Of a stretch of DNA of 62,865 nucleotides, positions 1 to 62,865 are shown piece after piece. How positions within the stretch are numbered: the stretch's first letter is position 1; every line of letters begins with the position of its first letter. The notes under the pieces were generated by a model that did no database searches, was not told the DNA's origin, and worked only from the letters and a program-made list of their open reading frames with translations. This DNA comes from a virus: positions 1 to 62,865 of the IMG/VR virus record IMGVR_UViG_3300034023_000183. One strand, written 5' to 3'. Made by a program: the position numbers and the translations under genes.

Positions 1-513
1 AAAGGTTTGGTTCTACAGATGGAAAACGACCAGATCACAGAAGTGTCTGGATGGGGTATGGCAGACTTTTTTAGAGATATCATGCGTGAGAACCCATACA
101 CTCAGAAGTTGGGATGCTATGATCCATACCTACACAAGTACATACTTGCATTTAACGATCAGAAGGTTGTACCTTGTAAGTTGACGCTGAGCAGATATTC
201 ATACAAAGGTCCATCTACACCATTTAATGTGATGGCATTCTTGATTAGCACAGATTCTGCCTGGACGATAAGCGTTCAAAATAATGGATACGGAACAAAC
301 TGGGTGTCTAACTATGCCACGTCTGGATTTGGACCGCAGAATATATTTATCAATGTGGCTCAAAACAATACAGGTTTTAATAGATTTATTACCTTTGTGG
401 TGTCATACTGTGACGGTTTAACTCAAGAATTTGTGTTAAATCAAGCAAAAGGCAAGAGAGGAGATGTTGTATTGACAGTATTTAATAACCCAACACCAGT
501 TATAAAGGGATAA
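1..513 (+). CDS. 3' end of large tail protein (rest at 59394-62865)
   Basis: This is the C-terminal 170 residues of the gene that starts at 59394. The frame is open from base 1, and the last 10 bases of the window repeat the first 10, so joining the ends keeps the frame and gives a protein of about 1,324 residues. The stop TAA shares its last base with the ATG of the Thr-rich gene (TAATG overlap), which suggests translational coupling. An ATG at base 25 is internal and not a likely start. I see no enzymatic motif in this part. Confidence 0.85.
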   Translation, partial: KGLVLQMENDQITEVSGWGMADFFRDIMRENPYTQKLGCYDPYLHKYILAFNDQKVVPCKLTLSRYSYKGPSTPFNVMAFLISTDSAWTISVQNNGYGTNWVSNYATSGFGPQNIFINVAQNNTGFNRFITFVVSYCDGLTQEFVLNQAKGKRGDVVLTVFNNPTPVIKG

Positions 514-3335
514 TGAGATCTAATCAAAAATTCACTGTAAACGGAAACACTTATAATATAAGCAATATTCCGTTGCTTGAAAATGGTATATCACTATTTA
601 ATGCAGAGAGTGGTGTTGGTGGTTATGAATATATGCCAGCCGATGGCGAGACAGTCATAGTAGCAGCTGGTGAACTTACTGGAGACGATACTACATTTAG
701 GACGTTTGATCCTACGATGAACAATCAGATATACTATCTTGTGTCTAATACTCAGTATACAACTGCTGACAGAGATAGGATACTAGATCAAGCTATTTCC
801 GTGCCAGTTACATATGTAGACCAGATGTATGTTGGTAGCTTTGTATTTAGCAATCCTAATGACTTTCAGTATCTATACTTGATATGGGACTATACAGATA
901 GATTGATAGGTACTATATCTTATTCTGGAGATGCTACTGAAAGAAATGTAACTACTGGCTATTCTACAAGTATTGGTAGAGCTGGAATTGACTATACAAC
1001 TGCTAATAAGCCAGTTAGATATCAGATAGGGTGGAACGGTATTATTGTAGGTGACACTGGATACGTTGGATTGAATTCAATGGCAAACTATGACGACTTG
1101 ATTGGACAGAAGATTGATCCATCTTTGATTAAGCTTGTAGAGCCATTTGATGGAACAATAAACAATGGTAATGGTTCTCTCATATTCAATAAGTATCTTT
1201 CAACAGCTGAGGCTACTATATTTGTATCTGCACCATTAAAGACTACTGTATTTACTATTACAAAGGTTGCAACTTTTTTGACATCATTCTTTTTGGATAC
1301 GACTGACGGTGATGAGAGTACAGTATGTTCGCAGACTCCAGTTGATGAGAAGTGGCATAATGGTACGTCTGCTCAGCCAGTTGTTGGTAATATAATCTAT
1401 AATGATTCAGACGGTTCTGAGGTATACAACGGAGGAGATGCTCTTCACCTTGGATACGACAACATCTATTTTAGAATATCTACAAATGGTATTGTTTCCT
1501 TTGTAGGAAACTGTATATGTCCAGAGTATGCGCCACCATTTATATATCAAGGAGACATATACGTTAACATAAACCAAGCATTCAGTATTCAGATAGCAGC
1601 TACTGGTAATCCTAATAACTGGACTATAGATACTGCTCTAGACAGCTATTTATTATCTCCTGGAACTACGTCAACTGCATTTGAGTATACGGACTCAGAC
1701 AATGTGGTTAGAAGAATATCTGTATCCACAAACACATACGTTTGTTCGTATACTGCCCCAACTATTTTGTATGGTGATGGTTCATATACTTCAGATGGGA
1801 ATTGTGGCACTTCAACTTTGCCTGATGGCGTTAACTTTGACTTAACTAATGGAACATTGTCTGGTTCATCTACTGGGCCATGTTTTTATCAATTTACAGT
1901 AAAGGCTTCAAACTGTTTTGGTGATTCAGCGTTGAAGACTATAAGCATTAATGTTAACGACACAATTAATAACACACCGTTCTTAATTGACGTAGAGAAC
2001 TTTGGAGATACTGGAGATGCAGCTTGTGCACTTGCTGTGCCTTTGTATAGTGTGTACTACCATAATGGTGCTGGACGTGTTCCTACCGTTGGTGACACTA
2101 TATATTCTGACGATAATCTTACTACTCCGTTCATGGGTGGTGACCAGTGGTATAAGATTGACCACTCGACATACAGCATACAAGTAAATCCATTTGGTAG
2201 AGTATGCGAGAAGAACGAGTGTCCCGTATCTACGACTACGACAACTAGTACGACAACTACAACTAGCACGACTACTCTTCCATCTGGAGATTATTTTGAG
2301 GCTACGTTGTGCGTAAATGGTGCAGTCACTGCTGTTATATTTGACGCAACAACTGCTGGACTAGCTCCTGGTGATACGGTTAAAACAACTGACGGTAACT
2401 GTTGGACGATTGATTCTACTACAACGGCAAGTTATCCGTACTATTCGATTGAAGCTTTGGCTACGGTATATGGTGATTGTGATACATGTTTGAACGTAAC
2501 TACTACAACAACTACCACTACAACTACAACGGCAACTCCAGTACTTGCGTTTGATGCAGATCCGACAGCATACGAAAGTTCTAGTGAGGCATGTGCATCT
2601 GGTACGGCTCCTTATACTACGTTCTATCATAATGGCGAGGTAACGTATCCTAATGTGTACGACTTTATATTTACAGATTCTTTGGGTACAACATACTTTG
2701 ATGGTGCTTACGGATGGTACTACATGGACAACGGATACGTAATACAGATTGCGACTACTGGTCAAGTGTTAAGCGTTATCGATTGCTCTGCCACTACTAC
2801 TACAACTACAACCACGATACCTACATGGTACTATGAGGCTGTAGAGTGTGGAACAGCTAGCCCTACATTTATAGTATCGCAGCAGAGTTTCACAGAGCTT
2901 ATTGTGGGTAATGTTGTGAAATGTGATGATGGAATATGTTATACTATTACTACTACTGGAGAGTCTGCACCAGCTGATCATGTTATATTGTTTGTATATG
3001 CTACATGTCTAGACTGCCAAGGTGTAACGACTACAACTACTAGTACTACTACAACAACAACTACTAGTACTACCACGACAACTACGACTACAACTACGAC
3101 TCTTCCTCCGTTGACTAAGATAACGACAAGAAGTGGATCAAGCACTGGAGTTTGTTCTGGAACGCTTGGAGAATTTTTTGTTGACGGACCTCTTGGTGTT
3201 TACGGAAATAGTATTTATATTTACAGTTCTGGATACTCGTTGGCACCAGCAGCATACTATTTAAATACTATCACTGGTATAGCGTATGAGTGGGACGGAA
3301 CAGATTGGACAGGCAATTCAGTTACATGCAGTTAA
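513..3335 (+). CDS. Tail/fibre-like protein with poly-threonine linkers and repeated domains
   Basis: A 940-residue protein. Four runs of almost pure threonine with some serine lie near residues 572-592, 662-677, 760-771 and 838-867 and separate small Cys-containing domains. One domain type (YHNG, then GD.IY.D, then a closing Cys) occurs about three times, near residues 270-335, 490-571 and 677-760. A second type, with Cys pairs near its end, occurs twice (about 593-660 and 772-837). The Thr codons are mixed (ACT, ACA, ACG, ACC), so these are not simple DNA repeats. Mucin-like Thr tracts are typical O-glycosylation sites, and the next gene is glycosyltransferase-like. Its place between the tail gene and more tail genes points to a surface-exposed tail appendage or receptor-binding protein. 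Function is inferred from position. Confidence 0.75.
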   Translation: MRSNQKFTVNGNTYNISNIPLLENGISLFNAESGVGGYEYMPADGETVIVAAGELTGDDTTFRTFDPTMNNQIYYLVSNTQYTTADRDRILDQAISVPVTYVDQMYVGSFVFSNPNDFQYLYLIWDYTDRLIGTISYSGDATERNVTTGYSTSIGRAGIDYTTANKPVRYQIGWNGIIVGDTGYVGLNSMANYDDLIGQKIDPSLIKLVEPFDGTINNGNGSLIFNKYLSTAEATIFVSAPLKTTVFTITKVATFLTSFFLDTTDGDESTVCSQTPVDEKWHNGTSAQPVVGNIIYNDSDGSEVYNGGDALHLGYDNIYFRISTNGIVSFVGNCICPEYAPPFIYQGDIYVNINQAFSIQIAATGNPNNWTIDTALDSYLLSPGTTSTAFEYTDSDNVVRRISVSTNTYVCSYTAPTILYGDGSYTSDGNCGTSTLPDGVNFDLTNGTLSGSSTGPCFYQFTVKASNCFGDSALKTISINVNDTINNTPFLIDVENFGDTGDAACALAVPLYSVYYHNGAGRVPTVGDTIYSDDNLTTPFMGGDQWYKIDHSTYSIQVNPFGRVCEKNECPVSTTTTTSTTTTTSTTTLPSGDYFEATLCVNGAVTAVIFDATTAGLAPGDTVKTTDGNCWTIDSTTTASYPYYSIEALATVYGDCDTCLNVTTTTTTTTTTTATPVLAFDADPTAYESSSEACASGTAPYTTFYHNGEVTYPNVYDFIFTDSLGTTYFDGAYGWYYMDNGYVIQIATTGQVLSVIDCSATTTTTTTTIPTWYYEAVECGTASPTFIVSQQSFTELIVGNVVKCDDGICYTITTTGESAPADHVILFVYATCLDCQGVTTTTTSTTTTTTTSTTTTTTTTTTTLPPLTKITTRSGSSTGVCSGTLGEFFVDGPLGVYGNSIYIYSSGYSLAPAAYYLNTITGIAYEWDGTDWTGNSVTCS

Positions 3336-4243
3336 AATTTATATCTGCTCAACCAGCCATTGATTATTACGCTTGGCAGGCTGAGGTTTACATCACACAG
3401 TTCTTGAGACTGGGATACAATCCAGAGGACATATACGTCATTGCTGGGTACGAGGACGAGCCAGACATGTCATGGCATAAGTTGATGAGGAAGTTCCCGA
3501 AGGTGAACATACACATCTACCGTGACACGACTGGACCTATTGACTACCAGCCAGCTGTGCAGGCTCATCTTCTTGAGAAGCACTGGGCCAAGTTCCCAGA
3601 GTCACAGAACTATGCGTGGTTCTTCCATGATGCCGATTTTCTGTTTACTAAGTATTTCGACTTTTCTCCATATCTTAAAGACAACAAGTGGTACTTCTCT
3701 GATACTATCAGTTATATAGGTGCCGACTATATAAAGAGCAAGGGAGACGTGGTACTGGACATTATGTGTCAAACAGTAAATATTGACAGATCTACCGTAG
3801 AGGCAAACCAGAAGAACTCTGGTGGTGCACAGAAGCTTATGAAGAACGTGACAAAAGAATACTGGGCTGCGGTGTACAAGTCATCGATCGACCTATATGA
3901 CATTTTAAGAAAGGTATCACACATCAAGAAAGAAGGCGACGAGTACGGCATACAGATATGGACGGCAAGTATGTGGGCTGAGCTGTGGAACGCATGGAAG
4001 ATGGGCTATGTTGTTGAGGTACCGAAGGAGTTTGACTTCTGCTGGGCTACATGTCATGTAAGCAAGTGGGACGAACTGGCGTTCTTCCACAATGCTGGTG
4101 TGCCAAACGCAAGCAGCGGAATGTTCTTTAAGGCAGACTACATAGATAAGTTTCCGTATGGTACGAATCTAGACATAGATAACAGCAGGTGTAGCTATAA
4201 ATACTACGAGATCGTTAAATCAATTGACAGCTATATAATTTAG
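3326..4243 (+). CDS. Glycosyltransferase-like protein (GT-A type)
   Basis: A 305-residue protein starting at the ATG that overlaps the previous stop (ATG, 4 bases, TAA). An earlier in-frame ATG at 3290 would overlap more and looks spurious. Around residues 98-107 there is a hydrophobic strand followed by His-Asp-Ala-Asp (D102-x-D104), a DxD-type motif of GT-A glycosyltransferases that binds metal and sugar nucleotide. No signal peptide or membrane segment is visible, so it should act in the host cytoplasm. The tight overlap with the poly-Thr protein makes that protein the obvious candidate acceptor. The family call rests on motif and general pattern only. Confidence 0.6.
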   Translation: MQLKFISAQPAIDYYAWQAEVYITQFLRLGYNPEDIYVIAGYEDEPDMSWHKLMRKFPKVNIHIYRDTTGPIDYQPAVQAHLLEKHWAKFPESQNYAWFFHDADFLFTKYFDFSPYLKDNKWYFSDTISYIGADYIKSKGDVVLDIMCQTVNIDRSTVEANQKNSGGAQKLMKNVTKEYWAAVYKSSIDLYDILRKVSHIKKEGDEYGIQIWTASMWAELWNAWKMGYVVEVPKEFDFCWATCHVSKWDELAFFHNAGVPNASSGMFFKADYIDKFPYGTNLDIDNSRCSYKYYEIVKSIDSYII

Positions 4244-4251
4244 TATCTTTG
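4224..4251 (+). promoter_or_regulatory. Bacteroidota-type promoter before 4256 gene
   Basis: TATCTTTG at 4244-4251 fits TAnnTTTG, with TTG 17 bases upstream. Only 4 bases separate it from the ATG, so the transcript would be almost or fully leaderless. Confidence 0.65.
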
Positions 4252-4255
4252 CAGT

Positions 4256-4993
4256 ATGGCAATAGAGACTCTATCATATTCACCAGCAGCTAACGGGTGG
4301 TCATCCCGTTGGTCATTCGAGCCAGATTGGATGGTTGGAATGAATAATAAACTGTACACATGGAAGGACGGTAGTCTTTACGAGCACTACTCCAATGAGA
4401 CTAGAAATGAGTTCTACGGTGTGGCATATCCTTCTACCGTTACGAGTATATTAAACGAGTTTCCTCAAGACAGAAAGATGTACAAGACTCTTGCTGTTGA
4501 TAGCGACCATGTGTGGTCTGCTGAAGTAGAGACAGAGCTTGGAGAGGGTGCAATTGCTTCAGATGAGTTTCAATTAAAGGAGGGCGTATGGTTTGCATTT
4601 ATCAGACGCAACGATGGTGATCTTGACTTGCATGAGATATCTGTACAAGGTCTTGGAGTTGTTGATGCATTTAACTACCCTAACATAGACCTTGCATATC
4701 CATATGATACTGATGGGCATATAAGCATTGGTGATGCATTGTATAAGATTGATGGATCTGGTGCTCTTGTGTTCTTGGCAAATGTTTTAGATCATAATGA
4801 ATTTACAATATCTGTAGATGCACCACTTGCTGCTCCTTTAACAATGGGTGATTTTCTAGTGTACGCTAAGAACAGCGTAGCCGAGTCGTTTGGTGCTCGT
4901 GGGTACCATATGATCGTTAAGCTTACCAACAATGATCCAGTCCAAGTGGAAATTTATTCACTTCGATCAAATGTATTCAAAAGTTTTGAATAA
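4256..4993 (+). CDS. Tail structural protein, crAss-like type
   Basis: A 245-residue soluble protein. The N-terminal half has a pattern I associate with tail proteins of Bacteroidota podoviruses: a W-S-S-R-W-SF-PDWM stretch, then LYTWKDGSLYEH, then FYG..YPSTVTSI. The gene has its own promoter 4 bases ahead and sits between the fibre-type genes and the ejection proteins, so a virion role is likely. No catalytic motif is visible. The exact role in the tail cannot be read from sequence. Confidence 0.6.
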   Translation: MAIETLSYSPAANGWSSRWSFEPDWMVGMNNKLYTWKDGSLYEHYSNETRNEFYGVAYPSTVTSILNEFPQDRKMYKTLAVDSDHVWSAEVETELGEGAIASDEFQLKEGVWFAFIRRNDGDLDLHEISVQGLGVVDAFNYPNIDLAYPYDTDGHISIGDALYKIDGSGALVFLANVLDHNEFTISVDAPLAAPLTMGDFLVYAKNSVAESFGARGYHMIVKLTNNDPVQVEIYSLRSNVFKSFE

Positions 4994-5016
4994 GTAACGA
5001 TTATTGCTTATCTTTG
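4986..5016 (+). promoter_or_regulatory. Promoter TTG-N20-TATCTTTG
   Basis: TTG at 4986-4988 and TATCTTTG at 5009-5016 are separated by exactly 20 bases, the same spacing seen in the best minus-strand promoters of this genome. It drives the gene starting at 5035. Confidence 0.75.
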
Positions 5017-5017
5017 T

Positions 5018-5031
5018 GGGTAAAATTACCC
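5018..5031 (+). promoter_or_regulatory. Inverted repeat in leader (hairpin or operator)
   Basis: GGGTAA and TTACCC arms, 6 bp, are separated by AA. The repeat lies between the promoter's TTTG and the ATG at 5035, so it covers the likely transcription start or the short leader. It could be a repressor site or a small RNA hairpin. Confidence 0.45.
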
Positions 5032-5034
5032 AAT

Positions 5035-5679
5035 ATGATAGGAACTATAATGGCTGTTGCTTCTGGTCTTGTAAGTGCTGCTCAAGCGGTCAGTAACTTT
5101 CAGAAGGCAAAGAAGGCCGAGAAACAAGCAATAACTTTAGGGAATCAAGCAAATGCCGCAAAGATCGCAGATCAATACGCAGCGTTCCAAGCACCAGACA
5201 TTGCTTCAGCACAGTATAACGAGACAATGCGTCAAGCTACTCAAGCTACTCAAGCCTTGCAAGGTATGGGTCCAGAGGGTGCTGGACAGATCGCAAATCT
5301 AAACCAGTCTGTACTTCAACAAAACGCACAGACAGCTGCTGAACAGGCAAAGCTGAACTTTCAGCGTGACCAAGCTGTAGCTGAAGGACGAAACCAAAAT
5401 GCACAGTACGAGTACTCAGCAAAAATGAATATGTTGCAAGGGGCACTAGAGGGAGCACAAGGTGCGTCTACAGCTGGTCGTCAAAATGCAATGGGAGCTA
5501 TTGCTGGAGGTATTGAGGGTATCGGTGCTGGTCTTTCATATGACTATGGAGATGCAGACAAGGTTTGGAATGAAGGTAAAAAAACTAATACTGGATTAGA
5601 TGGTCAGACTGGAGGAAAATCGTTGACTGATAAAAAAGGAACAAAGAATGTTACGACTACCACTACAGCTCGTATGTAG
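5035..5679 (+). CDS. Internal virion (ejection) protein candidate, Ala/Gln-rich
   Basis: A 214-residue protein starting at the first ATG after the promoter and hairpin. A TTG 21 bases earlier lies inside the promoter and cannot be the start. The N-terminus is a Gly/Ala-rich hydrophobic segment (IMAVASGLVSAAQAV). A long Ala/Gln-rich helical region follows, then a Gly/Ala stretch near residues 150-175, and the tail is Lys/Thr-rich. Small helical proteins of this type lie before larger ejection proteins in T7-like and crAss-like phages. The role is inferred from composition and position. Confidence 0.55.
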   Translation: MIGTIMAVASGLVSAAQAVSNFQKAKKAEKQAITLGNQANAAKIADQYAAFQAPDIASAQYNETMRQATQATQALQGMGPEGAGQIANLNQSVLQQNAQTAAEQAKLNFQRDQAVAEGRNQNAQYEYSAKMNMLQGALEGAQGASTAGRQNAMGAIAGGIEGIGAGLSYDYGDADKVWNEGKKTNTGLDGQTGGKSLTDKKGTKNVTTTTTARM

Positions 5680-5700
5680 TAAATAACAAATAATTAAATC

Positions 5701-7194
5701 ATGCCAGAATACTACGGATACGTTGCCCCAGATCAAGTCAATCTTGGTAAGTCTATTGCTAATGTAGCAGAGATGTTTATTGCTGCCGAGGACAAGCGAA
5801 AAGCAAAACGTGAGGGCGAGCAGAAGTCATTAGATGAAGCCAGAAAGAAAATAAGTGAGATTGAGCAGACGAGCAATCCATCTATTAACAGCTTGGTGAA
5901 CAATGGAGTTGATGGTGCAAGAAATTATATTGTAAATCTAGAGAAGATGCGTAAATCTGGTAAGATTACTGGAGCAGACTTCAATAGAGCAATGACCAAT
6001 ATAAATGAGTCTTGGGATAACTTTGCGTTCTCAACAAAGAATATGAATGAGCGATTGGCCGAAAATATGGCTAGAGCAGAATCTGGTGAGGCATCGGCAG
6101 TTGAGATGAAGCGTGCTCAAATTCAATCTGACATTTTAAATACAAAGGACAAGAGTATTATAGTTGGAGAGGATGGTAACATGTACATGATCGACAAGAA
6201 CAATCCAGACAAGCCTATAAGTTTAAGATCACTAGGTAATCTAGACAACATGGTTCACAACAAGATGGACATAGATGCGATAGTGAATGATGCTGTAACT
6301 AAGTTTGGAGATTTTACTATTGAATCTGGGACAAGTACAGAAAGTGGAGCAAGAACTCAAGGAGAATTATATAACGCAACTAAAGTTGATATAATCAATT
6401 CAATCGTAAACAAGAAAAACCCAGCAGCAGTAGTGTCATTATTGATGGATAACATGGGTGCAGATTACGATCAATACTATAACAATACTGAGAAGAACGA
6501 ATTGCTAGATGAGGCTGTTGCACGTCAAGAGAAAATTTCTGGATATCCAATGGACGAAGAGCAAAAGAAAGCGTTTAAGGAGGACTATCTGAAGAACAAG
6601 ATGATTGAATACAGGATAGATGAAAATGGAGTCTATCAACCAGTCGTTACAGAACAGATGATTAAAGAGGCCGAGAATTTCATAGACCGAAAGATTGAGA
6701 TGCAAGTCGGTAGAACTAAAACAGAGGACGAAGATCGAGCAGCTAGAGGAGGAGGAGATGGATCAGCGATCCCAAAAGTATCATCTGTAGAAGAACAAAT
6801 AGTAGCTGACGCTAGATCTGCATGGAAGAATAATGATGTAAATGCACTTAGAAGAGCAAGTAACGACCAATATTTCTTTGTATATTCACCAGATGGTGGA
6901 GTTAATGTATTTAAAACTAATCCAGAGAAATATCAAGAAGCATTAGCACAATATAAAAAAGAAAAAGCTGCTTGGGATAAATTAAGCAGAGAAGAAAAAC
7001 TACGTAAATCAGAACCAAAAAAACCAGAGGCAAAAGGGGTTATTGCTGAAAATATAAAAAGCGTTGATGGTTTATATCCATATTTCTTTGGTTCTGGTAG
7101 TACTAATATGGAGAAATGGAAATCTATATTAGAACAACAAAGAGCTGCTGAAGGTGGTAGTGGAACTACAACTACTAAAAAGAAATTTAACTGA
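5701..7194 (+). CDS. Internal virion/ejection protein candidate
   Basis: A 497-residue, charged, mostly helical protein with no membrane segment or catalytic motif that I recognise. The middle (about 340-360) has an acidic/Gly linker, and the last 20 residues are low-complexity Gly/Thr/Lys. It is followed after 8 bases by the giant polyvalent protein. The series small helical protein, 500-residue protein, giant protein resembles the internal core proteins of podoviruses, which leave the capsid with the DNA. The function is inferred from this context. Confidence 0.5.
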   Translation: MPEYYGYVAPDQVNLGKSIANVAEMFIAAEDKRKAKREGEQKSLDEARKKISEIEQTSNPSINSLVNNGVDGARNYIVNLEKMRKSGKITGADFNRAMTNINESWDNFAFSTKNMNERLAENMARAESGEASAVEMKRAQIQSDILNTKDKSIIVGEDGNMYMIDKNNPDKPISLRSLGNLDNMVHNKMDIDAIVNDAVTKFGDFTIESGTSTESGARTQGELYNATKVDIINSIVNKKNPAAVVSLLMDNMGADYDQYYNNTEKNELLDEAVARQEKISGYPMDEEQKKAFKEDYLKNKMIEYRIDENGVYQPVVTEQMIKEAENFIDRKIEMQVGRTKTEDEDRAARGGGDGSAIPKVSSVEEQIVADARSAWKNNDVNALRRASNDQYFFVYSPDGGVNVFKTNPEKYQEALAQYKKEKAAWDKLSREEKLRKSEPKKPEAKGVIAENIKSVDGLYPYFFGSGSTNMEKWKSILEQQRAAEGGSGTTTTKKKFN

Positions 7195-7202
7195 CAATAA
7201 AG

Positions 7203-10200
7203 ATGAACGATAAACAAAAGGAATTATATTCTTATTTAAGAGATAACGATCTTACTGATTTAGATTCAACAGCATTTTTTTCTAAATATTCAGATCCATC
7301 TAAGTCAAAGGAAATTTATGCCTATTTGAAACAGAATGGCATGACTGATTTAGATGCAAATGCTTTTCACGTTGCATACTTTTCTCCAGTTAAAAAAAAA
7401 AGTACTACGGTATCACCATCCGTACAAAAGAAAAAACCTACTTCTTCGGGTACTATGCCGAGTTGGATGCAAAGCTCTTTGGAGCAATCATCAAAAAAAG
7501 AACAAGCAGCTAAGAAGACTGTTGTTCCAAAAAAAGCAAAGAGTTCTAATATTTCTTTGGATGTAGAATCATTAAAAAATCCAAATGCTCCTAAAAAGGA
7601 AAAACAAGATTTTGATATATACTACGGATATCCTGGACAAGAAAAAAATCAATATAGAATAAGCAACGGAAGATGGCAAAGAAAATATGGCCAGAACTGG
7701 GTGGATGTATCTAATCCAGGATCTATAGATTCTTTAACTAAATTCTTTAAAAAGGAAAAAGAAATATTAAAAGATGAAAAAGTATTTACTGGATTTCCTG
7801 GTAAAGAAAATAATAGATATAGAATATCTGAACTACAGAACGGACAAAAAGTTTGGGAGGTTCAAAGAAGTGGTCAAAAAGATTTCACTGTAATTGCAGA
7901 TCAAGGATCAATCGATGCGTTAAACAGACAGTTTAACAAAAAGATTCAGTACAATGATGATGCACAGAGCAAGCGAGAGGCACAAATAAATAGAAGAGAA
8001 AGTGCATCTGAAGATTTCAAGACAGTTACTGGCAAGCTTGTAGGAAAGGAATCTGATGAGGTTTCTAAGTACTTAAACAAATTGTATGGTAACCGAGGAT
8101 TTAGATTCACTCCAGTAGGCTGGTTAACAGATAGAATACGAGTAAGTGCAGAGGGTACTGACAGAACAGAGATATTTGAATTAGACAACTGGACAGACAA
8201 TACGGATTCAGCTGAGGCATTAAAGTTAAGAAAATTCTTATCAGAGAATCAACAGTTGGGTGACTATATCGATCTTGAAAGGGAAGAAGAAAAGAATGCT
8301 GAAAAGGATATTTTAGGTACAGAATTGACTAGGGAAGATCTTGATAAACAAATTTCAAGACTTCGAGTTGCTGGAAATCAAGCCGAATTTAAATCAGCTC
8401 AAAAACAAAATACCGAAGAGAATATTGCTAAAGGGTTAAACAAAAACTCTACAGATGTAATTGAAGCTAGAAAAACATTGATTCGTGCTAAATACGATAC
8501 AAATCAAAGAATAGACGACCTAACAAAAACAGCAAAGACGAAGTCTGAAAAAAGCGAACTAGCTGCTATTGCTATGGCTAATAAAGGTAATTTTGTTGAA
8601 ACACATAAGGTAGACAATGAATATATAAATGATTTAAATAAAACAAGCAAGGCTCTAGATGGTGATCTTAAACAACTTAAATCAGATGTAGATGATTTTA
8701 ATGCATACATAAAAGAAAATAAAATAACTAAAGAGCAACTAGAATCTGATCCAGAGCTTATGGCTAAAAAAGATTCTATTCAAGTGAGATACGACCAGCT
8801 AGTAGCTAGTGCAGATGAATTTGAATTTGAATCTAAAAAAATTCCATTCATACAACAACAAAACTCTAGAAATGCTGCTCTTTATTTTGCTTACAATGAA
8901 ACTAGGGGTAGCGTTATTGGTAGCACATGGAACGGACTTGTTAGAGGGTTTCTTGCTCCAATGCAAACATTCAGAGTTGTAGATAAGGAGGGACTAGATA
9001 ATGTTGTAGAATTTCTAGGTAGCTCAAGCACAGCGGAATTTGCACAATCTAAAGATAGAAATGATTTATCTAGAGCATTATTAAGTACGTCTGAATCTCT
9101 TGGTGCTGCTGTTATGGCTCGATTGACTGGAGGTATAGCTACTGAAGGAACAATAGCTAGTAAGGCACTTCAATTTACTCCATTCTTCTCTATATCATAC
9201 AATGAGATGCAGAATGAAATAAATAGCATTCCAGGAATGAATAAGGTGCCTTGGTATAAAAAAGAGGCTCTATGTATAGCATACGGTATTGGAGTAGGTT
9301 ATTTAGATAAACTATCAACTGATTTTTCAGTAAAAGGAAAAATATCAAATAAGATTGGAAGAGATCTAGTATTAAGAAGCATAGCTGGCTTACCTAAAGG
9401 CGCATCTGCTGAAGCTATAGAAATGGCAATCGCAAGTAATTTTAAGAAAAGTTTAGCAGCTGGAACCATAAAAATAATAGCTGGTTCTGTTGTAGAGGGA
9501 ATTACAGAGGGCGTTCAATCTACATATGGAACTGGACTTAAGGAGGCTTATGACTGGATGAATGGAGTAGATGAGTTTGATTCAAGAGAATGGATATCAC
9601 AAGCTCTTGAGGAAACTTATTATGGAGCATTGGGAGGTAGCATTATGAGTACTCCTTCAGCATTATTAAAGGGTACAAAGGATGGATTTGCCAGACTCAA
9701 TCCACAACAGATGGAGTTGGCAAGAAAGGTAATAGAGGATTCCAATATGCGTTCAATGGTTATAACAGATATCAAGACTAAGTTGATGTCTGGAGAAATA
9801 ACCAAGGAAGAGGCTAACAGCCAGATGGAAGCTATAAAAGAGTCTCAAGCTTTATTTTCAAAGATACCAGACAACTTGTCGGCAGAAAGTACATCTAGAG
9901 CTATGGACCTCATAAAGGAGCGTTCAGTTATAGAACAACAAATAAAAGGTAAGGATAAAGACCTTGTGATTGCTAGAACAAGAAGAATAGCAGCAATTAA
10001 TAACGAACTTAAAGTAATATCAGAAAATGCCATTAAAGAAAGCACAGAACAGCAGCAAGAAGGCACAGCAGAAGGCGGTGTCGTTCAACGTGAGGGAGTT
10101 GTTGAAGGACAACCAGAAGTCGGGCAAGGAGAAGGGACAGTCGGGCAAACCACGGAGCAAGGCACAGATATTGGCGATCGCACTGTCGAAGGCAGGAGTC

Positions 10201-13200
10201 AAGAAGAAATAGATACCAGAGTATCTGAACTTGAGGCAATGTTGGCGGATAATATTGCAGCTATCGAGGAGACAGGTACTGGCAAATTATCAGAGGCAGA
10301 AGTTGAGGCTGCACGCAGCGAAATTGAAGCATTGAAGTCTGAAGTTCCAGTAGAGACAGCAGCAAAGATGCCAGCCGCTAAGCCAGTGCCACCTATAGCG
10401 GAGACTACTGACACAAAGACCTACTCTGAGGCCCTTAGTTCTGCAAAGGCTGAACTCAAGGCAGAGGGTAAAGGATTAGACCTGCAGGTATCTGATGTAT
10501 CCCAAGAGGAGGCAGATCAGATTATAGCTGATGGAGGAAAGATATTCATGACTGAAGACGGACTGGCAGGAGCCTACGTTAAGAAGGACGGATATATGGG
10601 CGGTCTATTCAAGAGTCCTAGAGCTACATACAATAAGGTAGCGAAGTTGCTTCAGCAGGCACGTATTAAGGTAGGTGGTAGATTCATGGATGCTTATGCT
10701 ACAGAACTTGAGAAGATATACATAGAGAACGGATTCCGTCCAGTTGCACGACTTAAGTTCAATGAGGAGTATGCACCAGAAGGATGGGATGCACCAGGAT
10801 CAGCGTTGGCATCTAAGCCAGACGTTGTGTTCTTTGCGTATGATCCAGATGGAAAGTATAGCATAGGTGACGGTGAGTACGTGACTGACTATGACGCTGC
10901 ATACGAGATGGCCAAGAACTTTGATTCTAAGGTCTCTAATGAAGCAGACAAGTTGGCAGAGTTGATGAAGGGATCTACAGTTGTTGAGGGGACTGAACAA
11001 CAGGTTGATGCTTTAATAAAGGAGATAAGTAATTCTGAAGACGTTGTTTCTGAGCGTTATGTTCTTGAGGCGGTTAATAATGCGACAAAGGCATTGAGAG
11101 CTATACTTCCAAATGTGAAATTCGTACTTCACAGTACAGACGAGTCATTTAGAAAAGCTGTTGGTGAGACAAACGAGACAGACTCATCACGTGGAGCATT
11201 CGATCCTGGAAAGAAGGTTATACATATAAATCTTACAAAGGCAAACAGAAGAACTGTGATGCATGAGGTATTTCATGCTATTATCGTGTCTAAGGTATCA
11301 TCTGATGCTAAGCTTCAGAGCTTGACAAAGAACATGGTCAAATCTGTAATAAAGTCATTGAAGCAGTCTGGTGCAAATCAGAACGTAATTACTTATCTAG
11401 AGGAATTTTCAGCTGGATATAAGGCTGAGGAGCAAAATGAGGAGAAGTTGTCTGAACTTTTTGCATTGCTTGGAGAGACATATAAAAGTCTACCTTATCC
11501 AACTCAGAACATTATCCAACGATTCTTAGATAGAGTCGCAAAGATGTTTGGTCTTAAGGAGATGACTGACCGTGAGGTTGTAGATTTCATGAACTCATTG
11601 TCTGGCAGAGTTGAGGCTGGTATAGAAATTAGTCCTAAGGAGTTTAAGGTAAGTAAAGCTACGATCAAGAGTGCAGTAAAAAAATTCCAAGCTAATTTTA
11701 AAGATGAAGTATCTGGGCTTGAATTTGTCTATGATGAAAACGGAGAAAAATTTGCTGAACTAGAAAAGGATGGATTTATAACTAAGGATAGATCTATAAC
11801 AAACTTTGATGGTCAATACATGTTCTTTCATCAGCCAGATGCAGCATTCTCTGGAATGATAGTTAAGCGTAACAAAAAAACTGGAGAAGTTGAACTTTTA
11901 ATTGAAGGAAAGGGTGGAATGTATTACCCAATAAAATTCCATGAGAATGGGTTTTTCTGGGCCAGTACAAGCAAAGTAGCTGAAAAAATGGCTAATGACT
12001 TGAATGAAGCTATGGAACAAAATGGAGGTAAATTATTGATGGCCTTAACATCAGCTCCATACGATAAGCTTTTATCTAGCACTACAGCTGCAAATTCAGT
12101 TATGGACTTAATATCTTCAAAAGCATTTGATAGAAATTTTGCCATAAGTCCAGCTCAATTAAAAAATATATTAATAAACGCAGCCGCTTTCACTAAAGAG
12201 CAAAAAAATATTATCAAGGATAAAAACAAAAAACCTATTCTAGATAAAAACGGAAATGTTCAATATAGAATTAAAAATGTTGGTTTAGGAATTAAAATCA
12301 AAAAAGGAGATTCATTAGAAGATGTAAAATCAAAAATAAAAGAATTATTGAATCCAGACGCTAAATCATTTGCTGATAGAAAGACTTTTGTTGAGGCAAT
12401 GATAAAAGAGACTGTTGATATAATAAATTCAAATCCTAAAGCTATAAGTCAATTTGGAGAATTTTTTAGTACTGGAATACAAAACAAATATTTCAAGGGC
12501 ACAAGAAAGAAGGGATATAACATATCTACTGCAAATATGAAACAAGCTTTGTCTGAGATGTTGACAGAACCAATGCTGAAGGAAGGTGTTAATAGAGACA
12601 AGGGAGGACAGATATATGCAATAATAGAACTAGATGGAAAGGTTAAGCCAGTTGATTCTGATCTGCATGAATCATATCCTAAAGCTATACAATCAGTTGA
12701 TCCTAAAAACAATAAAGTTAAGCTACATATATTGACTGATCGAGTTAAATGGAACGAAGTAGCTGAAGATTTTGAGACCAATGATATTGTTGCCCCTGGG
12801 GATAGAGAATTAGAGATATTTCCTACTAGCGGTATATCTGTTAGAGCATTAAAAATAAACACCAAAAACATAGTCACAGAAGAGAAGGCTACTGAAGTTG
12901 AGGATAAATCAACCATCAAAAAGCAAAAACCACTACAGCCAGAGGTAGCTGAAAAGCTGACGGAAGACGGTAAGGGTAACTTTGTGTTCAATCACTACTC
13001 TGATAAAAAGAGAGATGTGATCAAGCCTGGAACGGGACAGAACATTATTACCAGCCGAGAGGAAGGTAGTGCGTTAAGTGCTGTCGGTGGATTGGCTCAG
13101 TACTACACAATGGACATGCAGAAGGAGATGGGTACTGGTCCTAACCAACACACCATACTCATACCTATGGACCGTGTGTACTACTTCAACAAGGATCAAG

Positions 13201-16200
13201 ATGGATTCTATGACGAAGCGAAGAGAAGATTTGAAGAGGTGCGTCCAGGTCAAGCATTCAGTCCGAACTACCAAGTGGCATTCATAACGCAAGTTGCGAA
13301 TGAGAATGGGTACGACATAGTTGTTGCTAACTGGAGAAACGGAGAGCTTCGTGCTCAGACTACTTTGGAGCTTACACCTTCAGACAAAATAATCAATTTC
13401 AAGCCATTGAAGGAGGTTACATATGAGGTAGGAGACACTATTGAAGTTTACGGTGGAAAGGCAAAGATCACTGCTATTGATGGTGATATAATAACTTTCA
13501 AGGGTGAAACAACTGGTGGTACTATAAACTTCAAGAGAAGTCCAAAGAGCATCCAGAAGGTAGCTACTCCAAAAGCACAGGTTGAGGAAGAGGTGAAGTC
13601 TCTAGATGAAGAGATGAAGCCTAAGATGAAGAAGCAAAGAGTAGATAAGGCATCTGAAAAACTTCAACAGTTATTTGAGAGAGATAATGTACCACTTAGC
13701 ATTCAAGAGGCAAAAGATATAGTAAATGAAGTTTATGACTGGACCACATGGTACGATGACTTAAAGTCATATGTTGACGGAATATTTGGAGAATACGCTG
13801 AGGATGTATTATCAATGTTACCTTTATCTTCTCAAGCTGCTAACAGTGCAACTACTGTAGCATTAGCAATAAAAAATGCAGAACTTATATACCAAGGAGA
13901 AAAGCCTGTAGGTGTTGCAGAGTACTATGGATATGTCACTGATTTCTTACAAGGCAAAGGAATAAAGTCAGATAAGATGTATAACTTCTTTAAGGCTTTG
14001 GATGGCGATAAAGATGCTATTGCTGTTGACATGCATGTTTGGTCAATAATAATGGGTAAAAATCCAGATAAAAAACAAGTAAACCCTAAAAATCAAGCAG
14101 AATTTGACAGAGCAAAAGAATTTATAAATACTTTAGCTACTGAAATGGGGCTTGCTCCAAGAGAGGTCCAAGCTGCATTATGGGCAGCAAATATAATGAG
14201 AACTGGAGGAAGACCAGATAGCTATGAAGAATACTTTAAAAAACAACTAGATGGAAAAGGACTTAAAGAAAGGATCGAAAACTGGAGGAACGAAGGCTAT
14301 AAGCCATTTTCTAAAGTTCGTAGAGAAAGAGAAGCAGAAAACCAACCAAAATTCAAAAAACAAAAGCCAAGCAAACAAGCAGACGTGATTGTGAAGACTG
14401 GTAAGGAGGCTGGGTTCTCTGACGCTGGTATCCGTGAGTATATGAAGCGTAACGGATATACTGACCGTCAAGCTACTGATGCGATAAGGGCATACAACGA
14501 CAAGAAGGAGGGTATATTTATCGATCCAGAGTGGTCTAAGTTGAGAAAGGCAGCCGTTATATTCAAGCGAAGATTCTTATTGTCTCGTGGATTAATGCCA
14601 AGTTCTGCATTTGCTTCATATGAAGAAAGTCAAGCTAACACAGCAAAAGATTTTAATAGAGCTGAAAAAACACTAGTTGACTTCAATCGTGCTATGAAAA
14701 AAGTTCCAAAGGCAGACAGAGATAAAGTTAGAATAGACTTTGATGAATATGTTCGTGGAGACAATACGGTATCTCTTCCTGCTGATTTGAAAAAAGTAGC
14801 AGATACTATGCGTGCTCACATTGATTCAATCTCTATAAGTTTAATAAACAGTGGAGTTGTTGATGAACACTTAGCACAAAAGATAAAAGACAATCTTGGA
14901 TCATATTTCACTAGGTCTTATAAGGTACATGACCGTGCAAACTGGAAGAATGAAGTTGAAGAAGATATAAAGCAGAAGGCCATAAATTTATTGAAGGTTC
15001 AATATAGGAAAATGGCAGAAGAAGAAGCTGCTAAGGAAAACATGGATGTAGAGGAAGCTCTTGACAACCTTGTTACTAATGCTGTTAATGATATGCTCAC
15101 TAAATCTGGTGCAGAGAACTTTGTTTCTGGAGGCAAAAAGGGAAGCAAGGATTTATCTATACTAAAGGAGAGACAAGATATTCCACTTGAGATTCGTATG
15201 TTGATGGGTGAATACACAGATCCAGCACAGAACTATGCAAGAACAATCCTTAAAATGTCTGCTCTTGCAGCAAATCATCACTTCTTAACAGAAGTAAAGA
15301 AGAATGGAACTGGGGTATTTTTATTTGAAAAGAATGATCCTAGAAGGCCTTTAGATTTTGATTACAAAATTGCGGCCGAGGGAAGTGAAACCATGAATCC
15401 TCTCAATGGTATGTACACCACTGAGGAGATAGGAAAGCAGTTTGAAGAACAATCATCTCAACTTAATGGTGCCCTTAAGTGGATGCTAGAAACATACATG
15501 AAGGTTCTATCTTCTGTCAAGTGGGGGAAAACCATTGGTTCAATCATGACTCACGCAAAGAACGTGTTTGGTAACCTTGGATTTGTTTTGCTAAATGGTC
15601 ACTGGAGAGTAAATGAAATGGGTAAAGCATACCAAACTGTAAGACGTGATTTGTGGTCAACAGATAATGAAAAATCTAGAGAATACATGAATCACCTAAT
15701 AGGTCTTGGTATTGTAAAACAATCTGCTGGTATAGGTGAACTTCGTGCAATGTTTAAGGATGCAGATTGGGATACTGCAATGGTTGAAAGACTAAATAAA
15801 AAATCTTCGTCTGCATTGGAATTTATTAAATATAAAATTGGTGGTAGAGTAAAAAAATTCCTAGAAGACAGATACCAAGCTGAGGATGACTTCTTCAAGA
15901 TTGTCGCATACGAGAATGAGCTTTCTAGATATTCTAAGGCTATGTTTGGCAAAAGAAAGACAGAACTTACTAAAGAAGAAAAGGCAGAGGTAGATAAGGT
16001 TGTAGCTGAAATAGTTAAAAACACTTATCCAACATACAGTAGAATACCAGAGCTTGTTAATGTAATTAGAAAATTCCCATTTGTTGGTAACTTTATAGCG
16101 TTCCAAGCGGAGTCATACAGAACTGCATTTAACACAGCAGCACTTTCACTAGAAGAGATTAGATCTAAAAATTTTAAAATTAGAATGATTGGTGCTCAAA

Positions 16201-17090
16201 GACTTGTTGGATCATTAACGTATATGGCAGGTAAGACTGCTATATTGTCTGCATTTTCTAATGCAGTTGGTATGGGATATGTTGGAATACTTGGATATTT
16301 TACGGATGATGATGATGAAAAGCAAAAAGAGAATGATGTTAGAAAATTCGTAGCTCCTTGGTCTAAGAACTCAGACCTAGTTGTTTTAAAGGCAAGTAAT
16401 GGAAAGATACGATACATAGACTTTAGTTCATCAGATCCTCACGGAGGAATCAACAAGGCACTAAACTCTGCACTATCTGGAAAGACTACCATTGACGGAT
16501 TCATAAATGCAATAGGTTCAACCATTGAACCATTTGTGGGTGAGGAGATGACAACGGCTGCAATACTTGCTGTAAAAAACAATCAAGACGCATACGGAAA
16601 ACCTATATACAATCCAGAGGATACATTCGCTCAAAAGTCTAAGGACATAATAGCTTATATGCTGAATGTTGTGCAGCCTGGGACCGTTAGTACAATGAAG
16701 AGGATATATGAATCTGAGAGTGTTCTAAATGAAGTTCTTGGGGCATCTACAGGTATGAGAGTATATGACGTGGATGTAGCTGAGAATTTTGGTTACTCTA
16801 TGATAACCTATAGAAATAGAATGGAGGATGCTAAGAGAATATACAACTCTGAGGTGTATTCAAAGGATGCGACAGATAAGTCTATTGCTGATGCAAAGAA
16901 GAGAGCCGAGAATGCAATAACTCAGATACACAAAGAGATATACGAAAGGTATTACTCGGCTGTTAGATTGGGTGCAAATGAGGATGTATTGTTTGACAAT
17001 ATAAAAAGATTTGGAAGAATGTCAAATATAGATATGCAGTTTATGTTTGGAGAGATTCCATATCTTATGGAAGAAAAATACGCAGAATAA
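7203..17090 (+). CDS. Giant polyvalent protein with metalloprotease motif, probably ejected with DNA
   Basis: 3,295 residues, 16 percent of the genome. In order: two ~30-residue repeats with Y.YL and TDLD signatures (1-62); two copies of a GYPG/GFPG...YRIS module (about 142-195 and 197-250); a helical, partly hydrophobic region (600-880); a Glu/Gln/Gly linker (943-1000); a region resembling the GNAT-like domains of phage polyvalent proteins (about 1067-1245); a zinc-metallopeptidase motif H1354-E-V-F-H1358; an ART-like region starting NHYSDKK (about 1929-2080); a region like the helical DUF7178 type (about 2148-2370); and an 850-residue C-terminus with a hydrophobic pair near 3003-3037 before an Asp-rich turn. 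Polyvalent proteins are known to be packaged and injected to counter host defences. Only HEVFH is strong evidence here; the other domain names are resemblances. Confidence 0.75.
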   Translation: MNDKQKELYSYLRDNDLTDLDSTAFFSKYSDPSKSKEIYAYLKQNGMTDLDANAFHVAYFSPVKKKSTTVSPSVQKKKPTSSGTMPSWMQSSLEQSSKKEQAAKKTVVPKKAKSSNISLDVESLKNPNAPKKEKQDFDIYYGYPGQEKNQYRISNGRWQRKYGQNWVDVSNPGSIDSLTKFFKKEKEILKDEKVFTGFPGKENNRYRISELQNGQKVWEVQRSGQKDFTVIADQGSIDALNRQFNKKIQYNDDAQSKREAQINRRESASEDFKTVTGKLVGKESDEVSKYLNKLYGNRGFRFTPVGWLTDRIRVSAEGTDRTEIFELDNWTDNTDSAEALKLRKFLSENQQLGDYIDLEREEEKNAEKDILGTELTREDLDKQISRLRVAGNQAEFKSAQKQNTEENIAKGLNKNSTDVIEARKTLIRAKYDTNQRIDDLTKTAKTKSEKSELAAIAMANKGNFVETHKVDNEYINDLNKTSKALDGDLKQLKSDVDDFNAYIKENKITKEQLESDPELMAKKDSIQVRYDQLVASADEFEFESKKIPFIQQQNSRNAALYFAYNETRGSVIGSTWNGLVRGFLAPMQTFRVVDKEGLDNVVEFLGSSSTAEFAQSKDRNDLSRALLSTSESLGAAVMARLTGGIATEGTIASKALQFTPFFSISYNEMQNEINSIPGMNKVPWYKKEALCIAYGIGVGYLDKLSTDFSVKGKISNKIGRDLVLRSIAGLPKGASAEAIEMAIASNFKKSLAAGTIKIIAGSVVEGITEGVQSTYGTGLKEAYDWMNGVDEFDSREWISQALEETYYGALGGSIMSTPSALLKGTKDGFARLNPQQMELARKVIEDSNMRSMVITDIKTKLMSGEITKEEANSQMEAIKESQALFSKIPDNLSAESTSRAMDLIKERSVIEQQIKGKDKDLVIARTRRIAAINNELKVISENAIKESTEQQQEGTAEGGVVQREGVVEGQPEVGQGEGTVGQTTEQGTDIGDRTVEGRSQEEIDTRVSELEAMLADNIAAIEETGTGKLSEAEVEAARSEIEALKSEVPVETAAKMPAAKPVPPIAETTDTKTYSEALSSAKAELKAEGKGLDLQVSDVSQEEADQIIADGGKIFMTEDGLAGAYVKKDGYMGGLFKSPRATYNKVAKLLQQARIKVGGRFMDAYATELEKIYIENGFRPVARLKFNEEYAPEGWDAPGSALASKPDVVFFAYDPDGKYSIGDGEYVTDYDAAYEMAKNFDSKVSNEADKLAELMKGSTVVEGTEQQVDALIKEISNSEDVVSERYVLEAVNNATKALRAILPNVKFVLHSTDESFRKAVGETNETDSSRGAFDPGKKVIHINLTKANRRTVMHEVFHAIIVSKVSSDAKLQSLTKNMVKSVIKSLKQSGANQNVITYLEEFSAGYKAEEQNEEKLSELFALLGETYKSLPYPTQNIIQRFLDRVAKMFGLKEMTDREVVDFMNSLSGRVEAGIEISPKEFKVSKATIKSAVKKFQANFKDEVSGLEFVYDENGEKFAELEKDGFITKDRSITNFDGQYMFFHQPDAAFSGMIVKRNKKTGEVELLIEGKGGMYYPIKFHENGFFWASTSKVAEKMANDLNEAMEQNGGKLLMALTSAPYDKLLSSTTAANSVMDLISSKAFDRNFAISPAQLKNILINAAAFTKEQKNIIKDKNKKPILDKNGNVQYRIKNVGLGIKIKKGDSLEDVKSKIKELLNPDAKSFADRKTFVEAMIKETVDIINSNPKAISQFGEFFSTGIQNKYFKGTRKKGYNISTANMKQALSEMLTEPMLKEGVNRDKGGQIYAIIELDGKVKPVDSDLHESYPKAIQSVDPKNNKVKLHILTDRVKWNEVAEDFETNDIVAPGDRELEIFPTSGISVRALKINTKNIVTEEKATEVEDKSTIKKQKPLQPEVAEKLTEDGKGNFVFNHYSDKKRDVIKPGTGQNIITSREEGSALSAVGGLAQYYTMDMQKEMGTGPNQHTILIPMDRVYYFNKDQDGFYDEAKRRFEEVRPGQAFSPNYQVAFITQVANENGYDIVVANWRNGELRAQTTLELTPSDKIINFKPLKEVTYEVGDTIEVYGGKAKITAIDGDIITFKGETTGGTINFKRSPKSIQKVATPKAQVEEEVKSLDEEMKPKMKKQRVDKASEKLQQLFERDNVPLSIQEAKDIVNEVYDWTTWYDDLKSYVDGIFGEYAEDVLSMLPLSSQAANSATTVALAIKNAELIYQGEKPVGVAEYYGYVTDFLQGKGIKSDKMYNFFKALDGDKDAIAVDMHVWSIIMGKNPDKKQVNPKNQAEFDRAKEFINTLATEMGLAPREVQAALWAANIMRTGGRPDSYEEYFKKQLDGKGLKERIENWRNEGYKPFSKVRREREAENQPKFKKQKPSKQADVIVKTGKEAGFSDAGIREYMKRNGYTDRQATDAIRAYNDKKEGIFIDPEWSKLRKAAVIFKRRFLLSRGLMPSSAFASYEESQANTAKDFNRAEKTLVDFNRAMKKVPKADRDKVRIDFDEYVRGDNTVSLPADLKKVADTMRAHIDSISISLINSGVVDEHLAQKIKDNLGSYFTRSYKVHDRANWKNEVEEDIKQKAINLLKVQYRKMAEEEAAKENMDVEEALDNLVTNAVNDMLTKSGAENFVSGGKKGSKDLSILKERQDIPLEIRMLMGEYTDPAQNYARTILKMSALAANHHFLTEVKKNGTGVFLFEKNDPRRPLDFDYKIAAEGSETMNPLNGMYTTEEIGKQFEEQSSQLNGALKWMLETYMKVLSSVKWGKTIGSIMTHAKNVFGNLGFVLLNGHWRVNEMGKAYQTVRRDLWSTDNEKSREYMNHLIGLGIVKQSAGIGELRAMFKDADWDTAMVERLNKKSSSALEFIKYKIGGRVKKFLEDRYQAEDDFFKIVAYENELSRYSKAMFGKRKTELTKEEKAEVDKVVAEIVKNTYPTYSRIPELVNVIRKFPFVGNFIAFQAESYRTAFNTAALSLEEIRSKNFKIRMIGAQRLVGSLTYMAGKTAILSAFSNAVGMGYVGILGYFTDDDDEKQKENDVRKFVAPWSKNSDLVVLKASNGKIRYIDFSSSDPHGGINKALNSALSGKTTIDGFINAIGSTIEPFVGEEMTTAAILAVKNNQDAYGKPIYNPEDTFAQKSKDIIAYMLNVVQPGTVSTMKRIYESESVLNEVLGASTGMRVYDVDVAENFGYSMITYRNRMEDAKRIYNSEVYSKDATDKSIADAKKRAENAITQIHKEIYERYYSAVRLGANEDVLFDNIKRFGRMSNIDMQFMFGEIPYLMEEKYAE

Positions 17091-17094
17091 AAAG

Positions 17095-17122
17095 AAAGCC
17101 CAGTGATTAGCTGGGCTTTTTT
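17095..17122. terminator. Bidirectional terminator between convergent genes
   Basis: AAAGCCCAG and CTGGGCTTT arms (9 bp) with a 7-base loop lie between the ends of the giant gene (+) and the metallophosphoesterase gene (-). The T run on the plus strand and the A run before the stem allow it to work in both directions. Confidence 0.85.
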
Positions 17123-17123
17123 A

Positions 17124-18239
17124 TTAGAACAGGTGCGTTAGGCGTGCAACCTGTCCGTGGTAGTAGTGGTGTATGAATGCCTCTACAGCCTTTGGTGAAT
17201 GCTGATAACCTTGACGGTGATGCCATCCATCTGTACCAGAGGGAGAGCGAAGTGTCTCAACGCAGACAGACATGATGTCCTTTGATGTCTTATGGTGAAC
17301 ATGGTGTCCATAGATGTACCTATGCTTACACTGATGCCATGACGCACCAGATTCGTGAGCCATTAACAATGGCAGGTCATCCCTCTTTGCTCCATCCATG
17401 TGTGTCATACCTATTAGGTTTTCACCATACACTGAGTACTTTCGGTGAGACATGTCGTTTTTGAATGTTACGTTTCTGTGGTTTCTAAACCAAGACTGAA
17501 CCGAATCGAGCAGCATGAATCCAGACATGAAGTCGTGGTTGGACGGATTGTACACCACCTCAACGTCAGCTATCTGTACAAGAGTCTCGATGATGTTAAC
17601 GAGCAGTCTTTTAGCGATGATGAAGTTTTCATACCACATACCGTCAGTGTCTTGAGGTGTACCGCTTGTAGTGGTACGCTTCGGGTTGTCGATGTGTAGG
17701 ATGTCGTTACCAGCGATAAAGATAATCTTGTCGATGTTGAATCCGTGAGCCTTTCTTATAATGCCATCTAGTCCCTCCTTAACACGTTTTACAGCGATCT
17801 GTTGGTTGTACTCCTCACCAGTCTCAAACGAGCTGCACAGCTTACCTATGTGAATGTCAGCTGGGCTGAACACTAGGCAGTGGGGGTCGCTTACTGGTGT
17901 ACGTCGAATCTCTGGATAGTTGGGGGACCACTTTGAAATCTCAGCGATGAGGTCCTCCTTGAAGTCCTCATAGTTGAACTCGTTGTTCTCTCCCTTCACG
18001 TTGATCGAGTAGTTCTTCCCCTTGTACCAGTAGTGCTTGACCTTTGAGGGATCAATTCCTACTTGTTCGCACTCGGTGAATACACCCATGTTCTTTGCTT
18101 TGTTAATAGCTACAGAAACATACTTGCGTAGATTCTCGCTCATTGGCATGTCAAACTCTTGCGAGATTTGCTTAGCAATTTCCGTCTTACTCAACAATCC
18201 ATTGTTGAATAGCTCGACAGCTCTTTCTTTATAATTCAT
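17124..18239 (-). CDS. Metallophosphoesterase with N-terminal helix-turn-helix
   Basis: 371 residues. All the calcineurin-type signatures are visible: D128-x-H130, GND (177-179), N234-H235-D236, H280 and G311-H-H-V-H315. Such a two-metal enzyme hydrolyses phosphodiester or phosphomonoester bonds. In phage replication blocks these proteins are usually taken to be nucleases or phosphatases acting on DNA ends. Residues 1-50 look like a small HTH (LLSKTEIAKQIS...), which suggests DNA binding. It is the last gene of the minus-strand block, and its start overlaps the preceding small gene by 11 bases. The substrate is unknown. Confidence 0.8.
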   Translation of the reverse strand: MNYKERAVELFNNGLLSKTEIAKQISQEFDMPMSENLRKYVSVAINKAKNMGVFTECEQVGIDPSKVKHYWYKGKNYSINVKGENNEFNYEDFKEDLIAEISKWSPNYPEIRRTPVSDPHCLVFSPADIHIGKLCSSFETGEEYNQQIAVKRVKEGLDGIIRKAHGFNIDKIIFIAGNDILHIDNPKRTTTSGTPQDTDGMWYENFIIAKRLLVNIIETLVQIADVEVVYNPSNHDFMSGFMLLDSVQSWFRNHRNVTFKNDMSHRKYSVYGENLIGMTHMDGAKRDDLPLLMAHESGASWHQCKHRYIYGHHVHHKTSKDIMSVCVETLRSPSGTDGWHHRQGYQHSPKAVEAFIHHYYHGQVARLTHLF

Positions 18240-18402
18240 CTTGATTTATGGATTTTTTTACGTCACGTAGAGTTTTTATGAGGTCATTGATTTTTTTGTT
18301 CGATTCCTCGAACTCTTTATCCATCAACGCCTCATAAAGCTCTGTAGTTAGAGTATTTATTTCATCCATTGTTGAGATGATATATTGCACATTAGATATC
18401 AT
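18229..18402 (-). CDS. Small helical protein, 57 residues
   Basis: Starts MISNVQYIIS and ends KSINQDEL. It is rich in Glu, Lys, Asp and Leu, so probably a single long helix or coiled coil. Its stop overlaps the metallophosphoesterase start, which implies coupled translation. A well-spaced promoter ends 5 bases before its ATG. Function unknown; it may be a partner of the next protein. Confidence 0.6.
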   Translation of the reverse strand: MISNVQYIISTMDEINTLTTELYEALMDKEFEESNKKINDLIKTLRDVKKSINQDEL

Positions 18403-18407
18403 GCCAA

Positions 18408-18438
18408 CAAATGTATGAACTTAATTTAATATAACCAA
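18408..18438 (-). promoter_or_regulatory. Promoter TTG-N20-TACATTTG (minus)
   Basis: On the minus strand TTG (18436-18438) is followed after exactly 20 bases by TACATTTG (18408-18415), 5 bases before the ATG at 18402. The last two genes of the replication block can therefore be transcribed separately, probably as a leaderless mRNA. Confidence 0.7.
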
Positions 18439-18443
18439 AAAAG

Positions 18444-18854
18444 TTATAGACCTAATTGGTCAAGTAGCTTATCGAACTCGATATTGGTTCTGTACAAAGC
18501 CTTCTTCTTTACTTTTGGTTTTTGTTTTGGGTTGTCTCCTAATATATAACCTACTAATTTTTTTCCAGGAGATCTGTAGTGACTGAATGGATACAAACCT
18601 TCTTCCATCCACTTAAACATGTTTGATTTAATGTCCTCACTGCATGTTGTATCAGAGCAGTATGTTGTTCTGTAGTAGTGCTGCTTGTCGTGGCTAATCT
18701 TTGTTATCCTTTTAATTTGATGAGGAGTGAACCCGAAATCATTTAACCTCATAATGTACTGGTATCTTAGCTCTGATACAAACTTACCAATTCTTAATCC
18801 TTCAATTTTTGAGAAGTACTTGCTAGCCATCTCAATTTCTTCCTTTGTCGCCAT
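18444..18854 (-). CDS. Unknown protein, possibly DNA-binding
   Basis: 136 residues, basic. A region near 35-55 (FGFTPHQIKRITKISHDKQHYY) looks like a helix-turn-helix, two Cys lie near 66-71, and the C-terminus is Lys-rich. A role in DNA binding or early regulation is possible. I do not recognise the family. Confidence 0.55.
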   Translation of the reverse strand: MATKEEIEMASKYFSKIEGLRIGKFVSELRYQYIMRLNDFGFTPHQIKRITKISHDKQHYYRTTYCSDTTCSEDIKSNMFKWMEEGLYPFSHYRSPGKKLVGYILGDNPKQKPKVKKKALYRTNIEFDKLLDQLGL

Positions 18855-19068
18855 AATGTTTAGTTGAAAATTTAATGTTTGATATTTCTATTTTTACCAT
18901 GTACCTTGAGAAGTTTTCCATGTTGATCCTATCTTTCACAATCATGCGAATCATCTGTATGTACTTATCCTCTGGTATCCTGTGGTCATGTTTGTTTAGT
19001 ATCATAGGCTGACCAGTCACCTTTACGATGACTGGTGACAACCTACTCTTCTTTCCGATGGGAGTCAT
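18832..19068 (-). CDS. Unknown small protein
   Basis: 78 residues with the chosen start MTPIGKKSRL. An in-frame ATG at 19128 would give 98 residues but overlap the nuclease gene by 86 bases, against 26 for the chosen start. It overlaps the next gene by 23 bases. No motif is recognised. Confidence 0.5.
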   Translation of the reverse strand: MTPIGKKSRLSPVIVKVTGQPMILNKHDHRIPEDKYIQMIRMIVKDRINMENFSRYMVKIEISNIKFSTKHYGDKGRN

Positions 19069-19336
19069 TCTCACCACCGTGTCTGTTATGTAGACTGCCG
19101 TCGTATATTCTTGCTGTTCCGAATCCATTGTCGTTTATTTCTTTAATCCTATATTCTTGCAGTGGTCGTGGTTTCTTTCCAGGCTGCTTTACCTCGTAGA
19201 ACTCCACGTTGCTTCCTGGAGGTATTGCCAGTATGTCTGGTATCCCAGGCTTGTTCGTTACCGATAACTTTATTACGTAGTATCCTTGAGCCTCAAGACT
19301 CTTGATCAGCTTCGTCTGGATCTTGCTTTCTAACAT
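19043..19336 (-). CDS. VRR-NUC family nuclease
   Basis: 97 residues, the normal size of stand-alone phage VRR-NUC proteins. PD-(D/E)xK core residues are visible: D34 in GIPDILAI, E48-V-K50 in VEFYEVK, and Q60 in the following helix (RPLQEYRIKEI). The family includes structure-specific nucleases that cut branched DNA such as Holliday-like junctions, which fits its place beside helicase, SSB and exonuclease genes. The gene overlaps both neighbours. Confidence 0.8.
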   Translation of the reverse strand: MLESKIQTKLIKSLEAQGYYVIKLSVTNKPGIPDILAIPPGSNVEFYEVKQPGKKPRPLQEYRIKEINDNGFGTARIYDGSLHNRHGGENDSHRKEE

Positions 19337-19553
19337 CTTTAAATTTACATGGGAACTTATGCAAGTATGGAGTCACCTGCTCAAGCTTGGCAAACTTAAT
19401 GTATTTTCCGTTCTTATCCAAAACTTTTATCTGATTTATTACTATGCCTACACCATCTACGTGTTCGTAGCGTGTAATCTCAAACGATGCTGGCTTTGGA
19501 ACGTCTAGGTCCATCTGCTTAATCAGCTCTTTTACCATTGGATTTTCTAACAT
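19293..19553 (-). CDS. Unknown protein
   Basis: 86 residues starting MLENPMVKEL. A longer version from 19622 (109 residues) would overlap the upstream gene by 104 bases. It contains a beta-rich stretch (YEHVDGVGIVINQIKVLDKNG) and ends in a charged tail. It overlaps the nuclease start by 44 bases. Function not recognised. Confidence 0.5.
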   Translation of the reverse strand: MLENPMVKELIKQMDLDVPKPASFEITRYEHVDGVGIVINQIKVLDKNGKYIKFAKLEQVTPYLHKFPCKFKDVRKQDPDEADQES

Positions 19554-19890
19554 GATATTCTTTTTTAAGTATTTCTTTTTCTTCTGCCAGTCTCTCAATG
19601 AATGTCTCATCTCCGTCATCACCAGAAATCAGCCAGTCAATCCGCTGAGCATATATCTCGGCAAGCCTTAAGATGTAGTATCCTCGCTCAAACTCTTTTA
19701 TGACTTCATCTGGATACTTGTAGTGAAACTTGTCTTCTGGGTATTTTTCATACCATTTGGAGTCTTTCCAGAAATGATCCTTTAATTCTTCCTCTGTCAA
19801 TGGTTGACCGCTTTTCTTTATTTCTTGTTCAATATCATTTGCGATATGTCTAATTTTGTACTGGTTGTAATCAAATGCTCCTCCACTCAT
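19519..19890 (-). CDS. Conserved phage protein starting MSGGAFDY
   Basis: 123 residues, acidic, mostly helical. The opening MSGGAFDYNQYKI is a pattern often seen in small proteins of phages and prophages, with no known function that I can name. The last part (DETFIERLAEEKEILKKEY) is coiled-coil-like. Its start overlaps the stop of the upstream gene by 4 bases. Confidence 0.6.
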   Translation of the reverse strand: MSGGAFDYNQYKIRHIANDIEQEIKKSGQPLTEEELKDHFWKDSKWYEKYPEDKFHYKYPDEVIKEFERGYYILRLAEIYAQRIDWLISGDDGDETFIERLAEEKEILKKEYHVRKSNGKRAD

Positions 19891-20087
19891 AACTTTTCTA
19901 TTTCTTTTTTAACTTCATTCCAATAACTAAGATGGCAATACAAATCTTCAAAACTAGATGAGGGATATGACATTTTTAGTATCTCATCTACTGCAATTAA
20001 AGCACATTGAATTCTTTCAATTGACATTAAACCACTTGGTAAATCAAACTTATCCACCAACTCCTCAGCCTTCTGTTTCTGTTTCAT
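19887..20087 (-). CDS. Small unknown protein
   Basis: 66 residues starting MKQKQKAEEL. An extension to 20153 adds a Ser-rich sequence that overlaps the upstream gene and looks untranslated. Two helical parts flank SYPSSSFED. It overlaps neighbours by 4 and 23 bases in the early operon. Function unknown. Confidence 0.5.
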   Translation of the reverse strand: MKQKQKAEELVDKFDLPSGLMSIERIQCALIAVDEILKMSYPSSSFEDLYCHLSYWNEVKKEIEKL

Positions 20088-20328
20088 GCTCTTCTGATTT
20101 AAGTAACCACTGTCTAAATGCTCTCTGAACGTCGATCTGCTGCTCGACCACATCTGAGTCTGCCCCAGTCATAATCTTTGTGTCCAGTCGCCTAATATGA
20201 GCTATCAAGTTACCTACATGCACCTTGGCATCTCTCTTGAACCTTCCGCTGTCCACTAGGTCTTCTAGGAAGTCTGCTATCACTGGCAACACGCCAACGA
20301 CTGCTAATAGTTTTGTCTCTTCTTTCAT
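20065..20328 (-). CDS. Small unknown protein with hydrophobic N-terminal helix
   Basis: 87 residues. Residues 6-20 (KLLAVVGVLPVIADF) are hydrophobic but short and interrupted by Pro, so membrane insertion is uncertain. The rest is helical and charged. It overlaps the helicase stop by 4 bases, which suggests coupled translation. Function unknown. Confidence 0.5.
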   Translation of the reverse strand: MKEETKLLAVVGVLPVIADFLEDLVDSGRFKRDAKVHVGNLIAHIRRLDTKIMTGADSDVVEQQIDVQRAFRQWLLKSEEHETETEG

Positions 20329-21557
20329 AGCTTATAATCTTTCTTAAATACGTTTGTTGTATACTTCTTCTTACTCTTTACTACCTTGTATATCTTGTCC
20401 TCTATGCCGTCATCAGCGAACACCCAGAACACCTCGTTGTTGGGTCTGTCTATGGTGGTCATCCTGTCTATTGCTTGTAGGTAAGACACGGCCGAGTGCT
20501 GTATGTTGAAGAAGACAAGATAGTCTGCCAGCTTCAATGTGATGCCCTCTCGTCCAGATACAACTTGTAGTGCTATAGACTTGTCGGTAGAGTTGAACTC
20601 GTCAAGGTCTGTCGTCAGATCGTCACCGAAGACTTGCTTCAGTAGTGACAGCTCTTCCTTGAACACGTAGAAGATTCCTATCTTCTTACCAGCAAATTGG
20701 GACTTGATGAAGTCAGCCTTGGTTGTATCAAGGACCATCGAGTTACCAGATTCGAACTTGATGGTCCCAGAATACAACTGCATCATCTTTTGAAGCAACT
20801 TGGCAGGTGTATCACCAAGTATGACCTCATCCCTCCCCTCAACAACTAAATCCTTCAACAACTTGTCAGCTATAGCATAGGTCTGGTTCGACATTCTAAC
20901 ATGTAGGATTGTTTCCTTTATGATGGAAGCGAAGCCAGACTCCTGCTGAGTACGTCTCAAGACCAGATGACTGATGCCACCCATAATCTTGTCCTCGATA
21001 CCCTTGCTGTAGTCGTTGATTACGAACGAGTTAATCTTCTTTTGAGTAACATTAGCATAGTCGCCAGCCCACTTGTAGAAGTTTTTATAGCCAGCCCACG
21101 GGCTTCTGTTACTTATCCAGAACTGATGAAACACTTGGCAGAAGCTCTCTGGACACATTGTACCACTCAAGAAGATGATGGGCTTGTTGCCGTACTTTTC
21201 TTTCATGGTGCGTGCCAGAATCCCAGGCTTTGGGAATGCTGCTGCCTTGTGTGCCTCATCAAGTACAACAAGGTCGTAGTCGTTGTCCAGCTTGTGTGCC
21301 TGCTCATGATTCTCGATGGTGATGTTAAAACCAAAACCAAAATCATCATAGTCGGATCGTATGCTAGATAGTGCTCTCTTCTTCGTTAAGAACAAAACCC
21401 TCTTCGCATCAAACAGTCTACATATTTCCAACGCTGTAGCTGTCTTACCGCACCGAACCTCATAAGCTAGGTACACCAAGCCGAACTTACGGAGTATCTC
21501 TACTCCTTCGACTGCTCCTTGTCTCTGGTATTCTCTAAGAATCTTTTTTTCTCCCAT
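20325..21557 (-). CDS. SNF2/superfamily 2 helicase
   Basis: 410 residues. It begins with a Q-like REYQRQGA motif, then Walker A E-V-R-C-G-K-T-A (33-40), motif II D-E-A-H (100-103), motif III-like FLSGT (about 129-133) and a C-terminal helicase domain with ALQVVSGREG and a late QAIDRM stretch. The order fits an SF2 (SNF2-like) ATPase that moves on duplex DNA. It is shorter than cellular SNF2 proteins, as is usual in phages. A role in replication, recombination or packaging preparation is likely. Confidence 0.85.
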   Translation of the reverse strand: MGEKKILREYQRQGAVEGVEILRKFGLVYLAYEVRCGKTATALEICRLFDAKRVLFLTKKRALSSIRSDYDDFGFGFNITIENHEQAHKLDNDYDLVVLDEAHKAAAFPKPGILARTMKEKYGNKPIIFLSGTMCPESFCQVFHQFWISNRSPWAGYKNFYKWAGDYANVTQKKINSFVINDYSKGIEDKIMGGISHLVLRRTQQESGFASIIKETILHVRMSNQTYAIADKLLKDLVVEGRDEVILGDTPAKLLQKMMQLYSGTIKFESGNSMVLDTTKADFIKSQFAGKKIGIFYVFKEELSLLKQVFGDDLTTDLDEFNSTDKSIALQVVSGREGITLKLADYLVFFNIQHSAVSYLQAIDRMTTIDRPNNEVFWVFADDGIEDKIYKVVKSKKKYTTNVFKKDYKL

Positions 21558-21892
21558 TCGTTAGGATTTACTTTTTTACATATAAGGATCATGTCCACCC
21601 AGTTATTCATCCACGCCTTGAACTTGTCATCCTCATCCCTATCTAGGTATGTGAAGGCTAGGTTCTTGAAGTGCTTCCTCGTCCGTATCAATGAACTTAT
21701 CGATAGGTCATCGTGGTTGTGGTACTTCATTATCGTGGATACAAAACCTACAAGAGCGATCCCGTCTGTATTTGATACTTGCTTACATGAGTGAACAAAC
21801 TTTTCGCATCCTTCAAGATTGGACAGCTCGCTCACTATGTACTCTTCTGCTTGCTCTGGCTCTAGACCAGAATTTAAAAACTTATGATACAT
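21500..21892 (-). CDS. Unknown protein between two helicase genes
   Basis: 130 residues, helical and acidic, with three Cys. It overlaps the SF2 helicase start by 58 bases and the primase-helicase stop by 11 bases. The context suggests an accessory replication factor such as a loader or adaptor, but the sequence shows no motif that proves it. Confidence 0.5.
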   Translation of the reverse strand: MYHKFLNSGLEPEQAEEYIVSELSNLEGCEKFVHSCKQVSNTDGIALVGFVSTIMKYHNHDDLSISSLIRTRKHFKNLAFTYLDRDEDDKFKAWMNNWVDMILICKKVNPNEWEKKRFLENTRDKEQSKE

Positions 21893-24248
21893 AATTTATT
21901 TCTATTTGCTTTTTTGGTTCTACAAAGGTGATGGTCTTCCCCATCATGTTTCTTGCTTCCTTGAATGGACAACCGTACCTGTACATTGCATAGCTATGCA
22001 TCCATCTGTAGAACGTCCTGTGTGACAGCTTAATCTTACCCATTGGACCGTAGTCTGGGTACTGGTCACAGAAGTCGTTCATGATGTCTTGTGCCACATA
22101 CTCTATGTCTGCTCCAAGTTTGTACTTCATGTCATTCCCAAGTACCCACTCCCTAAACTCTGGCGATGTTGATGCCTCTAGCTTACGGATGGCAAGGTTC
22201 TTAAACGGTGACTCAATTAGACCTCTTTGTAGATACAACTGCAAGCATCCAATCATGTAGTTGTCAAACTTCAACCACTCCTCCTCTGTCCAGTCTGAGA
22301 ACAGCTGGTGTCCGAACTCGTCTGCTGGCGTGAACTCCTTGCGATAGTAATGAGCAAGTTCAAGCTCCCACTTCCTCCTCTCGTTCGAGTTACCAGACCC
22401 CTTCACCGCATAGTTTGTGGTGATGACAACCTTTGGCGACTCCTCGAATGGAATGTATATCTCTTGCTTGTTCTTCTTCTCTACCGTGATACCGTCAGTC
22501 ACAACCGAGAACAGCTTCTCGAAGTTGAAGTTCTTCTCGATATCTTGGAACGTCATTATCTGAGTATCTGCTGACACACGTTGATAGTTAAACGCCTTCT
22601 GGAACGAGAATCCTTTACCATCGATCGTCACGTTCTTTTTGATATAACTGAGTGCGGCTACAAAGATACCCTTACCAGTACCACCCTCTGGATTGTCTGA
22701 TATGGTCTCGTCATTCAGTATGACGGCAGGACAGAACTTAGCAGGCTTGAAGCTGTGTAGTAAGAAACCAATCGTAGACTCCATAGATAGGATTCGCTTT
22801 TCGTCATTGCCAGCGATGTTGTGGATGAACCTTCTGTACTCACAATCATCAACCGATGTCTTCACGAACTTCCTGTCTACCTTCTGGTTGGTCCAGATAT
22901 AACCGTTCAGCTCTGGGTAAGGTATCTGCTCTACCTTGTTTGAGCTTATGCGTAACGCACAGTTCTTGTAGTACAGGTAGCAGCTGTCCTTGTCATCCCT
23001 AATAACCTTTGGGTCAATCGTTGGCAACAGCGATAGGAACTCCTCCTTGCCTAGCTTGATCTTCTCTGCATAGGCATCATAGACCGACATGTCCTCGTTG
23101 TCATCTAGATACTCGAACACAAAGTCACGTATGCCATTGTCCGTAGTGTCTGCCATGATGTTGTTAAGTACACGGACAAACACGAAGTTCTGACTGTTGG
23201 ACGGGTAGTACTTATAGTAGCCATTCGCTGTCAAGAAGTCTCTATACTTATGGTTCACAAAGTCTACGCTACCTCTGTTGTTGCGTGTCCAGAAGTTGTC
23301 ACCCATTACCTTGTCTGTAATTGTCTCGATAATCTCATCAGTCACCTCTGGAATTATTTCCTTGATGACCTCAGCAGGTATAGACTTGGACAGCATGCCA
23401 GTCACTATGTTGACCTTCTCCTCGTCCTCGAACTTCTTAGTGTTGAAGTCTGCGGTGTTCCTGTATGCGGAACGAACTGCCGTTGTAATCTCTGATGCAG
23501 GGAAGTCCGACTGCTCGTATTCACATATAGAACTCAATGCGGTCTCGAAAGGAATGCCGTACTGGTTGTATGCGGCCGCAAGAATGAAGATATTCTTGTT
23601 GCGTGCGCCAGATACCAGACCATAGTCCTTGTTCCACCATCTCTTGAGATACTCTATGGTTTTGTTGTCGTCGTTGAGCGGAATGCTGATTTTCTTGGGT
23701 GTTGTACTGGTCTTTTCTTTAACCTTAGTCCATACATCAGATTCCTTGTCGATGTAAATGTTAGGATCGTAAGACTCGTAACACACACGACTAACATCAG
23801 AACAAGCCATATCAAAATTTGGACTGGCGTAATAATCAGCCAGTGCTTCAAAGTATCCCTTGTGATTTTTTTCATCTTGTGGTATTTTAACTAGAACCTT
23901 TAATCCATCTCCAGATGGAGAAATAAAACATGCGTAGGTGTAGCTGTCGAATTCAAGCTCAAATCTTTTTGATTCAAGCTCATCTTGATCCTTGAAGCCG
24001 TCAAAGTCTATGCACATGAACCCACTATGATGGATAAGTCCATCGGCTGAGCGTTTTGAGAAACTTCCAGAGAAACATACGGCAGGCAGTTTTTTCTTTA
24101 TTACATTCCTTTCTGCCTTCGTCTGAGTCCTCCTTACCTCCTCACAGATTTCCCTAGACTTACCACTCCTCACCCTCTCTAGAGCTGTGTCTATCGATAT
24201 GTGGAAAGGTCTGTCCGTCTTGTGTATACTCTCAAAAATAGTTACCAT
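21882..24248 (-). CDS. Primase-helicase: BT4734/VirE-like N-terminus plus SF3 helicase
   Basis: 788 residues. Residues 1-180 resemble the BT4734-like/VirE N-terminal family found in Bacteroidota mobile elements (key points: CFSGSF, CIDFDGF, FISPSGDGLKVLVK), a primase-type fold. The middle resembles primase C-terminal helical domains (ARNKNIFILAAAYN). The C-terminal half is an SF3-type helicase with Walker A N-P-E-G-G-T-G-K-G near 519-527, Walker B MTFQDI, and motif C with TTN. This is the main replication initiator-type enzyme of the genome and would unwind and prime phage DNA for a host polymerase. Confidence 0.85.
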   Translation of the reverse strand: MVTIFESIHKTDRPFHISIDTALERVRSGKSREICEEVRRTQTKAERNVIKKKLPAVCFSGSFSKRSADGLIHHSGFMCIDFDGFKDQDELESKRFELEFDSYTYACFISPSGDGLKVLVKIPQDEKNHKGYFEALADYYASPNFDMACSDVSRVCYESYDPNIYIDKESDVWTKVKEKTSTTPKKISIPLNDDNKTIEYLKRWWNKDYGLVSGARNKNIFILAAAYNQYGIPFETALSSICEYEQSDFPASEITTAVRSAYRNTADFNTKKFEDEEKVNIVTGMLSKSIPAEVIKEIIPEVTDEIIETITDKVMGDNFWTRNNRGSVDFVNHKYRDFLTANGYYKYYPSNSQNFVFVRVLNNIMADTTDNGIRDFVFEYLDDNEDMSVYDAYAEKIKLGKEEFLSLLPTIDPKVIRDDKDSCYLYYKNCALRISSNKVEQIPYPELNGYIWTNQKVDRKFVKTSVDDCEYRRFIHNIAGNDEKRILSMESTIGFLLHSFKPAKFCPAVILNDETISDNPEGGTGKGIFVAALSYIKKNVTIDGKGFSFQKAFNYQRVSADTQIMTFQDIEKNFNFEKLFSVVTDGITVEKKNKQEIYIPFEESPKVVITTNYAVKGSGNSNERRKWELELAHYYRKEFTPADEFGHQLFSDWTEEEWLKFDNYMIGCLQLYLQRGLIESPFKNLAIRKLEASTSPEFREWVLGNDMKYKLGADIEYVAQDIMNDFCDQYPDYGPMGKIKLSHRTFYRWMHSYAMYRYGCPFKEARNMMGKTITFVEPKKQIEINYVS

Positions 24249-24302
24249 GAAAAGATTTTAATAGGGGCAGGCTGATTTACCTGCCCCGATGATTTTATTC
24301 AA

Positions 24303-24680
24303 TTAAAACGGAAGCTCCTCGTCATCTGACGTTGCTGTTGCTGTTGCAACTGGCATAGCAGGTGGTACAGCTACTGGTACTGGGCGTGGTGCAGATGAAG
24401 ATACAGCCTCTACACGGAATGCATCCAGCGTGTTGAACACCTTAATCTGTCCTGTCTTCGGGTCTGTCCACTCACGTCCCTTCAGACCGAACGACACCTC
24501 CACCTCTTGACCAACACCGATGGTGTCTAAAAGTGAACACTTGTCCTGTGCCATCTGGAACTGGATGACCTGTGGATACATCCCATCCTTTACCTCGATT
24601 ACGAACTCTCTCTTGCTGAACTTCTCAGTCACGTTGACTGTCGGTCCTACTGTCTTTACGACTCCTGTTGATTTGTACAT
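24303..24680 (-). CDS. ssb: Single-stranded DNA-binding protein (DUF3127 type)
   Basis: 125 residues. The first ~85 form an OB-fold-like sequence with FSKREFVIEV and QFQMAQDKCSLLD, typical of the DUF3127 family that serves as SSB in Bacteroidota phages. A Pro/Ala/Val linker follows, and the protein ends Asp-Asp-Glu-Glu-Leu-Pro-Phe, the acidic tip with terminal Phe used by SSBs to recruit partners. It sits between the exonuclease and the primase-helicase. Confidence 0.8.
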   Translation of the reverse strand: MYKSTGVVKTVGPTVNVTEKFSKREFVIEVKDGMYPQVIQFQMAQDKCSLLDTIGVGQEVEVSFGLKGREWTDPKTGQIKVFNTLDAFRVEAVSSSAPRPVPVAVPPAMPVATATATSDDEELPF

Positions 24681-24681
24681 A

Positions 24682-25440
24682 CTATTTATTTGTTAATTGA
24701 TTAAAATACTCATTCGCATATTCGAGTGCCATCTTCACACGTGACTCAATCTTCTTGATGTCATCGTCAGTCAACTCATACTCGACATATGTTATTCTGT
24801 GCTTCGGGTCAAGATGGTCTACATAGTGCAGGTCATCTTGTTCCCACTCTGGGATCAACTCCTCTGGTGTATTCATCAGCACGTATACCAGTCTGAACTT
24901 ACGCCAATCCTCACCAGTCATCTTACTCTTCATGTACAGATACAACTTACCTTGCCACTCATACGTGCTGTTGTCGATGAATCTAGGTAGCTTCGGGAAG
25001 GTCTTCTTGCTCCAAGAACACTTGATGTCTACGATCATCTTCTCGTCGTTGTCCTCGATGTCTGGATGACCTCCAAGTGGACCGTGTTTATAACTTACCT
25101 CTGCCTTGTTGAAGTTGGCGAACCATTGTGTGTTGAGGAAGTCAATAGCATACGACTCCATCATGATACCCTTCTTGGTCTCCTTGCTGTCGAACGTAGG
25201 TGTGTACTCATACACGTGCTGATCTACAAGCTCCTCGATGTGGGTCTTAGCACCCTTGGACAACTTTACCTCATCTCTCTTGGCTAACAGCTCGTTAACC
25301 TTAGCCTTCTGGATGTCTGTCAGCTTGTCTGTCGGCTTAGCCAACAACTTGTCAAACTCCTCTTGTTGCTTATCTGTTAAGCCGTCTTCTCCTAGGAACA
25401 ACGGGGCGGCCGTTGATGCACGAAATCTAATATCAAACAT
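24682..25440 (-). CDS. YqaJ/lambda-exonuclease-like PD-(D/E)xK exonuclease
   Basis: 252 residues. The nuclease core is visible: E95 in GIMMESYAIDFL, D127 in GGHPDIED, and D138-I-K140 in IVDIKCSW, followed by YEWQGKLYLYM (the usual Gln-containing helix). Such enzymes digest one strand of duplex DNA to give 3' tails for annealing. The 157-residue gene just upstream often accompanies this nuclease, so the two may form a recombination pair. Confidence 0.8.
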   Translation of the reverse strand: MFDIRFRASTAAPLFLGEDGLTDKQQEEFDKLLAKPTDKLTDIQKAKVNELLAKRDEVKLSKGAKTHIEELVDQHVYEYTPTFDSKETKKGIMMESYAIDFLNTQWFANFNKAEVSYKHGPLGGHPDIEDNDEKMIVDIKCSWSKKTFPKLPRFIDNSTYEWQGKLYLYMKSKMTGEDWRKFRLVYVLMNTPEELIPEWEQDDLHYVDHLDPKHRITYVEYELTDDDIKKIESRVKMALEYANEYFNQLTNK

Positions 25441-25443
25441 ATC

Positions 25444-25917
25444 TTATTGTGTTAGTTTACTCTTCTGTTCTGGTGTCAAGCTATACTTAGCCTCAATCTT
25501 TTCTACGGTCGTCTTACCTGCCATCACTGATGCGATAGCCTTCTCCATCTGTTCTTCTGGCATCATCGGTTTCTCTTGCTTAGGAAGAGGACGTGTGCTG
25601 AATCTCAACGCAGGGACGATACCCTCTGGCGATGACACGTGCTCCACTCCAAGTACAATCTGCTTGCCGATGTAGTCGTTGAAGTCGAATGATTGGAAGA
25701 ACTTCTCTAGTCTCTTGAAGTTAGTTCTGTTGACTACCATAGGCTTGTCGAACTCTCGAAGCTTAACGAACGGTCGTTGCTCCTTGCCTGCCTGTGAAGT
25801 AAACTCTCCTTGATATACGTTTTCGATCGTCACGATCACGGCTTCGTACTTACCGTCTCTCTCTAAACTATAGCTTCCGAGGTACTTCTCGTCACTAAAC
25901 ATTTGTCTCCAGTGCAT
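25444..25917 (-). CDS. Conserved protein paired with the exonuclease
   Basis: 157 residues. It starts MHWRQMFSDEKYLGSYSL; later signatures are VNRTNFKRLEKF and DYIGKQIVLGVE. The beta-rich middle could be an OB-like fold. I recognise it as a protein commonly found next to YqaJ-type exonucleases in phages. A single-strand annealing or accessory role is possible but unproven. It ends 3 bases before the exonuclease start. Confidence 0.6.
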   Translation of the reverse strand: MHWRQMFSDEKYLGSYSLERDGKYEAVIVTIENVYQGEFTSQAGKEQRPFVKLREFDKPMVVNRTNFKRLEKFFQSFDFNDYIGKQIVLGVEHVSSPEGIVPALRFSTRPLPKQEKPMMPEEQMEKAIASVMAGKTTVEKIEAKYSLTPEQKSKLTQ

Positions 25918-25929
25918 ATTAAATTTGAA

Positions 25930-26343
25930 TTATTGGGTTACAAAACTATTAAAATTTTCTGAAAGTTCAACATATCGGAACAATTTATTTCTTAAAGTTC
26001 CTCGTCTGCCTTCCAGCTCCTCACACAACTCGGTGTTTCCACGCTCCCTCTCAAGTGCTATCAAGGCATCAACCTTGCGTAGCCTCTCTTTATACGTGTC
26101 AATACACACGTTGTAACATCCAAGTTGCCAACCTTTTTCTGCGAACACCTCATACTGAGCATCCGTCACCTTCTTGTAGAAGTCACCACCTACCATTGCG
26201 TTGTTGATTTCTATCGAGCCGTCCTTCATCTGCTCAATCTTGACACCGTGGTCCATGTACCAGTGCGTGTCTGGGTTTCTTTCATCTCCAGTCCAGTACA
26301 ACGTGATGTACGGATCTTCTTCTAAGTCATTCCATGCTTTCAT
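25930..26343 (-). CDS. Unknown protein
   Basis: 137 residues. The first 50 residues are beta-rich (YITLYWTGDERNPDTHWYM); residues 75-125 form a charged coiled coil (TYKERLRKVDALIALERERG). No catalytic motif seen. It is upstream of the recombination pair in the same operon. Confidence 0.5.
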   Translation of the reverse strand: MKAWNDLEEDPYITLYWTGDERNPDTHWYMDHGVKIEQMKDGSIEINNAMVGGDFYKKVTDAQYEVFAEKGWQLGCYNVCIDTYKERLRKVDALIALERERGNTELCEELEGRRGTLRNKLFRYVELSENFNSFVTQ

Positions 26344-26354
26344 ATTATTATGAT

Positions 26355-26612
26355 TTAAAGTTCATCAAATTGTTTCTGTAACTCTTCCATTTCAACAGTT
26401 ACTAACTCTATCTCTTTTTCAATAGCTTCTTGCATTAGACTCCTATTTTTAAAATATAACTCTCCTCTTGTATTATGAGGACCAACAGTATAGCCTAATG
26501 TTATTTTTGATAAGCTATTACCTTTTGCATTATGTAACTTATTTCTATAAGTCTGCAATGAATCATATTTTTCTTTTAACTCTTTAGCTTTGGTGAACAT
26601 GTCATGTTTCAT
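26355..26612 (-). CDS. Small coiled-coil protein
   Basis: 85 residues from the ATG that overlaps the upstream stop (start MKHDMFTKAK). A longer frame from 26657 would overlap that gene by 56 bases. Both ends are charged helices (AKELKEKYDSLQTYRNKL and EIELVTVEMEELQKQ), likely a two-helix coiled coil. Function unknown. Confidence 0.5.
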   Translation of the reverse strand: MKHDMFTKAKELKEKYDSLQTYRNKLHNAKGNSLSKITLGYTVGPHNTRGELYFKNRSLMQEAIEKEIELVTVEMEELQKQFDEL

Positions 26613-26874
26613 CTCTCTTAAATTTAGGTGAACACCCCCATAGGATGGTGTTTTCAAATCTCTGTCTGTATATCTTTGGCACAGACCTAGAGTACTTATT
26701 CAATATCTTCATGAACTCTGGATGGTCCAGCTCATAGTTCATAAAGTCGATCAGCTTGCGACCATGCTCGTCTGTTGGTGCGTTGGCCATAAGCTCGTCA
26801 AAGTCTGCCGATGGTGTGGCTCGTGCATACAACTCCCTGTAGCAGTCGAGCAACTTGTCGTCAAAGTTTCTCAT
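26602..26874 (-). CDS. Unknown small protein
   Basis: 90 residues, mixed charge, with no recognised motif. Its start overlaps the upstream stop by 4 bases and its end overlaps the next start by 11, so it belongs to a tightly coupled operon. Confidence 0.5.
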   Translation of the reverse strand: MRNFDDKLLDCYRELYARATPSADFDELMANAPTDEHGRKLIDFMNYELDHPEFMKILNKYSRSVPKIYRQRFENTILWGCSPKFKRDET

Positions 26875-27068
26875 AGCCCGTACTTTTGATAGACATACTC
26901 ATTGTCCGACGGAACATCGTCCTGCCTGTAGGCATCTAGCTTGCCGTCATTGTAGGCCTTGTTTAAATTCTCTTTTTCCATGTCTATCGCCTTCTGTATC
27001 ACATCGTCCGATATATACAACTTGTGTGGCATCTGCGATAGAAACCATTCTACTGATGTTTGTTTCAT
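26871..27068 (-). CDS. Small conserved phage protein (TSVEWFLSQM type)
   Basis: 65 residues. The pattern TSVEWF...ISDDVIQKAIDMEKENLNKAYNDGK is one I know from many Bacteroidota phages and prophages; its function is not known to me. It is an all-helical acidic protein. Its ATG follows TAGAA. Confidence 0.65.
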   Translation of the reverse strand: MKQTSVEWFLSQMPHKLYISDDVIQKAIDMEKENLNKAYNDGKLDAYRQDDVPSDNEYVYQKYGL

Positions 27069-27086
27069 TTCTATTTAGTTTAAGTC

Positions 27087-27254
27087 CTAATTTTTGCCAC
27101 ATATCCTATATAGCAATGTAATTAATAGTGCGCCAAAAGTATATCTTATTTGATAGTTTTGGCCACTTATGTCAAGTTTTATGCTCAATAAACTTGAATA
27201 ATATGCAATTACGTATAATTCACCTCGTTTTGCATATTTTATATGTTTTTCCAT
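27087..27254 (-). CDS. Possible 55-residue protein
   Basis: Begins MEKHIKYAKR directly after the upstream stop (TAG then ATG) and ends YRICGKN. It has a hydrophobic stretch near the end (FGALLITLLY). A TACTTTTG promoter-like element inside it (27134-27141, minus) could serve the next gene. The base composition is more AT-rich than its neighbours, so it may be an intergenic regulatory stretch instead of a gene. Confidence 0.4.
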   Translation of the reverse strand: MEKHIKYAKRGELYVIAYYSSLLSIKLDISGQNYQIRYTFGALLITLLYRICGKN

Positions 27255-27452
27255 CTAATTAAGTCTTTTTCTCTTATAGTCCTCAATCTCCTTAGTGTAC
27301 ACATACTCGTAATACTCCTTGCGTGAGCTACTCACCGTGCTGTCCTCAGCCCAGTCTGTCGGCCTTTCAAACCTATACCTCGGCCGAACGTCAGCCCTGC
27401 TATCCTCTCTAACGAACAGCAGGGCTATCATAATTATCAGACTAACGACCAT
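27255..27452 (-). CDS. Small single-pass membrane protein
   Basis: 65 residues. Residues 1-14 (MVVSLIIMIALLFV) form a short N-terminal membrane segment; the rest is charged and rich in Arg, Lys and Glu, probably cytoplasmic. It overlaps the upstream gene by 11 bases. Function unknown. Confidence 0.5.
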   Translation of the reverse strand: MVVSLIIMIALLFVREDSRADVRPRYRFERPTDWAEDSTVSSSRKEYYEYVYTKEIEDYKRKRLN

Positions 27453-27891
27453 GCTCCTTCAAATACAAGTCAATCACTCGCTTGGTCTTCTCAAGATCAG
27501 ACGTAAACTGACCCTTGCTTCGACACCTTACGACCCTCTTGATGATGTCGAACTCCCATGCGTTCAGCTTGTGGTCCTCGGCAAACTTGTACAACGAGCC
27601 GTTGCTGTTGTCGTAGTGCTTGTCGTGAATGTCATCGTGCGTCTTGTTTATCTTGAACTGAAAGAAGTCTCCAAACAGGTCTGCACTTTCAGTCGATGGG
27701 TCTCGCATCTGAACTTCAAGTATGTCCAAGAACCGCATCGGTAATTCTTCACAATCACACTTTGGAATTGATCGCTGTCCAGACCTATAGCTCACAAAAT
27801 ACTTGTCGTCGTTCTCAATGAGAACATCAAAAACATCTCCCTCGTGGCATATATACCAGTTACGAGCGTTTACTATTTTTACTTTCTTCAT
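27442..27891 (-). CDS. DUF3310-like protein (nucleotide-kinase family)
   Basis: 149 residues. Residues 1-65 are beta-rich. The C-terminal part has the DUF3310 layout: KHYDNSNGSLYKFAEDHKLN, then FDIIKRVVRCRSKGQ, then DLEKTKRVIDLYLKEH. Members in phages are annotated as nucleotide kinases or accessory factors of nucleotide metabolism. I see only the family pattern and cannot tell the substrate. Confidence 0.6.
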   Translation of the reverse strand: MKKVKIVNARNWYICHEGDVFDVLIENDDKYFVSYRSGQRSIPKCDCEELPMRFLDILEVQMRDPSTESADLFGDFFQFKINKTHDDIHDKHYDNSNGSLYKFAEDHKLNAWEFDIIKRVVRCRSKGQFTSDLEKTKRVIDLYLKEHGR

Positions 27892-28031
27892 AACTTATCA
27901 AATACAGTTTTTAATTTCTTGGGCTTGTCTACAGCACCATACCAATCTAGAATCTTTCCGTCTGGATATACCGTAGTACGGATGCGTAACTTAGGCTTCT
28001 CTGCCTCCTTCTTCTTTTTGAACCAATTCAT
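27888..28031 (-). CDS. Small basic protein, 47 residues
   Basis: Starts MNWFKKKKEAEKPKL and ends KTVFDKL; Lys-rich with one Trp near each end. Its stop overlaps the next start by 4 bases (ATGA), good evidence that it is translated. It also overlaps the upstream frame by 41 bases. Function unknown. Confidence 0.5.
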   Translation of the reverse strand: MNWFKKKKEAEKPKLRIRTTVYPDGKILDWYGAVDKPKKLKTVFDKL

Positions 28032-28203
28032 AATGTTCTCTAGCTATTAAGTACGCCACGTCCAACATGTACATATGCTGATCAATAGCGAACGGGTTAT
28101 TAAAAATTACATTTACATTCACTCCCTTCTGCTCAAAGATGTACCTCTGAACCAAGGCTACCTTCTCCTCAATCGGTGGTATGGATATATACTCCGTCCT
28201 CAT
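27991..28203 (-). CDS. Small unknown protein
   Basis: 70 residues with no recognised motif; the middle (QHMYMLDVAYLIAREHYELV) is helical. It overlaps the upstream frame by 35 bases and the downstream one by 41. Unusually large overlaps on both sides reduce confidence. Confidence 0.45.
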   Translation of the reverse strand: MRTEYISIPPIEEKVALVQRYIFEQKGVNVNVIFNNPFAIDQHMYMLDVAYLIAREHYELVQKEEGGREA

Positions 28204-28390
28204 TCAATTCAAAATTACCATGGACGTTGAATATAAGTTGTACCCCATCAAAGGTCAACCACTTAGCATACATGCCGTCCATGTTCATGAAAATAATCTC
28301 TCCCAATGCTGACTTCTCTCCGTCAACTGGTCCGAACTCCAAACCCTCTATGATGCACCTAGCACCACTCGGCAATTCATATAGCTTCAT
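28169..28390 (-). CDS. Small unknown protein
   Basis: 73 residues starting MKLYELPSGARC. This start overlaps the upstream stop by 4 bases (ATGA). The longer frame from 28480 adds a Cys/Trp-rich sequence that is the reverse reading of the neighbour. It looks beta-rich (ALGEIIFMNMDGMYAKWL). Function unknown. Confidence 0.55.
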   Translation of the reverse strand: MKLYELPSGARCIIEGLEFGPVDGEKSALGEIIFMNMDGMYAKWLTFDGVQLIFNVHGNFELNEDGVYIHTTD

Positions 28391-28614
28391 ACGTACATGT
28401 TTACAAATAATACAACAGCCACACATGTAAATATAATACCAACACTTACACCTACAGTGAACCCATCTTGGAATCCCCAAGTACTCTCGTTCTTCTTGTA
28501 TTCTTCAGCGACACGTCTAAAATGATCAAGGTACTGCTGACCTTCCTTCGTGTGCTCATCCAATCGACTCATCTCGTCGATGTGGTCAATCATTCTGTCC
28601 ATCTGTGTTTTCAT
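28387..28614 (-). CDS. Small C-terminally anchored membrane protein
   Basis: 75 residues. The N-terminal 45 are a charged helix (DHIDEMSRLDEHTKEGQQYL). Residues 53-75 (VGVSVGIIFTCVAVVLFVNM) are a clear membrane segment at the very C-terminus. This tail-anchored layout fits a phage protein acting on the inner face of the host membrane. Function unknown. Confidence 0.55.
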   Translation of the reverse strand: MKTQMDRMIDHIDEMSRLDEHTKEGQQYLDHFRRVAEEYKKNESTWGFQDGFTVGVSVGIIFTCVAVVLFVNMYV

Positions 28615-28619
28615 CTCTC

Positions 28620-28760
28620 TTAATTTTTAAAGTATAACTGAACCATTACCAAGATGGATAGGTAACACACCACCACCACAGGTACTTTTAATACGTTGTT
28701 CCGACCTAACGCCACACCGACCATCAGTGCGAACGTCAATACAATTGCTAGGATAATCAT
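28620..28760 (-). CDS. Small two-pass membrane peptide, 46 residues
   Basis: Starts MIILAIVLTFALMVGVALGR and has a second hydrophobic stretch (VPVVVVCYLSILVMV). It lies between two small early genes with only 5 bases on each side. A second very hydrophobic small early protein beside the tail-anchored one suggests that they work together at the membrane. Confidence 0.5.
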   Translation of the reverse strand: MIILAIVLTFALMVGVALGRNNVLKVPVVVVCYLSILVMVQLYFKN

Positions 28761-28764
28761 CTAG

Positions 28765-28968
28765 TTAGTTTAAATAAATTTCCTCGATGTCTATCATGAA
28801 GACCAACCTGCTCACACCAACGACCTCCCACGTGTCGTCATCCATATACTCCGATAGGAATACGTTGATTGCCATTGCCAACTGCTGAAAGTCGTCGGCT
28901 GCGAAGTTAAACACCATCACCAATGGCGTGTTCTTCTTTTCTTTTACTAATACTCTGTACTTCTTCAT
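28765..28968 (-). CDS. Small unknown protein
   Basis: 67 residues, starting MKKYRVLVKEKK. The strand-helix-strand pattern suggests a small alpha/beta fold. It is the first protein gene after the tRNA cluster and may be transcribed from the promoter at 29290-29320. Confidence 0.5.
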   Translation of the reverse strand: MKKYRVLVKEKKNTPLVMVFNFAADDFQQLAMAINVFLSEYMDDDTWEVVGVSRLVFMIDIEEIYLN

Positions 28969-28984
28969 AACATTTGATTTTTAG

Positions 28985-29058
28985 TGGACCATGCAGGGAT
29001 CGAACCTGCGACCTTCTGATTATGAGTCAGATGCTCTGACCTATTGAGCTAATGGTCC
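28985..29058 (-). tRNA. tRNA-Met (CAT), possibly tRNA-Ile2
   Basis: A full cloverleaf on the minus strand: acceptor GGACCAT/ATGGTCC with discriminator A, TA at positions 8-9, D-arm GCTC/GAGC, anticodon arm TCTGA/TCAGA with loop CTCATAA (anticodon CAT), and T-arm GCAGG/CCTGC with loop TTCGATC. No CCA is encoded. CAT may read AUG, or AUA if the C is changed to lysidine; the sequence alone does not decide. Confidence 0.93.
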
Positions 29059-29125
29059 AAATGCCACACTCCCGTAGTGGCCCACCTTACCTAACTAACC
29101 ATAAACACAACATGAAAACATGTTG

Positions 29126-29174
29126 TCGATAGGGGAGGAATCGAACCTCCTACAGACCGTCGTCTACCTATCGA
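29126..29174 (-). ncRNA. tRNA-like element without anticodon arm (49 nt)
   Basis: Minus strand. TCGATAGG pairs with CCTATCGA (8 bp). Directly inside the 3' half is a perfect T-arm: GGAGG, loop TTCGATT, CCTCC. Only 16 bases remain on the 5' side, enough for one tiny hairpin (AGAC, GACG, GTCT) in place of both D- and anticodon arms. Acceptor and T-stem give a 13-bp stack. The perfect stems argue against random decay. It could be a tRNA mimic, a processing signal or a remnant. Confidence 0.6.
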
Positions 29175-29176
29175 TT

Positions 29177-29204
29177 GTCCAGTTTATGACGCAATAAACT
29201 GGAC
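29177..29204. other. Perfect 11-bp hairpin between tRNA-like elements
   Basis: GTCCAGTTTAT and ATAAACTGGAC are fully paired around a 6-base loop. There is no strong T run on the minus strand, so a processing or stability element is more likely than a terminator for the RNA cluster. A second perfect hairpin (ACAACATG/CATGTTGT, 29107-29126) sits on the other side of the 49-nt element. Confidence 0.6.
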
Positions 29205-29227
29205 TTTATTCACCATGAAAACCTTTC

Positions 29228-29285
29228 GTGGTAAGGGGTTGACTCGAACCCGACTACGCTGTGTCTACCATTCCACCACATGAGC
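29228..29285 (-). ncRNA. Second truncated tRNA-like element (tRNA-Leu-type 5' half)
   Basis: The 5' half, GCTCATG-TG-GTGGAATGGTAGACAC, is like the start of a class II tRNA (Leu type), and a GGGTTCGAGTC T-arm-like sequence follows after only 10 bases. There is no anticodon stem. An alternative fold pairs GTGGTGG with TTACCAC (two G-T pairs) to close a 52-nt element. It begins about 5 bases after a good promoter, so it should be transcribed. It is either a pseudo-tRNA or a functional short RNA. Confidence 0.5.
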
Positions 29286-29289
29286 AATG

Positions 29290-29320
29290 CAAATATAGGT
29301 AACCTATATCTCTTTCACAA
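29290..29320 (-). promoter_or_regulatory. Promoter of the tRNA cluster, TTG-N20-TATATTTG
   Basis: Minus strand: TTG (29318-29320), exactly 20 bases, TATATTTG (29290-29297). Transcription would begin almost at the first base of the truncated tRNA-like element at 29285. Confidence 0.75.
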
Positions 29321-29561
29321 CTTTATACATTACTTTTTTTGCTATGCCAGTCGTTCGATGCTGGAACACAGCCATGGCTCTCTGCCGATTAATCTCATCC
29401 TGTATCTCCATGCTGACCTGTAGGTTGGTCAACACCAAGGTCACGACAAACGACAATGGTACAAGAAGGACCAAGAACACCAACGGTGCGCCAATCATCC
29501 CGAATAACAGCCCCAACCCCAGTGAGACCGTTGTGCTGAAATATGTTACAAGAAACTTCAT
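29304..29561 (-). CDS. Small two-pass membrane protein
   Basis: 85 residues. Hydrophobic segments at about 2-24 and 27-46 are joined by a short turn; the second half is charged and probably cytoplasmic. Its ATG sits inside the phased ATGTTG repeat element, so its expression may be controlled by whatever binds there. Function unknown; membrane position would suit superinfection exclusion or host takeover. Confidence 0.55.
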   Translation of the reverse strand: MKFLVTYFSTTVSLGLGLLFGMIGAPLVFLVLLVPLSFVVTLVLTNLQVSMEIQDEINRQRAMAVFQHRTTGIAKKVMYKVVKEI

Positions 29562-29772
29562 TATGTTGAATTTATGTTGAATTTATGTTAAAACTTTTTG
29601 GCTAAGTGTCTGATTTATAATACTTCATGTTAGTATGTTGAAACTATCCTATATTCTGAGCAAAAAATAAAAATACAAGAAATAAGAAAAAAGTGTCTCC
29701 AAACCAACATATCGTCATAAACCCAGTGTTTACGGGCATCTATGCAACATATTTTCAACATGTTCCCAACAT
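29561..29772. repeat. Phased ATGTTG/CAACAT repeat element, copy 1
   Basis: Left arm: TATGTT at 29562, 29573 and 29584, spaced exactly 11 bp, then ATGTTAGTATGTTG at 29627-29640. An A-rich core follows (29641-29700). Right arm: CCAACAT near 29704, then CAACAT at 29745, 29756 and 29767, again 11 bp apart and inverted relative to the left arm. The same plan occurs at 35594-35866. The right arm runs into the last codons of the next gene. Candidate origin, partition-like or looping control site. Confidence 0.7.
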
Positions 29773-30024
29773 AAATGTAACATTCCCGTCAGTCAATACC
29801 CCAACCACATACGTGTCCTCGAAGTATAGCTGATACCCGTAGTCAGCGATGAACCGCTTCAAATGTTTCTCGATCGATCGTCTAACCTCATCGCCTTCAA
29901 TCGACATTGAGGACTTCGACATCCAGAGCTTTGTTGTCGGCTCACAATCATCACCCGTGGCGAGGTTGTAGTAGGCTACCCGATTGTCGAGTAGCCTGTC
30001 TACGAATCCAAATAGATTTTTCAT
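29755..30024 (-). CDS. Small unknown early protein
   Basis: 89 residues, alpha/beta, no recognised motif. Its ATG is preceded by AGGAG, one of the few Shine-Dalgarno-like sites in this block. Its last codons (FMLGTC) are made from the CAACAT repeats of the phased element. Confidence 0.55.
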   Translation of the reverse strand: MKNLFGFVDRLLDNRVAYYNLATGDDCEPTTKLWMSKSSMSIEGDEVRRSIEKHLKRFIADYGYQLYFEDTYVVGVLTDGNVTFMLGTC

Positions 30025-30041
30025 AGCTCCTAAGTTTTAAG

Positions 30042-30278
30042 TTATTGTTCATCATCCATTTCGGGCATTCCATCGTAAAAGAAGTCGGGGCAGTCAGACA
30101 TGTCCATGTCTTGTTTGCACGAATAACAAGTTATCGTATTGTCCTTGTCAAAGTCATTTAGCGATACCATCCTGTGCAGGATTACAGCTCCGCAGTTGCC
30201 ACATGTCACCATATTTATGTCAGCCATAGCCCTAATCTCATTCATGAGTTCGAGCTGATATTTAAGTGTTCCTTCCAT
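30042..30278 (-). CDS. Small zinc-ribbon protein
   Basis: 78 residues. C-x2-C near residues 26-29 (TCGNCG) and a second C-x2-C near 51-54 (TCYSCK) form a zinc-ribbon knuckle pair. The C-terminus is very acidic (MPEMDDEQ). Such small ribbons in phages often bind nucleic acid or a host RNA polymerase; which one cannot be told here. Start follows the TTAGAAATC-ATG leader. Confidence 0.6.
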   Translation of the reverse strand: MEGTLKYQLELMNEIRAMADINMVTCGNCGAVILHRMVSLNDFDKDNTITCYSCKQDMDMSDCPDFFYDGMPEMDDEQ

Positions 30279-30290
30279 GATTTCTAAGTT

Positions 30291-30575
30291 TTAAAATACA
30301 CCAATACTTCTCAGTGCGTTCGCATCTGAGTCAAAATTTCTCAAGTCGATGGACTTACCCAAGTCCTTCACGTACTCATACAGCTCCCGTGTCTCTGCAT
30401 CCATGAATAGTATGTGCCCGATACCTACCTTGTACGGGTTGCTGTACGACTGGATGCCGTTCCACACGGCTGACCCATAAGTGTTCATTGGGGGACACTT
30501 CTTCTTGATCATCCCCTTGTTTGGTCCTACGCTTACTATGGCTTCCTGTAGGCCGATTTCTAGTTTGTCTTTCAT
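30291..30575 (-). CDS. Small unknown early protein
   Basis: 94 residues starting MKDKLEIGLQEA, chosen because the common leader (AAACTTAGAAACC) lies directly before it; an ATG 24 bases earlier has no leader and overlaps the upstream gene. Contains a KKKCPP and a YKVGIGHILF segment. Function unknown. Confidence 0.55.
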   Translation of the reverse strand: MKDKLEIGLQEAIVSVGPNKGMIKKKCPPMNTYGSAVWNGIQSYSNPYKVGIGHILFMDAETRELYEYVKDLGKSIDLRNFDSDANALRSIGVF

Positions 30576-30586
30576 GGTTTCTAAGT

Positions 30587-31102
30587 TTAAAATGTCCAAT
30601 CATAATGGTAGTCGCAAGCACCAAACAAGATGTTGATTTTGCTGTACCCCTTCTTCTTACGTGTGATTCCTTCCACCACGTTCTTAGGTCTAATGTCACC
30701 TCCGTACACCGCCTCCTGCTGTTCTTCAGTCAGAGACTTGAACAAGGCGAAGATGCCATTGGAGTTAGCCTGCTCAATCCACTCGTCCGTGAATACCACC
30801 TCGTGGTATACCTCCTTCCATCCACCATTGCGGTAGCGTAGTGTACGCAGGTGACCCGTTGGTGTGTGCTCCCAATGTTGATGACCCATGCCTATCTTTC
30901 GACCCATCTCTGAGGCGATGGTGCTGTAGTCCTCGATGATTACCGTCTTGCCGTCCTTGGATACGTCCACGACCTTGGCTACGTCTCGGTCTGAGTAGTG
31001 ACATATGGTTGCCCACTCGCCCACTACAGGCACGGATGAGTTGTTTGACATGAGCCAGTTAAAGAACGAGCCCGAAGTCTTAAGTGATTTTGTCTGATTC
31101 AT
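30587..31102 (-). CDS. Unknown early protein, 171 residues
   Basis: The longest gene of the small-gene block. It has a beta-rich central part with several His residues (MGHQHWEHTPTGHLRTLRY) and a basic C-terminal third. I see no known catalytic signature. It looks like a phage-specific protein. The ATG follows the CTAGAAATC leader. Confidence 0.55.
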   Translation of the reverse strand: MNQTKSLKTSGSFFNWLMSNNSSVPVVGEWATICHYSDRDVAKVVDVSKDGKTVIIEDYSTIASEMGRKIGMGHQHWEHTPTGHLRTLRYRNGGWKEVYHEVVFTDEWIEQANSNGIFALFKSLTEEQQEAVYGGDIRPKNVVEGITRKKKGYSKINILFGACDYHYDWTF

Positions 31103-31107
31103 GATTT

Positions 31108-31338
31108 CTAGTGTTTTAAATAAAAAAATACCTCGTCGCTTGTCAAGTCATTCTCGAAGATGACCTCATCCATTAGACATGAGCCGAACCCAGATGCATA
31201 GTTAAAGGCTACAGCCTTGGCTCTCATTACCGACTCGTCTCTTGAATCCTCATCGAAACTCTCTTCGAAGCATATTGTCTGTACGTACGTTGCATACACC
31301 TTGGTCGGTGTGATGATTACATTGATTTTTGTTGGCAT
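31108..31338 (-). CDS. Small acidic early protein
   Basis: 76 residues, beta-strand start (KINVIITPTKVYATYVQ) followed by an acidic helix region. The ATG follows ACTAGAAATC. Acidic small early proteins are common among host takeover factors, but nothing here proves that. Confidence 0.5.
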   Translation of the reverse strand: MPTKINVIITPTKVYATYVQTICFEESFDEDSRDESVMRAKAVAFNYASGFGSCLMDEVIFENDLTSDEVFFYLKH

Positions 31339-31343
31339 GATTT

Positions 31344-31523
31344 CTAGTTGTTAAGGTACGTTTCGTAAATTTCTACTAATTCTTCTCCGTCAACTATAAA
31401 CGGCTCTTCCTCTTCCAAGAACCCAAATTTACCATTGTCCGTTACTTCAAATTTATCATCGTCAATTCTTGAGATATCAAAACCTGCTTTCAATAATTCT
31501 TCAAATGCTTTTTTCGTTTCCAT
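31344..31523 (-). CDS. Small acidic protein, 59 residues
   Basis: Starts METKKAFEEL and ends IYETYLNN. It is strongly acidic (EEEEPF stretch). It fits exactly between neighbours and has the TTTAGAAATC-ATG leader, which makes it a likely gene despite its size. Confidence 0.55.
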   Translation of the reverse strand: METKKAFEELLKAGFDISRIDDDKFEVTDNGKFGFLEEEEPFIVDGEELVEIYETYLNN

Positions 31524-31570
31524 GATTTCTAAAGTTTAAGTTGGTTTGTTCAATCGTTCACAATCACGCC

Positions 31571-31816
31571 TCATAGGGAGGCGATGATTTTAAATAGTCG
31601 CACCTTGTTTGAGTCTATCAATCTATGAAGGTCGTGGAAGTCCTCGCTACCAATGTAGCTTGGTCCAAGCAATTCAATACGTTCGGCTATGTTCTGCTCA
31701 AACAATGATATTGAGTGAAGCAATGACAAAGCTTCAGTCAACTCAGCTGATTTTACCTTGTCACCATCAATGTGCATCCTTAACAATGATAGTGTTGTCT
31801 CGTGTCTTTTGTTCAT
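31571..31816 (-). CDS. Small helical early protein
   Basis: 81 residues, fully helical in appearance, no motif. A CGCCTC/GAGGCG hairpin (31567-31583) covers the stop codon and could protect the mRNA end. Function unknown. Confidence 0.5.
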   Translation of the reverse strand: MNKRHETTLSLLRMHIDGDKVKSAELTEALSLLHSISLFEQNIAERIELLGPSYIGSEDFHDLHRLIDSNKVRLFKIIASL

Positions 31817-31820
31817 GATT

Positions 31821-32009
31821 TTAAAATTTTAATATGAATCTATCCTCTCTTCCTGCTTTATTCTCACCTTCATTGAATTCTTCTGGTGTCTTGTAGTCTG
31901 TCTCATAGTAACTATTGAATTCGTCTAGGAACTCAAATAGTTGTTCGTCCCCATTGAATCTTTGATTCCCGTCGGCATCTTGCACGACATAAATGTGCTC
32001 TCTTTTCAT
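31821..32009 (-). CDS. Small acidic early protein
   Basis: 62 residues, rich in Glu, Asp and aromatic residues (FEFLDEFNSYYETDY). The acidic-aromatic surface could mimic DNA, as in some phage anti-restriction proteins, but this is speculation from composition. Confidence 0.5.
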   Translation of the reverse strand: MKREHIYVVQDADGNQRFNGDEQLFEFLDEFNSYYETDYKTPEEFNEGENKAGREDRFILKF

Positions 32010-32034
32010 GATTACTTGTGTTTAATGGTTTATA

Positions 32035-32316
32035 CTATTGTGCACACAGCTCCCAAGTCTGCAATGCCAACATTTTTTTCTTCGTTAAGCCTAGCTCCTT
32101 GATAATGAACTTGGCTAGCTTGGTGTTGCCTGCCATACCCTCGCTAATTTCACCCGTGCCAATGGCATCTACAACGTCTCTAGGTGACAAGCCTAGCACT
32201 CGGCTACAGAACTTTACGTCCTGTCCTAGGTAAAACGACTTCACACCCTCTACTACTAGCGTCCATTCGTGCCCGAACCCGTAGCTACCTCTTGTAATTT
32301 TGATTGTTGCTTTCAT
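32035..32316 (-). CDS. Small unknown early protein
   Basis: 93 residues. The first 30 residues look like beta strands (TIKITRGSYGFGHEWTLVVEG), the rest helical. No motif recognised. Member of the same minus-strand operon. Confidence 0.5.
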   Translation of the reverse strand: MKATIKITRGSYGFGHEWTLVVEGVKSFYLGQDVKFCSRVLGLSPRDVVDAIGTGEISEGMAGNTKLAKFIIKELGLTKKKMLALQTWELCAQ

Positions 32317-32326
32317 GTGCTTATGT

Positions 32327-32683
32327 TTATCGGTTTAAAAATTTTTTCGTGTAGTCTCTATCTGAGATGGCTTTGTAGTCATTCGTAATGAACGGGTTCT
32401 TTAACACGTTCTTGAACGTCCGTCCGTTTGGCATGCTGTACTCTATCACGTACCCATGTTCGGGTGAATAGTCGATGAAGTGTCCGTCTCTATCCGCTTG
32501 GTTTCTAAACACTGATACATGGACACCATTAAGAAGTATCTGTACCTCTCTCATGACAAAGTCCACTAGTATTTTCTTACCTTCTAGGACGTACTCCAAC
32601 GTGACTATGTTACCTGTCATCTCGTGTACTCTGTAGGCGTTGCCTCTCATGTCTCTGTGGTTTACATTTACAATTGCTTTCAT
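32327..32683 (-). CDS. Unknown early protein, beta-rich
   Basis: 118 residues, mostly predicted strands, basic C-terminus (DRDYTKKFLNR). No known motif. The start follows TTTAAAATTATTTAATC. Confidence 0.5.
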   Translation of the reverse strand: MKAIVNVNHRDMRGNAYRVHEMTGNIVTLEYVLEGKKILVDFVMREVQILLNGVHVSVFRNQADRDGHFIDYSPEHGYVIEYSMPNGRTFKNVLKNPFITNDYKAISDRDYTKKFLNR

Positions 32684-32685
32684 GA

Positions 32686-32919
32686 TTAAATAATTTTAAA
32701 TGGTACATGTGTAAGGTCATACTTTATGCCCTCTATTGATTGGTTGTCGACATAATCTATCCTGTCGAACTCTATTTCCCCGTCTACTAACAAGGAAACT
32801 TCTAACTCGCCTTGGCTTATTGCCTCCTCAATTAAGAACTCGTCCGATAGCTCGATCAAGTCGTCAGCCCCCCTGTCTCTCAAGTATTGGGCTATGGTCT
32901 GTTTTGTTTGATACTTCAT
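32686..32919 (-). CDS. Small acidic early protein
   Basis: 77 residues; the first half is a charged helix (AQYLRDRGADDLIELSDEFL), the second half strand-like. Strongly acidic overall. ATG after ACTAGAAACC. Function unknown. Confidence 0.5.
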   Translation of the reverse strand: MKYQTKQTIAQYLRDRGADDLIELSDEFLIEEAISQGELEVSLLVDGEIEFDRIDYVDNQSIEGIKYDLTHVPFKII

Positions 32920-32928
32920 GGTTTCTAG

Positions 32929-33258
32929 TTATTTAATGGTTAAAAAATACGCCTCGTCAAACGGGTAACGCTCACCTGTGTAGTTGTCGTTGAAGACTAG
33001 CTCGCCATCCCCATTGAAACGGAAGGCGATAGCGTCCTGCGTGAACACATAGACAAGACCTTGAATCATTATCCTTATGTCGTCTTGTGATGAGTCAGTA
33101 TAGAATTCCATTACCACGGTAGGCTCGTCAGCTCCCTCCCATTCGCCTACCTGTACGTTGTGTTTAACCGACGTGTACGAAGACACAAACGGCATAACTA
33201 TTTCCTGTGCTGTGAATGGGTTGTTGTTCAACCCAATGTTCATTTCAATTTTGTTCAT
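32929..33258 (-). CDS. Unknown early protein
   Basis: 109 residues, mixed alpha/beta, acidic. The central IRIMIQGLVYVFTQDAIAFRF is the most hydrophobic part but too polar for a membrane helix. ATG follows the consensus leader TTTAAACACTAGAAATC. Function unknown. Confidence 0.5.
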   Translation of the reverse strand: MNKIEMNIGLNNNPFTAQEIVMPFVSSYTSVKHNVQVGEWEGADEPTVVMEFYTDSSQDDIRIMIQGLVYVFTQDAIAFRFNGDGELVFNDNYTGERYPFDEAYFLTIK

Positions 33259-33283
33259 GATTTCTAGTGTTTAAAGGTTGCCT

Positions 33284-33324
33284 GCGGTGGCTATCTTGTG
33301 GCGCATAGCCCACTCATCCACCGC
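33284..33324. other. Nested inverted repeats in a 157-bp intergenic gap
   Basis: GCGGTGG (33284-33290) pairs with CCACCGC (33318-33324), and GGCTAT pairs with ATAGCC inside or instead of it. The gap 33259-33415 has no credible gene. It may be a structured leader or RNA processing site in the early transcript. Confidence 0.4.
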
Positions 33325-33415
33325 TTGTTGGCGTTATACATTTGTTTGTTTGTGGGTCGGATACCTGCTGTTGCAGTACATGGTAGTTAGCTCAAAGCAC
33401 CCATCCCCTTTTGTC

Positions 33416-33574
33416 TTACTTGCCTATCACCACCTCGGTGTCTAAGTGCTCGGCAACTATGCCAATCAGCTCTAGGCGTTGTAGATTTGTTGCGGTAGCG
33501 TAAAGCTCCCGTAGTTTCTGTGCTGTAGCCGAGTCCAACTCAGCTATCAGCTCTTCGAATTTGCGTTCAAACAT
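33416..33574 (-). CDS. Small helical early protein
   Basis: 52 residues starting MFERKFEELI. The longer frame to 33631 overlaps the upstream gene and reads through the leader. Heptad-like Leu spacing suggests a helical hairpin. Function unknown. Confidence 0.5.
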   Translation of the reverse strand: MFERKFEELIAELDSATAQKLRELYATATNLQRLELIGIVAEHLDTEVVIGK

Positions 33575-33620
33575 GTTACTTGTTTTATGGTTAAGACCCC
33601 ACGAAGGGGGTTTCGCTGAC

Positions 33621-33866
33621 CTACAGCTCATCAGTTAACCTCTTGTATTTTTTAGGTATCTTGTTATACATTCTCATGGTATGGGTGGATGACCAACAAT
33701 TCAAATATACCTCTGTAATTACTATCGTCTTGGCGTTAACTCCGCTGTGCAATAGCAACGTGCCCAAGCCTACTCCACCTTCCTCAATCTGAAGGACCTC
33801 GCCTTCATATTCGTTTACGTATCTGTCGATGATATCTTGTACGTACTTTAAGCTAAATGTTCTCAT
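33621..33866 (-). CDS. Small unknown early protein
   Basis: 81 residues. Central Gly-rich turn (EEGGVGLGTLLLHSGV) and basic end. ATG follows AAACTAGGAAACC. Function unknown. Confidence 0.5.
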   Translation of the reverse strand: MRTFSLKYVQDIIDRYVNEYEGEVLQIEEGGVGLGTLLLHSGVNAKTIVITEVYLNCWSSTHTMRMYNKIPKKYKRLTDEL

Positions 33867-33886
33867 GGTTTCCTAGTTTTAAATGT

Positions 33887-33994
33887 TTATTTCCAATTCG
33901 TTACGAGACGACGTGTCTCTTTGATTTTTACCCCGTTCAAAAAGTAGCCAATAATCTCATACTGACCCTCAATTCTCAAAATTTTTGCTTCCAT
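33887..33994 (-). CDS. Very small basic protein, 35 residues
   Basis: Starts MEAKILRIEG and ends TRRLVTNWK. It is preceded by the leader (AACAGGAAACC-ATG) and fills the gap between two genes, which supports translation. Function unknown. Confidence 0.45.
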   Translation of the reverse strand: MEAKILRIEGQYEIIGYFLNGVKIKETRRLVTNWK

Positions 33995-34008
33995 GGTTTC
34001 CTGTTTTT

Positions 34009-34194
34009 TTAGTCGTTAATGTCTTCGTTGTGCTCAAATGTACCCGTCTCTAAGTACTCCAGTATCTCACCTCTGTAGGCATACTCCACGAGTATGTCAT
34101 TGTTGTCGATGGTGTAGATTGTACGACCATCTACGTCGCCTGTTGGTCTGATGACTCCCGTCACCACGTACCAAATGAAAATAATGTTTGTCAT
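34009..34194 (-). CDS. Small acidic early protein
   Basis: 61 residues, starts MTNIIFIWYVVTGV (hydrophobic, but only about 14 residues) and ends with an acidic tail (FEHNEDIND). Function unknown. Confidence 0.5.
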   Translation of the reverse strand: MTNIIFIWYVVTGVIRPTGDVDGRTIYTIDNNDILVEYAYRGEILEYLETGTFEHNEDIND

Positions 34195-34212
34195 AATAAT
34201 TGTGTGTTAACC

Positions 34213-34389
34213 TTATTTTTTGGTGTAGTATACACCCTCGTGCATTACCTTGCCTGTCTTAGAATTGACGTACAACGTGTAGACCATGTACTTGTAGCCT
34301 TTACGCTTTGCATGTGGTGTAATTTTGTCTGTTTTGGTCCATGTCACATGCATGTCGCCATTCAGTTTTTGGAAGATTACTTCGTTCAT
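34213..34389 (-). CDS. Small basic protein, first gene of the early operon
   Basis: 58 residues starting MNEVIFQKLN. The frame upstream to 34512 reads through the tRNA-like structure and is not credible. Strand-rich, Lys/Tyr-rich. As the first gene after the promoter at 34932-34962 it should be among the earliest proteins made. Confidence 0.55.
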   Translation of the reverse strand: MNEVIFQKLNGDMHVTWTKTDKITPHAKRKGYKYMVYTLYVNSKTGKVMHEGVYYTKK

Positions 34390-34409
34390 GATATTGTGTT
34401 TTAAGTTAG

Positions 34410-34455
34410 TCCCCATGCAAGGTTGCGACCCTTGATTAACTCGCTCGACATGGGG
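34410..34455 (-). ncRNA. tRNA-like element without anticodon arm (46 nt)
   Basis: Minus strand: CCCCATG pairs with CATGGGG (7 bp) followed by A as discriminator. A T-arm-like hairpin CAAGG, loop GTCGCAA, CCTTG lies directly inside the 3' half. Only 14 bases are left for everything else. The plan is the same as the 49-nt element at 29126, with a slightly changed T-loop. Confidence 0.55.
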
Positions 34456-34925
34456 TTGAAGTAAGTAGGGGTTGACCTGCACCCCATAAGGAATTGCCAT
34501 CTTTTCTCGCAAGGCTGTGCGACTTACTCCTCAGTGTTTTTATTCGCAGGGGCTAGCACCATTCCCCCCAATGTATGGTTGTCTTGCAATCATTACCCCT
34601 GCGGTTGCTTCCACGCCATATCTAACAGCGTTTACCTTCTCGCAGGTCTTTTTTGCATCGTGCATCTTTCCATGATGCGTTTCCATACTTCAGACCGCCT
34701 TGACTAGATTAGGTGGATGCATTGTTACCACCGACAACGAAACCTCTCAGCGAGGGAAATTACTCGAATTACGTGCCTAGATTAGACTGAATTAATGAAA
34801 CCGCAATGTCAAAGAACGTGTGTGTATTCGTATTGTAGCTCACTCGCTGTACTTGTCATGTTCCGTGGTTGGCTGTGTCACCCCCTTTTAATTACGTTAA
34901 GACTTGTAGTGTTTAGCTCGTTTGC
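34456..34925 (-). ncRNA. Structured, probably transcribed leader of the early operon
   Basis: About 470 bases without a credible gene, downstream of a strong minus promoter. Long closing stems are visible: AGTAAGT/ACTTACT (34460-34528, enclosing GGGGT/ACCCC and CGCA/TGCG hairpins), CGCAGGGG/CCCCTGCG (34545-34603), GCATC/GATGC near 34655-34678, and GGTGG/CCACC (34712-34732). Two of these units have near-tRNA size. They may be diverged tRNA-like RNAs or regulatory structures. Confidence 0.45.
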
Positions 34926-34931
34926 TTGAAT

Positions 34932-34962
34932 CAAAATTACTTCAGCACTTTCGATATTGCAA
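34932..34962 (-). promoter_or_regulatory. Early promoter TTG-N20-TAATTTTG (minus)
   Basis: Minus strand: TTG at 34960-34962, exactly 20 bases, TAATTTTG at 34932-34939. It faces the whole minus-strand block and is the most upstream promoter I find for it. Confidence 0.75.
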
Positions 34963-34985
34963 GCTTTTTTCAAATTATTTTTGGG

Positions 34986-35066
34986 TACGTAGATGATTTA
35001 GAGTAGAACTACGTAGATGGTACTAAGTAGAAATACGTAGATGGGATCTAAGTAGAAATACGTAGA
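34986..35066. repeat. Four iterons, 24-25 bp apart
   Basis: TACGTAGA occurs at 34986, 35010, 35034 and 35059 (spacing 24, 24, 25). The units also share GTAGAA near their ends (TAAGTAGAAA in two). The core TACGTA is a palindrome. Directly repeated sites of this kind are typical of initiator or regulator binding. They lie just behind the early minus promoter. Confidence 0.7.
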
Positions 35067-35122
35067 CAGACGGGTTTGCATCCATTGTTTTACAGGTTAA
35101 GCTGTTGACAGATAGGACTTTA

Positions 35123-35561
35123 TACGTGAATTCATTTAGGTGGGCCAAATATCTTTGGGGCTGATAGGTAGATAGGTGGGATGATTCTATGTGCGAGGGA
35201 GTGCGTGCCGTATCAATTGGCGTATGGGTGCACGGCATGTCGGAAAGCATGCATGCTCGTGCGTCATGCGTGACGTGTGACATGTGCGTGCAACACGTAT
35301 GCGTGTACGTCGAGCGAGCGAGCGACATGTGTGTGTGCATGCATACATGTGGGCAGGCAGGCATGTCACCTGTGCGTGCGAGCGTACACGTGGGCGGACG
35401 GGCGGTAGGCACACAGGCAGGTGTGCACGTGTGACGTGGGCATGAGCACGCATGATGGCATGCCTACAGGAAAAGCCAAAAATTCCTAGGCAATTTACCG
35501 AATTGGACACCCCCCATCACGAATTCAACTAGTTTCCGTGCGTGCATGCGTACGTGAATTC
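35123..35561. other. GC-rich alternating purine/pyrimidine island between direct repeats
   Basis: From about 35185 to 35465 the composition changes sharply: rich in GTGCG, CATG, ACGT, TGCATGC and GTGTGTG, with a triple GAGC repeat and two GGCAGGCAGG-like tracts, in a genome that is otherwise AT-rich. The island lies between two 11-bp direct repeats TACGTGAATTC (35123-35133 and 35551-35561). Long alternating purine/pyrimidine tracts favour Z-DNA or easy cruciforms. Open frames here are low-complexity and not genes. The role could be origin, packaging site or foreign insert. Confidence 0.5.
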
Positions 35562-35593
35562 TATATATTATCCGATACCCCCGATCGTGCAGC

Positions 35594-35866
35594 TATGTTG
35601 GATTATGTTGGTTTATGTTGAATTTATGTTGGTTTGAAGTGCCTCAAACCCTTGATTTTCCTCACTTTATGTTAGTATGTTATAACTTTCTCTACTTTTC
35701 ACGAAAAAAAAAATAATACATAATATAGGAGATATATACTTAATAAATGCAGAAAAAAGTAAAAAACGCTTATCAAACCAACATACCAACATGAATGTCT
35801 GATTATCAACACTTTAGCCCAGATAATTCAACATGCTTTCAACATGTACTATAGGTGTTTCAACAT
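35594..35866. repeat. Phased ATGTTG/CAACAT repeat element, copy 2
   Basis: Left arm: TATGTTG at 35594, 35604, 35614 and 35625 (10, 10, 11 bp), then TATGTTAGTATGTTA at 35668-35682. A-rich core 35700-35765. Right arm: TCAAACCAACAT ending at 35784, CAACAT at 35787, then at 35829, 35840 and 35861 (11 and 21 bp). Copy 1 at 29561-29772 has the same order, including the ATGTTAGTATGTT pair and the AAACCAACAT box. Confidence 0.7.
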
Positions 35867-35885
35867 ATCTATGGGTTTTTCACCA

Positions 35886-35903
35886 TGAGCTAAAATTAGC
35901 TCA
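35886..35903. promoter_or_regulatory. Palindromic operator-like site
   Basis: TGAGCTAA and TTAGCTCA, a perfect 8-bp inverted repeat with AA in the middle, about 35 bp upstream of the centre of the second palindrome and 50 bases before the gene at 35956. Confidence 0.5.
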
Positions 35904-35915
35904 CAAAAGACCTTC

Positions 35916-35944
35916 TGTCACAAATAATGACTACATTTGTGACA
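35916..35944 (+). promoter_or_regulatory. Promoter embedded in a 10-bp inverted repeat
   Basis: TGTCACAAAT and ATTTGTGACA are perfect inverted arms with a 9-base spacer. The right arm supplies the TTTG of TACATTTG (35932-35939), so a dimeric protein bound here would cover the promoter. No TTG lies at the usual distance, so activation may be needed. The promoter serves the gene at 35956. Confidence 0.65.
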
Positions 35945-35955
35945 AATAAAATTCA

Positions 35956-36588
35956 ATGGCATATATAGAGCACAATTTCTTTCCTCTCAAGGTATTTGTT
36001 AGGAATGAGTACATGTACCAGCAGACGAAGGGTCATGGTGAGTTCACCCCAGGGGTAGTCATATCTGTTAGATGCATGCCTGGTCAGGCTGCACTGTTCC
36101 AGGTCTTGCTAGAGAACGGTGTCCTACGGGACAAGCTACCGAGCCACGCACTGTTGACATCACCAGAGCTACCAGATCCAGACCTACCGTTCCACTATCT
36201 ACAGCTGTGGAACTGTTTCTCTTACAACTTCACGTTGGTGAGTCTGTCATATCTGTACGACACACCAGTCGAGGTGTACATGAAGGACAAGAAGTTTTAC
36301 CCAGGTGTTTACTACGGCACGATAAACTGGGGGTCTAACGACCTAAACACTGACATATCTTTGGCAGAGGATCCGCTGGAGCACAAGAGTCACCACATCA
36401 TACTACTTGACAACGGTCAGATAGCTTTGCAGCCTAACAACAGGATCAAGTGGTCGGAGCCAAGCTTTGTTACGAAGCCGTTCCCAGAGAAGCCAGACTA
36501 CTTAGTGAACAAGGAGTGGTTCAACTGTGAGGGCTACGAAAAATGGCATACTGAGGACTCCGAAAGGATGTTCTATGACAATGAATAA
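35956..36588 (+). CDS. Unknown protein, first gene of the rightward block
   Basis: 210 residues, rich in aromatic residues and Pro. It has a short strand-rich N-terminus (FFPLKVFVRNEYMY), a VVISVRCMPGQAALFQVLLENG segment and a C-terminal half with many Trp, Tyr and His. No membrane segment or known catalytic motif. Placed directly behind the palindromic operators, it is probably under strong control, and a regulatory or early-late switch role is possible. Function unknown. Confidence 0.6.
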   Translation: MAYIEHNFFPLKVFVRNEYMYQQTKGHGEFTPGVVISVRCMPGQAALFQVLLENGVLRDKLPSHALLTSPELPDPDLPFHYLQLWNCFSYNFTLVSLSYLYDTPVEVYMKDKKFYPGVYYGTINWGSNDLNTDISLAEDPLEHKSHHIILLDNGQIALQPNNRIKWSEPSFVTKPFPEKPDYLVNKEWFNCEGYEKWHTEDSERMFYDNE

Positions 36589-36595
36589 GAATTAG

Positions 36596-36603
36596 TATCT
36601 TTG
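36596..36603 (+). promoter_or_regulatory. TATCTTTG promoter element
   Basis: TAnnTTTG match ending 4 bases before the ATG at 36608; it overlaps the end of the 210-residue gene region and implies a near-leaderless transcript. Confidence 0.6.
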
Positions 36604-36607
36604 TGTA

Positions 36608-37045
36608 ATGAAGAATAACAAGCCAAGAGTAAGAGAGGGTATGGTTGTCGGAAATCGTAAATCATACGCTAGAAATATGCGTGCTGGTGTTACACCTATG
36701 GACAACAACGGTGACAACTCTACACATGTAATGTCTTGGGGAGGTGGTGGTCCTGGATCTAAAAAATACAAGTACTCTGTAAACCCAACCATATTTACAG
36801 ATGACAAAGGTAAGACGTGGAATAACTTGAGCGAAAAGCCTAAAGAGGCATATGATGAGGCAAAGAAGCGTGGAGAGGTGATTGGATTCAGATCTGCCAA
36901 GCGAGCTGAAAAGTTTGCTGCTGGAAGTTGGAAGAAAGGTGCGGACAGAAAAGAGGCGATGAAGAGCTATAGGGGTGCCAAGAAGAAAAAGGAGCTATAC
37001 ACTCAGTCTGAAGAGTTTAAGAAAGAAAAGAAAAATAGAAGATAA
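36608..37045 (+). CDS. Small basic phage protein
   Basis: 145 residues, very rich in Lys, Arg and Gly. It starts with a basic segment containing VVGNRKSYARNMRAG, then a Gly run (SWGGGGPGS), and ends in Lys-rich sequence. Possibly a nucleic-acid-binding or packaged protein. It shares one base with the next start (TAATG). Confidence 0.55.
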   Translation: MKNNKPRVREGMVVGNRKSYARNMRAGVTPMDNNGDNSTHVMSWGGGGPGSKKYKYSVNPTIFTDDKGKTWNNLSEKPKEAYDEAKKRGEVIGFRSAKRAEKFAAGSWKKGADRKEAMKSYRGAKKKKELYTQSEEFKKEKKNRR

Positions 37046-37383
37046 TGCCAAAGGATTCCTGCTATAAAAAGGTGAAGGCTCAGTACGATGTATTTCCATC
37101 GGCACGAGCGTCACAGGCTATCGCCAAGTGTAGGAAGTCATCTGGTAACGTGAAGAAGACAAAATCTGGATCCGATCTGAAGAGATGGGAGGCTGAGAAG
37201 TGGGTCGACACAAAGACTGGTAAGGAGTGTGGAGCTGGAGGTAGGAACGAATACTGTCGACCGACAAAGCGAATGTCCAAGGACACACCTAAGACGAAGT
37301 TTGAGCTGTCGCCATCTAAACTTAAGGCCAAGAAGGCTGAGAAGTCGAGAGTTGGAATGGGAAAACGAGTGAAGAGCGTGTAA
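37045..37383 (+). CDS. DUF5872-like protein
   Basis: 112 residues, basic. The pattern YDVFPSARASQAIAKCRK, then RWEAEKWVDTKTGKECGAG and EYCRPTKRMSKDTP fits the DUF5872 family found in phages and large viruses. Three Cys may bind zinc. The function of the family is not known to me. A terminator follows. Confidence 0.65.
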   Translation: MPKDSCYKKVKAQYDVFPSARASQAIAKCRKSSGNVKKTKSGSDLKRWEAEKWVDTKTGKECGAGGRNEYCRPTKRMSKDTPKTKFELSPSKLKAKKAEKSRVGMGKRVKSV

Positions 37384-37408
37384 ATATACCAAAATTTCAA
37401 AAAATGAG

Positions 37409-37437
37409 TGCCTAGATGTAAATATCTAGGCATTTTT
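37409..37437 (+). terminator. Rho-independent terminator
   Basis: TGCCTAGAT and ATCTAGGCA arms (9 bp), 6-base loop, then TTTTT. It ends the 35956-37383 unit just before the groEL promoter. Confidence 0.9.
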
Positions 37438-37440
37438 GTT

Positions 37441-37448
37441 TATATTTG
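37441..37448 (+). promoter_or_regulatory. TATATTTG promoter of groEL-groES
   Basis: TAnnTTTG match immediately after the terminator T run, 18 bases before the ATG at 37467. Confidence 0.6.
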
Positions 37449-37466
37449 CATCAAATTTAATGAAAT

Positions 37467-39056
37467 ATGATACCAAAAAGAGTTTATTTAGGTAATTCTG
37501 GGCACGAAAAGCTAAAAAACGGAATTAGAAAGCTGACTGGAGCAGTCGAATCAACGCTCGGACCATACGGTGAGACCGTACTGATGGAGTCAGAGAACCA
37601 TGTAGGTGGTGTAGTCATCACGAAGGACGGTGTATCGATCGCCAAGAACATTAATCTGTACGATCCAGTGGAGAATCTGGCTGTAAGCATCGTAAAGGAG
37701 GCTGCCAAGAAGACGGCAGTGGCTGCTGGTGACGGTACGACAACATCTATTGTGTTGACGAACGCCATATTGGAGGCTGCTGACAAGTACATGGAGCCAG
37801 GTATGAACAAGACGAACGTCATCCGACACATCAACAAGATACTTGACGACTCGATTTCTTTCTTGGCGAAAAAGGCTAGGCCAGTAAATGGCACGGATCT
37901 GGTGGACGTTGCTACGATCTCGGCAAACAATGACCCAGATTTGGGTAAGATGATCGCTGACGTGTATGACCAGGTTCGAGTAGTTACGGTTGAGAACTCA
38001 AAGACACCAGTGACGTACTCTGAGATCATACATGGTATGAAGGTGGACCGAGGTTGGTCGAGCAAGTTCTTCGTTACTGACGAGAAGAAGGAGGAGTGTG
38101 TGCTTGAGAATCCATACGTGTTGTTGTGTGATCTTGAGATTAACAACTTCCAATCTATCTTCAACGCTATCGAGCCAGTTGTGAAGCAAGGACGACCGTT
38201 GTTGATTATCGGTAATCTTTCGCAGAACGCACAGAACACGTTGAACTTAAACGTGGTGAAGAAGGTGATCAAGGCGTGTCATATTCAGCCACCATCTATG
38301 GGCTACCGCAAGGACGACTTGATGAACGACTTGTCTATGGTCTTGGATGCACGCATCTACTCTGAGAAGACTGGTGATGATCTTCAGTTGATCGAGTTTG
38401 ATGGATTGGGGCAAGCTGCAAAGATTATTGTTACCAAGGACCGTACTATTATCATGCGTCATGCTAATGCAGACGACGAGGCTATCGAGAGCTATATCGG
38501 AGATCTTAAGGATCAGCTATCAGAGGCAGTTACACAGACTGAACGAAACGACTTGATGGAGCGTATTGCAAACATCAGTGGAGGTGTTGGTGTCATACAT
38601 GTGGGTGCAAATTCTGATATCGAGCAGAAGGAGAAGTATGACCGTGTTGACGATGCTGTTCGTGCAGTAGGTGCTGCATTGGAGGAGGGAATTCTTCCTG
38701 GTGGTGGTATTGCACTAGCTAGAGCACTTGAGAACATTAAGGACGATGGTAAGGATAAGGAGTATACGGTTGCGGCTGACATTATGGCTTATGCTATGGC
38801 GAAGCCTACGGCACAGATAATGATCAATGCTGGTCTTGACTACATGAAGATATGTGAGCCGTTGTTTAAGAAGAAGTTCGACTACGGGTATGATGTGAAG
38901 AACGGCAAGTACGGATCTATGTACAAGATGGGTGTTATTGACCCAGCATTGGTGACAAAGAGTGCCTTGAAGAACGCAGTGTCTGTAGCTACAACGATTA
39001 TGTCTACGCAGGCAATTATTACTAACATGAGAGAGGACGACAATGAAAAGTGTTAA
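37467..39056 (+). CDS. groEL: Phage chaperonin GroEL
   Basis: 529 residues, full length for GroEL apart from the tail. Visible landmarks: TLGPYG and KDGVSIAK near the start (ATP pocket Asp), GDGTTT near 88-93, apical domain with DRGWSSKFFV and PLLIIG, DDAVRAVGAALEEGILPGGG (catalytic Asp), and MGVIDPALVTKSAL near the end (adenine site). The usual Gly-Gly-Met C-terminal tail is missing; it ends NEKC. The apical domain is the least like host GroEL, as expected if it is tuned to phage proteins. It should fold capsid or tail proteins in the host cytoplasm. Its last 14 bases overlap groES. Confidence 0.95.
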   Translation: MIPKRVYLGNSGHEKLKNGIRKLTGAVESTLGPYGETVLMESENHVGGVVITKDGVSIAKNINLYDPVENLAVSIVKEAAKKTAVAAGDGTTTSIVLTNAILEAADKYMEPGMNKTNVIRHINKILDDSISFLAKKARPVNGTDLVDVATISANNDPDLGKMIADVYDQVRVVTVENSKTPVTYSEIIHGMKVDRGWSSKFFVTDEKKEECVLENPYVLLCDLEINNFQSIFNAIEPVVKQGRPLLIIGNLSQNAQNTLNLNVVKKVIKACHIQPPSMGYRKDDLMNDLSMVLDARIYSEKTGDDLQLIEFDGLGQAAKIIVTKDRTIIMRHANADDEAIESYIGDLKDQLSEAVTQTERNDLMERIANISGGVGVIHVGANSDIEQKEKYDRVDDAVRAVGAALEEGILPGGGIALARALENIKDDGKDKEYTVAADIMAYAMAKPTAQIMINAGLDYMKICEPLFKKKFDYGYDVKNGKYGSMYKMGVIDPALVTKSALKNAVSVATTIMSTQAIITNMREDDNEKC

Positions 39057-39309
39057 GCCTATTAATAAATATATGCTCGTCAGCAAGGTTGTTGAGGAGA
39101 TGAAGTCTCAGTCTGGACTCCTGTATACATCGCAGGAGTCTTCGGACATGAGGTACCAGAAGGCAGAGGTTATTGCTGTAGGAAACCTGGTAGATGTTAT
39201 CAAGCCAGGAGACAGTATCCTTTACGACAAGGTGTACGGACACGAGACGATCATTGAGGGTACGACCTATACGGTGATTACTGAGATGAACGTGGTTGTA
39301 GTTTTGTAG
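39043..39309 (+). CDS. groES: Co-chaperonin GroES
   Basis: 88 residues, normal for GroES. It starts KPINKYMLVSKV, has a mobile-loop region (MKSQSGLLYTSQESS) with LLY in the place of the usual hydrophobic tripeptide, then KAEVIAVGN and IKPGDSILYDK. The start lies inside the groEL end, so the two are translated together. It would cap the phage GroEL ring. Confidence 0.85.
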   Translation: MKSVKPINKYMLVSKVVEEMKSQSGLLYTSQESSDMRYQKAEVIAVGNLVDVIKPGDSILYDKVYGHETIIEGTTYTVITEMNVVVVL

Positions 39310-39316
39310 GATTTCA

Positions 39317-39324
39317 TATCTTTG
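39317..39324 (+). promoter_or_regulatory. TATCTTTG promoter element
   Basis: TAnnTTTG with TTG 18 bases upstream, 4 bases before the ATG at 39329. It separates the fibre module from groES. Confidence 0.65.
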
Positions 39325-39328
39325 TATT

Positions 39329-39511
39329 ATGAAAGCAAAAATAAAATACTCGGAAGAGACTGGTATCCAGAAGATGATACGCTTAAAGAAAGAAAAGGAG
39401 CGTATGGAGGATCGTGACGAAGCAATGATGGAGGCACGAGCTATGCATTTTATGCATAATTCTTTTGATATGCCAATGCCAATGATGAAATACGGTCGTA
39501 AGAAGAAATGA
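39329..39511 (+). CDS. Small Met/Lys-rich protein
   Basis: 60 residues with 11 Met, ending PMMKYGRKKK. Helical, charged. Overlaps the next start by 4 bases. Function unknown. Confidence 0.5.
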   Translation: MKAKIKYSEETGIQKMIRLKKEKERMEDRDEAMMEARAMHFMHNSFDMPMPMMKYGRKKK

Positions 39512-39702
39512 TCATTATTCGCCCACTAATTAAGGTACTCAGTAAGATCATTGAGTTGCCTAAGGGTAGCTATCTTGATCCTACGACTTTAGGCAGTGGA
39601 GATCCAAATGGTACCAACTTCCTTCGGGGAGATGGTACTTGGTCTACCCCTACGGCAAGTGATTTAAATTTAATATCACCATTACTTTTAATGGGAGCGT
39701 AA
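39508..39702 (+). CDS. Short fibre-type protein
   Basis: 64 residues. NFLRGDGTWSTP is the short motif found in many phage tail fibres and appendages. The N-terminus (IIIRPLIKVLSKIIEL) may be the attachment helix. Likely a small virion appendage or a fragment of a longer fibre. Confidence 0.55.
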   Translation: MIIIRPLIKVLSKIIELPKGSYLDPTTLGSGDPNGTNFLRGDGTWSTPTASDLNLISPLLLMGA

Positions 39703-39703
39703 T

Positions 39704-40033
39704 ATGGCAACAAACTATAAAGTATTAGGACAATCCAGTCCAGCGGCAACAACGGAGACTGATTTATATACAGTTCCGTCCGCCACATCGACAGTTGCTA
39801 GTTCTGTTATTGTTTGTAATAGATCGGCAGTGTTGTCTACATTTAGAATATCAATAGCTGTGGGTGGTGGAGCAACTTCTAATAAGGACTACATATATTA
39901 TGACCTCCCTATTGGAGCAAACGACACATTCATTGCTACTATTGGTGTTACATTGTCAGCAACAGATAAAGTGAAAGTGTATTCATCAAATACTAATTTG
40001 TCATTCTCGCTTTACGGATCTGAAATAAATTAA
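39704..40033 (+). CDS. Small virion protein candidate
   Basis: 109 residues, Ser/Thr/Val-rich and beta-strand-rich, with VIVCNRSAVLSTFRISIAVGG and YIYYDLPIGANDTF, a pattern I associate with small decoration or tail proteins of aquatic phages. It lies in the fibre block. Confidence 0.55.
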   Translation: MATNYKVLGQSSPAATTETDLYTVPSATSTVASSVIVCNRSAVLSTFRISIAVGGGATSNKDYIYYDLPIGANDTFIATIGVTLSATDKVKVYSSNTNLSFSLYGSEIN

Positions 40034-40034
40034 C

Positions 40035-41288
40035 ATGTCACAGGGATATACATCATATAATATAATTAGTAGTGAGATTTCATTTGCAAATACTCCTAAC
40101 ATAGATGCATTTGGTAGGCTAAGAACTAGTTCTCCGTTTACATTGTTTGACTCAAGTCATAGATTTGATGATAACGAATTGTGGTCTACGGCTACTGCTA
40201 CAGGTGGTGCTGCCACGTTTAATTCTGCTCAAGGATTAGTTGATTTAGCTGTAACTTCTGCATCTGGTTCTGAAGTTATGAGAGAGACAACTAAAGTTTT
40301 TTCGTACCAACCTGGTAAAAGCTTGTTGGTGTTGAATACATTTGTAATGAGTCCTGCCAAGACCAATCTTAGACAAAGAGTTGGTTATTATGGTGCATCA
40401 AATGGGTATTACTTAGAACTTAATAATAGTACAGTTAGTTTTGTTGAAAGAACTTCTGTTAGTGGATCATTAGTAAATACACCAGTTGTTCAATCTAGTT
40501 GGAATATAGATAAGATGGATGGTACTGGACCAAGCGGAATCACTCTTGATCTAACAAAGGCTCAGATTTTGTTTATGGATCTAGAGTGGTTAGGTGTAGG
40601 AACGGTAAGAATAGGATTTGTTATAAATGGTAACTTTTACGTTTGTCATAAGTTTCACCATGCCAATATTATTGCCACTACATACATTACAACTGCTTCC
40701 TTACCATTAAGGTATGAGATAACAAATACAGGTGCTACAAGTGGTTCTAGTACGTTAAAACAAATATGCTCTACTGTATTGTCTGAGGGAGGGTACCAAC
40801 TCAATGGACTACAACAAGCTATAGGAATTCCTGTGACTACTCCAAGAGCATTAGCGGCAGCAGGTACATTTTATCCCATAGTAAGTATACGTCTTAAAAC
40901 ATCTCCAGATAGATTAGATGGTATAGTAATATGTACAGCAATTTCTGTAATAGCAACTAGTGCAGGAAATTATAACTGGCAGGTAAGAGCAAGTGGAACT
41001 ACAACAGGAGGAACATGGGTAAGTGCAGGAGCAGGTGCATCTGTAGATTATAATATTACAGGAACAAGTTTTACAGGAGGTAGAATACTTGCAAGTGGTT
41101 TTTTTAGTGTGTCAAACCAAGGATCAACTCAAGTTGATATTCTTAAGGAGGCACTATTTAAAACACAGCTTGAAAGAAATGGATTAACATCGACTCCATT
41201 TGAACTCACTATTGTGGTTGCTTCAGATGCTGGAGGTGGAGGAGGTAATGTTCTTGCATCAATGGACTGGGAAGAAATAAGCAGATAA
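40035..41288 (+). CDS. Conserved virion protein, fibre block
   Basis: 417 residues, beta-rich. Signature: FGRLRTSSPFTLFDSSHRFDDNELWST, which I know from structural proteins of many aquatic phages; role probably in a tail or surface appendage. The first 18 bases of the gene are identical to those of the next gene at 41290. Gly-rich near the C-terminus. Confidence 0.6.
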   Translation: MSQGYTSYNIISSEISFANTPNIDAFGRLRTSSPFTLFDSSHRFDDNELWSTATATGGAATFNSAQGLVDLAVTSASGSEVMRETTKVFSYQPGKSLLVLNTFVMSPAKTNLRQRVGYYGASNGYYLELNNSTVSFVERTSVSGSLVNTPVVQSSWNIDKMDGTGPSGITLDLTKAQILFMDLEWLGVGTVRIGFVINGNFYVCHKFHHANIIATTYITTASLPLRYEITNTGATSGSSTLKQICSTVLSEGGYQLNGLQQAIGIPVTTPRALAAAGTFYPIVSIRLKTSPDRLDGIVICTAISVIATSAGNYNWQVRASGTTTGGTWVSAGAGASVDYNITGTSFTGGRILASGFFSVSNQGSTQVDILKEALFKTQLERNGLTSTPFELTIVVASDAGGGGGNVLASMDWEEISR

Positions 41289-41289
41289 T

Positions 41290-41715
41290 ATGTCACAGGG
41301 ATATACAAAAGGTACACCTATTGATACAGACGGAACCATGTCGCTTAACAGTGACATTGTAGTTCCATCTCAAAAGGCTGTAAGAACATATATATCATTG
41401 CTAAATATAAATGATTTAAATGATGTAGTTATAACATCTCCATTAAATGGAAATGGCATTGAATATAACGGTACATCATGGATCAATGTTGGCATACAGT
41501 ACACTATTGAGTTAGTGGCTGCACTTACTGTTGACTTCTATGCTCCATATGCTATGAGTATAACTTCGGTGAGCAATGTATTGAATGCACCTACTATAAC
41601 ACTGCAAGATGACGGTGTTAGTTATACCCTTGGAAATACTATTGCTATTGGAAGCAAGGTGACGGTAACTGCTTCTACATTAAGTGTTGTGAATCTCAAC
41701 ATAACCAAGATATGA
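41290..41715 (+). CDS. Tail fibre-type protein
   Basis: 141 residues. It shares the start MSQGYT with the preceding gene, then has a short SDIVVPSQKAVRTYISLL segment typical of fibre shafts. C-terminal part is beta-rich. Its stop overlaps the next start by 4 bases (ATGA). Confidence 0.6.
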   Translation: MSQGYTKGTPIDTDGTMSLNSDIVVPSQKAVRTYISLLNINDLNDVVITSPLNGNGIEYNGTSWINVGIQYTIELVAALTVDFYAPYAMSITSVSNVLNAPTITLQDDGVSYTLGNTIAIGSKVTVTASTLSVVNLNITKI

Positions 41716-42314
41716 GTGATAATCGTTACATAAAGGCAGTTGCATCAGCCGCTACTCCAGTTGGAGCGAAAAGGATAAAAACTGGCCAAACAACATCATA
41801 TTCGACCGCAGATGACGGTGCCACACAGCGTGGTAGAGACACTAATTTCTTGACATTGGCCAGTAATAATCCATTTGGTACAACATCTAGATTTACGAAT
41901 AAGAGTGGTGGTACTACATATCCATCGATTAAGGTTACATATGACTGGAGTACTTATGATGGAAGTACGGTTCTTGCATATTACTTTGGAGATATGAGTA
42001 GTACAAGAGCTTTGGCAACTCAAATGACACAATATACTAGCAGCACATTTGACGGGCTTACTGGATGGTATCTAACAAACTTCCAGGAGATGACTAACAT
42101 AATGAATGCTGGTCTATGGAACAACTATATGTTGAACTATCCCCCATTTAGTACTACTCTTAGGTACTTCTGGATATCATCTCAGCCCTCTGGCACGAAT
42201 GGAGTTGCAACAGATTTAGCTGCTAGTGCTGCTTTCACGGCAACTTCAAAAACAAGTGCTTTATATGGTATATGGGTTAGAGTTTGTACAGTAAGTGGAA
42301 CAACAATAACATAG
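41712..42314 (+). CDS. DUF1566-like tip/receptor-binding candidate
   Basis: 200 residues. The pattern KTGQTTSYSTADDGATQRGR followed by GLTGWYLTNFQEMTNI and the closing YGIWVRVC fits DUF1566-like (Lcl C-terminal) domains, which occur at the tips of adhesins and phage fibres. As the last gene of the fibre series it is the best receptor-binding candidate here. No reverse transcriptase or template repeat is present, so it is not a retroelement target. Confidence 0.6.
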   Translation: MSDNRYIKAVASAATPVGAKRIKTGQTTSYSTADDGATQRGRDTNFLTLASNNPFGTTSRFTNKSGGTTYPSIKVTYDWSTYDGSTVLAYYFGDMSSTRALATQMTQYTSSTFDGLTGWYLTNFQEMTNIMNAGLWNNYMLNYPPFSTTLRYFWISSQPSGTNGVATDLAASAAFTATSKTSALYGIWVRVCTVSGTTIT

Positions 42315-42316
42315 AC

Positions 42317-42547
42317 ATGAGATATAAATTCCCTTTATTTGAAAATGTGATCGAAGATCCAATGGTAGAGATATCAAGCATAAACATCGACATAAAAAAC
42401 AAGATATGTCGTGCTGAATTGATTCTAACAGAGAATTTCAATGAGTACGGTGTAAGCCTGGATGGATTTGCGTACAAGTATCCATTCAAAGAAGAAGAGA
42501 TATTTACTTGGATATTTTCTGAGTTGACAAAGTACGAGATAGACTAG
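42317..42547 (+). CDS. Small unknown protein
   Basis: 76 residues starting MRYKFPLFEN. An upstream ATG at 42284 lies inside the previous gene and is not used. Acidic alpha/beta. It converges with the minus-strand gene, overlapping it by 4 bases. Confidence 0.5.
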   Translation: MRYKFPLFENVIEDPMVEISSINIDIKNKICRAELILTENFNEYGVSLDGFAYKYPFKEEEIFTWIFSELTKYEID

Positions 42548-43029
42548 TACTCTATCCTAGTAGACACCTTGTTCTTTCTTACGTGTTCGTTGAACTTCTT
42601 TACGGACATCCACAGCACACGATCTGAATACTTGCGTGATGTCACTAACGGGTTGTGTTTAGAACTCTCTGGTATCTCTACCTCACCGTTTAGCTGTTTG
42701 TATAGATTAGTGCAGACATGTCTGCCGTGTCGTGTAAGCTCATATAGCCTATAGCTGCCACGATATTTGTCGTGCCACATATGAATCCAACCTTCCTCTT
42801 TAAGTCTCACAAATCGCTTTATATCCCACGACATGGTGTTTGTATACTCCTTGTAGTCATAGTATGTGAATAGTCCTTCTGAGTATAGATAAAGAAGAAC
42901 CTCTAGATCTTGTTCTGATAGATTGTACTTTATCTGTGTGTACCGTCTAACTACCCTCCAGTATTTCAAGAAGTCATTCTTTACTTGTCTTCTGGTATAA
43001 TGTCTCTGGATTTGCTTTTTGATTTTCAT
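42544..43029 (-). CDS. Winged-helix DNA-binding regulator (MarR-like)
   Basis: 161 residues, basic. Residues 38-110 show a winged-helix layout: LSEQDLEVLLYLYSEG, a recognition-helix region (SWDIKRFVRLKEEGWI) and a wing (HDKYRGSYRLYELT) followed by LTRHGRHVCTNLYKQL. It is the only minus-strand gene in the rightward half. Best candidate for the phage's own repressor or switch protein; its sites may be the palindromes at 35886-35944. Confidence 0.7.
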   Translation of the reverse strand: MKIKKQIQRHYTRRQVKNDFLKYWRVVRRYTQIKYNLSEQDLEVLLYLYSEGLFTYYDYKEYTNTMSWDIKRFVRLKEEGWIHMWHDKYRGSYRLYELTRHGRHVCTNLYKQLNGEVEIPESSKHNPLVTSRKYSDRVLWMSVKKFNEHVRKNKVSTRIEY

Positions 43030-43045
43030 ATGTCAACAAATTTCG

Positions 43046-43053
43046 TAAATTTG
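43046..43053 (+). promoter_or_regulatory. TAAATTTG promoter element
   Basis: TAnnTTTG match 8 bases before the ATG at 43062, in the space between the divergent regulator gene and the next plus-strand unit. Autoregulation by the neighbouring regulator is possible. Confidence 0.55.
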
Positions 43054-43061
43054 CAACTGAT

Positions 43062-43253
43062 ATGCAAATAAAAGTGATCAAAAAACAAAAGGGTGTCGGA
43101 GATACCGTTGAGATGCTTTTGAAGGCTACTGGAATTCACTATATTGCTAACGCAATACAGAACGGAGATCCAACGCAGCCGTGTAAGCCGTGTCAACAAA
43201 GAAAAGAAGAACTGAATAAAAAGTTTCCGTATGGGTCAAAGCAAGACATCTAA
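43062..43253 (+). CDS. Small protein with Cys pair
   Basis: 63 residues, Lys-rich, with C-x2-C (PCKPCQQRK) near residue 41-44. Such a single pair could bind metal in a dimer. The start of the next gene overlaps its end by 23 bases. Confidence 0.5.
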   Translation: MQIKVIKKQKGVGDTVEMLLKATGIHYIANAIQNGDPTQPCKPCQQRKEELNKKFPYGSKQDI

Positions 43254-43494
43254 GTATTACGCTGAAAATCCTACGGCAGCTGAGAAGAGACGAGAGTCTC
43301 AAAGAAAGATAAACAAGAAGGCTGGAATGTCTGAGTATAGATCCTTGTTGAACAAGGCAAACAGAAAGGCTGGAACATATGGTAATGGTGATGGCTTTGA
43401 TATGTCTCACACAAAGGCTGGAAAACTTGTAAAGGAGAAAGCTACAAAGAATAGATCCAGAAATGGTGCAAACGGAAAAAGTACAAAGAAATGA
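43231..43494 (+). CDS. Small basic phage protein
   Basis: 87 residues, strongly basic. KYYAENPTAAEKRRESQRKINKK and GTYGNGDGFDMSHTKAGKLV with a final NGKSTKK match a protein common in aquatic phages, position usually near structural or lysis genes. Function unknown; perhaps a DNA-associated virion protein. Confidence 0.6.
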   Translation: MGQSKTSKYYAENPTAAEKRRESQRKINKKAGMSEYRSLLNKANRKAGTYGNGDGFDMSHTKAGKLVKEKATKNRSRNGANGKSTKK

Positions 43495-43760
43495 GAACTT
43501 GGAATGAGATTTTATCAGCTGCGGCTGGAACGATTGTGTTGAATGACACATCTACATACACTGGTAATGTTGCTGCTATACATGTAGTTAGAGACAGTAT
43601 ATTTACCACTCTAGATGATGCAAAGGGTAATGAAGCTGCTGATTATATTATTGATCCAGCAACACCAGTTTCAGCTGGAGCAATGCTTACTCCTTTTGAT
43701 AAGCAGAATCCATTCGTTACAATTGAATTGTCTCAGGGTAGCGTAGTTCTTGTTTTGTGA
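43491..43760 (+). CDS. Small virion protein candidate
   Basis: 89 residues, beta-rich, Thr/Ala/Val-rich; no membrane segment or motif. Position between small basic genes and the lysis cassette. Function unknown. Confidence 0.5.
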   Translation: MRTWNEILSAAAGTIVLNDTSTYTGNVAAIHVVRDSIFTTLDDAKGNEAADYIIDPATPVSAGAMLTPFDKQNPFVTIELSQGSVVLVL

Positions 43761-44005
43761 TGCCAACATTTGATCTAGCAGCGATAGTTAAGAAGCACGG
43801 AGTGATAGGTGTTCTGTGTGCATGGTTGGTGTATACTAACATGCGTCTTACCGATGTAGAGAATAAGCTTTACAACTGTTATGATCAATCAAGATTTTCT
43901 AGCATGTCAAGCAGATCTGTTAGTGGAAGTATAGATATACCAGAAAAAATATATGCAGTTCTTCCAGAGAGAAAGAAGAAAACGAATGAAGAAATTTTGG
44001 TTTGA
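43760..44005 (+). CDS. Single-pass membrane protein, holin-type candidate
   Basis: 81 residues from the ATG sharing a base with the previous stop (TGATG); a GTG 3 bases earlier is possible. Residues 6-27 form one membrane helix (GVIGVLCAWLVYTNM), followed by a polar tail. It lies directly before a two-pass membrane protein, the spanin-like gene and the endolysin, so holin or holin inhibitor is likely. Confidence 0.55.
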   Translation: MPTFDLAAIVKKHGVIGVLCAWLVYTNMRLTDVENKLYNCYDQSRFSSMSSRSVSGSIDIPEKIYAVLPERKKKTNEEILV

Positions 44006-44207
44006 GGTAATGGAGGGCACACTGAAGAGAGACGGTAAACACTCGTCAACTCTTTGGACAATGGCCGTATCTATGTTTCTCTTTTCATTTATGTCATTTG
44101 TAGACTTCTTGATCAACGGAATAAACATTGAAATAATGATAACACTTGCATGTATGGCTACTGGTGTTAAGATAACAGACGCTGTAAGTAAAAAGATAAA
44201 GTCATGA
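43986..44207 (+). CDS. Two-pass membrane protein, holin candidate
   Basis: 73 residues starting MKKFWFEVME; a frame upstream is the overlap with the previous gene. Two hydrophobic segments (TMAVSMFLFSFMSFVDFLI and IEIMITLACMATGV) joined by a short turn and a Lys-rich C-terminus, the plan of class II holins. It would open the inner membrane for the endolysin. Confidence 0.6.
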   Translation: MKKFWFEVMEGTLKRDGKHSSTLWTMAVSMFLFSFMSFVDFLINGINIEIMITLACMATGVKITDAVSKKIKS

Positions 44208-44722
44208 AAAAGATAACGTACGACGAGTTCGTGTGGTTTTTATTGGTTATTGCTGGATCATTATTCTTTTTTAGTATAATATCCTCATGTTCAGTTGATC
44301 ATCATCTAAGCAAAGCACAAAAGCACATTAGAATTGCAAAGAGAAATGGAGCAAGCGTCATACCAGATACGGTATGGCATTATGTGTATGCTTTAGATAC
44401 GGTCTACAATGTAAAAAATAACATGTACGAGACAAGACATGTAATCAAGGATAGCTTTCCATATGTAGTTACAAACACAATATCAGCTGGGATGACTCGT
44501 CAAGAGCGTTTGGCGATGGAGGACATGTTTAAGCATATGGAGCGAATGATGAAGTTGCAGAACGATAGTCTTAAGCTAGCTCTAAGAGCAGAGGTAAAAA
44601 AACAAAAGCAAGATGAGAAGACTAATCGAGTGGTTACTCGTAAAGAAAACAGTAAGCCATGGATATGGGTTATTGTTGCTGGTATTATCCTTGTATGTGT
44701 AATATTGATTAAATTTAAATAA
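44204..44722 (+). CDS. Unimolecular spanin-like protein
   Basis: 172 residues. The N-terminal hydrophobic segment ends in a lipobox I-S-S-C (Cys near 29), so the N-terminus could be lipidated and go to the outer membrane. The central part is charged and helical, long enough to cross the periplasm. Residues 152-170 (WIWVIVAGIILVCVILI) form a C-terminal inner-membrane anchor with a basic end. This is the u-spanin layout known from phage T1. It stands between holin candidate and endolysin. Confidence 0.6.
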   Translation: MKKITYDEFVWFLLVIAGSLFFFSIISSCSVDHHLSKAQKHIRIAKRNGASVIPDTVWHYVYALDTVYNVKNNMYETRHVIKDSFPYVVTNTISAGMTRQERLAMEDMFKHMERMMKLQNDSLKLALRAEVKKQKQDEKTNRVVTRKENSKPWIWVIVAGIILVCVILIKFK

Positions 44723-44723
44723 C

Positions 44724-45191
44724 ATGTTGACTACTCAGCAAGCTACAAAGAAGTACGGAACACCTACAGTTACTGGTGCAGAGTACTTGGTTACACTAGA
44801 ACTTCCTTACCCTATGCGTTTGGCATGGGACCTAGACACAAAGGTTAATAAGATGCGAGTTCATAAGTTTGTTAAAGAAAACTTCAAGGGAGTGTTTGAT
44901 GACCTATTGGCACACTACGGTTACGAGAAACTTGTAGAGCTAGGTATAGATCTATTTGGTGGTTGCTTTGCATATCGTAAGATGCGTGGAGGTACATCAT
45001 GGTCTAAGCACTCTTGGGGTATTGCGATTGACCTAGATCCAGTTCGTAATCAATTGAAGGAAACATCTCGAACTGCTCGCTTCGCTCGCCCAGAATATAA
45101 GCCAATGATCGATATCTTTTATAAGCACGGATTTATCGGTTTGGGACCAGAGAAGAACTACGACTGGATGCATTTTGAAATCAAGGAATAA
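44724..45191 (+). CDS. Endolysin, peptidase M15 (VanY-like)
   Basis: 155 residues. The zinc site is visible: H96 and D103 in SKHSWGIAIDLD (SxHxxGxAxD) and H150 in DWMHFE. Family members cut peptide bonds in the peptidoglycan stem or cross-bridge. No signal peptide, so it needs the holin for release. It shares one base with the next start (TAATG). Confidence 0.85.
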   Translation: MLTTQQATKKYGTPTVTGAEYLVTLELPYPMRLAWDLDTKVNKMRVHKFVKENFKGVFDDLLAHYGYEKLVELGIDLFGGCFAYRKMRGGTSWSKHSWGIAIDLDPVRNQLKETSRTARFARPEYKPMIDIFYKHGFIGLGPEKNYDWMHFEIKE

Positions 45192-45331
45192 TGGCAAAGA
45201 TAAAATCACAAGACCTAGTAATTAAGGCAAAGAAGGTTGTAACACGACCAGGTGTTCATGCGAAGAAGAAGACATCTAAGCTGAAGACAAGCAAGAACTA
45301 CAAGAAGTCATACGCTGGACAAGGACGTTAA
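45191..45331 (+). CDS. Small basic phage protein, 46 residues
   Basis: Starts MAKIKSQDLVIKAKKVV and ends KKSYAGQGR; one third Lys/Arg. Start coupled to the endolysin stop (TAATG). Small basic proteins of this pattern, with THxKxK..KNYKK-like parts, are frequent in aquatic phages. Function unknown. Confidence 0.6.
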   Translation: MAKIKSQDLVIKAKKVVTRPGVHAKKKTSKLKTSKNYKKSYAGQGR

Positions 45332-45351
45332 TTTTTGTCGCAAATATTTAC

Positions 45352-45359
45352 TAAATTTG
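45352..45359 (+). promoter_or_regulatory. TAAATTTG promoter element
   Basis: TAnnTTTG match 4 bases before the ATG at 45364, in the only gap after the lysis cassette. The upstream TTG spacing is not canonical. Confidence 0.55.
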
Positions 45360-45363
45360 TTAC

Positions 45364-45798
45364 ATGGGAAAAATTAATAACTATAGCGTTGAGTCTGTAA
45401 ATCCTGGAGACAGAGTATTGTGTTCAGACGCATCTACTGGAGAGACAAAAAACGTAACTGCACAGTCGATATCTGACTTGGCTACATCTGCTTCAGTATA
45501 CAGAGCATACTTGACACAATCTGGAGGAACGGCACCAGTGGCTACTGTATTACCAGGTAATACATTGACAGGTACTTGGGCATATACAACAACGGGTACA
45601 TTTGTATTTACAAGTACAGGTTCGTTTGCTGATGTTAAGATAGCTATTATGACTTCATTGCCTCAAAGTGCAACCACAAGAATTGTTTTCAACGGTAATG
45701 ATGATGACGATTTGACTATTCTTACTTATGCTACAACTACGCTTACTAACGGTCTAATGACGGATCAATATATTGAGATCTTCACTCACGCTGTTTAA
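45364..45798 (+). CDS. Small virion protein candidate
   Basis: 144 residues, Thr-rich, beta-rich. VYRAYLTQSGGTAPVATVLPGNTLTGTW is a pattern found in structural proteins of aquatic phages, usually of fibre or decoration type. No catalytic motif. Confidence 0.6.
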   Translation: MGKINNYSVESVNPGDRVLCSDASTGETKNVTAQSISDLATSASVYRAYLTQSGGTAPVATVLPGNTLTGTWAYTTTGTFVFTSTGSFADVKIAIMTSLPQSATTRIVFNGNDDDDLTILTYATTTLTNGLMTDQYIEIFTHAV

Positions 45799-45802
45799 TG
45801 AT

Positions 45803-45910
45803 ATGAAAGCACCAAAGATTAAAACGGTAAGAATGCCAAAGGTATCTACTCCTAAAGTAGCAAAGAAGGATAAACCATCAATGAAGAAGCTCTGTGGAAA
45901 TCGTTATTGA
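45803..45910 (+). CDS. Very small basic protein, 35 residues
   Basis: Starts MKAPKIKTVRMPKV and ends KKLCGNRY. Lys/Pro-rich. It begins 4 bases after the previous stop. The next small gene overlaps its end in another frame. Confidence 0.5.
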   Translation: MKAPKIKTVRMPKVSTPKVAKKDKPSMKKLCGNRY

Positions 45911-46028
45911 GAATAGACTTCCATACGGATTGACGTTGGGATTTGAATATTTTGGCTCAGATGAGAATTCTATGCCGACACTACAGATAAGTTTGCTCTT
46001 TTTGAGAGTGCACTTTATTTTTTATTAA
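45894..46028 (+). CDS. Small conserved phage protein with GTG start, 44 residues
   Basis: Reads V/M-EIVIENRLPYGLTLGFEYF, and ends LFLRVHFIFY. I know the pattern IENRLPYGL...LLLIRIHI from very small proteins of aquatic phages. The frame has a stop just before GTG, so GTG at 45894 is the likely start. It overlaps the preceding gene by 17 bases and would be missed by searches requiring ATG. Confidence 0.55.
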   Translation: MEIVIENRLPYGLTLGFEYFGSDENSMPTLQISLLFLRVHFIFY

Positions 46029-46033
46029 ATTTG
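46026..46033 (+). promoter_or_regulatory. TAAATTTG promoter element
   Basis: TAnnTTTG with TTG 21 bases upstream (46002-46004). It overlaps the stop of the 44-residue gene. A 30-40 base A-rich leader leads to the ATG at 46071. Confidence 0.65.
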
Positions 46034-46070
46034 TACAATAGTTAACTAATATAAAAAAAACATAGAAATA

Positions 46071-46892
46071 ATGGCAAAGCAAAGTGTAAGAAAGGTTACA
46101 TCTAAAACGACCACTCAGCCAGCAGCTGCAAAACTTACTCCTCAAGAGCAAAGACAAATAAATTTAGATTGGGAAAAATCAACTGGAACACCAGCTGGTA
46201 GAAGAACTGAAGATATTAACGTAACACAAGATTATTATAATGCTTGGGGTGGAAAAGGTAGTTCTTTATCTACAAATGAATCTCGTGGAGGATGGACTAA
46301 AAGTGGACTTGGAGCTGGAGTATCTAAAGAAGTAGGGACATTACCAATTAAAAAACTACAAACTAATACTGGTGGTAAAGATAAGATTAAAAAATCTACA
46401 TATAGCGTTCCTGTAGAAATTAAGAGACCAAGTAGTGTAGGTGGAAGACTAAAAATTACTGGCAAAAAGGCAGGTGCATCTTTTAATAAAAGAGCTACTA
46501 AAAATGTAGGAACAACAGTTCTTGCAGGAAAAGTAAGAGGAGCTGTTCAAAATGCTAAGTTTAATCGTGAAGAAAAACTTGCTGGGGCATATGAAAGAAG
46601 AAAGGCTGGATTAAGTCAAATGAGTTCTAAAGAAAAGGCAGCTGATTTAAAGGGTCAAAGAAAATATCTTAGATCTTCAGAAATGAAAAATACTGTAGGT
46701 CTGGATAGAAAAACTCTTTCTGGAGCTAAAAAAGACCTTAGACAAGCTGAAAAATATGTTAAAAAAGAAGCAAAGGGTAAAGTTAAATATTTTACACAAG
46801 AGGCTTTAAATAAAAAGCAAGAATTAACAGCTGCTGAAATGAAGAAAAGAAAGTCTACAAATCAAGCTGGAAAGACTAGATATAGCTCTTAA
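46071..46892 (+). CDS. Very basic unknown protein
   Basis: 273 residues, about one quarter Lys/Arg, Gly/Ser-rich first half and helical Lys-rich second half. It is the only gene of its transcription unit (promoter before, terminator after). It could bind DNA or RNA, or be a packaged protein. Codons are more AT-rich than in flanking genes (mostly AAA, AGA). Confidence 0.55.
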   Translation: MAKQSVRKVTSKTTTQPAAAKLTPQEQRQINLDWEKSTGTPAGRRTEDINVTQDYYNAWGGKGSSLSTNESRGGWTKSGLGAGVSKEVGTLPIKKLQTNTGGKDKIKKSTYSVPVEIKRPSSVGGRLKITGKKAGASFNKRATKNVGTTVLAGKVRGAVQNAKFNREEKLAGAYERRKAGLSQMSSKEKAADLKGQRKYLRSSEMKNTVGLDRKTLSGAKKDLRQAEKYVKKEAKGKVKYFTQEALNKKQELTAAEMKKRKSTNQAGKTRYSS

Positions 46893-46911
46893 TAAAAAAA
46901 AAATAAAAAAA

Positions 46912-46944
46912 AATAGCTCATCATTTGGTGGGTTATTTTTTTTT
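46912..46944 (+). terminator. Terminator-like hairpin with T run
   Basis: AATAGCTCATC and GGTGGGTTATT can pair (several G-T pairs, one mismatch) with an ATTT loop, followed by nine T. Weaker stem than the other terminators. Confidence 0.6.
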
Positions 46945-46977
46945 ATATATATTGCAACCATAAACAAATCAAATATT

Positions 46978-47325
46978 ATGAAGAAAACAATTTTTACAGC
47001 AATGATGCTCATCGGGATGATGGGATCTGCACAGACAATCAGCAATCCAGTATTGGTTGATTCTTTATCTATAATAAAAGATAAAGAGTGGTATATGTAT
47101 AAAAATGATCCAAGTGTTATTTTTTATTCCAATACAGATATGACTCAAATAAAAGCTTATTCAACAGCATTAGTAATAAAGCTTATTGGAAAAGATAAAA
47201 AACCAGATAATACACTTTATAATGGAGATTCTGTTATGTATGAATGGTATATTACAGATAAAAAAGTTATCAGACTTATTTTAAATGATATATCTTCATT
47301 AATTGCAATAAGAGAATATGAATAA
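46978..47325 (+). CDS. Secreted protein with signal peptide
   Basis: 115 residues. Residues 1-19 form a Sec signal peptide (MKKTIFTAMMLIGMMGSAQ, cleavage after the small residues near 17-19). The mature part is about 95 residues, alpha/beta, with no Cys. It stands alone between two terminators and is AT-rich, which is typical for accessory morons. A periplasmic role such as blocking superinfection is a fair guess. The family is not recognised. Confidence 0.6.
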   Translation: MKKTIFTAMMLIGMMGSAQTISNPVLVDSLSIIKDKEWYMYKNDPSVIFYSNTDMTQIKAYSTALVIKLIGKDKKPDNTLYNGDSVMYEWYITDKKVIRLILNDISSLIAIREYE

Positions 47326-47343
47326 ATAATCAAAACAAAAATC

Positions 47344-47371
47344 AGCCAGACCCACAAGTCTGGCTTTTTTT
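47344..47371 (+). terminator. Rho-independent terminator
   Basis: AGCCAGAC and GTCTGGCT arms (8 bp), 6-base loop CCACAA, then seven T. Confidence 0.9.
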
Positions 47372-47374
47372 ATT

Positions 47375-47382
47375 TATATTTG
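47375..47382 (+). promoter_or_regulatory. TATATTTG promoter before packaging genes
   Basis: TAnnTTTG directly after the terminator T run, 16 bases before the ATG at 47399. Likely start of the packaging operon. Confidence 0.6.
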
Positions 47383-47398
47383 TCAAAAATTAAATCAA

Positions 47399-47641
47399 AT
47401 GTCAAAAATCAAGAACATTCAACCAGAAGGGTTGAGCACAGAAGAATTCGAGAAGTTGTCCGCACTTAACCGTGGATATTCAGAGGCAAAGAGTCGAGTT
47501 GCAGATGCAGCATTATTTCACAAGCGTTCAGTTGATGCATTGGATAAGATTGAGGAGTTGCTCCGAGGTCACCAGAATGAACTTGCTACAAAGTATGGCG
47601 AGGACAAAAGCATTGACATGAAGACAGGAATGTTTGTGTAA
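47399..47641 (+). CDS. Small helical protein at head of packaging operon
   Basis: 80 residues, helical, charged, with coiled-coil-like middle (RVADAALFHKRSVDALDKIEE). It shares one base with the next start (TAATG). Function unknown; its position before TerL keeps a packaging role open. Confidence 0.5.
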   Translation: MSKIKNIQPEGLSTEEFEKLSALNRGYSEAKSRVADAALFHKRSVDALDKIEELLRGHQNELATKYGEDKSIDMKTGMFV

Positions 47642-47856
47642 TGATTCGCAAGGTATCGGTAGGCGTGGACCTACTAAATGCAATGCACTTTATTGTCGGT
47701 CAGTCTGTTTTAAAGGATAGCCACAAGATAGTAGAGATTAAAGAGATCGAGTCTGGATATCATATAAGAATCCAGAACGAGCTTGGAGAGATTGTATTGT
47801 GGAAATCAATAAACAGATTTGTACCAGTTACGGTTGAGTACGATCTAAACTTCTAA
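47641..47856 (+). CDS. Small unknown protein
   Basis: 71 residues, strand-rich (HKIVEIKEIESGYHIRIQNELGEIVLW), like a small SH3 or OB-type barrel. No motif. In the packaging operon. Confidence 0.5.
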   Translation: MIRKVSVGVDLLNAMHFIVGQSVLKDSHKIVEIKEIESGYHIRIQNELGEIVLWKSINRFVPVTVEYDLNF

Positions 47857-47859
47857 TAT

Positions 47860-48438
47860 ATGCGTTCACTAGACTGCTTTATAGTAAAACCTTTAGGCGG
47901 CAAGAGATACAACAACACAGAGGACATAGACGGTAAGGAGTTCATCCTATCGTCGTCACAGGAGGACCACACTGTGACAAATAGAGAGGCTATTGTTGTT
48001 GGCTTGCCGCTAAGAGATTATAACGGACCGATAAGTGTCGGTGATACGGTTGTTGTGCATCACAACATGTTCCGTATATACTACGACATAAAGGGGCGTG
48101 AGCGAAGCAGCTCGAACCATATCATTGAAGATCTTTATACGCTAGAACAGGACATGACGTATTTGTACAAGAGTCCTGGTGGTGACTGGAAGTCTCCAGC
48201 CCCATACTGCTTTGTTGAGCCGATAAGTAAGTCAACAGATAGTAAACTAGAATCTACTGGCAGCTACGAAGATTTGTGGGGCATTCTAGTGTATAAGAAT
48301 GAAGATCAAGAGGAATTGAATTGTGGTGACTTAGTTTCGTTCAAGCCAGACTCAGAGTATGAGTTTAAGATTGGTGGAAAGAAACTATATCGAATGAGAA
48401 CAAATAGCATATGTCTGATAAGCGAGAGCAAATATTAA
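47860..48438 (+). CDS. Possible tandem GroES-fold protein
   Basis: 192 residues. Each half resembles the GroES barrel: FIVKP...NREAIVVGLP...ISVGDTVVVHHN in the first, CFVEPI...GILVYKN...LNCGDLVSFKP...LYRM in the second. The first half has a longer insert where GroES carries its mobile loop. It could work with the phage GroEL or be an assembly factor with an old duplication. The fold is inferred by pattern alone; a plain phage protein is possible. Confidence 0.4.
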   Translation: MRSLDCFIVKPLGGKRYNNTEDIDGKEFILSSSQEDHTVTNREAIVVGLPLRDYNGPISVGDTVVVHHNMFRIYYDIKGRERSSSNHIIEDLYTLEQDMTYLYKSPGGDWKSPAPYCFVEPISKSTDSKLESTGSYEDLWGILVYKNEDQEELNCGDLVSFKPDSEYEFKIGGKKLYRMRTNSICLISESKY

Positions 48439-48686
48439 ACGCAGGTCTGAAGGGTGTTGATGAATTAATTAAGGTCCTTGAGTCTCCCATACTGTTGGCT
48501 GGTGATGAGTTATCGGCTGACAAGATGAAGGCGGCAGCTGCGGCTAAGCGTCTAGCATTTGAGGATGCATTGGCAATATATGACCGTGTACAGGCTGAGA
48601 AGAATGCAGACGAGTACAACGAGATAGAGGTTAAGGCTGCTGCAATCCCCGTATCATTTGTTGAATCAAAGGCGAAGACTAAATGA
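48411..48686 (+). CDS. Small helical protein before TerL, possible small terminase
   Basis: 91 residues, helical with Ala-rich middle (DKMKAAAAAKRLAFEDALAIYDRV). It overlaps the previous gene by 28 bases and the TerL start by 4. Small terminase subunits often sit here, but no HTH is clearly visible, so the assignment is by position. Confidence 0.4.
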   Translation: MSDKREQILNAGLKGVDELIKVLESPILLAGDELSADKMKAAAAAKRLAFEDALAIYDRVQAEKNADEYNEIEVKAAAIPVSFVESKAKTK

Positions 48687-50890
48687 GTCTATACGCCATA
48701 CTCCCAGACCATATATCACCACAAGCCAGAAAGGCTCACAAGTGGGTGTATGGTTATGACGAGAAGTATGACGTTGTTGTTATATCTAAGGATGGTACAA
48801 TTGGTGACATCTATGAGATAAACGGATTGAAGATTGCACTTCCTGCACTTCAAAAGGCTAAACTGCAAGTAGGCAAGAACAGATGGGAGGTGCGTGAGTA
48901 CCCAAAGGAGTTGGGAAAGCTTAAGACTATATTTGAGTGGAACAACCAGTCGAATGAGTTCAAGGTAAAGTGGGTAGACTTCATACAAGAAGAGTTTGAG
49001 AAGCGTGAAGATGGGCACTGGTTTATGAATAGGAATGTTCCTACATACATAACTGGTAGCCACTACATGTATCTTCAATGGTCAAAGATAGATATCGGTC
49101 TACCAGATTTTCGTGAATCAAACAGAATATTCTTTATATTCTGGGAGGCATGTAAGGCTGACGATCGATGTTATGGTATGTGCTATCTAAAGAACCGTCG
49201 TTCTGGTTTCTCTTTTATGTCCTCTTCAGAGACATCTAACATAGGAACTATATCTAAGGATTCAAAGCTTGGCATATTATCTAAGACTGGTGCCGATGCA
49301 AAGGAGATGTTTATTAATAAGGTTGTACCTATTGTTAGAAACTATCCGTTCTTCTTTAAGCCTATACAGGATGGTATGGATAATCCAAAGACAGAGTTGT
49401 CGTTTAGGGTTCCAGCAAAGAAGATCACAAAGAAAAACATGGCTGAGCACGACGATGATGACATCGTTGGACTAGACACTACTATTGACTGGTTAAACAC
49501 AGCAGACAACTCGTATGATGGTCAGAAGTTAATAAACCTAGTACATGACGAGAGTGGTAAATGGTTAACGCCAAACAACATTCTAAGCAACTGGCGTGTA
49601 ACAAAGACATGTCTTCGTTTGGGTAGCCGTATAGTTGGTAAGTGTATGATGGGGTCAACTGTGAACGCACTGGCAAAAGGTGGACAGAACTTCAAGGATC
49701 TTTACATGGACTCCGATCCAAGAAAAAGAAATAACAACGGACAGACTAAGAGTGGTCTTTACTCTTTGTTTATACCTATGGAGTATAACTTGGAGGGGTT
49801 CATTGATGAGTACGGACACTCTGTAATAAATGATCCAGAGAAACCTATCATGGGTATTGACGGACGGTTGATAAAGATAGGTGCCGTTACATACTGGCAG
49901 AACGAGGTTGATGCTTTGAAGTCAGATCCAGATGCATTGAACGAATACTACAGACAGTACCCTAGGACCGAGTCTCACGCATTTAGAGATGAGTCCAAGC
50001 AGTCTTTATTCAACTTGACTAAGATATATCAGCAGATCGACTATAATGACTCTCTGATAAAGGATCGTGTGCTTACACGTGGATACTTCCACTGGAGAGA
50101 TGGCGTGAAGGACTCAACGGTAGTTTGGACACCAGACCCACGTGGTAGATTCATCGTCTCATGGATACCGCCAGAGAAGATGAGAAATAATGTGATTGTG
50201 AAGAACGGTAAAAAATATCCTGGAAATGATGAATACGGAGCTTTTGGTTGTGACCCATATGATATATCTGGAGTCGTTGGTGGAGGTGGATCGAATGGTG
50301 CGCTACATGGTCTTACTACCTTTAGTATGTCGCCCGACGTTCCCTCGAATATGTTTTTCCTTGAGTATATAGCTAGGCCACAGACGGCAGAGATATTCTT
50401 TGAGGACGTACTTATGGCGTGTATATTTTACGGTATGCCTATACTTGCGGAGAACAATAAGCCTAGACTTTTGTATCACTTCAAGAACAGAGGGTATAGG
50501 GGTTATTCGATGAGCCGTCCAGACAAGGCTATTGGTCAGTTGTCGAAGACGGAGCAGGAGCTTGGTGGAATACCGAACACGTCTGAAGACATAAAGCAGG
50601 CACATGCTGCTGGTATTGAGTCGTACATCGAACAGTATGTAGGTCTAGATCAAGAGGGCGAGTACAGAGACTCAGACACCATGGGTAATATGTACTTTGC
50701 ACGTACTCTTGAGGACTGGGCTAGGTACGATATAAATAACCGTACAAAGCACGATGCCTCGATTAGTTCTGGTCTGGCAATTATGGCTACACGTAGACAT
50801 ACATTTAGGACCGAAGTAAAGAAATCAAAAATAAGTGTTAACTTTGCTAGATATAACAACAAGGGCAACAACAGTCAAATCATCAAATGA
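48683..50890 (+). CDS. terL: Large terminase subunit
   Basis: 735 residues. ATPase part: Walker A-like R-R-S-G-F-S-F near 172-178 (a Gly-poor variant typical of crAss-like TerL), Walker B L-V-H-D-E near 288, coupling motif GST near 324. Nuclease part: first acidic residue in FGCDPYD (about 522), second in PILAENNK, third in NRTKHDASISSG. It cuts concatemers and drives DNA into the head. Start overlaps the previous stop, and its stop overlaps the portal start (ATGA). Confidence 0.92.
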   Translation: MSLYAILPDHISPQARKAHKWVYGYDEKYDVVVISKDGTIGDIYEINGLKIALPALQKAKLQVGKNRWEVREYPKELGKLKTIFEWNNQSNEFKVKWVDFIQEEFEKREDGHWFMNRNVPTYITGSHYMYLQWSKIDIGLPDFRESNRIFFIFWEACKADDRCYGMCYLKNRRSGFSFMSSSETSNIGTISKDSKLGILSKTGADAKEMFINKVVPIVRNYPFFFKPIQDGMDNPKTELSFRVPAKKITKKNMAEHDDDDIVGLDTTIDWLNTADNSYDGQKLINLVHDESGKWLTPNNILSNWRVTKTCLRLGSRIVGKCMMGSTVNALAKGGQNFKDLYMDSDPRKRNNNGQTKSGLYSLFIPMEYNLEGFIDEYGHSVINDPEKPIMGIDGRLIKIGAVTYWQNEVDALKSDPDALNEYYRQYPRTESHAFRDESKQSLFNLTKIYQQIDYNDSLIKDRVLTRGYFHWRDGVKDSTVVWTPDPRGRFIVSWIPPEKMRNNVIVKNGKKYPGNDEYGAFGCDPYDISGVVGGGGSNGALHGLTTFSMSPDVPSNMFFLEYIARPQTAEIFFEDVLMACIFYGMPILAENNKPRLLYHFKNRGYRGYSMSRPDKAIGQLSKTEQELGGIPNTSEDIKQAHAAGIESYIEQYVGLDQEGEYRDSDTMGNMYFARTLEDWARYDINNRTKHDASISSGLAIMATRRHTFRTEVKKSKISVNFARYNNKGNNSQIIK

Positions 50891-53313
50891 ATAAGCCAGA
50901 GATAATTGTTAAAGCTACGCCCTTTCCAGATCCGCTAGCCACTGATGCAGAAAAGGCTACACCAGAGTATGGACTCCGAGTCGGAAAAGCCATAGAGGGT
51001 GAATGGTTCAAGAGAAAGGGTATGTCTTGCAGATACTACGACCAAGTAGGTGAGTTTCATCGACTTAGATTGTATGCTCGTGGAGAACAGCCAATAGAGA
51101 AGTATAAGAATGAGTTTGTCATCGATGGTGACATGTCTTATCTTAACCTTAACTGGAGTATTGTTCCGATCATACCTAAGTTTGTTGACATCGTTGTCAA
51201 TGGGATGGCTGACCGTATGTATAGTATTCGTGCAGAAGCACAGGACGCAGTATCGGCAGAGAAGAAGAACGTGTTCCAGGACATGATCGAGGCAGACATG
51301 GCGGCAAAGGATTTCTTGTTAAAGACAAAGGAAGAGTTTGGTGTTGATGCATTTAATGTTAAGCCAGAGGAGTTGCCAGAGAATGACGAGGAGATGGAGT
51401 TGTACATGAACTTGAAGTACAAGCCTTCTATCGAAATTGCAGAAGAGATTGCCATTGATACTATATTAAAGATGAGTGACTTTAAACTCATAGAGGAGAT
51501 GATCGACAAGGATCAGACTGAGATTGGTGTATCGTGGGTTAAGCATGAATTTTTAGCTGGTGAAGGTGTACGAGTTGAGTATGTTGACCCAGCGAATATG
51601 ATATGGAGCTATTCAGAGAAGCCAGACTTTTCTGATTCTTTTTACTTCGGTGAAATCAAGCAGCTCCACTACACAGAGATATTGAAGATTGTTCCAGACA
51701 TTACAGATGAGGAGTTAAAGACTATCCGTGACGCTGGGTCTGCTTGGAACAACTACTACCCTATTATTAGAAGATACCAAGATGACATCTTCTTGAGTGA
51801 TGTGGTAAACCTCATCTACTTCAACTACAAGAGTAGCAAGAAGTATGTACACAAGAAGAAGTATCTAAACAATGGTGGTGTCCGAGTGATACCTAAAGAT
51901 GATAGCTTCAATCCTACTGGTGATAATGAGAACTTTGAGAAGTTAGAGTTTTCAAGAGAGGTATGGTATGAGGGTGTTCTAGTTGCAGGTACAAACATTA
52001 TACTCAAGTGGGATTTGATGAAGAACATGGTTCGTCCTAAGTCTGCATCAGAGAAAGCATTGCCTAGTTATGTTGGTTTCGCACCACGTATGTATAAGGG
52101 CAAGATTGACTCACTTGTTAAGCGTATGATTCCATTTGCTGACCAGATTCAATTGATACACTTAAAGCTTCAGCAAGTACAATCTCGCATTATACCAGAT
52201 GGTGTATTTATTGATGCTGACGGATTGAATGAGGTTGACCTTGGACAAGGTGCAGCATACACTCCAGAAGATGCATTGAGATTATATTTCCAGACTGGAT
52301 CTGTTGTCGGTCGTTCTTATACGGGTGATGGAGAATTTAATAACGCTCGTGTTCCAATTCAAGAGTTGGGTGCTAGTAGTGGACAGTCTAAGATTGCTTC
52401 GTTGATTGGAAGCTACAACCACTATCTGAACATGATTAGAGATGTGACGGGGCTCAATGAGGCACGTGACGGATCTATGCCATCTACAGACGCATTGGTT
52501 GGTGTACAAAAGCTAGCAGCATTAAACAGTAACACAGCAACAAGACACATTCTTGAGGCTAAGTTGATGCAGATACGTAGACTTGCTATATGTCTGTCTG
52601 TTCGTATATCTGACATATTGGAGTATGCAGAGTTTAAGAATCAGTTTGCTATGCAAATTGGCAAGTACAACTTGTCTATTCTGCAAGATGTAAAGAATCT
52701 TTACTTGCATGACTTCGGTATCTTCATTGACCTTCTTCCAGATGAGGAAGAGCGTCAGATGTTGGAGAATAACATTGCCATTGCATTGCAGAGAGACAGT
52801 ATCGACCTTGAGGACGCTATTGACATCCGTAACGTGAAGAACATTAAGCTTGCAAATGAGTTGTTAAAGATGAAGCGTAAGCGTAAGTTGAAGGCAATGC
52901 AAGAGCGTGAGGACCAACAGATGCAGATGCAGGGTCAGATCAATGCTCAGTCTCAACAAGCTGCTGCACAAGCTAAGATGGAACAGCTACAGATGGAGGT
53001 TCAAGTTAAGTCTCAGATCAAACAAGCAGAGACTCAGTTGTATATTCAACAGATGCAAGCAGAGGCTCAGATTAAGCTTATGTTGATGCAAGAAGAGTTC
53101 AACTTTAACATGCAGTTGAAGGGGGTTGAGGTTGACGGAATGTCAAAGAGAGACCAAGATAAAGAAAAAGCTAAAGATAAACGAGTAGATCTACAAGCTA
53201 CTAGACAATCAGAACTTATTGAGCAACGTCAAAAACAGTTGCCAGCTAAAAACTTTGAGTCTGAGGAAGACACGCTAGATGGATTTGATTTATCATCATT
53301 CGGACCTAAATAA
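50887..53313 (+). CDS. Portal protein
   Basis: 808 residues, following TerL directly. The N-terminal half has a long helical and mixed core with PANMIWSYSEKPDFSD and YYPIIRRYQDDIFLS; the wing and stem follow, with PFADQIQLIHLKLQQVQ and DVTGLNEARDGS. The last 170 residues are Gln/Met-rich coiled coil. Size and place match crAss-like portals, which form the dodecameric ring at the head vertex. Confidence 0.85.
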   Translation: MNKPEIIVKATPFPDPLATDAEKATPEYGLRVGKAIEGEWFKRKGMSCRYYDQVGEFHRLRLYARGEQPIEKYKNEFVIDGDMSYLNLNWSIVPIIPKFVDIVVNGMADRMYSIRAEAQDAVSAEKKNVFQDMIEADMAAKDFLLKTKEEFGVDAFNVKPEELPENDEEMELYMNLKYKPSIEIAEEIAIDTILKMSDFKLIEEMIDKDQTEIGVSWVKHEFLAGEGVRVEYVDPANMIWSYSEKPDFSDSFYFGEIKQLHYTEILKIVPDITDEELKTIRDAGSAWNNYYPIIRRYQDDIFLSDVVNLIYFNYKSSKKYVHKKKYLNNGGVRVIPKDDSFNPTGDNENFEKLEFSREVWYEGVLVAGTNIILKWDLMKNMVRPKSASEKALPSYVGFAPRMYKGKIDSLVKRMIPFADQIQLIHLKLQQVQSRIIPDGVFIDADGLNEVDLGQGAAYTPEDALRLYFQTGSVVGRSYTGDGEFNNARVPIQELGASSGQSKIASLIGSYNHYLNMIRDVTGLNEARDGSMPSTDALVGVQKLAALNSNTATRHILEAKLMQIRRLAICLSVRISDILEYAEFKNQFAMQIGKYNLSILQDVKNLYLHDFGIFIDLLPDEEERQMLENNIAIALQRDSIDLEDAIDIRNVKNIKLANELLKMKRKRKLKAMQEREDQQMQMQGQINAQSQQAAAQAKMEQLQMEVQVKSQIKQAETQLYIQQMQAEAQIKLMLMQEEFNFNMQLKGVEVDGMSKRDQDKEKAKDKRVDLQATRQSELIEQRQKQLPAKNFESEEDTLDGFDLSSFGPK

Positions 53314-53321
53314 TAAATAAT

Positions 53322-53663
53322 ATGACACCAGGAAAATTTATAGGTATGTTGTTCCAGTCAAGAGACATGATGCACTTGACACACTTGGACACTACATCAT
53401 TTGCAGAACATAAGGCACTTGGGGCTTACTACGATGCAATTTTGGATTTGACAGACTCATTTACTGAGAAGTACTTTGGTCGTAACAAACGAGTAGAGAT
53501 CGTAATCCCAGAATCTAAGAAGATGTCAGCTGTAGAGCACATGAAGGCTATGCAGAAGACTATCGAGGCAGAGCGTGATAACTATCCGTCAGATCTTCAG
53601 AACATCATGGATGAGATGTTAGGTCTTGTAAATAAAACATTGTATTTATTGACGTTGGTATGA
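53322..53663 (+). CDS. DUF5856-like protein
   Basis: 113 residues, helical. LFQSRDMMHLTHLDTTSFAEHKALGAYYDAILDLTD is the hallmark I link with DUF5856, thought to be a ferritin-like four-helix bundle. The closing part is MQKTIEAERDNYPSDLQNIMDEMLGLV. Its function in phages is not known; position suggests an assembly or virion role. Start of next gene overlaps by 4 bases. Confidence 0.6.
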   Translation: MTPGKFIGMLFQSRDMMHLTHLDTTSFAEHKALGAYYDAILDLTDSFTEKYFGRNKRVEIVIPESKKMSAVEHMKAMQKTIEAERDNYPSDLQNIMDEMLGLVNKTLYLLTLV

Positions 53664-53941
53664 TGAAGGACTCCAGACTTGAAAGAGCTGGAGTTTCTGG
53701 TTATAACAAGCCAAAGAGAACTCCAGGTCATCCTACGAAGTCGCACATAGTTGTGGCTAAGGAGGGAGATAATGTAAAGACCATTCGTTTTGGTCAACAA
53801 GGTGTGTCTGGTTCTCCTAAGAAAGCTGGTGAATCAAAGTCATACAGAGAGCGTAGAGAGTCATTTAAGGCTCGACATGCTGGTAATATTTCCAAAGGAA
53901 AAATGTCTGCCGCTTACTGGGCTGACAAGGTGAAATGGTGA
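53660..53941 (+). CDS. Conserved basic phage protein near portal
   Basis: 93 residues, basic. TPGHPTKSHIVVAKEG, KTIRFGQQGVSG and the closing FKARHAGNISKGKMSAAYWADKVKW form a pattern common in aquatic phages next to portal or scaffold genes. Function unknown, perhaps a packaged or head protein. Confidence 0.7.
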   Translation: MMKDSRLERAGVSGYNKPKRTPGHPTKSHIVVAKEGDNVKTIRFGQQGVSGSPKKAGESKSYRERRESFKARHAGNISKGKMSAAYWADKVKW

Positions 53942-53942
53942 T

Positions 53943-53964
53943 ATTACTTTTTTAAGTAATTTTG
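53943..53964 (+). promoter_or_regulatory. Hairpin followed by TAATTTTG promoter
   Basis: ATTACTT and AAGTAAT (7 bp, TTTT loop) merge with TAATTTTG (53957-53964), a TAnnTTTG element. It stands before the scaffold and capsid genes; an extra promoter here would raise head protein output. Confidence 0.6.
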
Positions 53965-53986
53965 CAGTAATTTAAATTAAATCAAA

Positions 53987-55066
53987 ATGGAGAATTTTAA
54001 AGTTCGTTCCGTAGACTTTGATCAAAAGTCTGTGGTAGAAGTAGAAAAAGAACTTGTTGAACAGCATGAACAAAAGCTTGCTGAACAACAAGAAGAAGTA
54101 ACACCACAAGTAGAAGTTGAGCCAGAGGTTAAACCTACAGTGGAGATAAAAGACGAAGACGTTCTTTCATATATTGGAAACAGATACAACAAAGAGATTA
54201 AGTCTCTTGATGAACTGTTTGAACAGCGAGAGTCTAATGGGGAGCTTGATCCAGAGATTGCTACATACATGAAGTATAAGCAAGAGACTGGAAGAAGTTA
54301 CGATGACTTTGTCAAGTTGAATCGTGACATTGACAAGGTTGACCAGATGTCTCTATTAGCTGAATACAAGAAGCAAGTAGAAGAACTTGATGATGAGGAT
54401 GTAGCATGGGAGCTATCAAAGTATGAATACGATGAGGACCTAGATGACGAATCGGAGATCAAGGAGAAAAAACTTGCTGTTAAAAAGGAACTGAAGAAGG
54501 CGAAGGAATACTTCGAGAAGCAGAAAGATCAGTATAAAGTACCTCTTGAGTCAAAAGGTAACTCTGTCCCAGATGCAGATCGTGAGGAATACGAAGCTTT
54601 CCGAAAGTATAAACAGTCGGAATCATCACAAGAGGAGGACAATCAGAAGCGGTCTCAGTATTTTGCTGATAAGACAGACTCACTATTCAACGATAAGTTT
54701 GAAGGTTTCAAATATAATGTCGGAGAAGAGAGTTTTGTTTTTAAACCAGCGGAGGCTAATGTTCTTAAGCAGAACCAATCAAACCTAGTGGAGTTTATTC
54801 AGAGCTTTCTAGATGAGAACGGATATCTTAAGGATGCAGAGGATTACCACCGAAGAATAGCGATGGCTATGAATCCAGAGAAGTTTGCTCAGTATTTTTA
54901 CGAGCAGGGTAAGGCTAAGGGTATTGAAGGTATTTCACGAGATAGTAAAAACATTGATATGAGCACTCGTCCAAGTACACAAGTAGCACCAAGCAATACT
55001 GGATTCCAGGTTAGAGCTGTTGATGATGGAACTGACAATATATACAAAATAAAAAGTAAAAAGTAA
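53987..55066 (+). CDS. Scaffolding-type protein
   Basis: 359 residues, very acidic and helical. N-terminal third with Glu/Gln-rich coiled coil, acidic middle (LDDEDVAWELSKYEYDEDLDDE), and a C-terminal part with FAQYFYEQGKAKG and a basic tail (KIKSKK). Acidic helical proteins between portal and capsid genes are the scaffolding proteins of tailed phages; the basic C-terminus fits capsid binding. Confidence 0.65.
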   Translation: MENFKVRSVDFDQKSVVEVEKELVEQHEQKLAEQQEEVTPQVEVEPEVKPTVEIKDEDVLSYIGNRYNKEIKSLDELFEQRESNGELDPEIATYMKYKQETGRSYDDFVKLNRDIDKVDQMSLLAEYKKQVEELDDEDVAWELSKYEYDEDLDDESEIKEKKLAVKKELKKAKEYFEKQKDQYKVPLESKGNSVPDADREEYEAFRKYKQSESSQEEDNQKRSQYFADKTDSLFNDKFEGFKYNVGEESFVFKPAEANVLKQNQSNLVEFIQSFLDENGYLKDAEDYHRRIAMAMNPEKFAQYFYEQGKAKGIEGISRDSKNIDMSTRPSTQVAPSNTGFQVRAVDDGTDNIYKIKSKK

Positions 55067-55087
55067 AACAACTAAAACTAAAACAAA

Positions 55088-56485
55088 ATGGCTGGTACAT
55101 TACAATCAAGCCCTACATTCGAACTAAAGCCAAGTTCGGTTAAGGCTACGTTGCAAAGCAACTACATTACTAATTTTGACTTCTTGAATCAATATCTTCC
55201 AGATGTTTATGAGCAAGAATTCGAGCGTTATGGAAACCGCACAATTGCTGGATTCCTTCGTCAACTTGGAGCTGAGATTCCATCTAACTCTGACTTGATT
55301 AAGTGGACTGAGCAAGGTCGTTTGCATACTAAATACATCGCTTGTTCCATTGCTTACGGATCTGGTAACGATACAGCTACATTGACTGTAGCAGATTCTG
55401 GTATTTCTGCATGTAACTTCCGAGTTGGACAGACAGTTTTCTTGTCTTCTAATGTAGCTAATCAATCTGACAAAGCTATCATTACAGCTGTATCTGGATT
55501 GACATTTACTGTAGCTTACTATGCTGCGGCTGGAGGTACTATTACAGATAGCGGTAACAATGACATCACTGCATTCGTTTACGGTTCTGAGTTCAAAAAA
55601 GGAGCTAACGGAATGAACGGATCTCTTGAGGCTGAAGTTAAAATCTTTGACGTTTCTCCTATCATCATCAAAGATAAATTTGCTATCTCTGGATCAGATA
55701 TGGCTCAAATTGGTTGGGTTGAAGTAGAAGGTGATAACGGAATGGGATATCTTTGGTACTTGAAGTCACAACACGAAACTCGTCTACGTTTCGAGGACTA
55801 CCTTGAAATGATGATGGTTGAGCACGTTGAAGCAGAAGCAAACTCTGGTGCTATTGCTGTTACTGGAGACGTAGGTAACAAAGGTACTGAAGGTCTTTTC
55901 ACAGCTGTTGCAAGTCGTGGTAACGTATGGTCTGGTGGTGTTCCATCAACTATGCAAGATTTCGATGATATCTTGAACCGTTTGGACAAGCAAGGATCTA
56001 TCGCTGAAAACACATTGTTCATCAACCGTGACTTCTCTTTGTCTATCGACGATATGTTGGCAGCACAAAACTCTTACGGAGTTGGAGGTACATCTTACGG
56101 TTTGTTTGACAATGACAAAGAGATGGCTCTTAACCTTGGATTCACAGGATTCCGTCGTGGTTCTTATGACTTCTACAAGACTGACTGGAAATACTTGAAC
56201 GATGCAACTCTTCGTGGAGGTATCGTAGGTGGTGTTATCAACGGAATCATGGTTCCTGCTGGCACAATGTCTGTTTACGATCAAGTTATCGGGAAGAACC
56301 TTAAGCGTCCATTCTTGCACGTTCGTTACCGTCAATCTGAAACTGAAAACCGTCGTTACAAGACTTGGATGACAGGTTCAGCTGGTGGAGCACAAACTAG
56401 CGACTTGGATGCAATGGAAGTTCACTTCTTGTCTGAGCGTGCACTTTGTACACTTGGAGCGAACAACTTCTTCATGTTCCAATAA
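55088..56485 (+). CDS. Major capsid protein
   Basis: 465 residues. Pattern of crAss-like capsid proteins: LKPSSVKATLQSNYITNFDF at the start, YEQEFERYGNRTIAGFLRQLG, a Thr/Ala-rich inserted beta domain (about 95-165) that is probably surface-exposed, and RYRQSETENRRYKTWMTGSAGG near the end. Codon choice is more biased (GGT, GCT, CGT, TCT) than in neighbours, consistent with very high expression. A terminator follows. HK97-type fold is expected from the family. Confidence 0.88.
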   Translation: MAGTLQSSPTFELKPSSVKATLQSNYITNFDFLNQYLPDVYEQEFERYGNRTIAGFLRQLGAEIPSNSDLIKWTEQGRLHTKYIACSIAYGSGNDTATLTVADSGISACNFRVGQTVFLSSNVANQSDKAIITAVSGLTFTVAYYAAAGGTITDSGNNDITAFVYGSEFKKGANGMNGSLEAEVKIFDVSPIIIKDKFAISGSDMAQIGWVEVEGDNGMGYLWYLKSQHETRLRFEDYLEMMMVEHVEAEANSGAIAVTGDVGNKGTEGLFTAVASRGNVWSGGVPSTMQDFDDILNRLDKQGSIAENTLFINRDFSLSIDDMLAAQNSYGVGGTSYGLFDNDKEMALNLGFTGFRRGSYDFYKTDWKYLNDATLRGGIVGGVINGIMVPAGTMSVYDQVIGKNLKRPFLHVRYRQSETENRRYKTWMTGSAGGAQTSDLDAMEVHFLSERALCTLGANNFFMFQ

Positions 56486-56501
56486 TAGAATATCAAATAC
56501 T

Positions 56502-56523
56502 GGGGAGGGCTTAGGCTCTCCCC
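56502..56523 (+). terminator. Terminator after capsid gene
   Basis: GGGGAGGGC and GCTCTCCCC arms with TTAG loop, then TTATTTTC. Strong stem, short T run. Confidence 0.85.
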
Positions 56524-56551
56524 TTATTTTCTTAATTTAAATCTAAATCAA

Positions 56552-57301
56552 ATGAAAACAACAAAAACCTATTTACTGGTTAACAAAGCCCCGTTGTCTT
56601 TAATTCTTCAATCTAGAGACAGCAAAAGACGAAGACTTCTTTATAACGATACAGAAAAAAAGAAGCAAAGAAGTTTGCGATATGCAAGCAATCAAGACTC
56701 CCCATTTATTGATGAACAAGATGAAAACTTTATCTGTGAACCTATTGTGTTTGAAGATGGAATTTTAAATGTTCAAGACGATAACTATATCTTAAATAGA
56801 TTTATGGAAATTCATCCAGATAATGTTGCTAATGGAGGGACATTATTTGAATTGTTTGATCCAGAAAAAGAAGCAGCAGAAATGTTGAAGTGGGAAGATC
56901 TTGTTTTAGATGCTAAGATTGCAGCACGAACTATGGAGCCAGACAAGATGGTAGCCATCATTAGAATATTTAAGGATACCAATATCGATCCATCTAAGAT
57001 GACAATTCAAGAATTGCGTTGGGAGGTTCGTCAAATTGCAGAAAGATATCCAGAAGATTTCCTACAAGCTATTGATGATCCAGATTTGTTTGTGGATGAT
57101 CTTGGAGTAAAAGCTATTAACGATGGATTTGTATCTGTTCGAAATGGTGGACGTGATCTTCACTACAACTTAAAAGACAACAAGAAACGAATGTTCTCAG
57201 TTCCTATGGGAGAAGATCCACATAGTGCTTTAGCCGCATGGTTTAAGACAGAGGACGGGCATGAGTTCTATCAATATCTAGTTAATCACTACGAACAATA
57301 A
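56552..57301 (+). CDS. Unknown virion-module protein
   Basis: 249 residues. N-terminal basic segment (SRDSKRRRLLYNDTEKKKQ), then ILNVQDDNYILNRFMEIHPDN, and acidic helical second half. Found between capsid and ring genes, a place held by conserved unknown proteins in related phages. It could be a head completion or assembly factor. Confidence 0.55.
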   Translation: MKTTKTYLLVNKAPLSLILQSRDSKRRRLLYNDTEKKKQRSLRYASNQDSPFIDEQDENFICEPIVFEDGILNVQDDNYILNRFMEIHPDNVANGGTLFELFDPEKEAAEMLKWEDLVLDAKIAARTMEPDKMVAIIRIFKDTNIDPSKMTIQELRWEVRQIAERYPEDFLQAIDDPDLFVDDLGVKAINDGFVSVRNGGRDLHYNLKDNKKRMFSVPMGEDPHSALAAWFKTEDGHEFYQYLVNHYEQ

Positions 57302-57306
57302 AATAT

Positions 57307-57337
57307 AGAGGTCGTAAATTGCGACCTCTTTTTTTTA
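57307..57337 (+). terminator. Rho-independent terminator
   Basis: AGAGGTCG and CGACCTCT arms (8 bp), 7-base loop, then eight T. Confidence 0.9.
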
Positions 57338-57346
57338 TTATCTTTG
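57319..57346 (+). promoter_or_regulatory. TATCTTTG promoter overlapping the terminator
   Basis: TATCTTTG at 57339-57346 with TTG 17 bases upstream, so the -33 region lies in the terminator loop and the spacer is its stem and T run. Confidence 0.65.
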
Positions 57347-57376
57347 CGGTGTTATATAACTAATAAACTATAAAAA

Positions 57377-57691
57377 ATGGAAAAGTTCTTAAAATTAACT
57401 GCTAGCTCTAATGTTACACTTATTAATGTTTCTAGCATTCAGTTTGTTGCTACTACGTTAGCTAATCCTACATTAGTAGATGTATTGATCGGTGCAGGTG
57501 GGGCTACTGCTGGTACTGACACTGTTCGTATCACATCTTCTGCTACTGCCGCTGCCGCTGATCAAGTTGCGTTCCGTGATGCTATATATGCTGCTATCGA
57601 GAATGCTAACAAGGCTACAACAAATCCAGATTCATTTATTGTCCCTGTATTGCCTACTGGTACTACTATCGCAAGTGTAGCTTCAGCGTAA
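57377..57691 (+). CDS. Small virion protein candidate (decoration type)
   Basis: 104 residues, Ala/Thr/Val-rich, beta-rich, no Cys. It has its own promoter and terminator, as expected for a highly made small capsid or decoration protein. Role inferred from this context. Confidence 0.55.
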   Translation: MEKFLKLTASSNVTLINVSSIQFVATTLANPTLVDVLIGAGGATAGTDTVRITSSATAAAADQVAFRDAIYAAIENANKATTNPDSFIVPVLPTGTTIASVASA

Positions 57692-57721
57692 GCTTAAACT
57701 AACATTACAATAAATCTATTG

Positions 57722-57755
57722 AAAGGGTAGTCGCCAAGCGTCTGCCCTTTTTTAT
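57722..57755 (+). terminator. Terminator before ring-protein operon
   Basis: AAAGGGTAG and CTGCCCTTT arms (with one extra paired pair CG/CG inside and one mismatch), loop CCAAG, then TTTTT. Confidence 0.85.
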
Positions 57756-57763
57756 TATCTTTG
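57756..57763 (+). promoter_or_regulatory. TATCTTTG promoter
   Basis: TAnnTTTG directly after the terminator T run and 5 bases before the ATG at 57769, so the mRNA is probably leaderless. Confidence 0.65.
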
Positions 57764-57768
57764 CAGAT

Positions 57769-58482
57769 ATGATTAACACTATCCGAAATACCGTCTTATC
57801 GATCATAAGTAAGGATAACCGTGGGTACATCACTCCAGAGGAATTCAACTTGTTCGCACGTCAAGCACAGCTAGAGATTTTCAAGCAGTACTTCTATGAC
57901 TTTGGTCGTGATTTAATCAAGCAGAACGCTCGATTGGTTACGTCTGAGTATTCAGACCATGTTGAGAGAATGGAACACGTTATAAATACGTTCACGGTAA
58001 ACAACGAGGTTCTAGGTTACAACGCAATGAGTGGCAAGTTTTATTTACAAGGAGTAATTGGAAGTCCTACATTGTTTAAGGTAAACAGACTTGTTTACAA
58101 TTTGAATACAGAGATCGAGCAGGTTAGTCAGTACAAGATAATGAACTTAAATGCATCATTGCTTACTGCTCCGTCGTTGAAGTATCCAGCATATATTCTT
58201 GATGAGAATGGGTACAGTGTTTATCCAACAAGCATTACGAGTAATGTTACGATTAATTATATACGCACTCCAATAGATCCTAAGTGGACTTATACGATGG
58301 TTGGAAACGTACCATTGTTTAATCCAGCACAACAAGACTACCGAGACTTCGAGCTTCCAGTAAGTGAGGGTCCATTGTTGGCTGTTAAGATTCTTCAGTA
58401 TGCTGGATTGTCTATCCGTGAGGCAGACGTTGTGCAGGCTATGGAGAGTGAGGAAGCGATTGATATACAAAAAAAGGCATAA
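57769..58482 (+). CDS. Ring/head-tail connector protein, crAss-like
   Basis: 237 residues. It starts with helical MINTIRNTVLSIISKDNRGYITPEEFNLFARQ and ends with LLAVKILQYAGLSIREADVVQ, the plan of ring (connector) proteins of Bacteroidota podoviruses. The middle is beta-rich. Likely forms a ring between portal and tail hub. Three bases to the next gene. Confidence 0.65.
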   Translation: MINTIRNTVLSIISKDNRGYITPEEFNLFARQAQLEIFKQYFYDFGRDLIKQNARLVTSEYSDHVERMEHVINTFTVNNEVLGYNAMSGKFYLQGVIGSPTLFKVNRLVYNLNTEIEQVSQYKIMNLNASLLTAPSLKYPAYILDENGYSVYPTSITSNVTINYIRTPIDPKWTYTMVGNVPLFNPAQQDYRDFELPVSEGPLLAVKILQYAGLSIREADVVQAMESEEAIDIQKKA

Positions 58483-58485
58483 CAG

Positions 58486-59394
58486 ATGGCATACATTAGT
58501 AACTATCAGTACTACACAAACGGGGGCGTAACACCTACAGATGAAAACTGGGGTGAGTACCAGTATGTGTCGTTGCATGACATCGTGAATGACTTCATGT
58601 TGATGAATGTTGGACCAGACAAGTTGGTAGACAATGTTAAGCGATATGAGGTCTTGTATTATGCAAAGGACGCAGTTAAGGAGTTGAACTTTGATGCTAT
58701 GCGTAACATCAAAGTCATCGAGATTAATGTTGGTGACAACCTTAAGATGATACTTCCTCCAGACTATGTGGACTATATACGTATATCTTTGAACGTGGAC
58801 GGACAACTTTATCCATTGACAGAGAACAGCAGAGTATTGTCTGCTAGTGCATATCTACAAGACAACAACAATGAGGTTCTATTTGATTTAGATGGAGAGG
58901 TGTTGACTGGTACATCTGTTCTAGACATCAAACGTCTTGAGCAGCATACATACTGGGGTCCTGGAATATACAACGGATGCCAGGGATGGTGCTGGGGCGA
59001 CAACTGGTACTTTAGCTATCGAATTGGTTCACGCTACGGCATGGATCCATCTGAGGCAAACATCAATCCTAAGTTCCGTGTAAACCGTTCGGCTGGTGTC
59101 ATTGACTTCAGCTCTATGCGTGCAAACAGCTTGATCGTTATCGAGTATGTATCTGACGGCATGGAGAACGGTGACGATGACATGATACAGATCAACAAGT
59201 TTGCAGAGCGATTTGTAAAGGCACACATAAAATACATGCTGATGACCAACAAGGCATCGGTAAACGAATATATTGTAAGACGTACACAGACAGAGCGTAA
59301 GGCTGAACTGCGTAACGCAAGAATTAGAATGAGTAATATTCACCCGTCTAGACTCCTCATGACATTGAGAGGTCAAGGCAAATGGATTAAATAA
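58486..59394 (+). CDS. Ring/tail protein, crAss-like
   Basis: 302 residues. Signatures: LHDIVNDFMLMNVGPDKLV, YEVLYYAKDAVKELNFDAMRNIKVIEI, LPPDYVDYIRISLNVDG, and the Trp/Gly-rich CQGWCWGDNWYFSYRIG. These belong to the second ring protein of crAss-related phages. It shares one base with the next start (TAATG). Confidence 0.7.
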   Translation: MAYISNYQYYTNGGVTPTDENWGEYQYVSLHDIVNDFMLMNVGPDKLVDNVKRYEVLYYAKDAVKELNFDAMRNIKVIEINVGDNLKMILPPDYVDYIRISLNVDGQLYPLTENSRVLSASAYLQDNNNEVLFDLDGEVLTGTSVLDIKRLEQHTYWGPGIYNGCQGWCWGDNWYFSYRIGSRYGMDPSEANINPKFRVNRSAGVIDFSSMRANSLIVIEYVSDGMENGDDDMIQINKFAERFVKAHIKYMLMTNKASVNEYIVRRTQTERKAELRNARIRMSNIHPSRLLMTLRGQGKWIK

Positions 59395-62300
59395 TGCCAG
59401 ATATTAGCAATACTTTCGTCTCTGGGATCATGAATAAAGATCTCGACGATAGACTTGTACCTAATGGTACTTTCCGAGATGCTTTAAATATTGATGTAGA
59501 CACTTCGAGTAGTGGAAATGTTGGTATGGCCCAAAACGTGATGGGTAACGTCCTTGTTGAGGACTTGTCTGTTATTTCTGGTCAGTCTATTGTTGATGCT
59601 CGTACTATAGGTGCGATAACTCATGAGTCAACTGGGCTTATCTACTGGTTCGTAGCGTCTGATTATTTTGATGGTATATACGAGTACAACGCACAGGAGG
59701 GAACAATGGTGCGTGTATTGCAGTCTAACAAGGTTGATCCTAATACGCCATCACAGCTGAACTTCCGAAAGGAGTACTGCATAACTGGTGTGAACTATAT
59801 TCTAGGTGACAACACGGACAACTATTTGTTCTGGACGGATGACTACAATCCACCACGACGAATAAACATTGCCAGAGCAAAGGCGTACAATGTGAATGAC
59901 TATCGTATCGACATGGATATTGATGTGATACTTGAGCCGCCTTTATATGCACCTAGCATCGAGCCGTTCATTGATACTGATGGGGCAGATGCTCAAGCAT
60001 CCAACATGCTAGATAAGTTTATGTATTTTGCATACAGATATAAGTATATTGACGGACAGTATAGCTCTTTGTCTCCATTCTCGGCTGTAGCTTTTGGACC
60101 AAAGGATTATTATTACGACTACGGTGTAGGTAACAATAAGTCAATGACCAACAAGTACAACTCAGTACGTGTGTCATTTGAGACTGGTAATGAGTTTGTT
60201 GAAGAGGTACAGCTAGTTGTGCGTGACACAAAGTCTATCAATGTATCAATTGTTGATACATACTCTAAGCCATTATTGTTGATACCAGACAACTTTTCTT
60301 TTAGAATAACATTTACAAATAATAAGATATATGCTGCCCTTCCACAAGAGCAGGTGACACGATTATTTGACAACGTACCGTTATTGGCAAAGGCACAAGA
60401 TGTTGTTGGTAATCGCATAGCATATGGTAACTATGTACAGTTTCAAGATATAATAGACTGTAATGGGGATGATATAAGTATAAACTTTTCGTTGTCATTA
60501 ACATCAACAGAGGCTGATTTTGAAGATCCTAAACCAACATGGAGATCAGATAGAGATTATGAGTTTGGTATTGTATATCTTGATGACTATGGACGCATGA
60601 CTACTGTTCTTGCTAGTCAAAACAACTCTATAAATGTACCTCCAGTTAATGCGATTAGTGCAAATACAATTTCACTTCGTCTAAGTAGTTCTCCACCATG
60701 TTGGGCTACTCACTATCGTATTGTCGTTAAACAAGCAAAGAAATCATACTATAATGTTTTTCCAACATTATTTTATTCTAATGGCCCATTTAGATATTTT
60801 TTAATAAATGAATCAGACAAAGATAAGATAAGAGTAAATAATTATGTTATTTTTAAATCTACACTATCTGGACCTTATCTTTCTAATAAAAAATATAAAA
60901 TTTTAGAATTAGAAAGTAAAACTCAGAATTTTTTAAGTGGCGGATCAAATGAAGTCCCTGGATTGTATTTTAAAATAAAAGTAGATGATAATTCTGAGTT
61001 TAACAATTCAGCTTTATTTATATATCAAAAAACATCAAATGGAATAGGTTTAGGTACATCAGTAGCTCCTACTCCAGTTACTAATACGTTTGCTGCTGTT
61101 GAGATAGCTATTCATTATGGATCTGGTGATCCAAATGCATTATATTCTTTGCCTCAAAATCCTAATCCAGATTTATCTGACATGAGGTATACTGTTCAAA
61201 TAGTAGATCAAAATACATTTAAATATACAGTTGATCCACAAGCTGGCTCTGGATGGATATACGAGCCTATATCTACATCTTCTCCAATAGGTTTATATAG
61301 AGATTCTAGTTTTAATATAGGGTGTTATATACAATTTAATCAACAAACTGTGTATACTGTTGGTGATAAATGGAAAATAAATGTTAGATCTCAAGGGCAA
61401 TTAGGAGCAAATAACATAATAGGTAACTATTTTGCTGGATGGGGAATACCGTATAATCCAGAAATAAATCAAACAAGTTCTTATTTGTCGTTTCCAACAA
61501 ATATAGGTGGATTTTGTGTTTTACAAGATAACACTTTTTCTGTTCCATCTCCTTTATATGATAGGCCTATATTTACTGGAGCAATAATAAATATTGAAAT
61601 TAAACAAGATAGCAATAATGCATCTGAACAGGCTGGAATTCAAACATTTATATCTCCTAGCAATTATAAAAATATAGAAGAATGGTTCGTTGAATCTGGA
61701 GCTTTCAGCAATTTTATATATTACGACAATAACGGTAATAATATTGGGGCTAGATCTGTTACTTTTAGAAGGGGAAGCAGCTATGTTGCACAACAATTTT
61801 CAAGCAATTTAGTAGTTCAAAGTTCTTATATAATTCAAGGATCTTATCAAGATCCAGTATATATGATAATTCAAGGATTTGGAGAAACGACTAGTACAAA
61901 TATAAACTCTATGACTGTAGACTTTTCTATACAGCAACAAGAGATTCCTAATATATGTGAAACAGTTCCAGTTGAAACAGATGTAGATATCTACCATGAA
62001 CTGTTCCAGACGTATCCTATTATAGACAATAAGCACGTTGTTCTATGGGACTATGATGACTACCAATTTGTTGATGGAGGACCATTTAGTGGATACACAA
62101 GACTTTTACAGCTTGATTCAGAGAGACCTAAAAAGAGACCTCATTATTTTAATCCTGGAGATGTAGTTTATGTTAACCCATCGGCAGGACCAATGCCAGA
62201 TGGAGCATACACTGTACTTTCCGTAGAAAATTTGTACTCTATAATTGTTGAGCTAGGATTCCCAGGTGCTGGAGGAATAACTCCAGGAACTGTGAAGTTT

Positions 62301-62865
62301 GATGGATCATTGGAGCAAGACCAAGGCAACATATTTACGCCAGCTGTTATAGAGATAAACAAGCCTCAAAGTTTCAATACAGAGTTTAGTGCTTGGTGCT
62401 GGGGTAATGGTCTTGAGTCAGACAGAATATACGATGACTTTAACGAGACAGAGAAAGACTTCAGCGTTCGTGTAACTACGCCAGTTGAGGACTACAAGCA
62501 AGTACGCAGTGAGGCATCTATATGCTACAGCGGAATATTCAAGCAAGGATCTGGTATAAACAGAATGAACGAGTTTAACTTGTCTTTATCTAACTTTAAG
62601 TATCTTGACAGAGACTTTGGTTCGATTCAGAAGTTGTACGCACGAAATACAGACTTGGTTGTGTTCCAACAGAGCAAGGTGTCTAACGTGTTGTACGAGA
62701 AGAACGTTATGTTTGACTCTGTAGGTGGCGGACAGGTTGTATCTATACCAGAAGTTTTAGGTACACAGATACCTATGGCTGGTGAGTACGGAATAAGCAA
62801 CAACCCAGAGTCATTCGATAACTGGGGTCAGTTTGTATTCTTTACTGACGCTAGAAAAGGTTTGG
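59394..62865 (+). CDS. Large tail (stabilisation/tubular-type) protein, 5' part
   Basis: About 1,154 residues up to 62855, continuing at base 1 for another 170; the final 10 bases duplicate the window start. The N-terminus (FVSGIMNKDLDDRLVPNGTFRDALNIDV) is the hallmark of tail stabilisation/tubular proteins in Bacteroidota podoviruses, comparable in place to T7 gp12-like proteins. The rest is beta-rich with many aromatic residues. The region 60,780-61,960 is more AT-rich and may be an exchanged domain. It probably forms the tail hub or nozzle under the ring proteins. Confidence 0.8.
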   Translation, partial: MPDISNTFVSGIMNKDLDDRLVPNGTFRDALNIDVDTSSSGNVGMAQNVMGNVLVEDLSVISGQSIVDARTIGAITHESTGLIYWFVASDYFDGIYEYNAQEGTMVRVLQSNKVDPNTPSQLNFRKEYCITGVNYILGDNTDNYLFWTDDYNPPRRINIARAKAYNVNDYRIDMDIDVILEPPLYAPSIEPFIDTDGADAQASNMLDKFMYFAYRYKYIDGQYSSLSPFSAVAFGPKDYYYDYGVGNNKSMTNKYNSVRVSFETGNEFVEEVQLVVRDTKSINVSIVDTYSKPLLLIPDNFSFRITFTNNKIYAALPQEQVTRLFDNVPLLAKAQDVVGNRIAYGNYVQFQDIIDCNGDDISINFSLSLTSTEADFEDPKPTWRSDRDYEFGIVYLDDYGRMTTVLASQNNSINVPPVNAISANTISLRLSSSPPCWATHYRIVVKQAKKSYYNVFPTLFYSNGPFRYFLINESDKDKIRVNNYVIFKSTLSGPYLSNKKYKILELESKTQNFLSGGSNEVPGLYFKIKVDDNSEFNNSALFIYQKTSNGIGLGTSVAPTPVTNTFAAVEIAIHYGSGDPNALYSLPQNPNPDLSDMRYTVQIVDQNTFKYTVDPQAGSGWIYEPISTSSPIGLYRDSSFNIGCYIQFNQQTVYTVGDKWKINVRSQGQLGANNIIGNYFAGWGIPYNPEINQTSSYLSFPTNIGGFCVLQDNTFSVPSPLYDRPIFTGAIINIEIKQDSNNASEQAGIQTFISPSNYKNIEEWFVESGAFSNFIYYDNNGNNIGARSVTFRRGSSYVAQQFSSNLVVQSSYIIQGSYQDPVYMIIQGFGETTSTNINSMTVDFSIQQQEIPNICETVPVETDVDIYHELFQTYPIIDNKHVVLWDYDDYQFVDGGPFSGYTRLLQLDSERPKKRPHYFNPGDVVYVNPSAGPMPDGAYTVLSVENLYSIIVELGFPGAGGITPGTVKFDGSLEQDQGNIFTPAVIEINKPQSFNTEFSAWCWGNGLESDRIYDDFNETEKDFSVRVTTPVEDYKQVRSEASICYSGIFKQGSGINRMNEFNLSLSNFKYLDRDFGSIQKLYARNTDLVVFQQSKVSNVLYEKNVMFDSVGGGQVVSIPEVLGTQIPMAGEYGISNNPESFDNWGQFVFFTDARKGL

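Follow-up and report, generated by a model that had tools for sequence, protein, structure and literature searches.

In mucins and in the serine-rich repeat adhesins of bacteria, disordered stretches rich in Ser and Thr are glycosylated in known cases, the adhesins intracellularly. The tracts that we describe here share this Ser/Thr-rich character but are nearly pure Thr and lie in a virion protein, with no homology shown. The general O-glycosylation system of the Bacteroidota modifies noncytoplasmic proteins at a D-[S/T]-hydrophobic motif (PMC12871550); it resembles our proposed case in its Ser/Thr O-glycosylation and in the likely Bacteroidota host group, but its acceptor motif, as given in that source, does not occur at our tracts. 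The fitting precedent is phage-encoded virion glycosylation. The mycobacteriophages Che8 and Rita encode glycosyltransferases, and glycans have been reported on their major capsid proteins (Freeman et al. 2023, as cited in PMC11256854 and PMC13313380). The likeness consists of a phage-encoded glycosyltransferase (here a predicted one) and of phage genes devoted to virion modification, whereas the hosts are other than those of our phage, the excerpts of these two papers describe no Thr-homopolymer tag, and phage Maravista has its glycosyltransferase genes close to the genome's 3′ end rather than next to the substrate (PMC11256854, PMC13313380).

We analyzed a window of 62,865 nucleotides (the whole stretch, positions 1 to 62,865 of IMG/VR virus record IMGVR_UViG_3300034023_000183), in which all features given below by nucleotide position are on the plus strand. 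Positions 1 to 513 hold the 3′ end of a virion structural gene whose 5′ part lies at 59394 to 62855, across the circular junction. The following gene (513 to 3335) encodes a tail/fibre-like protein of 940 amino acids, our proposed glycosylation substrate, with a He_PIG Ig-like domain (amino acids 408 to 482) and three stretches matched by phrog_21885. Reading of this ORF confirmed the initial annotation's description of four Thr/Ser linkers between repeated Cys domains, which are beta-rich modules of two types, A and B, present twice each. The first type A module (amino acids ~499 to 572, positions 2007 to 2228), at the end of which natural short forms of the protein approximately stop, is followed by tract 1 (amino acids 573 to 588, STTTTTSTTTTTSTTT, 2229 to 2276), the first type B module (589 to 662, 2277 to 2498), and tract 2, with 11 Thr (663 to 673, 2499 to 2531). 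The second type A module (674 to 760, 2532 to 2792), tract 3, with 8 Thr (761 to 768, 2793 to 2816), the second type B module (769 to 838, 2817 to 3026), and the 25-residue Thr/Ser tract 4 (839 to 863, 3027 to 3101) come next, and a C-terminal module that differs from types A and B (864 to 940, 3102 to 3332) closes the protein.

A six-frame scan of the window for Thr-rich runs of at least 8 T/S residues found only these four tracts; by chance, 0.002 runs of at least 8 T/S would be expected per 940 residues, at the T+S frequency of 0.20 observed outside the tracts. In the C-terminal half of the protein model, the segments of low pLDDT coincide with the positions of the four tracts. The fold of the whole protein gave weak matches only, to strings of beta-sandwiches and mostly at an rmsd of >20 Å, and we set these matches aside. 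The residues just before tracts 1 to 4 are V, V, A, and V. The Bacteroidota system, which the initial annotation had offered as a precedent, is a poor one because no Asp precedes any of the tracts and because tail proteins assemble in the cytoplasm.

The next gene (3326 to 4243) encodes a predicted GT-A-fold glycosyltransferase of 305 amino acids. As first described, it overlaps the end of the tail gene and carries a DxD motif: its ATG at 3326 lies upstream of the tail stop codon (TAA, 3333 to 3335), giving an overlap of 10 nt, and the motif is D102-A-D104 (3629 to 3637). This motif and an HNAG motif at residues 255 to 258 (4088 to 4099), which by analogy with GT8 enzymes we take to be a possible source of a third metal ligand, are invariant in 56 aligned relatives, with D102, D104, H255, N256, G258, and K269 all unchanged. 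The initial annotation had let its reading depend on the predicted structure of this protein, which proved to be that of a glycosyltransferase (AlphaFold2, pLDDT 96.4, pTM 0.93). All 50 matches listed in a Foldseek comparison of the model with the PDB were glycosyltransferases; glycogenin aligned at Z 14.6 (222 residues, 3.6 Å) and LgtC at Z 14.3. The model thus predicts a GT-A fold with high confidence. The enzyme shares this fold over most of its chain, and the DxD, with glycogenin, LgtC, UGGT, and LARGE1 (GT8-type and other GT-A enzymes) but is only 7 to 10% identical to them and has neither a Pfam nor a significant GT8 profile match. Pfam returned no family at an E value of 1 besides one irrelevant subthreshold match, a search of the PDB by sequence gave nothing credible, and comparison with seven GT8 proteins (PF01501) did not place the enzyme in that family (hhalign probability 2.7), the alignment setting D102 and D104 weakly on their DxD. 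The enzyme belongs to the same protein family as phrog_4417 (E value 3.8 × 10−64, residues 3 to 301 against positions 1 to 292 of 293), but that family is catalogued as of unknown function, with the name "prophage pi2 protein 34" in some phage annotations. Its gene sits in a virus record that bears genes with the PHROG names of terminase and portal and is followed by a gene for a protein with a crassvirus-type muzzle C-terminal domain (4256 to 4993; PF25729, E value 1.7 × 10−14, above the cutoff).

The initial annotation had also proposed that poly-Thr proteins next to glycosyltransferase genes be surveyed in other phages, and the outcome was strongly positive. Among the matches listed (the best 80 of 575), a Thr-rich tract was found at 80 of 86 IMG/VR loci with the enzyme, at 69 of the 86 in the gene directly upstream of it, compared with 0 of 706 ORFs at random viral loci. 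Tracts were likewise present at 36 of 37 enzyme loci from genome assemblies and prophages and in 18 of 20 isolated phages with the enzyme. Background ORFs carried a tract in 24 of 497 cases in the IMG/VR enzyme loci and in 40 of 451 in the genome-assembly loci, counts that take in second tagged proteins. In L357, L369, Semele, and Iacchus, the enzyme is immediately preceded by short tag ORFs that fell below the longest-ORF filter. Two enzyme loci (L073 and L355) had no tract, L068 had PTPAPT repeats in place of a clear Thr tract, L075, L085, and L086 were without a clear tract (L085 having a short TTTTQAPTTTQAP), and at L014, where the upstream sequence is absent, no clear tract was readable. 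The tract was often a bare C-terminal tail of capsid, tail-tube, or protease proteins; the major tail protein of prophage bIL285 (Lactococcus lactis IL1403), for example, ends in ...TTTTTTTTTRHD, and the enzyme gene of this prophage is orf45. The tag is poly-Thr in the majority of cases; variants include TTVKPTTVAP in SAC12B and TTTETQTQTQ, which is common to two adjacent LP65 proteins. The linkage spans phages of Bacteroidota and Bacillota, and in unrelated phages the enzyme accompanies the tagged structural protein, whatever that protein is.

The codons of a poly-Thr run form an ACN repeat, which could be taken to mean that the tracts arose by chance repeat slippage and that their association with the enzyme is incidental. 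We compared 1,001 codon pairs of tract 2 across 14 relatives: 341 were identical, 647 were synonymous but different, and 13 were nonsynonymous. Selection on the tracts is therefore on the amino acid, Thr itself, and not on the DNA repeat. Tract lengths were moreover nearly constant among relatives only 36 to 54% identical. With codons scrambled, lengths conserved, and a linkage far above that of random loci, we rejected slippage as extremely improbable.

Next, we asked whether tract and enzyme occur together and are missing together in two protein families that were gathered without using the enzyme as a criterion. In the family of the window's tail protein (the best 80 of 359 relatives), the enzyme accompanied 47 of 47 long forms with tracts and 0 of 6 short forms, in which neither was present (Fisher P value = 4 × 10−8); in the Bacillota tail-tube family, a tract was found in 9 of 9 members with the enzyme and in 0 of 29 without it (Fisher P value = 6 × 10−9), the 29 including L434, interrupted and with its C terminus unread, and L427, with its 5′ end cut, and the Fisher P values here and below overstating independence, as many contigs are related and several are near-copies. 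In the natural short forms, a muzzle-type homologue lies directly 3′ of the tail gene. Outside the comparison of 47 with 6 were 27 of the 80 relatives. A contig end cut 16 of these tail proteins, among which 6 had tracts, and the other 11 were complete but had <1.2 kb of downstream sequence. Eight of these 11 had tract and enzyme; L441 had a tract and 106 bp of downstream sequence only, L501 had neither tract nor enzyme and a muzzle-type gene next, and in L515, which was interrupted, the next frame contained Thr tracts. Capsid proteins at the tail-tube loci behaved alike, with a tract in 8 of 8 with the enzyme and 0 of 20 without, counted at the 28 of 38 loci that had a capsid-sized ORF at the expected place. 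The enzyme, sought anywhere on the negative contigs, was absent from 36 of 36, and an any-frame scan of these loci gave three matches: L417 (on the minus strand), L426 (TSTTSTT), and L464 (a single Thr7 ~3 kb off the tail gene). In the tail-tube tree, an independent-pair test cannot reach significance because only 2 of the 6 changes are on well-supported branches.

Poly-Thr also occurs without this enzyme. Contigs chosen for at least 10 consecutive Thr lacked it in 37 of 46 cases, the 46 being those of at least 10 kb among 59 loci with at least 10 Thr in an ORF; of 80 pattern loci listed, 21 were not Thr in an ORF, and each pattern scan covered all but 40 further stretches. The converse linkage was modest, with the enzyme on 9 of 46 poly-Thr contigs versus 1 of 46 random ones (Fisher P value = 0.015), and in the single control contig with the enzyme, the gene that precedes it by 2 nt itself contains Thr/Ser-rich runs. 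These enzyme-less proteins, together with the fact that phages encode enzymes that alter host surface glycans, would agree with a glycosyltransferase that modifies another target, such as a host surface glycan in superinfection exclusion, its position in a structural operon being incidental and the tracts being unmodified flexible linkers or tails. We regard this as unlikely, since it leaves unexplained why enzyme-less homologues of the tagged tail-tube, capsid, and tail proteins have no tag and why the enzyme moves with the tagged structural protein in unrelated phages.

The same enzyme-less phages could also mean that the tracts are substrates of another host or phage enzyme and that this glycosyltransferase extends a first sugar or is one of several. 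Among 114 neighbours of enzyme-less poly-Thr proteins (9 of the 59 loci were excluded because they carry the enzyme, and 48 of the remaining 50 were taken), a GT25-like family (PF01755) and a GlcNAc transferase family (PF11397) occurred once each, and no alternative glycosyltransferase was dominant among the 25 of 58 Pfam families listed. A generic GT2 as the partner of poly-Thr was rejected, PF00535 being found in 6 of 37 contigs versus 8 of 45 controls. Against several enzymes stand this lack of a consistently present second family and the loss of the tract whenever the enzyme is absent in both families tested, and we consider such a division of labor quite unlikely.

We think it likely that the two genes are a substrate-enzyme pair and that the enzyme is a phage O-glycosyltransferase dedicated to virion proteins with Thr tags. 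It would move a sugar from a nucleotide sugar to the Thr (and Ser) hydroxyls of the tracts, in our phage the four flexible linkers of the adjoining tail protein. Covered with sugar, these linkers would turn into stiff spacers between beta modules and would resist proteases. Elsewhere, the same family may act on capsid, tail-tube, and protease proteins that end in a bare Thr tail. Sugar transfer would be cytoplasmic and would precede or accompany assembly. The benefit may be protection, spacing, or adhesion, the initial annotation having envisaged that sugars could shield the fibre or make it stick to mucus or host glycans. Catalysis, the Thr acceptor, the sugar, covalent modification, cytoplasmic action, and benefit are all steps that we infer. 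The initial interpretation, a fibre glycosylated by the phage's own enzyme, is supported, and the modification itself we infer.

The joint gain and loss of tag and enzyme in many unrelated phages suggest a portable system of virion sugar coating. On balance, we favor a portable glycosylation code in which a small dedicated GT-A enzyme and a homopolymeric Thr tag can serve any protein of the virion, be it a fibre (in its linkers), capsid, tail-tube, or maturation protease protein, pass between Bacteroidota phages and Bacillota phages, and diverge together. We found no publication linking a poly-Thr tag to the phrog_4417 enzyme among open-license PMC papers, which is weak evidence of absence. 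A likely function is thereby proposed for a family of unknown function in dairy, enterococcal, staphylococcal, and environmental phages, and sugar-coated virions, with the residues that carry the sugar, would be predictable from sequence alone. Such prediction bears on the immune recognition of phages, on virion stability, and on adsorption. The system is within reach in bIL285, a common laboratory prophage, and, paired with a single small enzyme, a short Thr tail might provide a simple tag for glycoprotein production in bacteria.

The first ten bases of the window (1-10) are the same as its last ten (62856-62865), and when the ends are joined at this repeat, ORF 59394-62855 runs on through 1-513 as a single open frame of 1324 aa. 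Because the terminal bases match and the joined ORFs are in frame, the genome is very probably circular, at about 62,855 bp, and the record circularly permuted and near-complete. The window also encodes a GroEL-like chaperonin (37467-39056; phrog_5725, E value = 1.8e-130) and a giant ORF of 3295 aa (7203-17090) that contains an HEVFH zinc-protease-like motif and whose product may be a virion protein that is internal or injected.

The initial annotation had paired a poly-Thr tail protein with a glycosyltransferase encoded by the next gene, and both parts of that layout were seen. Four Thr/Ser tracts (aa 573-588, 663-673, 761-768, and 839-863) separate the Cys modules of the tail protein (ORF 513-3335), and the start of the enzyme ORF, at 3326, falls inside the 3' end of the tail-protein ORF. 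From the composition of the tail protein, 0.002 such runs would be expected. Among relatives of 36 to 54% identity, the tract lengths are kept while the synonymous codons within them are scrambled, and the tracts fall on the low-confidence gaps that the structure prediction shows in its C-terminal half.

The 305-aa enzyme matched no Pfam family (there was a single irrelevant subthreshold hit), and its PHROGs match, phrog_4417 (E value = 3.8e-64), is catalogued as of unknown function. Its predicted structure, from a 56-sequence alignment, is of high confidence (pLDDT 96.4, pTM 0.93) and agrees with the proposed glycosyltransferase: all 50 PDB matches listed by Foldseek are glycosyltransferases, and D102 and D104 of the DxD motif are invariant across the alignment, as are H255, N256, G258, and K269. 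A second aligner gave Z scores of 14.6 for glycogenin (3.6 Å over 222 residues), 14.3 for LgtC, and 13 to 14 for UGGT, LARGE1, and WbbM. The DxD and H-x-x-G ... K pattern resembles the GT8 active site by analogy; no sequence link to GT8 was found by the tests tried. Since several of the nearest structures are retaining enzymes, our guess is a retaining mechanism.

The pairing recurs in other phages. Among 86 IMG/VR enzyme loci, a tract (defined as [TS]>=7 with Thr making up 70% or more) was present in the ORF directly upstream in 69 and anywhere in the locus in 80, compared with 0/706 ORFs of at least 100 aa in random viral loci; by a looser rule, tracts were found in 36/37 genome-assembly loci, mostly from Bacillota. 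The enzyme family occurs in 74 to 75 isolated-phage records, with hosts mostly Bacillota plus Chryseobacterium (MA9V-3). A strict tract ([TS]>=6 with >=5 T) was present in 18 of the 20 whose gene surroundings were read, that of phage 9183 being weak (TTTSTT). The tract lies on the protein directly upstream of the enzyme in fourteen phages; an intervening ORF separates the two in PT1-4. In bIL285, 9183, and VPE25, it is the capsid gene that immediately precedes the enzyme, and the tagged tail-tube protein is encoded 1.3 to 1.8 kb downstream. Bare C-terminal tags are often carried by two or three structural proteins of the same phage; in R9.1, the capsid protein ends ...TTTTTTTSHV and a 199-aa protein ends ...TTTTTTTTTSHV. 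In place of a strict tract, SAC12B has TTVKPTTVAP repeats and Lactobacillus phage LP65 has TTTETQTQTQ repeats, common to two adjacent proteins (L348, 7058-7940), one of them annotated as structural and MS-detected. The LP65 repeats stand beside an enzyme that has diverged strongly (27% identity to that of bIL285), which hints that tag and enzyme sequences diverge together.

The strongest evidence for the pairing is the joint gain and loss of tract and enzyme. A search with a tail-tube protein of a Bacillota phage, its Thr tail cut from the query and the enzyme left out of the selection, gave 38 relatives for comparison. The Thr tail was present in 9/9 enzyme-bearing loci versus 0/29 enzyme-less ones (the C-terminus of L434 being unreadable), many of the latter proteins having a short unrelated C-terminal sequence instead, such as VPEGA; capsid proteins, where recognized in the same loci, carried it in 8/8 and 0/20, respectively. 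Six label changes are needed on the tail-tube tree, and well-supported branches force two of these; the two supported-branch pairs agree in direction, two pairs being too few for significance. No tract was found near the VPE25 tail-tube relatives in the 12.5 kb read in Bob, TS-12, and phi1605, phages absent from the matches of the enzyme search. For the tail protein, we took the best 80 of 359 relatives of its N-terminus and compared the 53 complete ones with 1.2 kb or more of downstream sequence. Tracts were present in 47, and all 47 had the enzyme; the other six were short forms (581 to 588 aa) that end close to the expected position of the first tract and lack both tracts and enzyme. The start of the gene that follows them is similar to that of the window's muzzle-domain gene (4256-4993). 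phrog_4417 was found in none of 36 whole contigs lacking a local enzyme (the six short forms, a seventh, L501, and the 29 tail-tube loci). Because tract and enzyme are present or absent together in the families compared, the Thr-linked C-terminal half of the tail protein and the enzyme behave, at the sequence level, as one cassette.

There are exceptions in both directions. Enzyme loci L073 and L355 have no tract, and tracts are weak or different in L068, L075, L085, and L086. Among 46 IMG/VR contigs selected because they encode a run of ten or more Thr, 37 were without the enzyme (L097, L139, and L165 are examples). Because these lack it and no alternative glycosyltransferase family stood out in them, the explanation for them must lie in other enzymes, in genes past the ends of the contigs, or in poly-Thr that is unmodified. 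Downstream of a distant enzyme relative (L015, 6894-12856), ORF starts resemble, by eye, a nucleotide kinase and a nucleotidyltransferase, perhaps for further sugar or sulfate processing.

Glycosylation of mycobacteriophage virions by a phage-encoded system has been reported, as cited in PMC11256854 and PMC13313380. The new part appears to be the pairing of a Thr tag with a single dedicated enzyme family in phages of different bacterial phyla, of which we found no report in the open literature. The Bacteroidota secreted-protein O-glycosylation first invoked as a precedent is an unlikely source of the modification, because that host route, as described in PMC12871550, modifies noncytoplasmic proteins at a D-[S/T]-hydrophobic motif. 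The simplest reading is that the enzyme is a dedicated O-glycosyltransferase that would act in the cytoplasm and modify the Thr tracts carried by virion proteins. In the window's phage, this would yield a fibre with glycosylated rods as spacers between its beta modules, and the glycosylated tracts may serve in protection, spacing, or adhesion.

Follow-up and report, generated by a model that had tools for sequence, protein, structure and literature searches.

A giant modular phage protein with a conserved zincin core and a protease-coupled junction motif

Which functions are packed into a single gene that takes up about a sixth of a phage genome, and what is a metalloprotease motif inside its product for? 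The question is raised by the window analysed here, the whole 62,865-nucleotide stretch of IMG/VR virus record IMGVR_UViG_3300034023_000183. An earlier note, made from the sequence alone, had described one 3,295-residue gene using 16 percent of the genome, and this holds: the giant polyvalent protein gene (7203-17090, plus strand) opens with ATG, runs as a single frame without internal stop for 3,295 aa (369.6 kDa) and uses 9,888 of 62,865 bases (15.7%). It is not a chance frame, because related phages have kept it: L002 aligns to the protein at 34-78% in three blocks spread along its length, and L003 is identical to it across 1,036 aa. No near DNA match to the record was found among 50,697 phage records.

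A giant mosaic gene at the end of the virion block

The giant gene is the last of a virion gene block that runs from terminase through portal to further virion genes (Table 1); the continuity of this block through positions 7-7194 holds if the end of the record is joined to its start. Elsewhere in the window, we observed a phage-encoded GroEL-type chaperonin of 529 aa (37467-39056; PHROG 5725, E 1.8e-130) and a tRNA-Met (CAT) on the minus strand (28984-29058). A minus-strand tRNA-Met is likewise found among the early genes of elemovirus MT497077.

Table 1. Window coordinates of the features discussed, with residue numbers of the giant protein
Feature	Position	Strand	Residues	Remark
Terminase	48683-50890			part of virion block
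Portal	50887-53313			part of virion block
Structural proteins	up to 59394			block from 48683 to 59394, then 7-7194
Small internal-virion-like protein, 221 aa	5014-5679	+		position of phi18:3 gp120 (MS/MS-found) and elemovirus gp23
Internal-virion-like protein, 497 aa	5701-7194	+		position of phi18:3 gp121 (MS/MS-found) and elemovirus gp22
Tandem N-terminal module	7218-7394	+	6-34 and 35-64
Second duplicated N-terminal module	7614-7943	+	~138-185 and 193-247
N2 region	8880-10082	+	560-960	34 domain matches in giant set
GNAT acetyltransferase-fold domain	10395-10910	+	1065-1236	fold match; PHROG 2563
Zincin-like metallopeptidase domain	11046-11645	+	1282-1481	29-member alignment
HEVFH (H1354, E1355, H1358)	11262-11276	+	1354-1358	in model helix 285-300
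NEE motif, candidate third zinc ligand	11439-11444	+	E1413/E1414	both invariant in 29 homologues
MID domain, unnamed	11670-12917	+	1490-1905	common to elemovirus and marine giants
Junction motif 1, KKQK	12918-12929	+	1906-1909
ART-like domain	12930-13577	+	1910-2125	conserved H1931, Y1968
Junction motif 2, KKQR	13629-13640	+	2143-2146
DUF7178 domain	13641-14354	+	2147-2384	exchangeable cassette, motifs at both ends
Junction motif 3, KKQK	14355-14366	+	2385-2388
C-terminal chassis domain	14367-17087	+	2389-3295	predicted largely helical

Judging from sequence comparison, the N-terminal repeats, N2, GNAT, zincin, MID, ART-like, DUF7178 and C-terminal chassis regions are separate modules, because blocks come and go independently among relatives. 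L002 matches residues 1-346, 596-2146 and 2380-3295, without 2147-2379; the elemovirus giant matches residues 1273-2165 only; L004 and L005 match from 1065 to ~1483 (L005 to 1613) as well as 2134-2388; and Pseudoalteromonas phage Y3, Cellulophaga phage phi18:3 and HTVC027P match C-terminal parts only. The DUF7178 cassette, absent from L002, is found in L004, L005 and L014 with KxxQ-type motifs at each end.

The N-terminal duplications proposed earlier are real. Residues 6-34 align to 35-64 with a self-alignment score of 83 (maximum of 36 in 500 shuffles, none reaching 83), and residues 138-185 align to 193-247 with a score of 91 (maximum of 49, again 0/500 at 91). The N2 region, common to many giants, belongs at a guess to the ejection chassis. 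The MID domain, modelled with pLDDT mostly 80-90, occurs in many marine giants and has the conserved motifs FWAS, HQPDAAFSG, LLSSTTA and HESYPKAI. The C-terminal chassis is common to phi18:3 gp123, HTVC027P gp85 and Y3; the long helical C-terminus of the earlier reading is plausible, but the model of this part is poor (mean pLDDT 56). A hydropathy scan showed no 19-aa window above 1.5, that is, no sign of a classical membrane segment. In four other phages (proteins L062_4616, L063_4532, L072_5960 and L074_5960), a separate protein of 570-600 aa is encoded directly upstream and has the N-terminal module of the giant close to its C-terminal end, a placement that hints at fusion or fission between the two virion proteins.

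Putative cargo domains and the zincin core

An AlphaFold model of residues 1065-2145, built from 40 alignment rows, reached a mean pLDDT of 76.7, with ~90 across most of the GNAT domain. The predicted fold of this domain bears out the suspected GNAT-like region, with matches to the N-terminal acetyltransferases Naa10 (4kvm_E; Z 12.0, rmsd 2.4, 124 aligned residues) and RimI (5isv_A; Z 11.9); among the top matches listed in the PDB fold search with the whole model, there were GNATs only. This result agrees with the RimI-like GNATs that polyvalent proteins are known to include (Iyer et al., 2017; PMC5512222). The domain also shares 35% identity with the C-terminal end of gp4 from Microbacterium phage UtzChips, annotated as “minor capsid protein”.

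The HEVFH motif noticed earlier is present, and conservation together with the model indicates that it is the core of a conserved zincin. Across 29 homologues that are 27-49% identical to the present domain, the sole invariant residues are G, N, H, E, H, A, E, E and G, a pattern of HExxHA, EE, G and N that covers H1354, E1355, H1358, E1413 and E1414. In model numbering, a helix at 218-237 is followed by strands at 242-246, 267-270 and 275-279, the HEVFH helix at 285-300 and a helix at 349-365 that starts from NEE. This predicted layout is that of a zincin, with an N-terminal helix, a small beta sheet, an HEXXH helix and a Glu in a later helix. The zinc-protease geometry expected around H1354/H1358 thus agrees in secondary structure and conserved residues, and at that level only. 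Five giants of our second set (L092, L110, L123, L141 and L159) have a pair of HEXXH motifs separated by hundreds of residues.

For the ART-like region, we sought the ART-PolyVal / Tox-ART-HYD2 pattern of H in strand 1, Y in strand 2 and D in strand 5. H1931 and Y1968 are invariant in 14 ART-like members, most of which also retain the D of NGYD (Q in L024). None of the 14 matched Pfam ART-PolyVal (PF18760) at E 0.1, a threshold at which the Y3 and Shewanella Y11 controls do match, and a PDB profile search and an hhalign comparison with the Y3 ADP-ribosyltransferase were negative. The conserved H...Y pattern of the proposed ART is therefore present and the profile match is absent, and we keep the assignment of residues 1910-2125 at the level of a motif.

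The cassette that follows contains DUF7178 (PF23802; residues 2255-2329), at 35.3-35.4 bits for a curated cut-off of 27; a contig scan for this domain gave one weak match, and its model, with a pLDDT of ~40, is of too low quality for use. Its segment LQGKGIKSDK...AIAVDMH resembles the glycosylase segment LPGVGRKTA...IAVDTH, with a helix-hairpin-helix (HhH) plus catalytic-Asp layout. A reading of the domain as an HhH-GPD DNA glycosylase found no support: it had no PF00730 match at E 10 (14/14 control genomes were positive), the PDB profile search was unsupportive, and hhalign to Nth/MutY gave a probability of 1.3%, though the aligned piece was the AVDxH segment. We keep the resemblance as a lead.

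A junction motif coupled to the protease

The motif [KR][KR]Q[KR] occurs three times in the giant protein. Each copy lies downstream of the zincin and coincides exactly with the edge of a module, and relatives with other modules have PRKQ, IRKQK, KRKQI and similar sequences at joints of this kind. We followed it in two sets that together hold ~100 non-redundant giant relatives, the first comprising 54 non-redundant giants chosen by zincin. RKQ was seen 85 times in these 54 proteins versus 26.5 times in shuffles (maximum 34); KRQ, RQK, KQR, QRK and QKR occurred 20-35 times for 23.5-27.6 expected. RKQ was found 0 times in 82 further long proteins encoded on these contigs (64.7 kaa). In the giants, its density rises at the zincin from 0.12/kaa on the N-terminal side to 0.99/kaa over the next 1,500 aa, a step that the other orders of R, K and Q do not make. 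An open scan for asymmetry placed RKQ first among 4,068 tripeptides (69 after the protease, 7 before). When similar contexts were collapsed, 30 independent contexts remained after the protease versus 3 before, with 8-15 versus 8-11 for the other orders, and the [KR]KQ[KR] class is found 35 times after the zincin versus 4 times before. RKQ lies mostly outside recognised domains, but so do the other orders, and this adds little.

The position of the motifs could potentially reflect recombination instead, with modules swapped via a shared linker and RKQ as a leftover of shared DNA. Motifs do lie at the edges of swapped modules (DUF7178 in the present protein, L004, L005 and L014; ART), and some linkers are clearly duplicated, such as ITPRKQ...ISPRKQ. 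However, RKQ is encoded by 17 different nonamers that use all six Arg codons, 30 unrelated contexts share the three residues only, and the motif is missing from N-terminal cargo. Because its codons vary, RKQ is kept as protein and not as a DNA repeat, and we regard recombination as an improbable origin.

A held-out set of 47 giants was picked by the C-terminal domain alone, after removal of overlap with the first set. In the stretch from HEXXH to the C-terminal domain, its HEXXH-containing members had RKQ at 1.15/kaa, versus 0.21/kaa before HEXXH and 0.16/kaa inside the C-terminal domain. Members without HEXXH had 0.10/kaa upstream of the C-terminal domain and 0 inside it, which makes RKQ 11-fold denser in the HEXXH proteins. 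The p values of 4e-5 between the classes and 3e-4 within the HEXXH proteins treat residues as independent and so overstate the certainty. Ranked by excess over composition, RKQ came first in this set; for asymmetry it came third, below the overlapping pair GNL/LGN. [KR][KR]Q was present at an edge in 12/14 ART-like domains that lie C-terminal to the zincin versus 0/7 that lie N-terminal, a contrast that is confounded by descent because the two groups are different subfamilies.

These numbers also bear on what the protease acts upon. The zincin could be an effector that cuts host proteins, like IrrE/ImmA, and RKQ a linker signature of C-terminal cargo that is cut by another protease or left uncut. 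The best PDB profile matches of the zincin are IrrE peptidases (3dte best; E 0.046 and 0.23, not significant, and in the HEXXH region only), 3 of the 29 zincin members weakly match Peptidase_M78, and an effector role is the alternative listed by Iyer et al. (2017; PMC5512222). Against this, RKQ tracks HEXXH and falls to background level without it, in a set not chosen by HEXXH, and we consider such an effector role unlikely. The coupling of motif and protease appears to be new; we found no “RKQ motif” in the part of the phage literature covered, which is incomplete.

Probable virion carriage and possible self-processing

Polyvalent proteins have been defined by at least two domains of disparate activity in one polypeptide, a late or virion gene context, and packaging with injection (Iyer et al., 2017; PMC5512222). 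The present protein combines a GNAT fold, a zincin core, an ART-like domain and DUF7178, and its gene lies among terminase, portal and structural genes, in synteny with genes whose products were detected by MS/MS. A Foldseek search of predicted viral structures returned an elemovirus structural protein as the top match and several matches named NAT, “ART-PolyVal-like” and “Large polyvalent protein associated domain”. Together with the module mosaic, these findings support the identification of the giant as a polyvalent protein, as had been suggested from the sequence. Giant injected multi-domain proteins are a known class.

The suggested carriage in the virion is supported by homology, as measured in relatives rather than in the present phage: phi18:3 gp123 (the C-terminal homologue), gp120 and gp121 are annotated from experimental MS/MS proteomics, and the elemovirus homologue is annotated as structural. 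By analogy, the giant is probably packaged in the virion and may be injected into the bacterium. It could also be mainly a structural ejection or inner-core protein in which the enzyme-like domains are decayed or mere bulk, given that relatives are annotated as structural and that shorter virion proteins, with neither cargo nor HEXXH, have the C-terminal domain too. The invariance of HExxH and EE in 29 diverged zincins, and of the ART-like H and Y in 14 members, speaks against decay, and we consider a mainly structural role very improbable.

Among cultured phages, the Flavobacterium elemoviruses are the closest relatives at the protein level. Their giant structural protein (for example NC_055852 gp21, 3,694 aa) occupies the same place, after two internal-virion-type genes, and shares 53% identity over residues 1273-2165 (zincin, MID and ART-like). 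It differs in having little detectable identity outside this region, no GNAT match, no DUF7178 and RQQK as its junction where the present protein has KKQK. Cellulophaga phage phi18:3 gp123, a 1,935-aa virion structural protein, shares the C-terminal chassis (24% over 689 aa) and is likewise the MS/MS-detected last gene of its virion block, but lacks HEXXH and RKQ. In Pseudoalteromonas phage Y3, a DdrB-ParB/LPD5/LPD1/ART-PolyVal giant is paired with an “ADP-ribosyltransferase”; the chassis is homologous (29% over 833 aa), whereas the zincin is another one, the cargo is DNA-modifying and the system is split over two genes. The virion RNA polymerase of N4 (~3,500 aa) is carried in the virion, injected and packaged uncut, with an internal zincin (PMC5512222); it resembles the present protein in size and protease, but we found no RNA polymerase module here. 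Iyer et al. (2017; PMC5512222) described polyvalent proteins that combine zincin MPTase, GNAT and ART domains and are alike in multi-domain build, late-gene context and zincin hub. In their main text, autoprocessing is proposed in general terms, and it contains no cleavage-site motif and no DNA glycosylase or DUF7178 domain (PMC5512222).

The tags look like cleavage sites because they lie at joints, on one side of the protease, and are missing where the protease is missing. The explanation that we favour, as somewhat more likely than not, is a virion-borne polyvalent protein whose zincin cuts at the tags and frees the C-terminal cargo. In this flavophage-like virus, taken as a podovirus-like Bacteroidota phage, a conserved chassis of N-terminal repeats, N2 and C-terminal domain would be packed in the particle, help ejection and carry exchangeable cargo. 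The built-in zincin would recognise the basic-Gln tag [RK]KQ (here KKQ[KR]) at joints C-terminal to itself and cut there, in the head or after injection. Cleavage at these positions would release the ART-like (~27 kDa), DUF7178 (~28 kDa) and C-terminal chassis (~103 kDa) pieces, leaving a 212-kDa N-terminal part with GNAT and protease; the freed pieces might then modify host proteins or nucleic acids. Iyer et al. (2017; PMC5512222) proposed that polyvalent proteins are processed by their zincins, at a stage before packaging, inside the head or within the host; as an alternative, they named an attack on host proteins.

Several observations argue against self-processing. The N4 virion RNA polymerase stays uncut in the particle despite such a protease (PMC5512222), which would favour cutting in the cell rather than in the head. 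Giants that lack HEXXH are also shorter, with fewer joints. RKQ itself is absent after the zincin from 22 of the 54 giants, among them the present protein, whose KKQ[KR] is a variant; the elemovirus reads RQQK. The polyvalent part of the earlier reading stands; it had missed the motif at the junctions and the part that the protease probably plays in self-processing.

For the group as a whole, we see an even chance that RKQ-type tripeptides are recognition sites of polyvalent zincins in a large group of phages, aquatic and for the most part uncultured. Such sites would form a programmable processing code, in which tag-fenced cargo C-terminal to the protease is freed in the host and N-terminal cargo stays attached. 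Whether polyvalent metalloproteases process their own protein or attack the host has been open since 2017, and a tag that tracks the protease over ~100 diverged giants lets this question be tested directly at named residues. If the proposal is true, the tag would serve as an addressing rule by which to find cargo domains in giant phage proteins that lack annotation, and might bring with it a new site-specific protease.

A possible second junction tag, on weak statistics, is [KRLV]FSR, which occurs downstream of a different zincin in gammaproteobacterial and cyanobacterial polyvalent proteins (L007, L162, L166, L174, L231 and L247). FSR does not lead the open scan, and several copies lie just past HEXXH in a conserved stretch. 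In 22 gammaproteobacterial giants, it is found 12 times after versus 2 times before the zincin.

Follow-up and report, generated by a model that had tools for sequence, protein, structure and literature searches.

Paired, helically phased repeat elements as candidate replication-initiation sites in podoviruses related to Elemovirus

What purpose could two elements of short phased repeats, built on one plan and set 6 kb apart in one phage genome, serve? The question arises in the window, which is the whole stretch of DNA analyzed and comprises a virus record 62,865 bp long. A 10-bp overlap of its ends and an ORF that continues from 59391 across the junction to base 513 suggest that the phage genome is complete and circularly permuted. 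Its replication genes are read leftward from about 35 kb and its structural genes rightward from 35,956; in the structural half, 7203-17090 encodes one protein of 3295 aa, and giant ORFs recur at the same position in relatives. A preliminary description had placed twin elements of phased ATGTTG/CAACAT repeats in this genome. Both were read directly in the window sequence where it had placed them, with element A being slightly larger (29542-29783) than described. The elements and the genes referred to below are as follows.

29542..29783, plus strand: element A, whole; conserved in L114 and L217
29562..29589, plus strand: left array of A, two TATGTTG and one TATGTTA at 11-bp steps; a further in-phase site at 29542-29547
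29603..29615, minus strand: IHF-like site of A, TAAGTGTCTGATT (reverse complement AATCAGACACTTA), matching WATCARnnnnTTR
29627..29639, plus strand: site pair of A, ATGTTAGTATGTT, 8-bp step, 42 bp past the last array site
29641..29702, no strand: AT-rich core of A, 76% AT
29705..29783, minus strand: inverted arm of A, CAACAT at 29705, 29745, 29756 and 29767, and AACAT at 29779
35594..35867, plus strand: element B, whole; conserved in L004, L102 (left half) and L228
35594..35631, plus strand: left array of B, four TATGTTG at steps of 10, 10 and 11 bp
35645..35657, minus strand: IHF consensus site of B, CAAACCCTTGATT (reverse complement AATCAAGGGTTTG), identical in L004
35669..35681, plus strand: site pair of B, ATGTTAGTATGTT, 43 bp past the last array site
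35683..35776, no strand: AT-rich core of B, 79% AT
35780..35792, minus strand: inverted site pair of B, AACATACCAACAT, AACAT at 35780/35788
35804..35816, plus strand: second IHF consensus site of B, in the right arm, TATCAACACTTTA; as TAAAGTGTTGATA on the minus strand of L004
35829..35867, minus strand: right array of B, CAACAT at steps of 11 and 21 bp, separated from the inner pair by a 42-bp gap
21882..24248, minus strand: primase-helicase (BT4734-like N-terminal part, PriCT_1, DUF5906), a candidate initiator; PHROG label primase/helicase
37467..39056, plus strand: groEL, 1.6 kb downstream of element B
48683-50890: terminase
28984-29058: tRNA-Met gene, 0.5 kb from element A

Element A is flanked by genes 29755-30024 and 29304-29561 (both minus strand) of the leftward replication operon and lies 6 kb from element B, which is intergenic at the divergence of the leftward and rightward transcription units. 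Gene 29304-29561, read leftward, has its start codon directly against the left array of A, and the inverted arm of A overlaps the 3' end of gene 29755-30024. ATGTT recurs in A at 29563, 29574 and 29585, with one more in phase at 29543, and at 29627/29635 in the pair, and the inverted AACAT is found at 29706, 29746, 29757, 29768 and 29779. The corresponding positions in B are 35595, 35605, 35615 and 35626 for the left array, 35669/35677 for the pair, and 35830, 35841 and 35862 for AACAT in the right array. In a motif test across relatives, the IHF-like site of A was identical in sequence in L114.

Several other features surround the elements. Genes 35956-36588 and 36608-37383 separate element B from groEL; the former, which adjoins B and carries a doubtful PHROG label of 'ferredoxin', appears to move between unrelated phages, because close relatives (~90% identical) are present in hundreds of viral contigs, some of them >100 kb. 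Directly beside B, 35051-35500 is the strongest alternating purine/pyrimidine stretch of the window, with CGTACG and GTGCATGC runs and an alternation of 0.72 vs a median of 0.49, and the strongest such stretch of MW202828 (L084), at 42851-43300, is also beside the groEL-side element; these stretches are possibly Z-DNA-prone. The tRNA was the sole match in an Rfam scan and also the only match when 29.0-36.5 kb was compared at the DNA level with the phage collection. In relatives such as L101, G011 and G034, a tRNA-like sequence is present just upstream of the groEL-side element.

The repeats exceed what chance would supply. TATGTTG occurs 33 times in the window vs 13.1 expected, a number that none of 100 shuffles reached. 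The full half-module regex gave six matches in the window and none in 200 first-order Markov simulations, and five phased triples were present vs a mean of 0.005 in 200 such simulations. Close relatives keep both elements, as listed above.

The elements belong to a widespread family carried by Elemovirus-related podoviruses of ~60 kb (Bacteroidetes). The portal protein of the window scores 58% against that of MW202828 and 48% against that of Elemovirus, and also has matches in Cellulophaga phages. Searching viral contigs for the pattern recovered the module from many phages, a sizeable share of which are ~60 kb in length, and a rough and approximate dereplication by shared 7-mers left 35 viral matches. 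The half-module consists of 2-4 TATGTTG(A) sites at 10-11 bp steps followed by an IHF-consensus site, a pair of sites 8-9 bp apart and an AT-rich core. Past the core lies an inverted site or pair, often a full inverted arm, and the two-armed elements are A and B of the window and those of G025, G053 and G041. The distance that separates array and pair belongs to one of the whole-turn classes of 31-32, 41-43, 51-53 and 64 bp, corresponding to 3-6 helical turns, in 30 of the 35 non-redundant matches, although the elements share descent and these 30 cases are not 30 independent events. The classes were not imposed by the search, because it allowed any spacer of 25-55 bp. Seven chance matches from 257 Gb of prokaryote contigs included no whole-turn gap, and their gaps scatter, as do those of the other five viral matches.

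The strict IHF consensus was found in 17 of 30 spacers, against a shuffle mean of 0.23 and a maximum of 3 in 1000 shuffles. Almost all of these sites share one strand and lie -23/-24 or -33 to -35 from the pair, positions that are one turn apart. Neither these spacer sites nor the fixed array-to-pair gap had been noticed in the preliminary description, which had suggested that bound protein folds or bridges the DNA. A protein-folded DNA would fit, because the IHF-consensus site lies between the array and the pair, as expected for a folded nucleoprotein complex. The cores are 75% AT vs 62% for the loci, and the core was the higher in 28 of 29 cases. TAG/TAC tracts are weakly enriched in the cores (7 of 29 vs a shuffle mean of 2.0), and a reading of them as DnaA-trios was dropped on account of the weak enrichment and the inconsistent strands.

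Among relatives the plan is kept and the site is changed, reading ATGTTG, ATGTCG, ATGACG or GTGTTGA, with ATGTCG in MW202828, ATGTC in G055, ATGAC in G053, and GTGTTGA in G049 and G044. A blind scan for any 5-mer repeated according to this spacing plan returned 25 clusters in related phage sequence totaling 1.15 Mb, part of which had been fetched by the ATGTT pattern, vs one cluster in simulated sequence matched to it; a whole-turn gap is present in 23 of the 25. The portal-fetched G049, G044, G053 and G055 are the independent part of the test, and it is here that the other site words came up. With the whole-turn gaps and the same plan recovered blindly, the helical phasing and mirrored arms noted earlier are real and conserved. 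Elemovirus has no element in the 50 kb scanned. We found no description of such elements in the open-access papers searched.

Two genomic positions recur. At the primase locus, the array is 8-40 bp from the start codon of the primase-helicase (n=14 elements), and at the groEL locus the core is 143-327 bp upstream of groEL (n=8 elements). Most near-complete records that were read have two elements per genome, 6-16 kb apart, and both elements were found together in the window, G001 (L090), G027 (L225), G013, G018, G023, G034, G010, G011, G037, G008 and MW202828; no groEL-side element was seen in G029. An element at another place in the replication operon is present in the window, G041, G049 and G053; element A and that of G041 are still against a gene start. 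Where both elements of a genome are one-sided, they share the same genome direction while their neighbor genes read opposite ways, which counts as one observation rather than many because the loci are syntenic. An intrinsic terminator 115-131 bp past the pair shields the primase-side element in 8 of 14 cases. In L100, L197 and L203, and by eye also in MW202828, the groEL-side element is followed by the Bacteroidetes-type promoter motif TTG-N18-22-TAnnTTTG. GC skew turns at B, as does transcription, and was set aside as origin evidence because it fails to separate replication from transcription.

Which protein might bind the sites? The candidates are a DnaA domain IV, which most relatives encode as a stand-alone protein, and the primase-helicase. 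The former (PF08299) is present in 18 of 30 element records; its gene encodes a product of ~100 aa and lies about 2-4 kb from the primase-side element in most element genomes. Its AlphaFold model has a pLDDT of 93, and its best ten PDB matches are all DnaA, with TM of 0.69-0.80, giving it a better-supported DNA-binding fold than the primase-helicase. No recognizable gene for this domain was found in the window, G025, G049 or G044; the neighbor of the gene is retained in the window (25930-26343). An HTH-like gene of the window (18444-18854), in the operon position of the second DnaA-domain protein, gave an AlphaFold model too poor to use (pLDDT 40). Among 23 portal relatives outside the element list, the pattern matched in two, each of which has a DnaA domain, and such a domain also occurs in three others that lack a pattern match. 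Further small DnaA-domain-like genes, some side by side, occur in element-bearing phages (G029 19395-19790, minus strand; G001 13906-14635).

The primase-helicase fits the presence pattern better than DnaA domain IV, because it is full length in every element genome with the region available (about 20), and Elemovirus, in which the 50 kb scanned contained no element, shares only residues 2-279, the first third. Its C-terminal region is conserved; a profile of this region gave no significant PDB match and pieces of it no Pfam match, and profiles of the protein and of the region found no solved DNA-binding relative. Another possible DNA-binding candidate is the product of window gene 42544-43029 (minus strand), which opposes the structural operon near groES/groEL. 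It has no Pfam match, its homologues occur in nearly all relatives and in Elemovirus, and the one in MW202828 is labeled 'repressor protein'.

Of the functions offered in the preliminary description, an origin is the best supported, and we see about an even chance that the elements are paired sites of replication initiation, comparable in action to oriC or P4 ori/crr. We infer that at each element a phage initiator complex would assemble and thereby begin, or license, replication of the phage genome. Protomers of the initiator would bind the array co-operatively, in helical register on one DNA face, and a host IHF/HU-type protein would bend the DNA at the IHF site, so that the array folds back onto the site pair that borders the AT-rich core. 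The core would then melt and admit the phage primase-helicase, together with the host replisome, and a full or partial mirror arm would allow the same process from both sides. The two sites may co-operate as twin origins, or as an origin and a helper site, like ori and crr in phage P4, or they may serve as alternatives to each other.

The left half of E. coli oriC has the order DUE, R1, IHF site, R5M and low-affinity boxes in a DnaA system, for which the IHF consensus and the role of IHF have been described (PMC5742627). The elements likewise have an AT-rich region (judged by AT content) beside inner site(s), an IHF site in the spacer between the DUE-proximal site and the array, an array in one orientation and a spacing constraint, and most element-bearing relatives encode a DnaA domain IV protein, as in oriC's DnaA system. 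Unlike oriC, the elements are twin, have partial or full mirror arms and use the site TATGTTG(A) instead of the DnaA box TTATCCACA; the array consensus TATGTTGA has only partial similarity to the reversed DnaA box TGTGGATAA. The phage protein is domain IV alone, and no gene for it or for DnaA was found in the window, an absence that, with that in G025, G049 and G044, argues against an origin. A domain-IV-only protein is also without the DnaA domain that grips melted DNA.

Satellite phage P4 offers another parallel, since it likewise has two separated cis sites with the same repeats, ori1 and crr, and a multifunctional primase-helicase; its system also involves looping. P4 alpha binds the origin repeats by a winged helix, then unwinds and primes (PMC4234260). 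The elements differ from P4 in repeat sequence, IHF sites and mirror arms, and, unlike for alpha, no sequence evidence indicates that the element primase-helicase binds the repeats. Lambda ori, with its O iterons, and IHF-using iteron plasmid origins (pSC101, R6K) have iterons beside an AT-rich region and IHF bending. The elements share with them iterons beside an AT-rich region, an IHF site and close replication genes, and differ in having two sites per genome, a split array and inner pair at whole-turn spacing, and mirror symmetry. No O- or Rep-type initiator was found.

A transcription-control element, serving as an early/late switch, is the main rival, which we regard as somewhat unlikely. 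A phage regulator on the arrays, aided by the IHF bend, would switch the primase/replication and groEL/structural units together. This accounts well for the position of the elements, which lie where transcription units begin, either past a terminator and close to the start codon of the primase, or ahead of groEL with the host-type promoter motif following, and for the symmetric element B between divergent units; a transcription regulator would equally give a fixed element beside a start codon or upstream of such a promoter. However, that motif occurs within none of the 14 primase-side elements, the polarity is not fixed, as the array is gene-proximal at one locus and the core at the other, and a simple operator would hardly be expected to have an AT-rich core and a terminator shield. 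A dual role, with origin arrays that additionally regulate the neighboring primase and groEL promoters by repression or activation, is plausible, at a low probability. Iteron initiators often regulate their own operons, and the closeness of the array to the primase start codon in 14 elements and the host-type promoter beside groEL-side elements agree with this reading, which nevertheless inherits the evidence gaps of both parent readings and is inseparable from them by sequence.

An attP-like integration site or a transposition site is very improbable. Arm-type repeats, an IHF site and a core do resemble lambda attP, and the tRNA-Met gene is close to A, but each genome has two copies, the repeat of the inner pair is direct rather than inverted, and no integrase was found among the scanned proteins; no prophage copies were seen, prokaryote genome contigs giving only 8 chance-like matches. 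We give equally little credence to a packaging (cos/pac) or partition (parS) site. Lambda cosB likewise has repeats around an IHF site, but neither recurrent locus adjoins the terminase, and two copies per genome do not suit either function. Nothing was found for the partition-like site proposed earlier, and no ParA/ParB was noticed among the scanned proteins.

If the elements are paired initiation sites, they may, more tentatively, represent a new class of phage replication system, in which helically phased sites at two fixed positions act with host IHF/HU and are served by a stand-alone DnaA DNA-binding domain and/or the primase-helicase, with site and protein co-diverging. To our knowledge, most Bacteroidetes phages have no known start of replication. 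An element with fixed geometry and two predictable positions, findable by spacing alone, would provide a map of possible copying starts, and a blind spacing scan detects it even after the site sequence has changed. The stand-alone DnaA DNA-binding domains would, in turn, be possible phage initiators or regulators.
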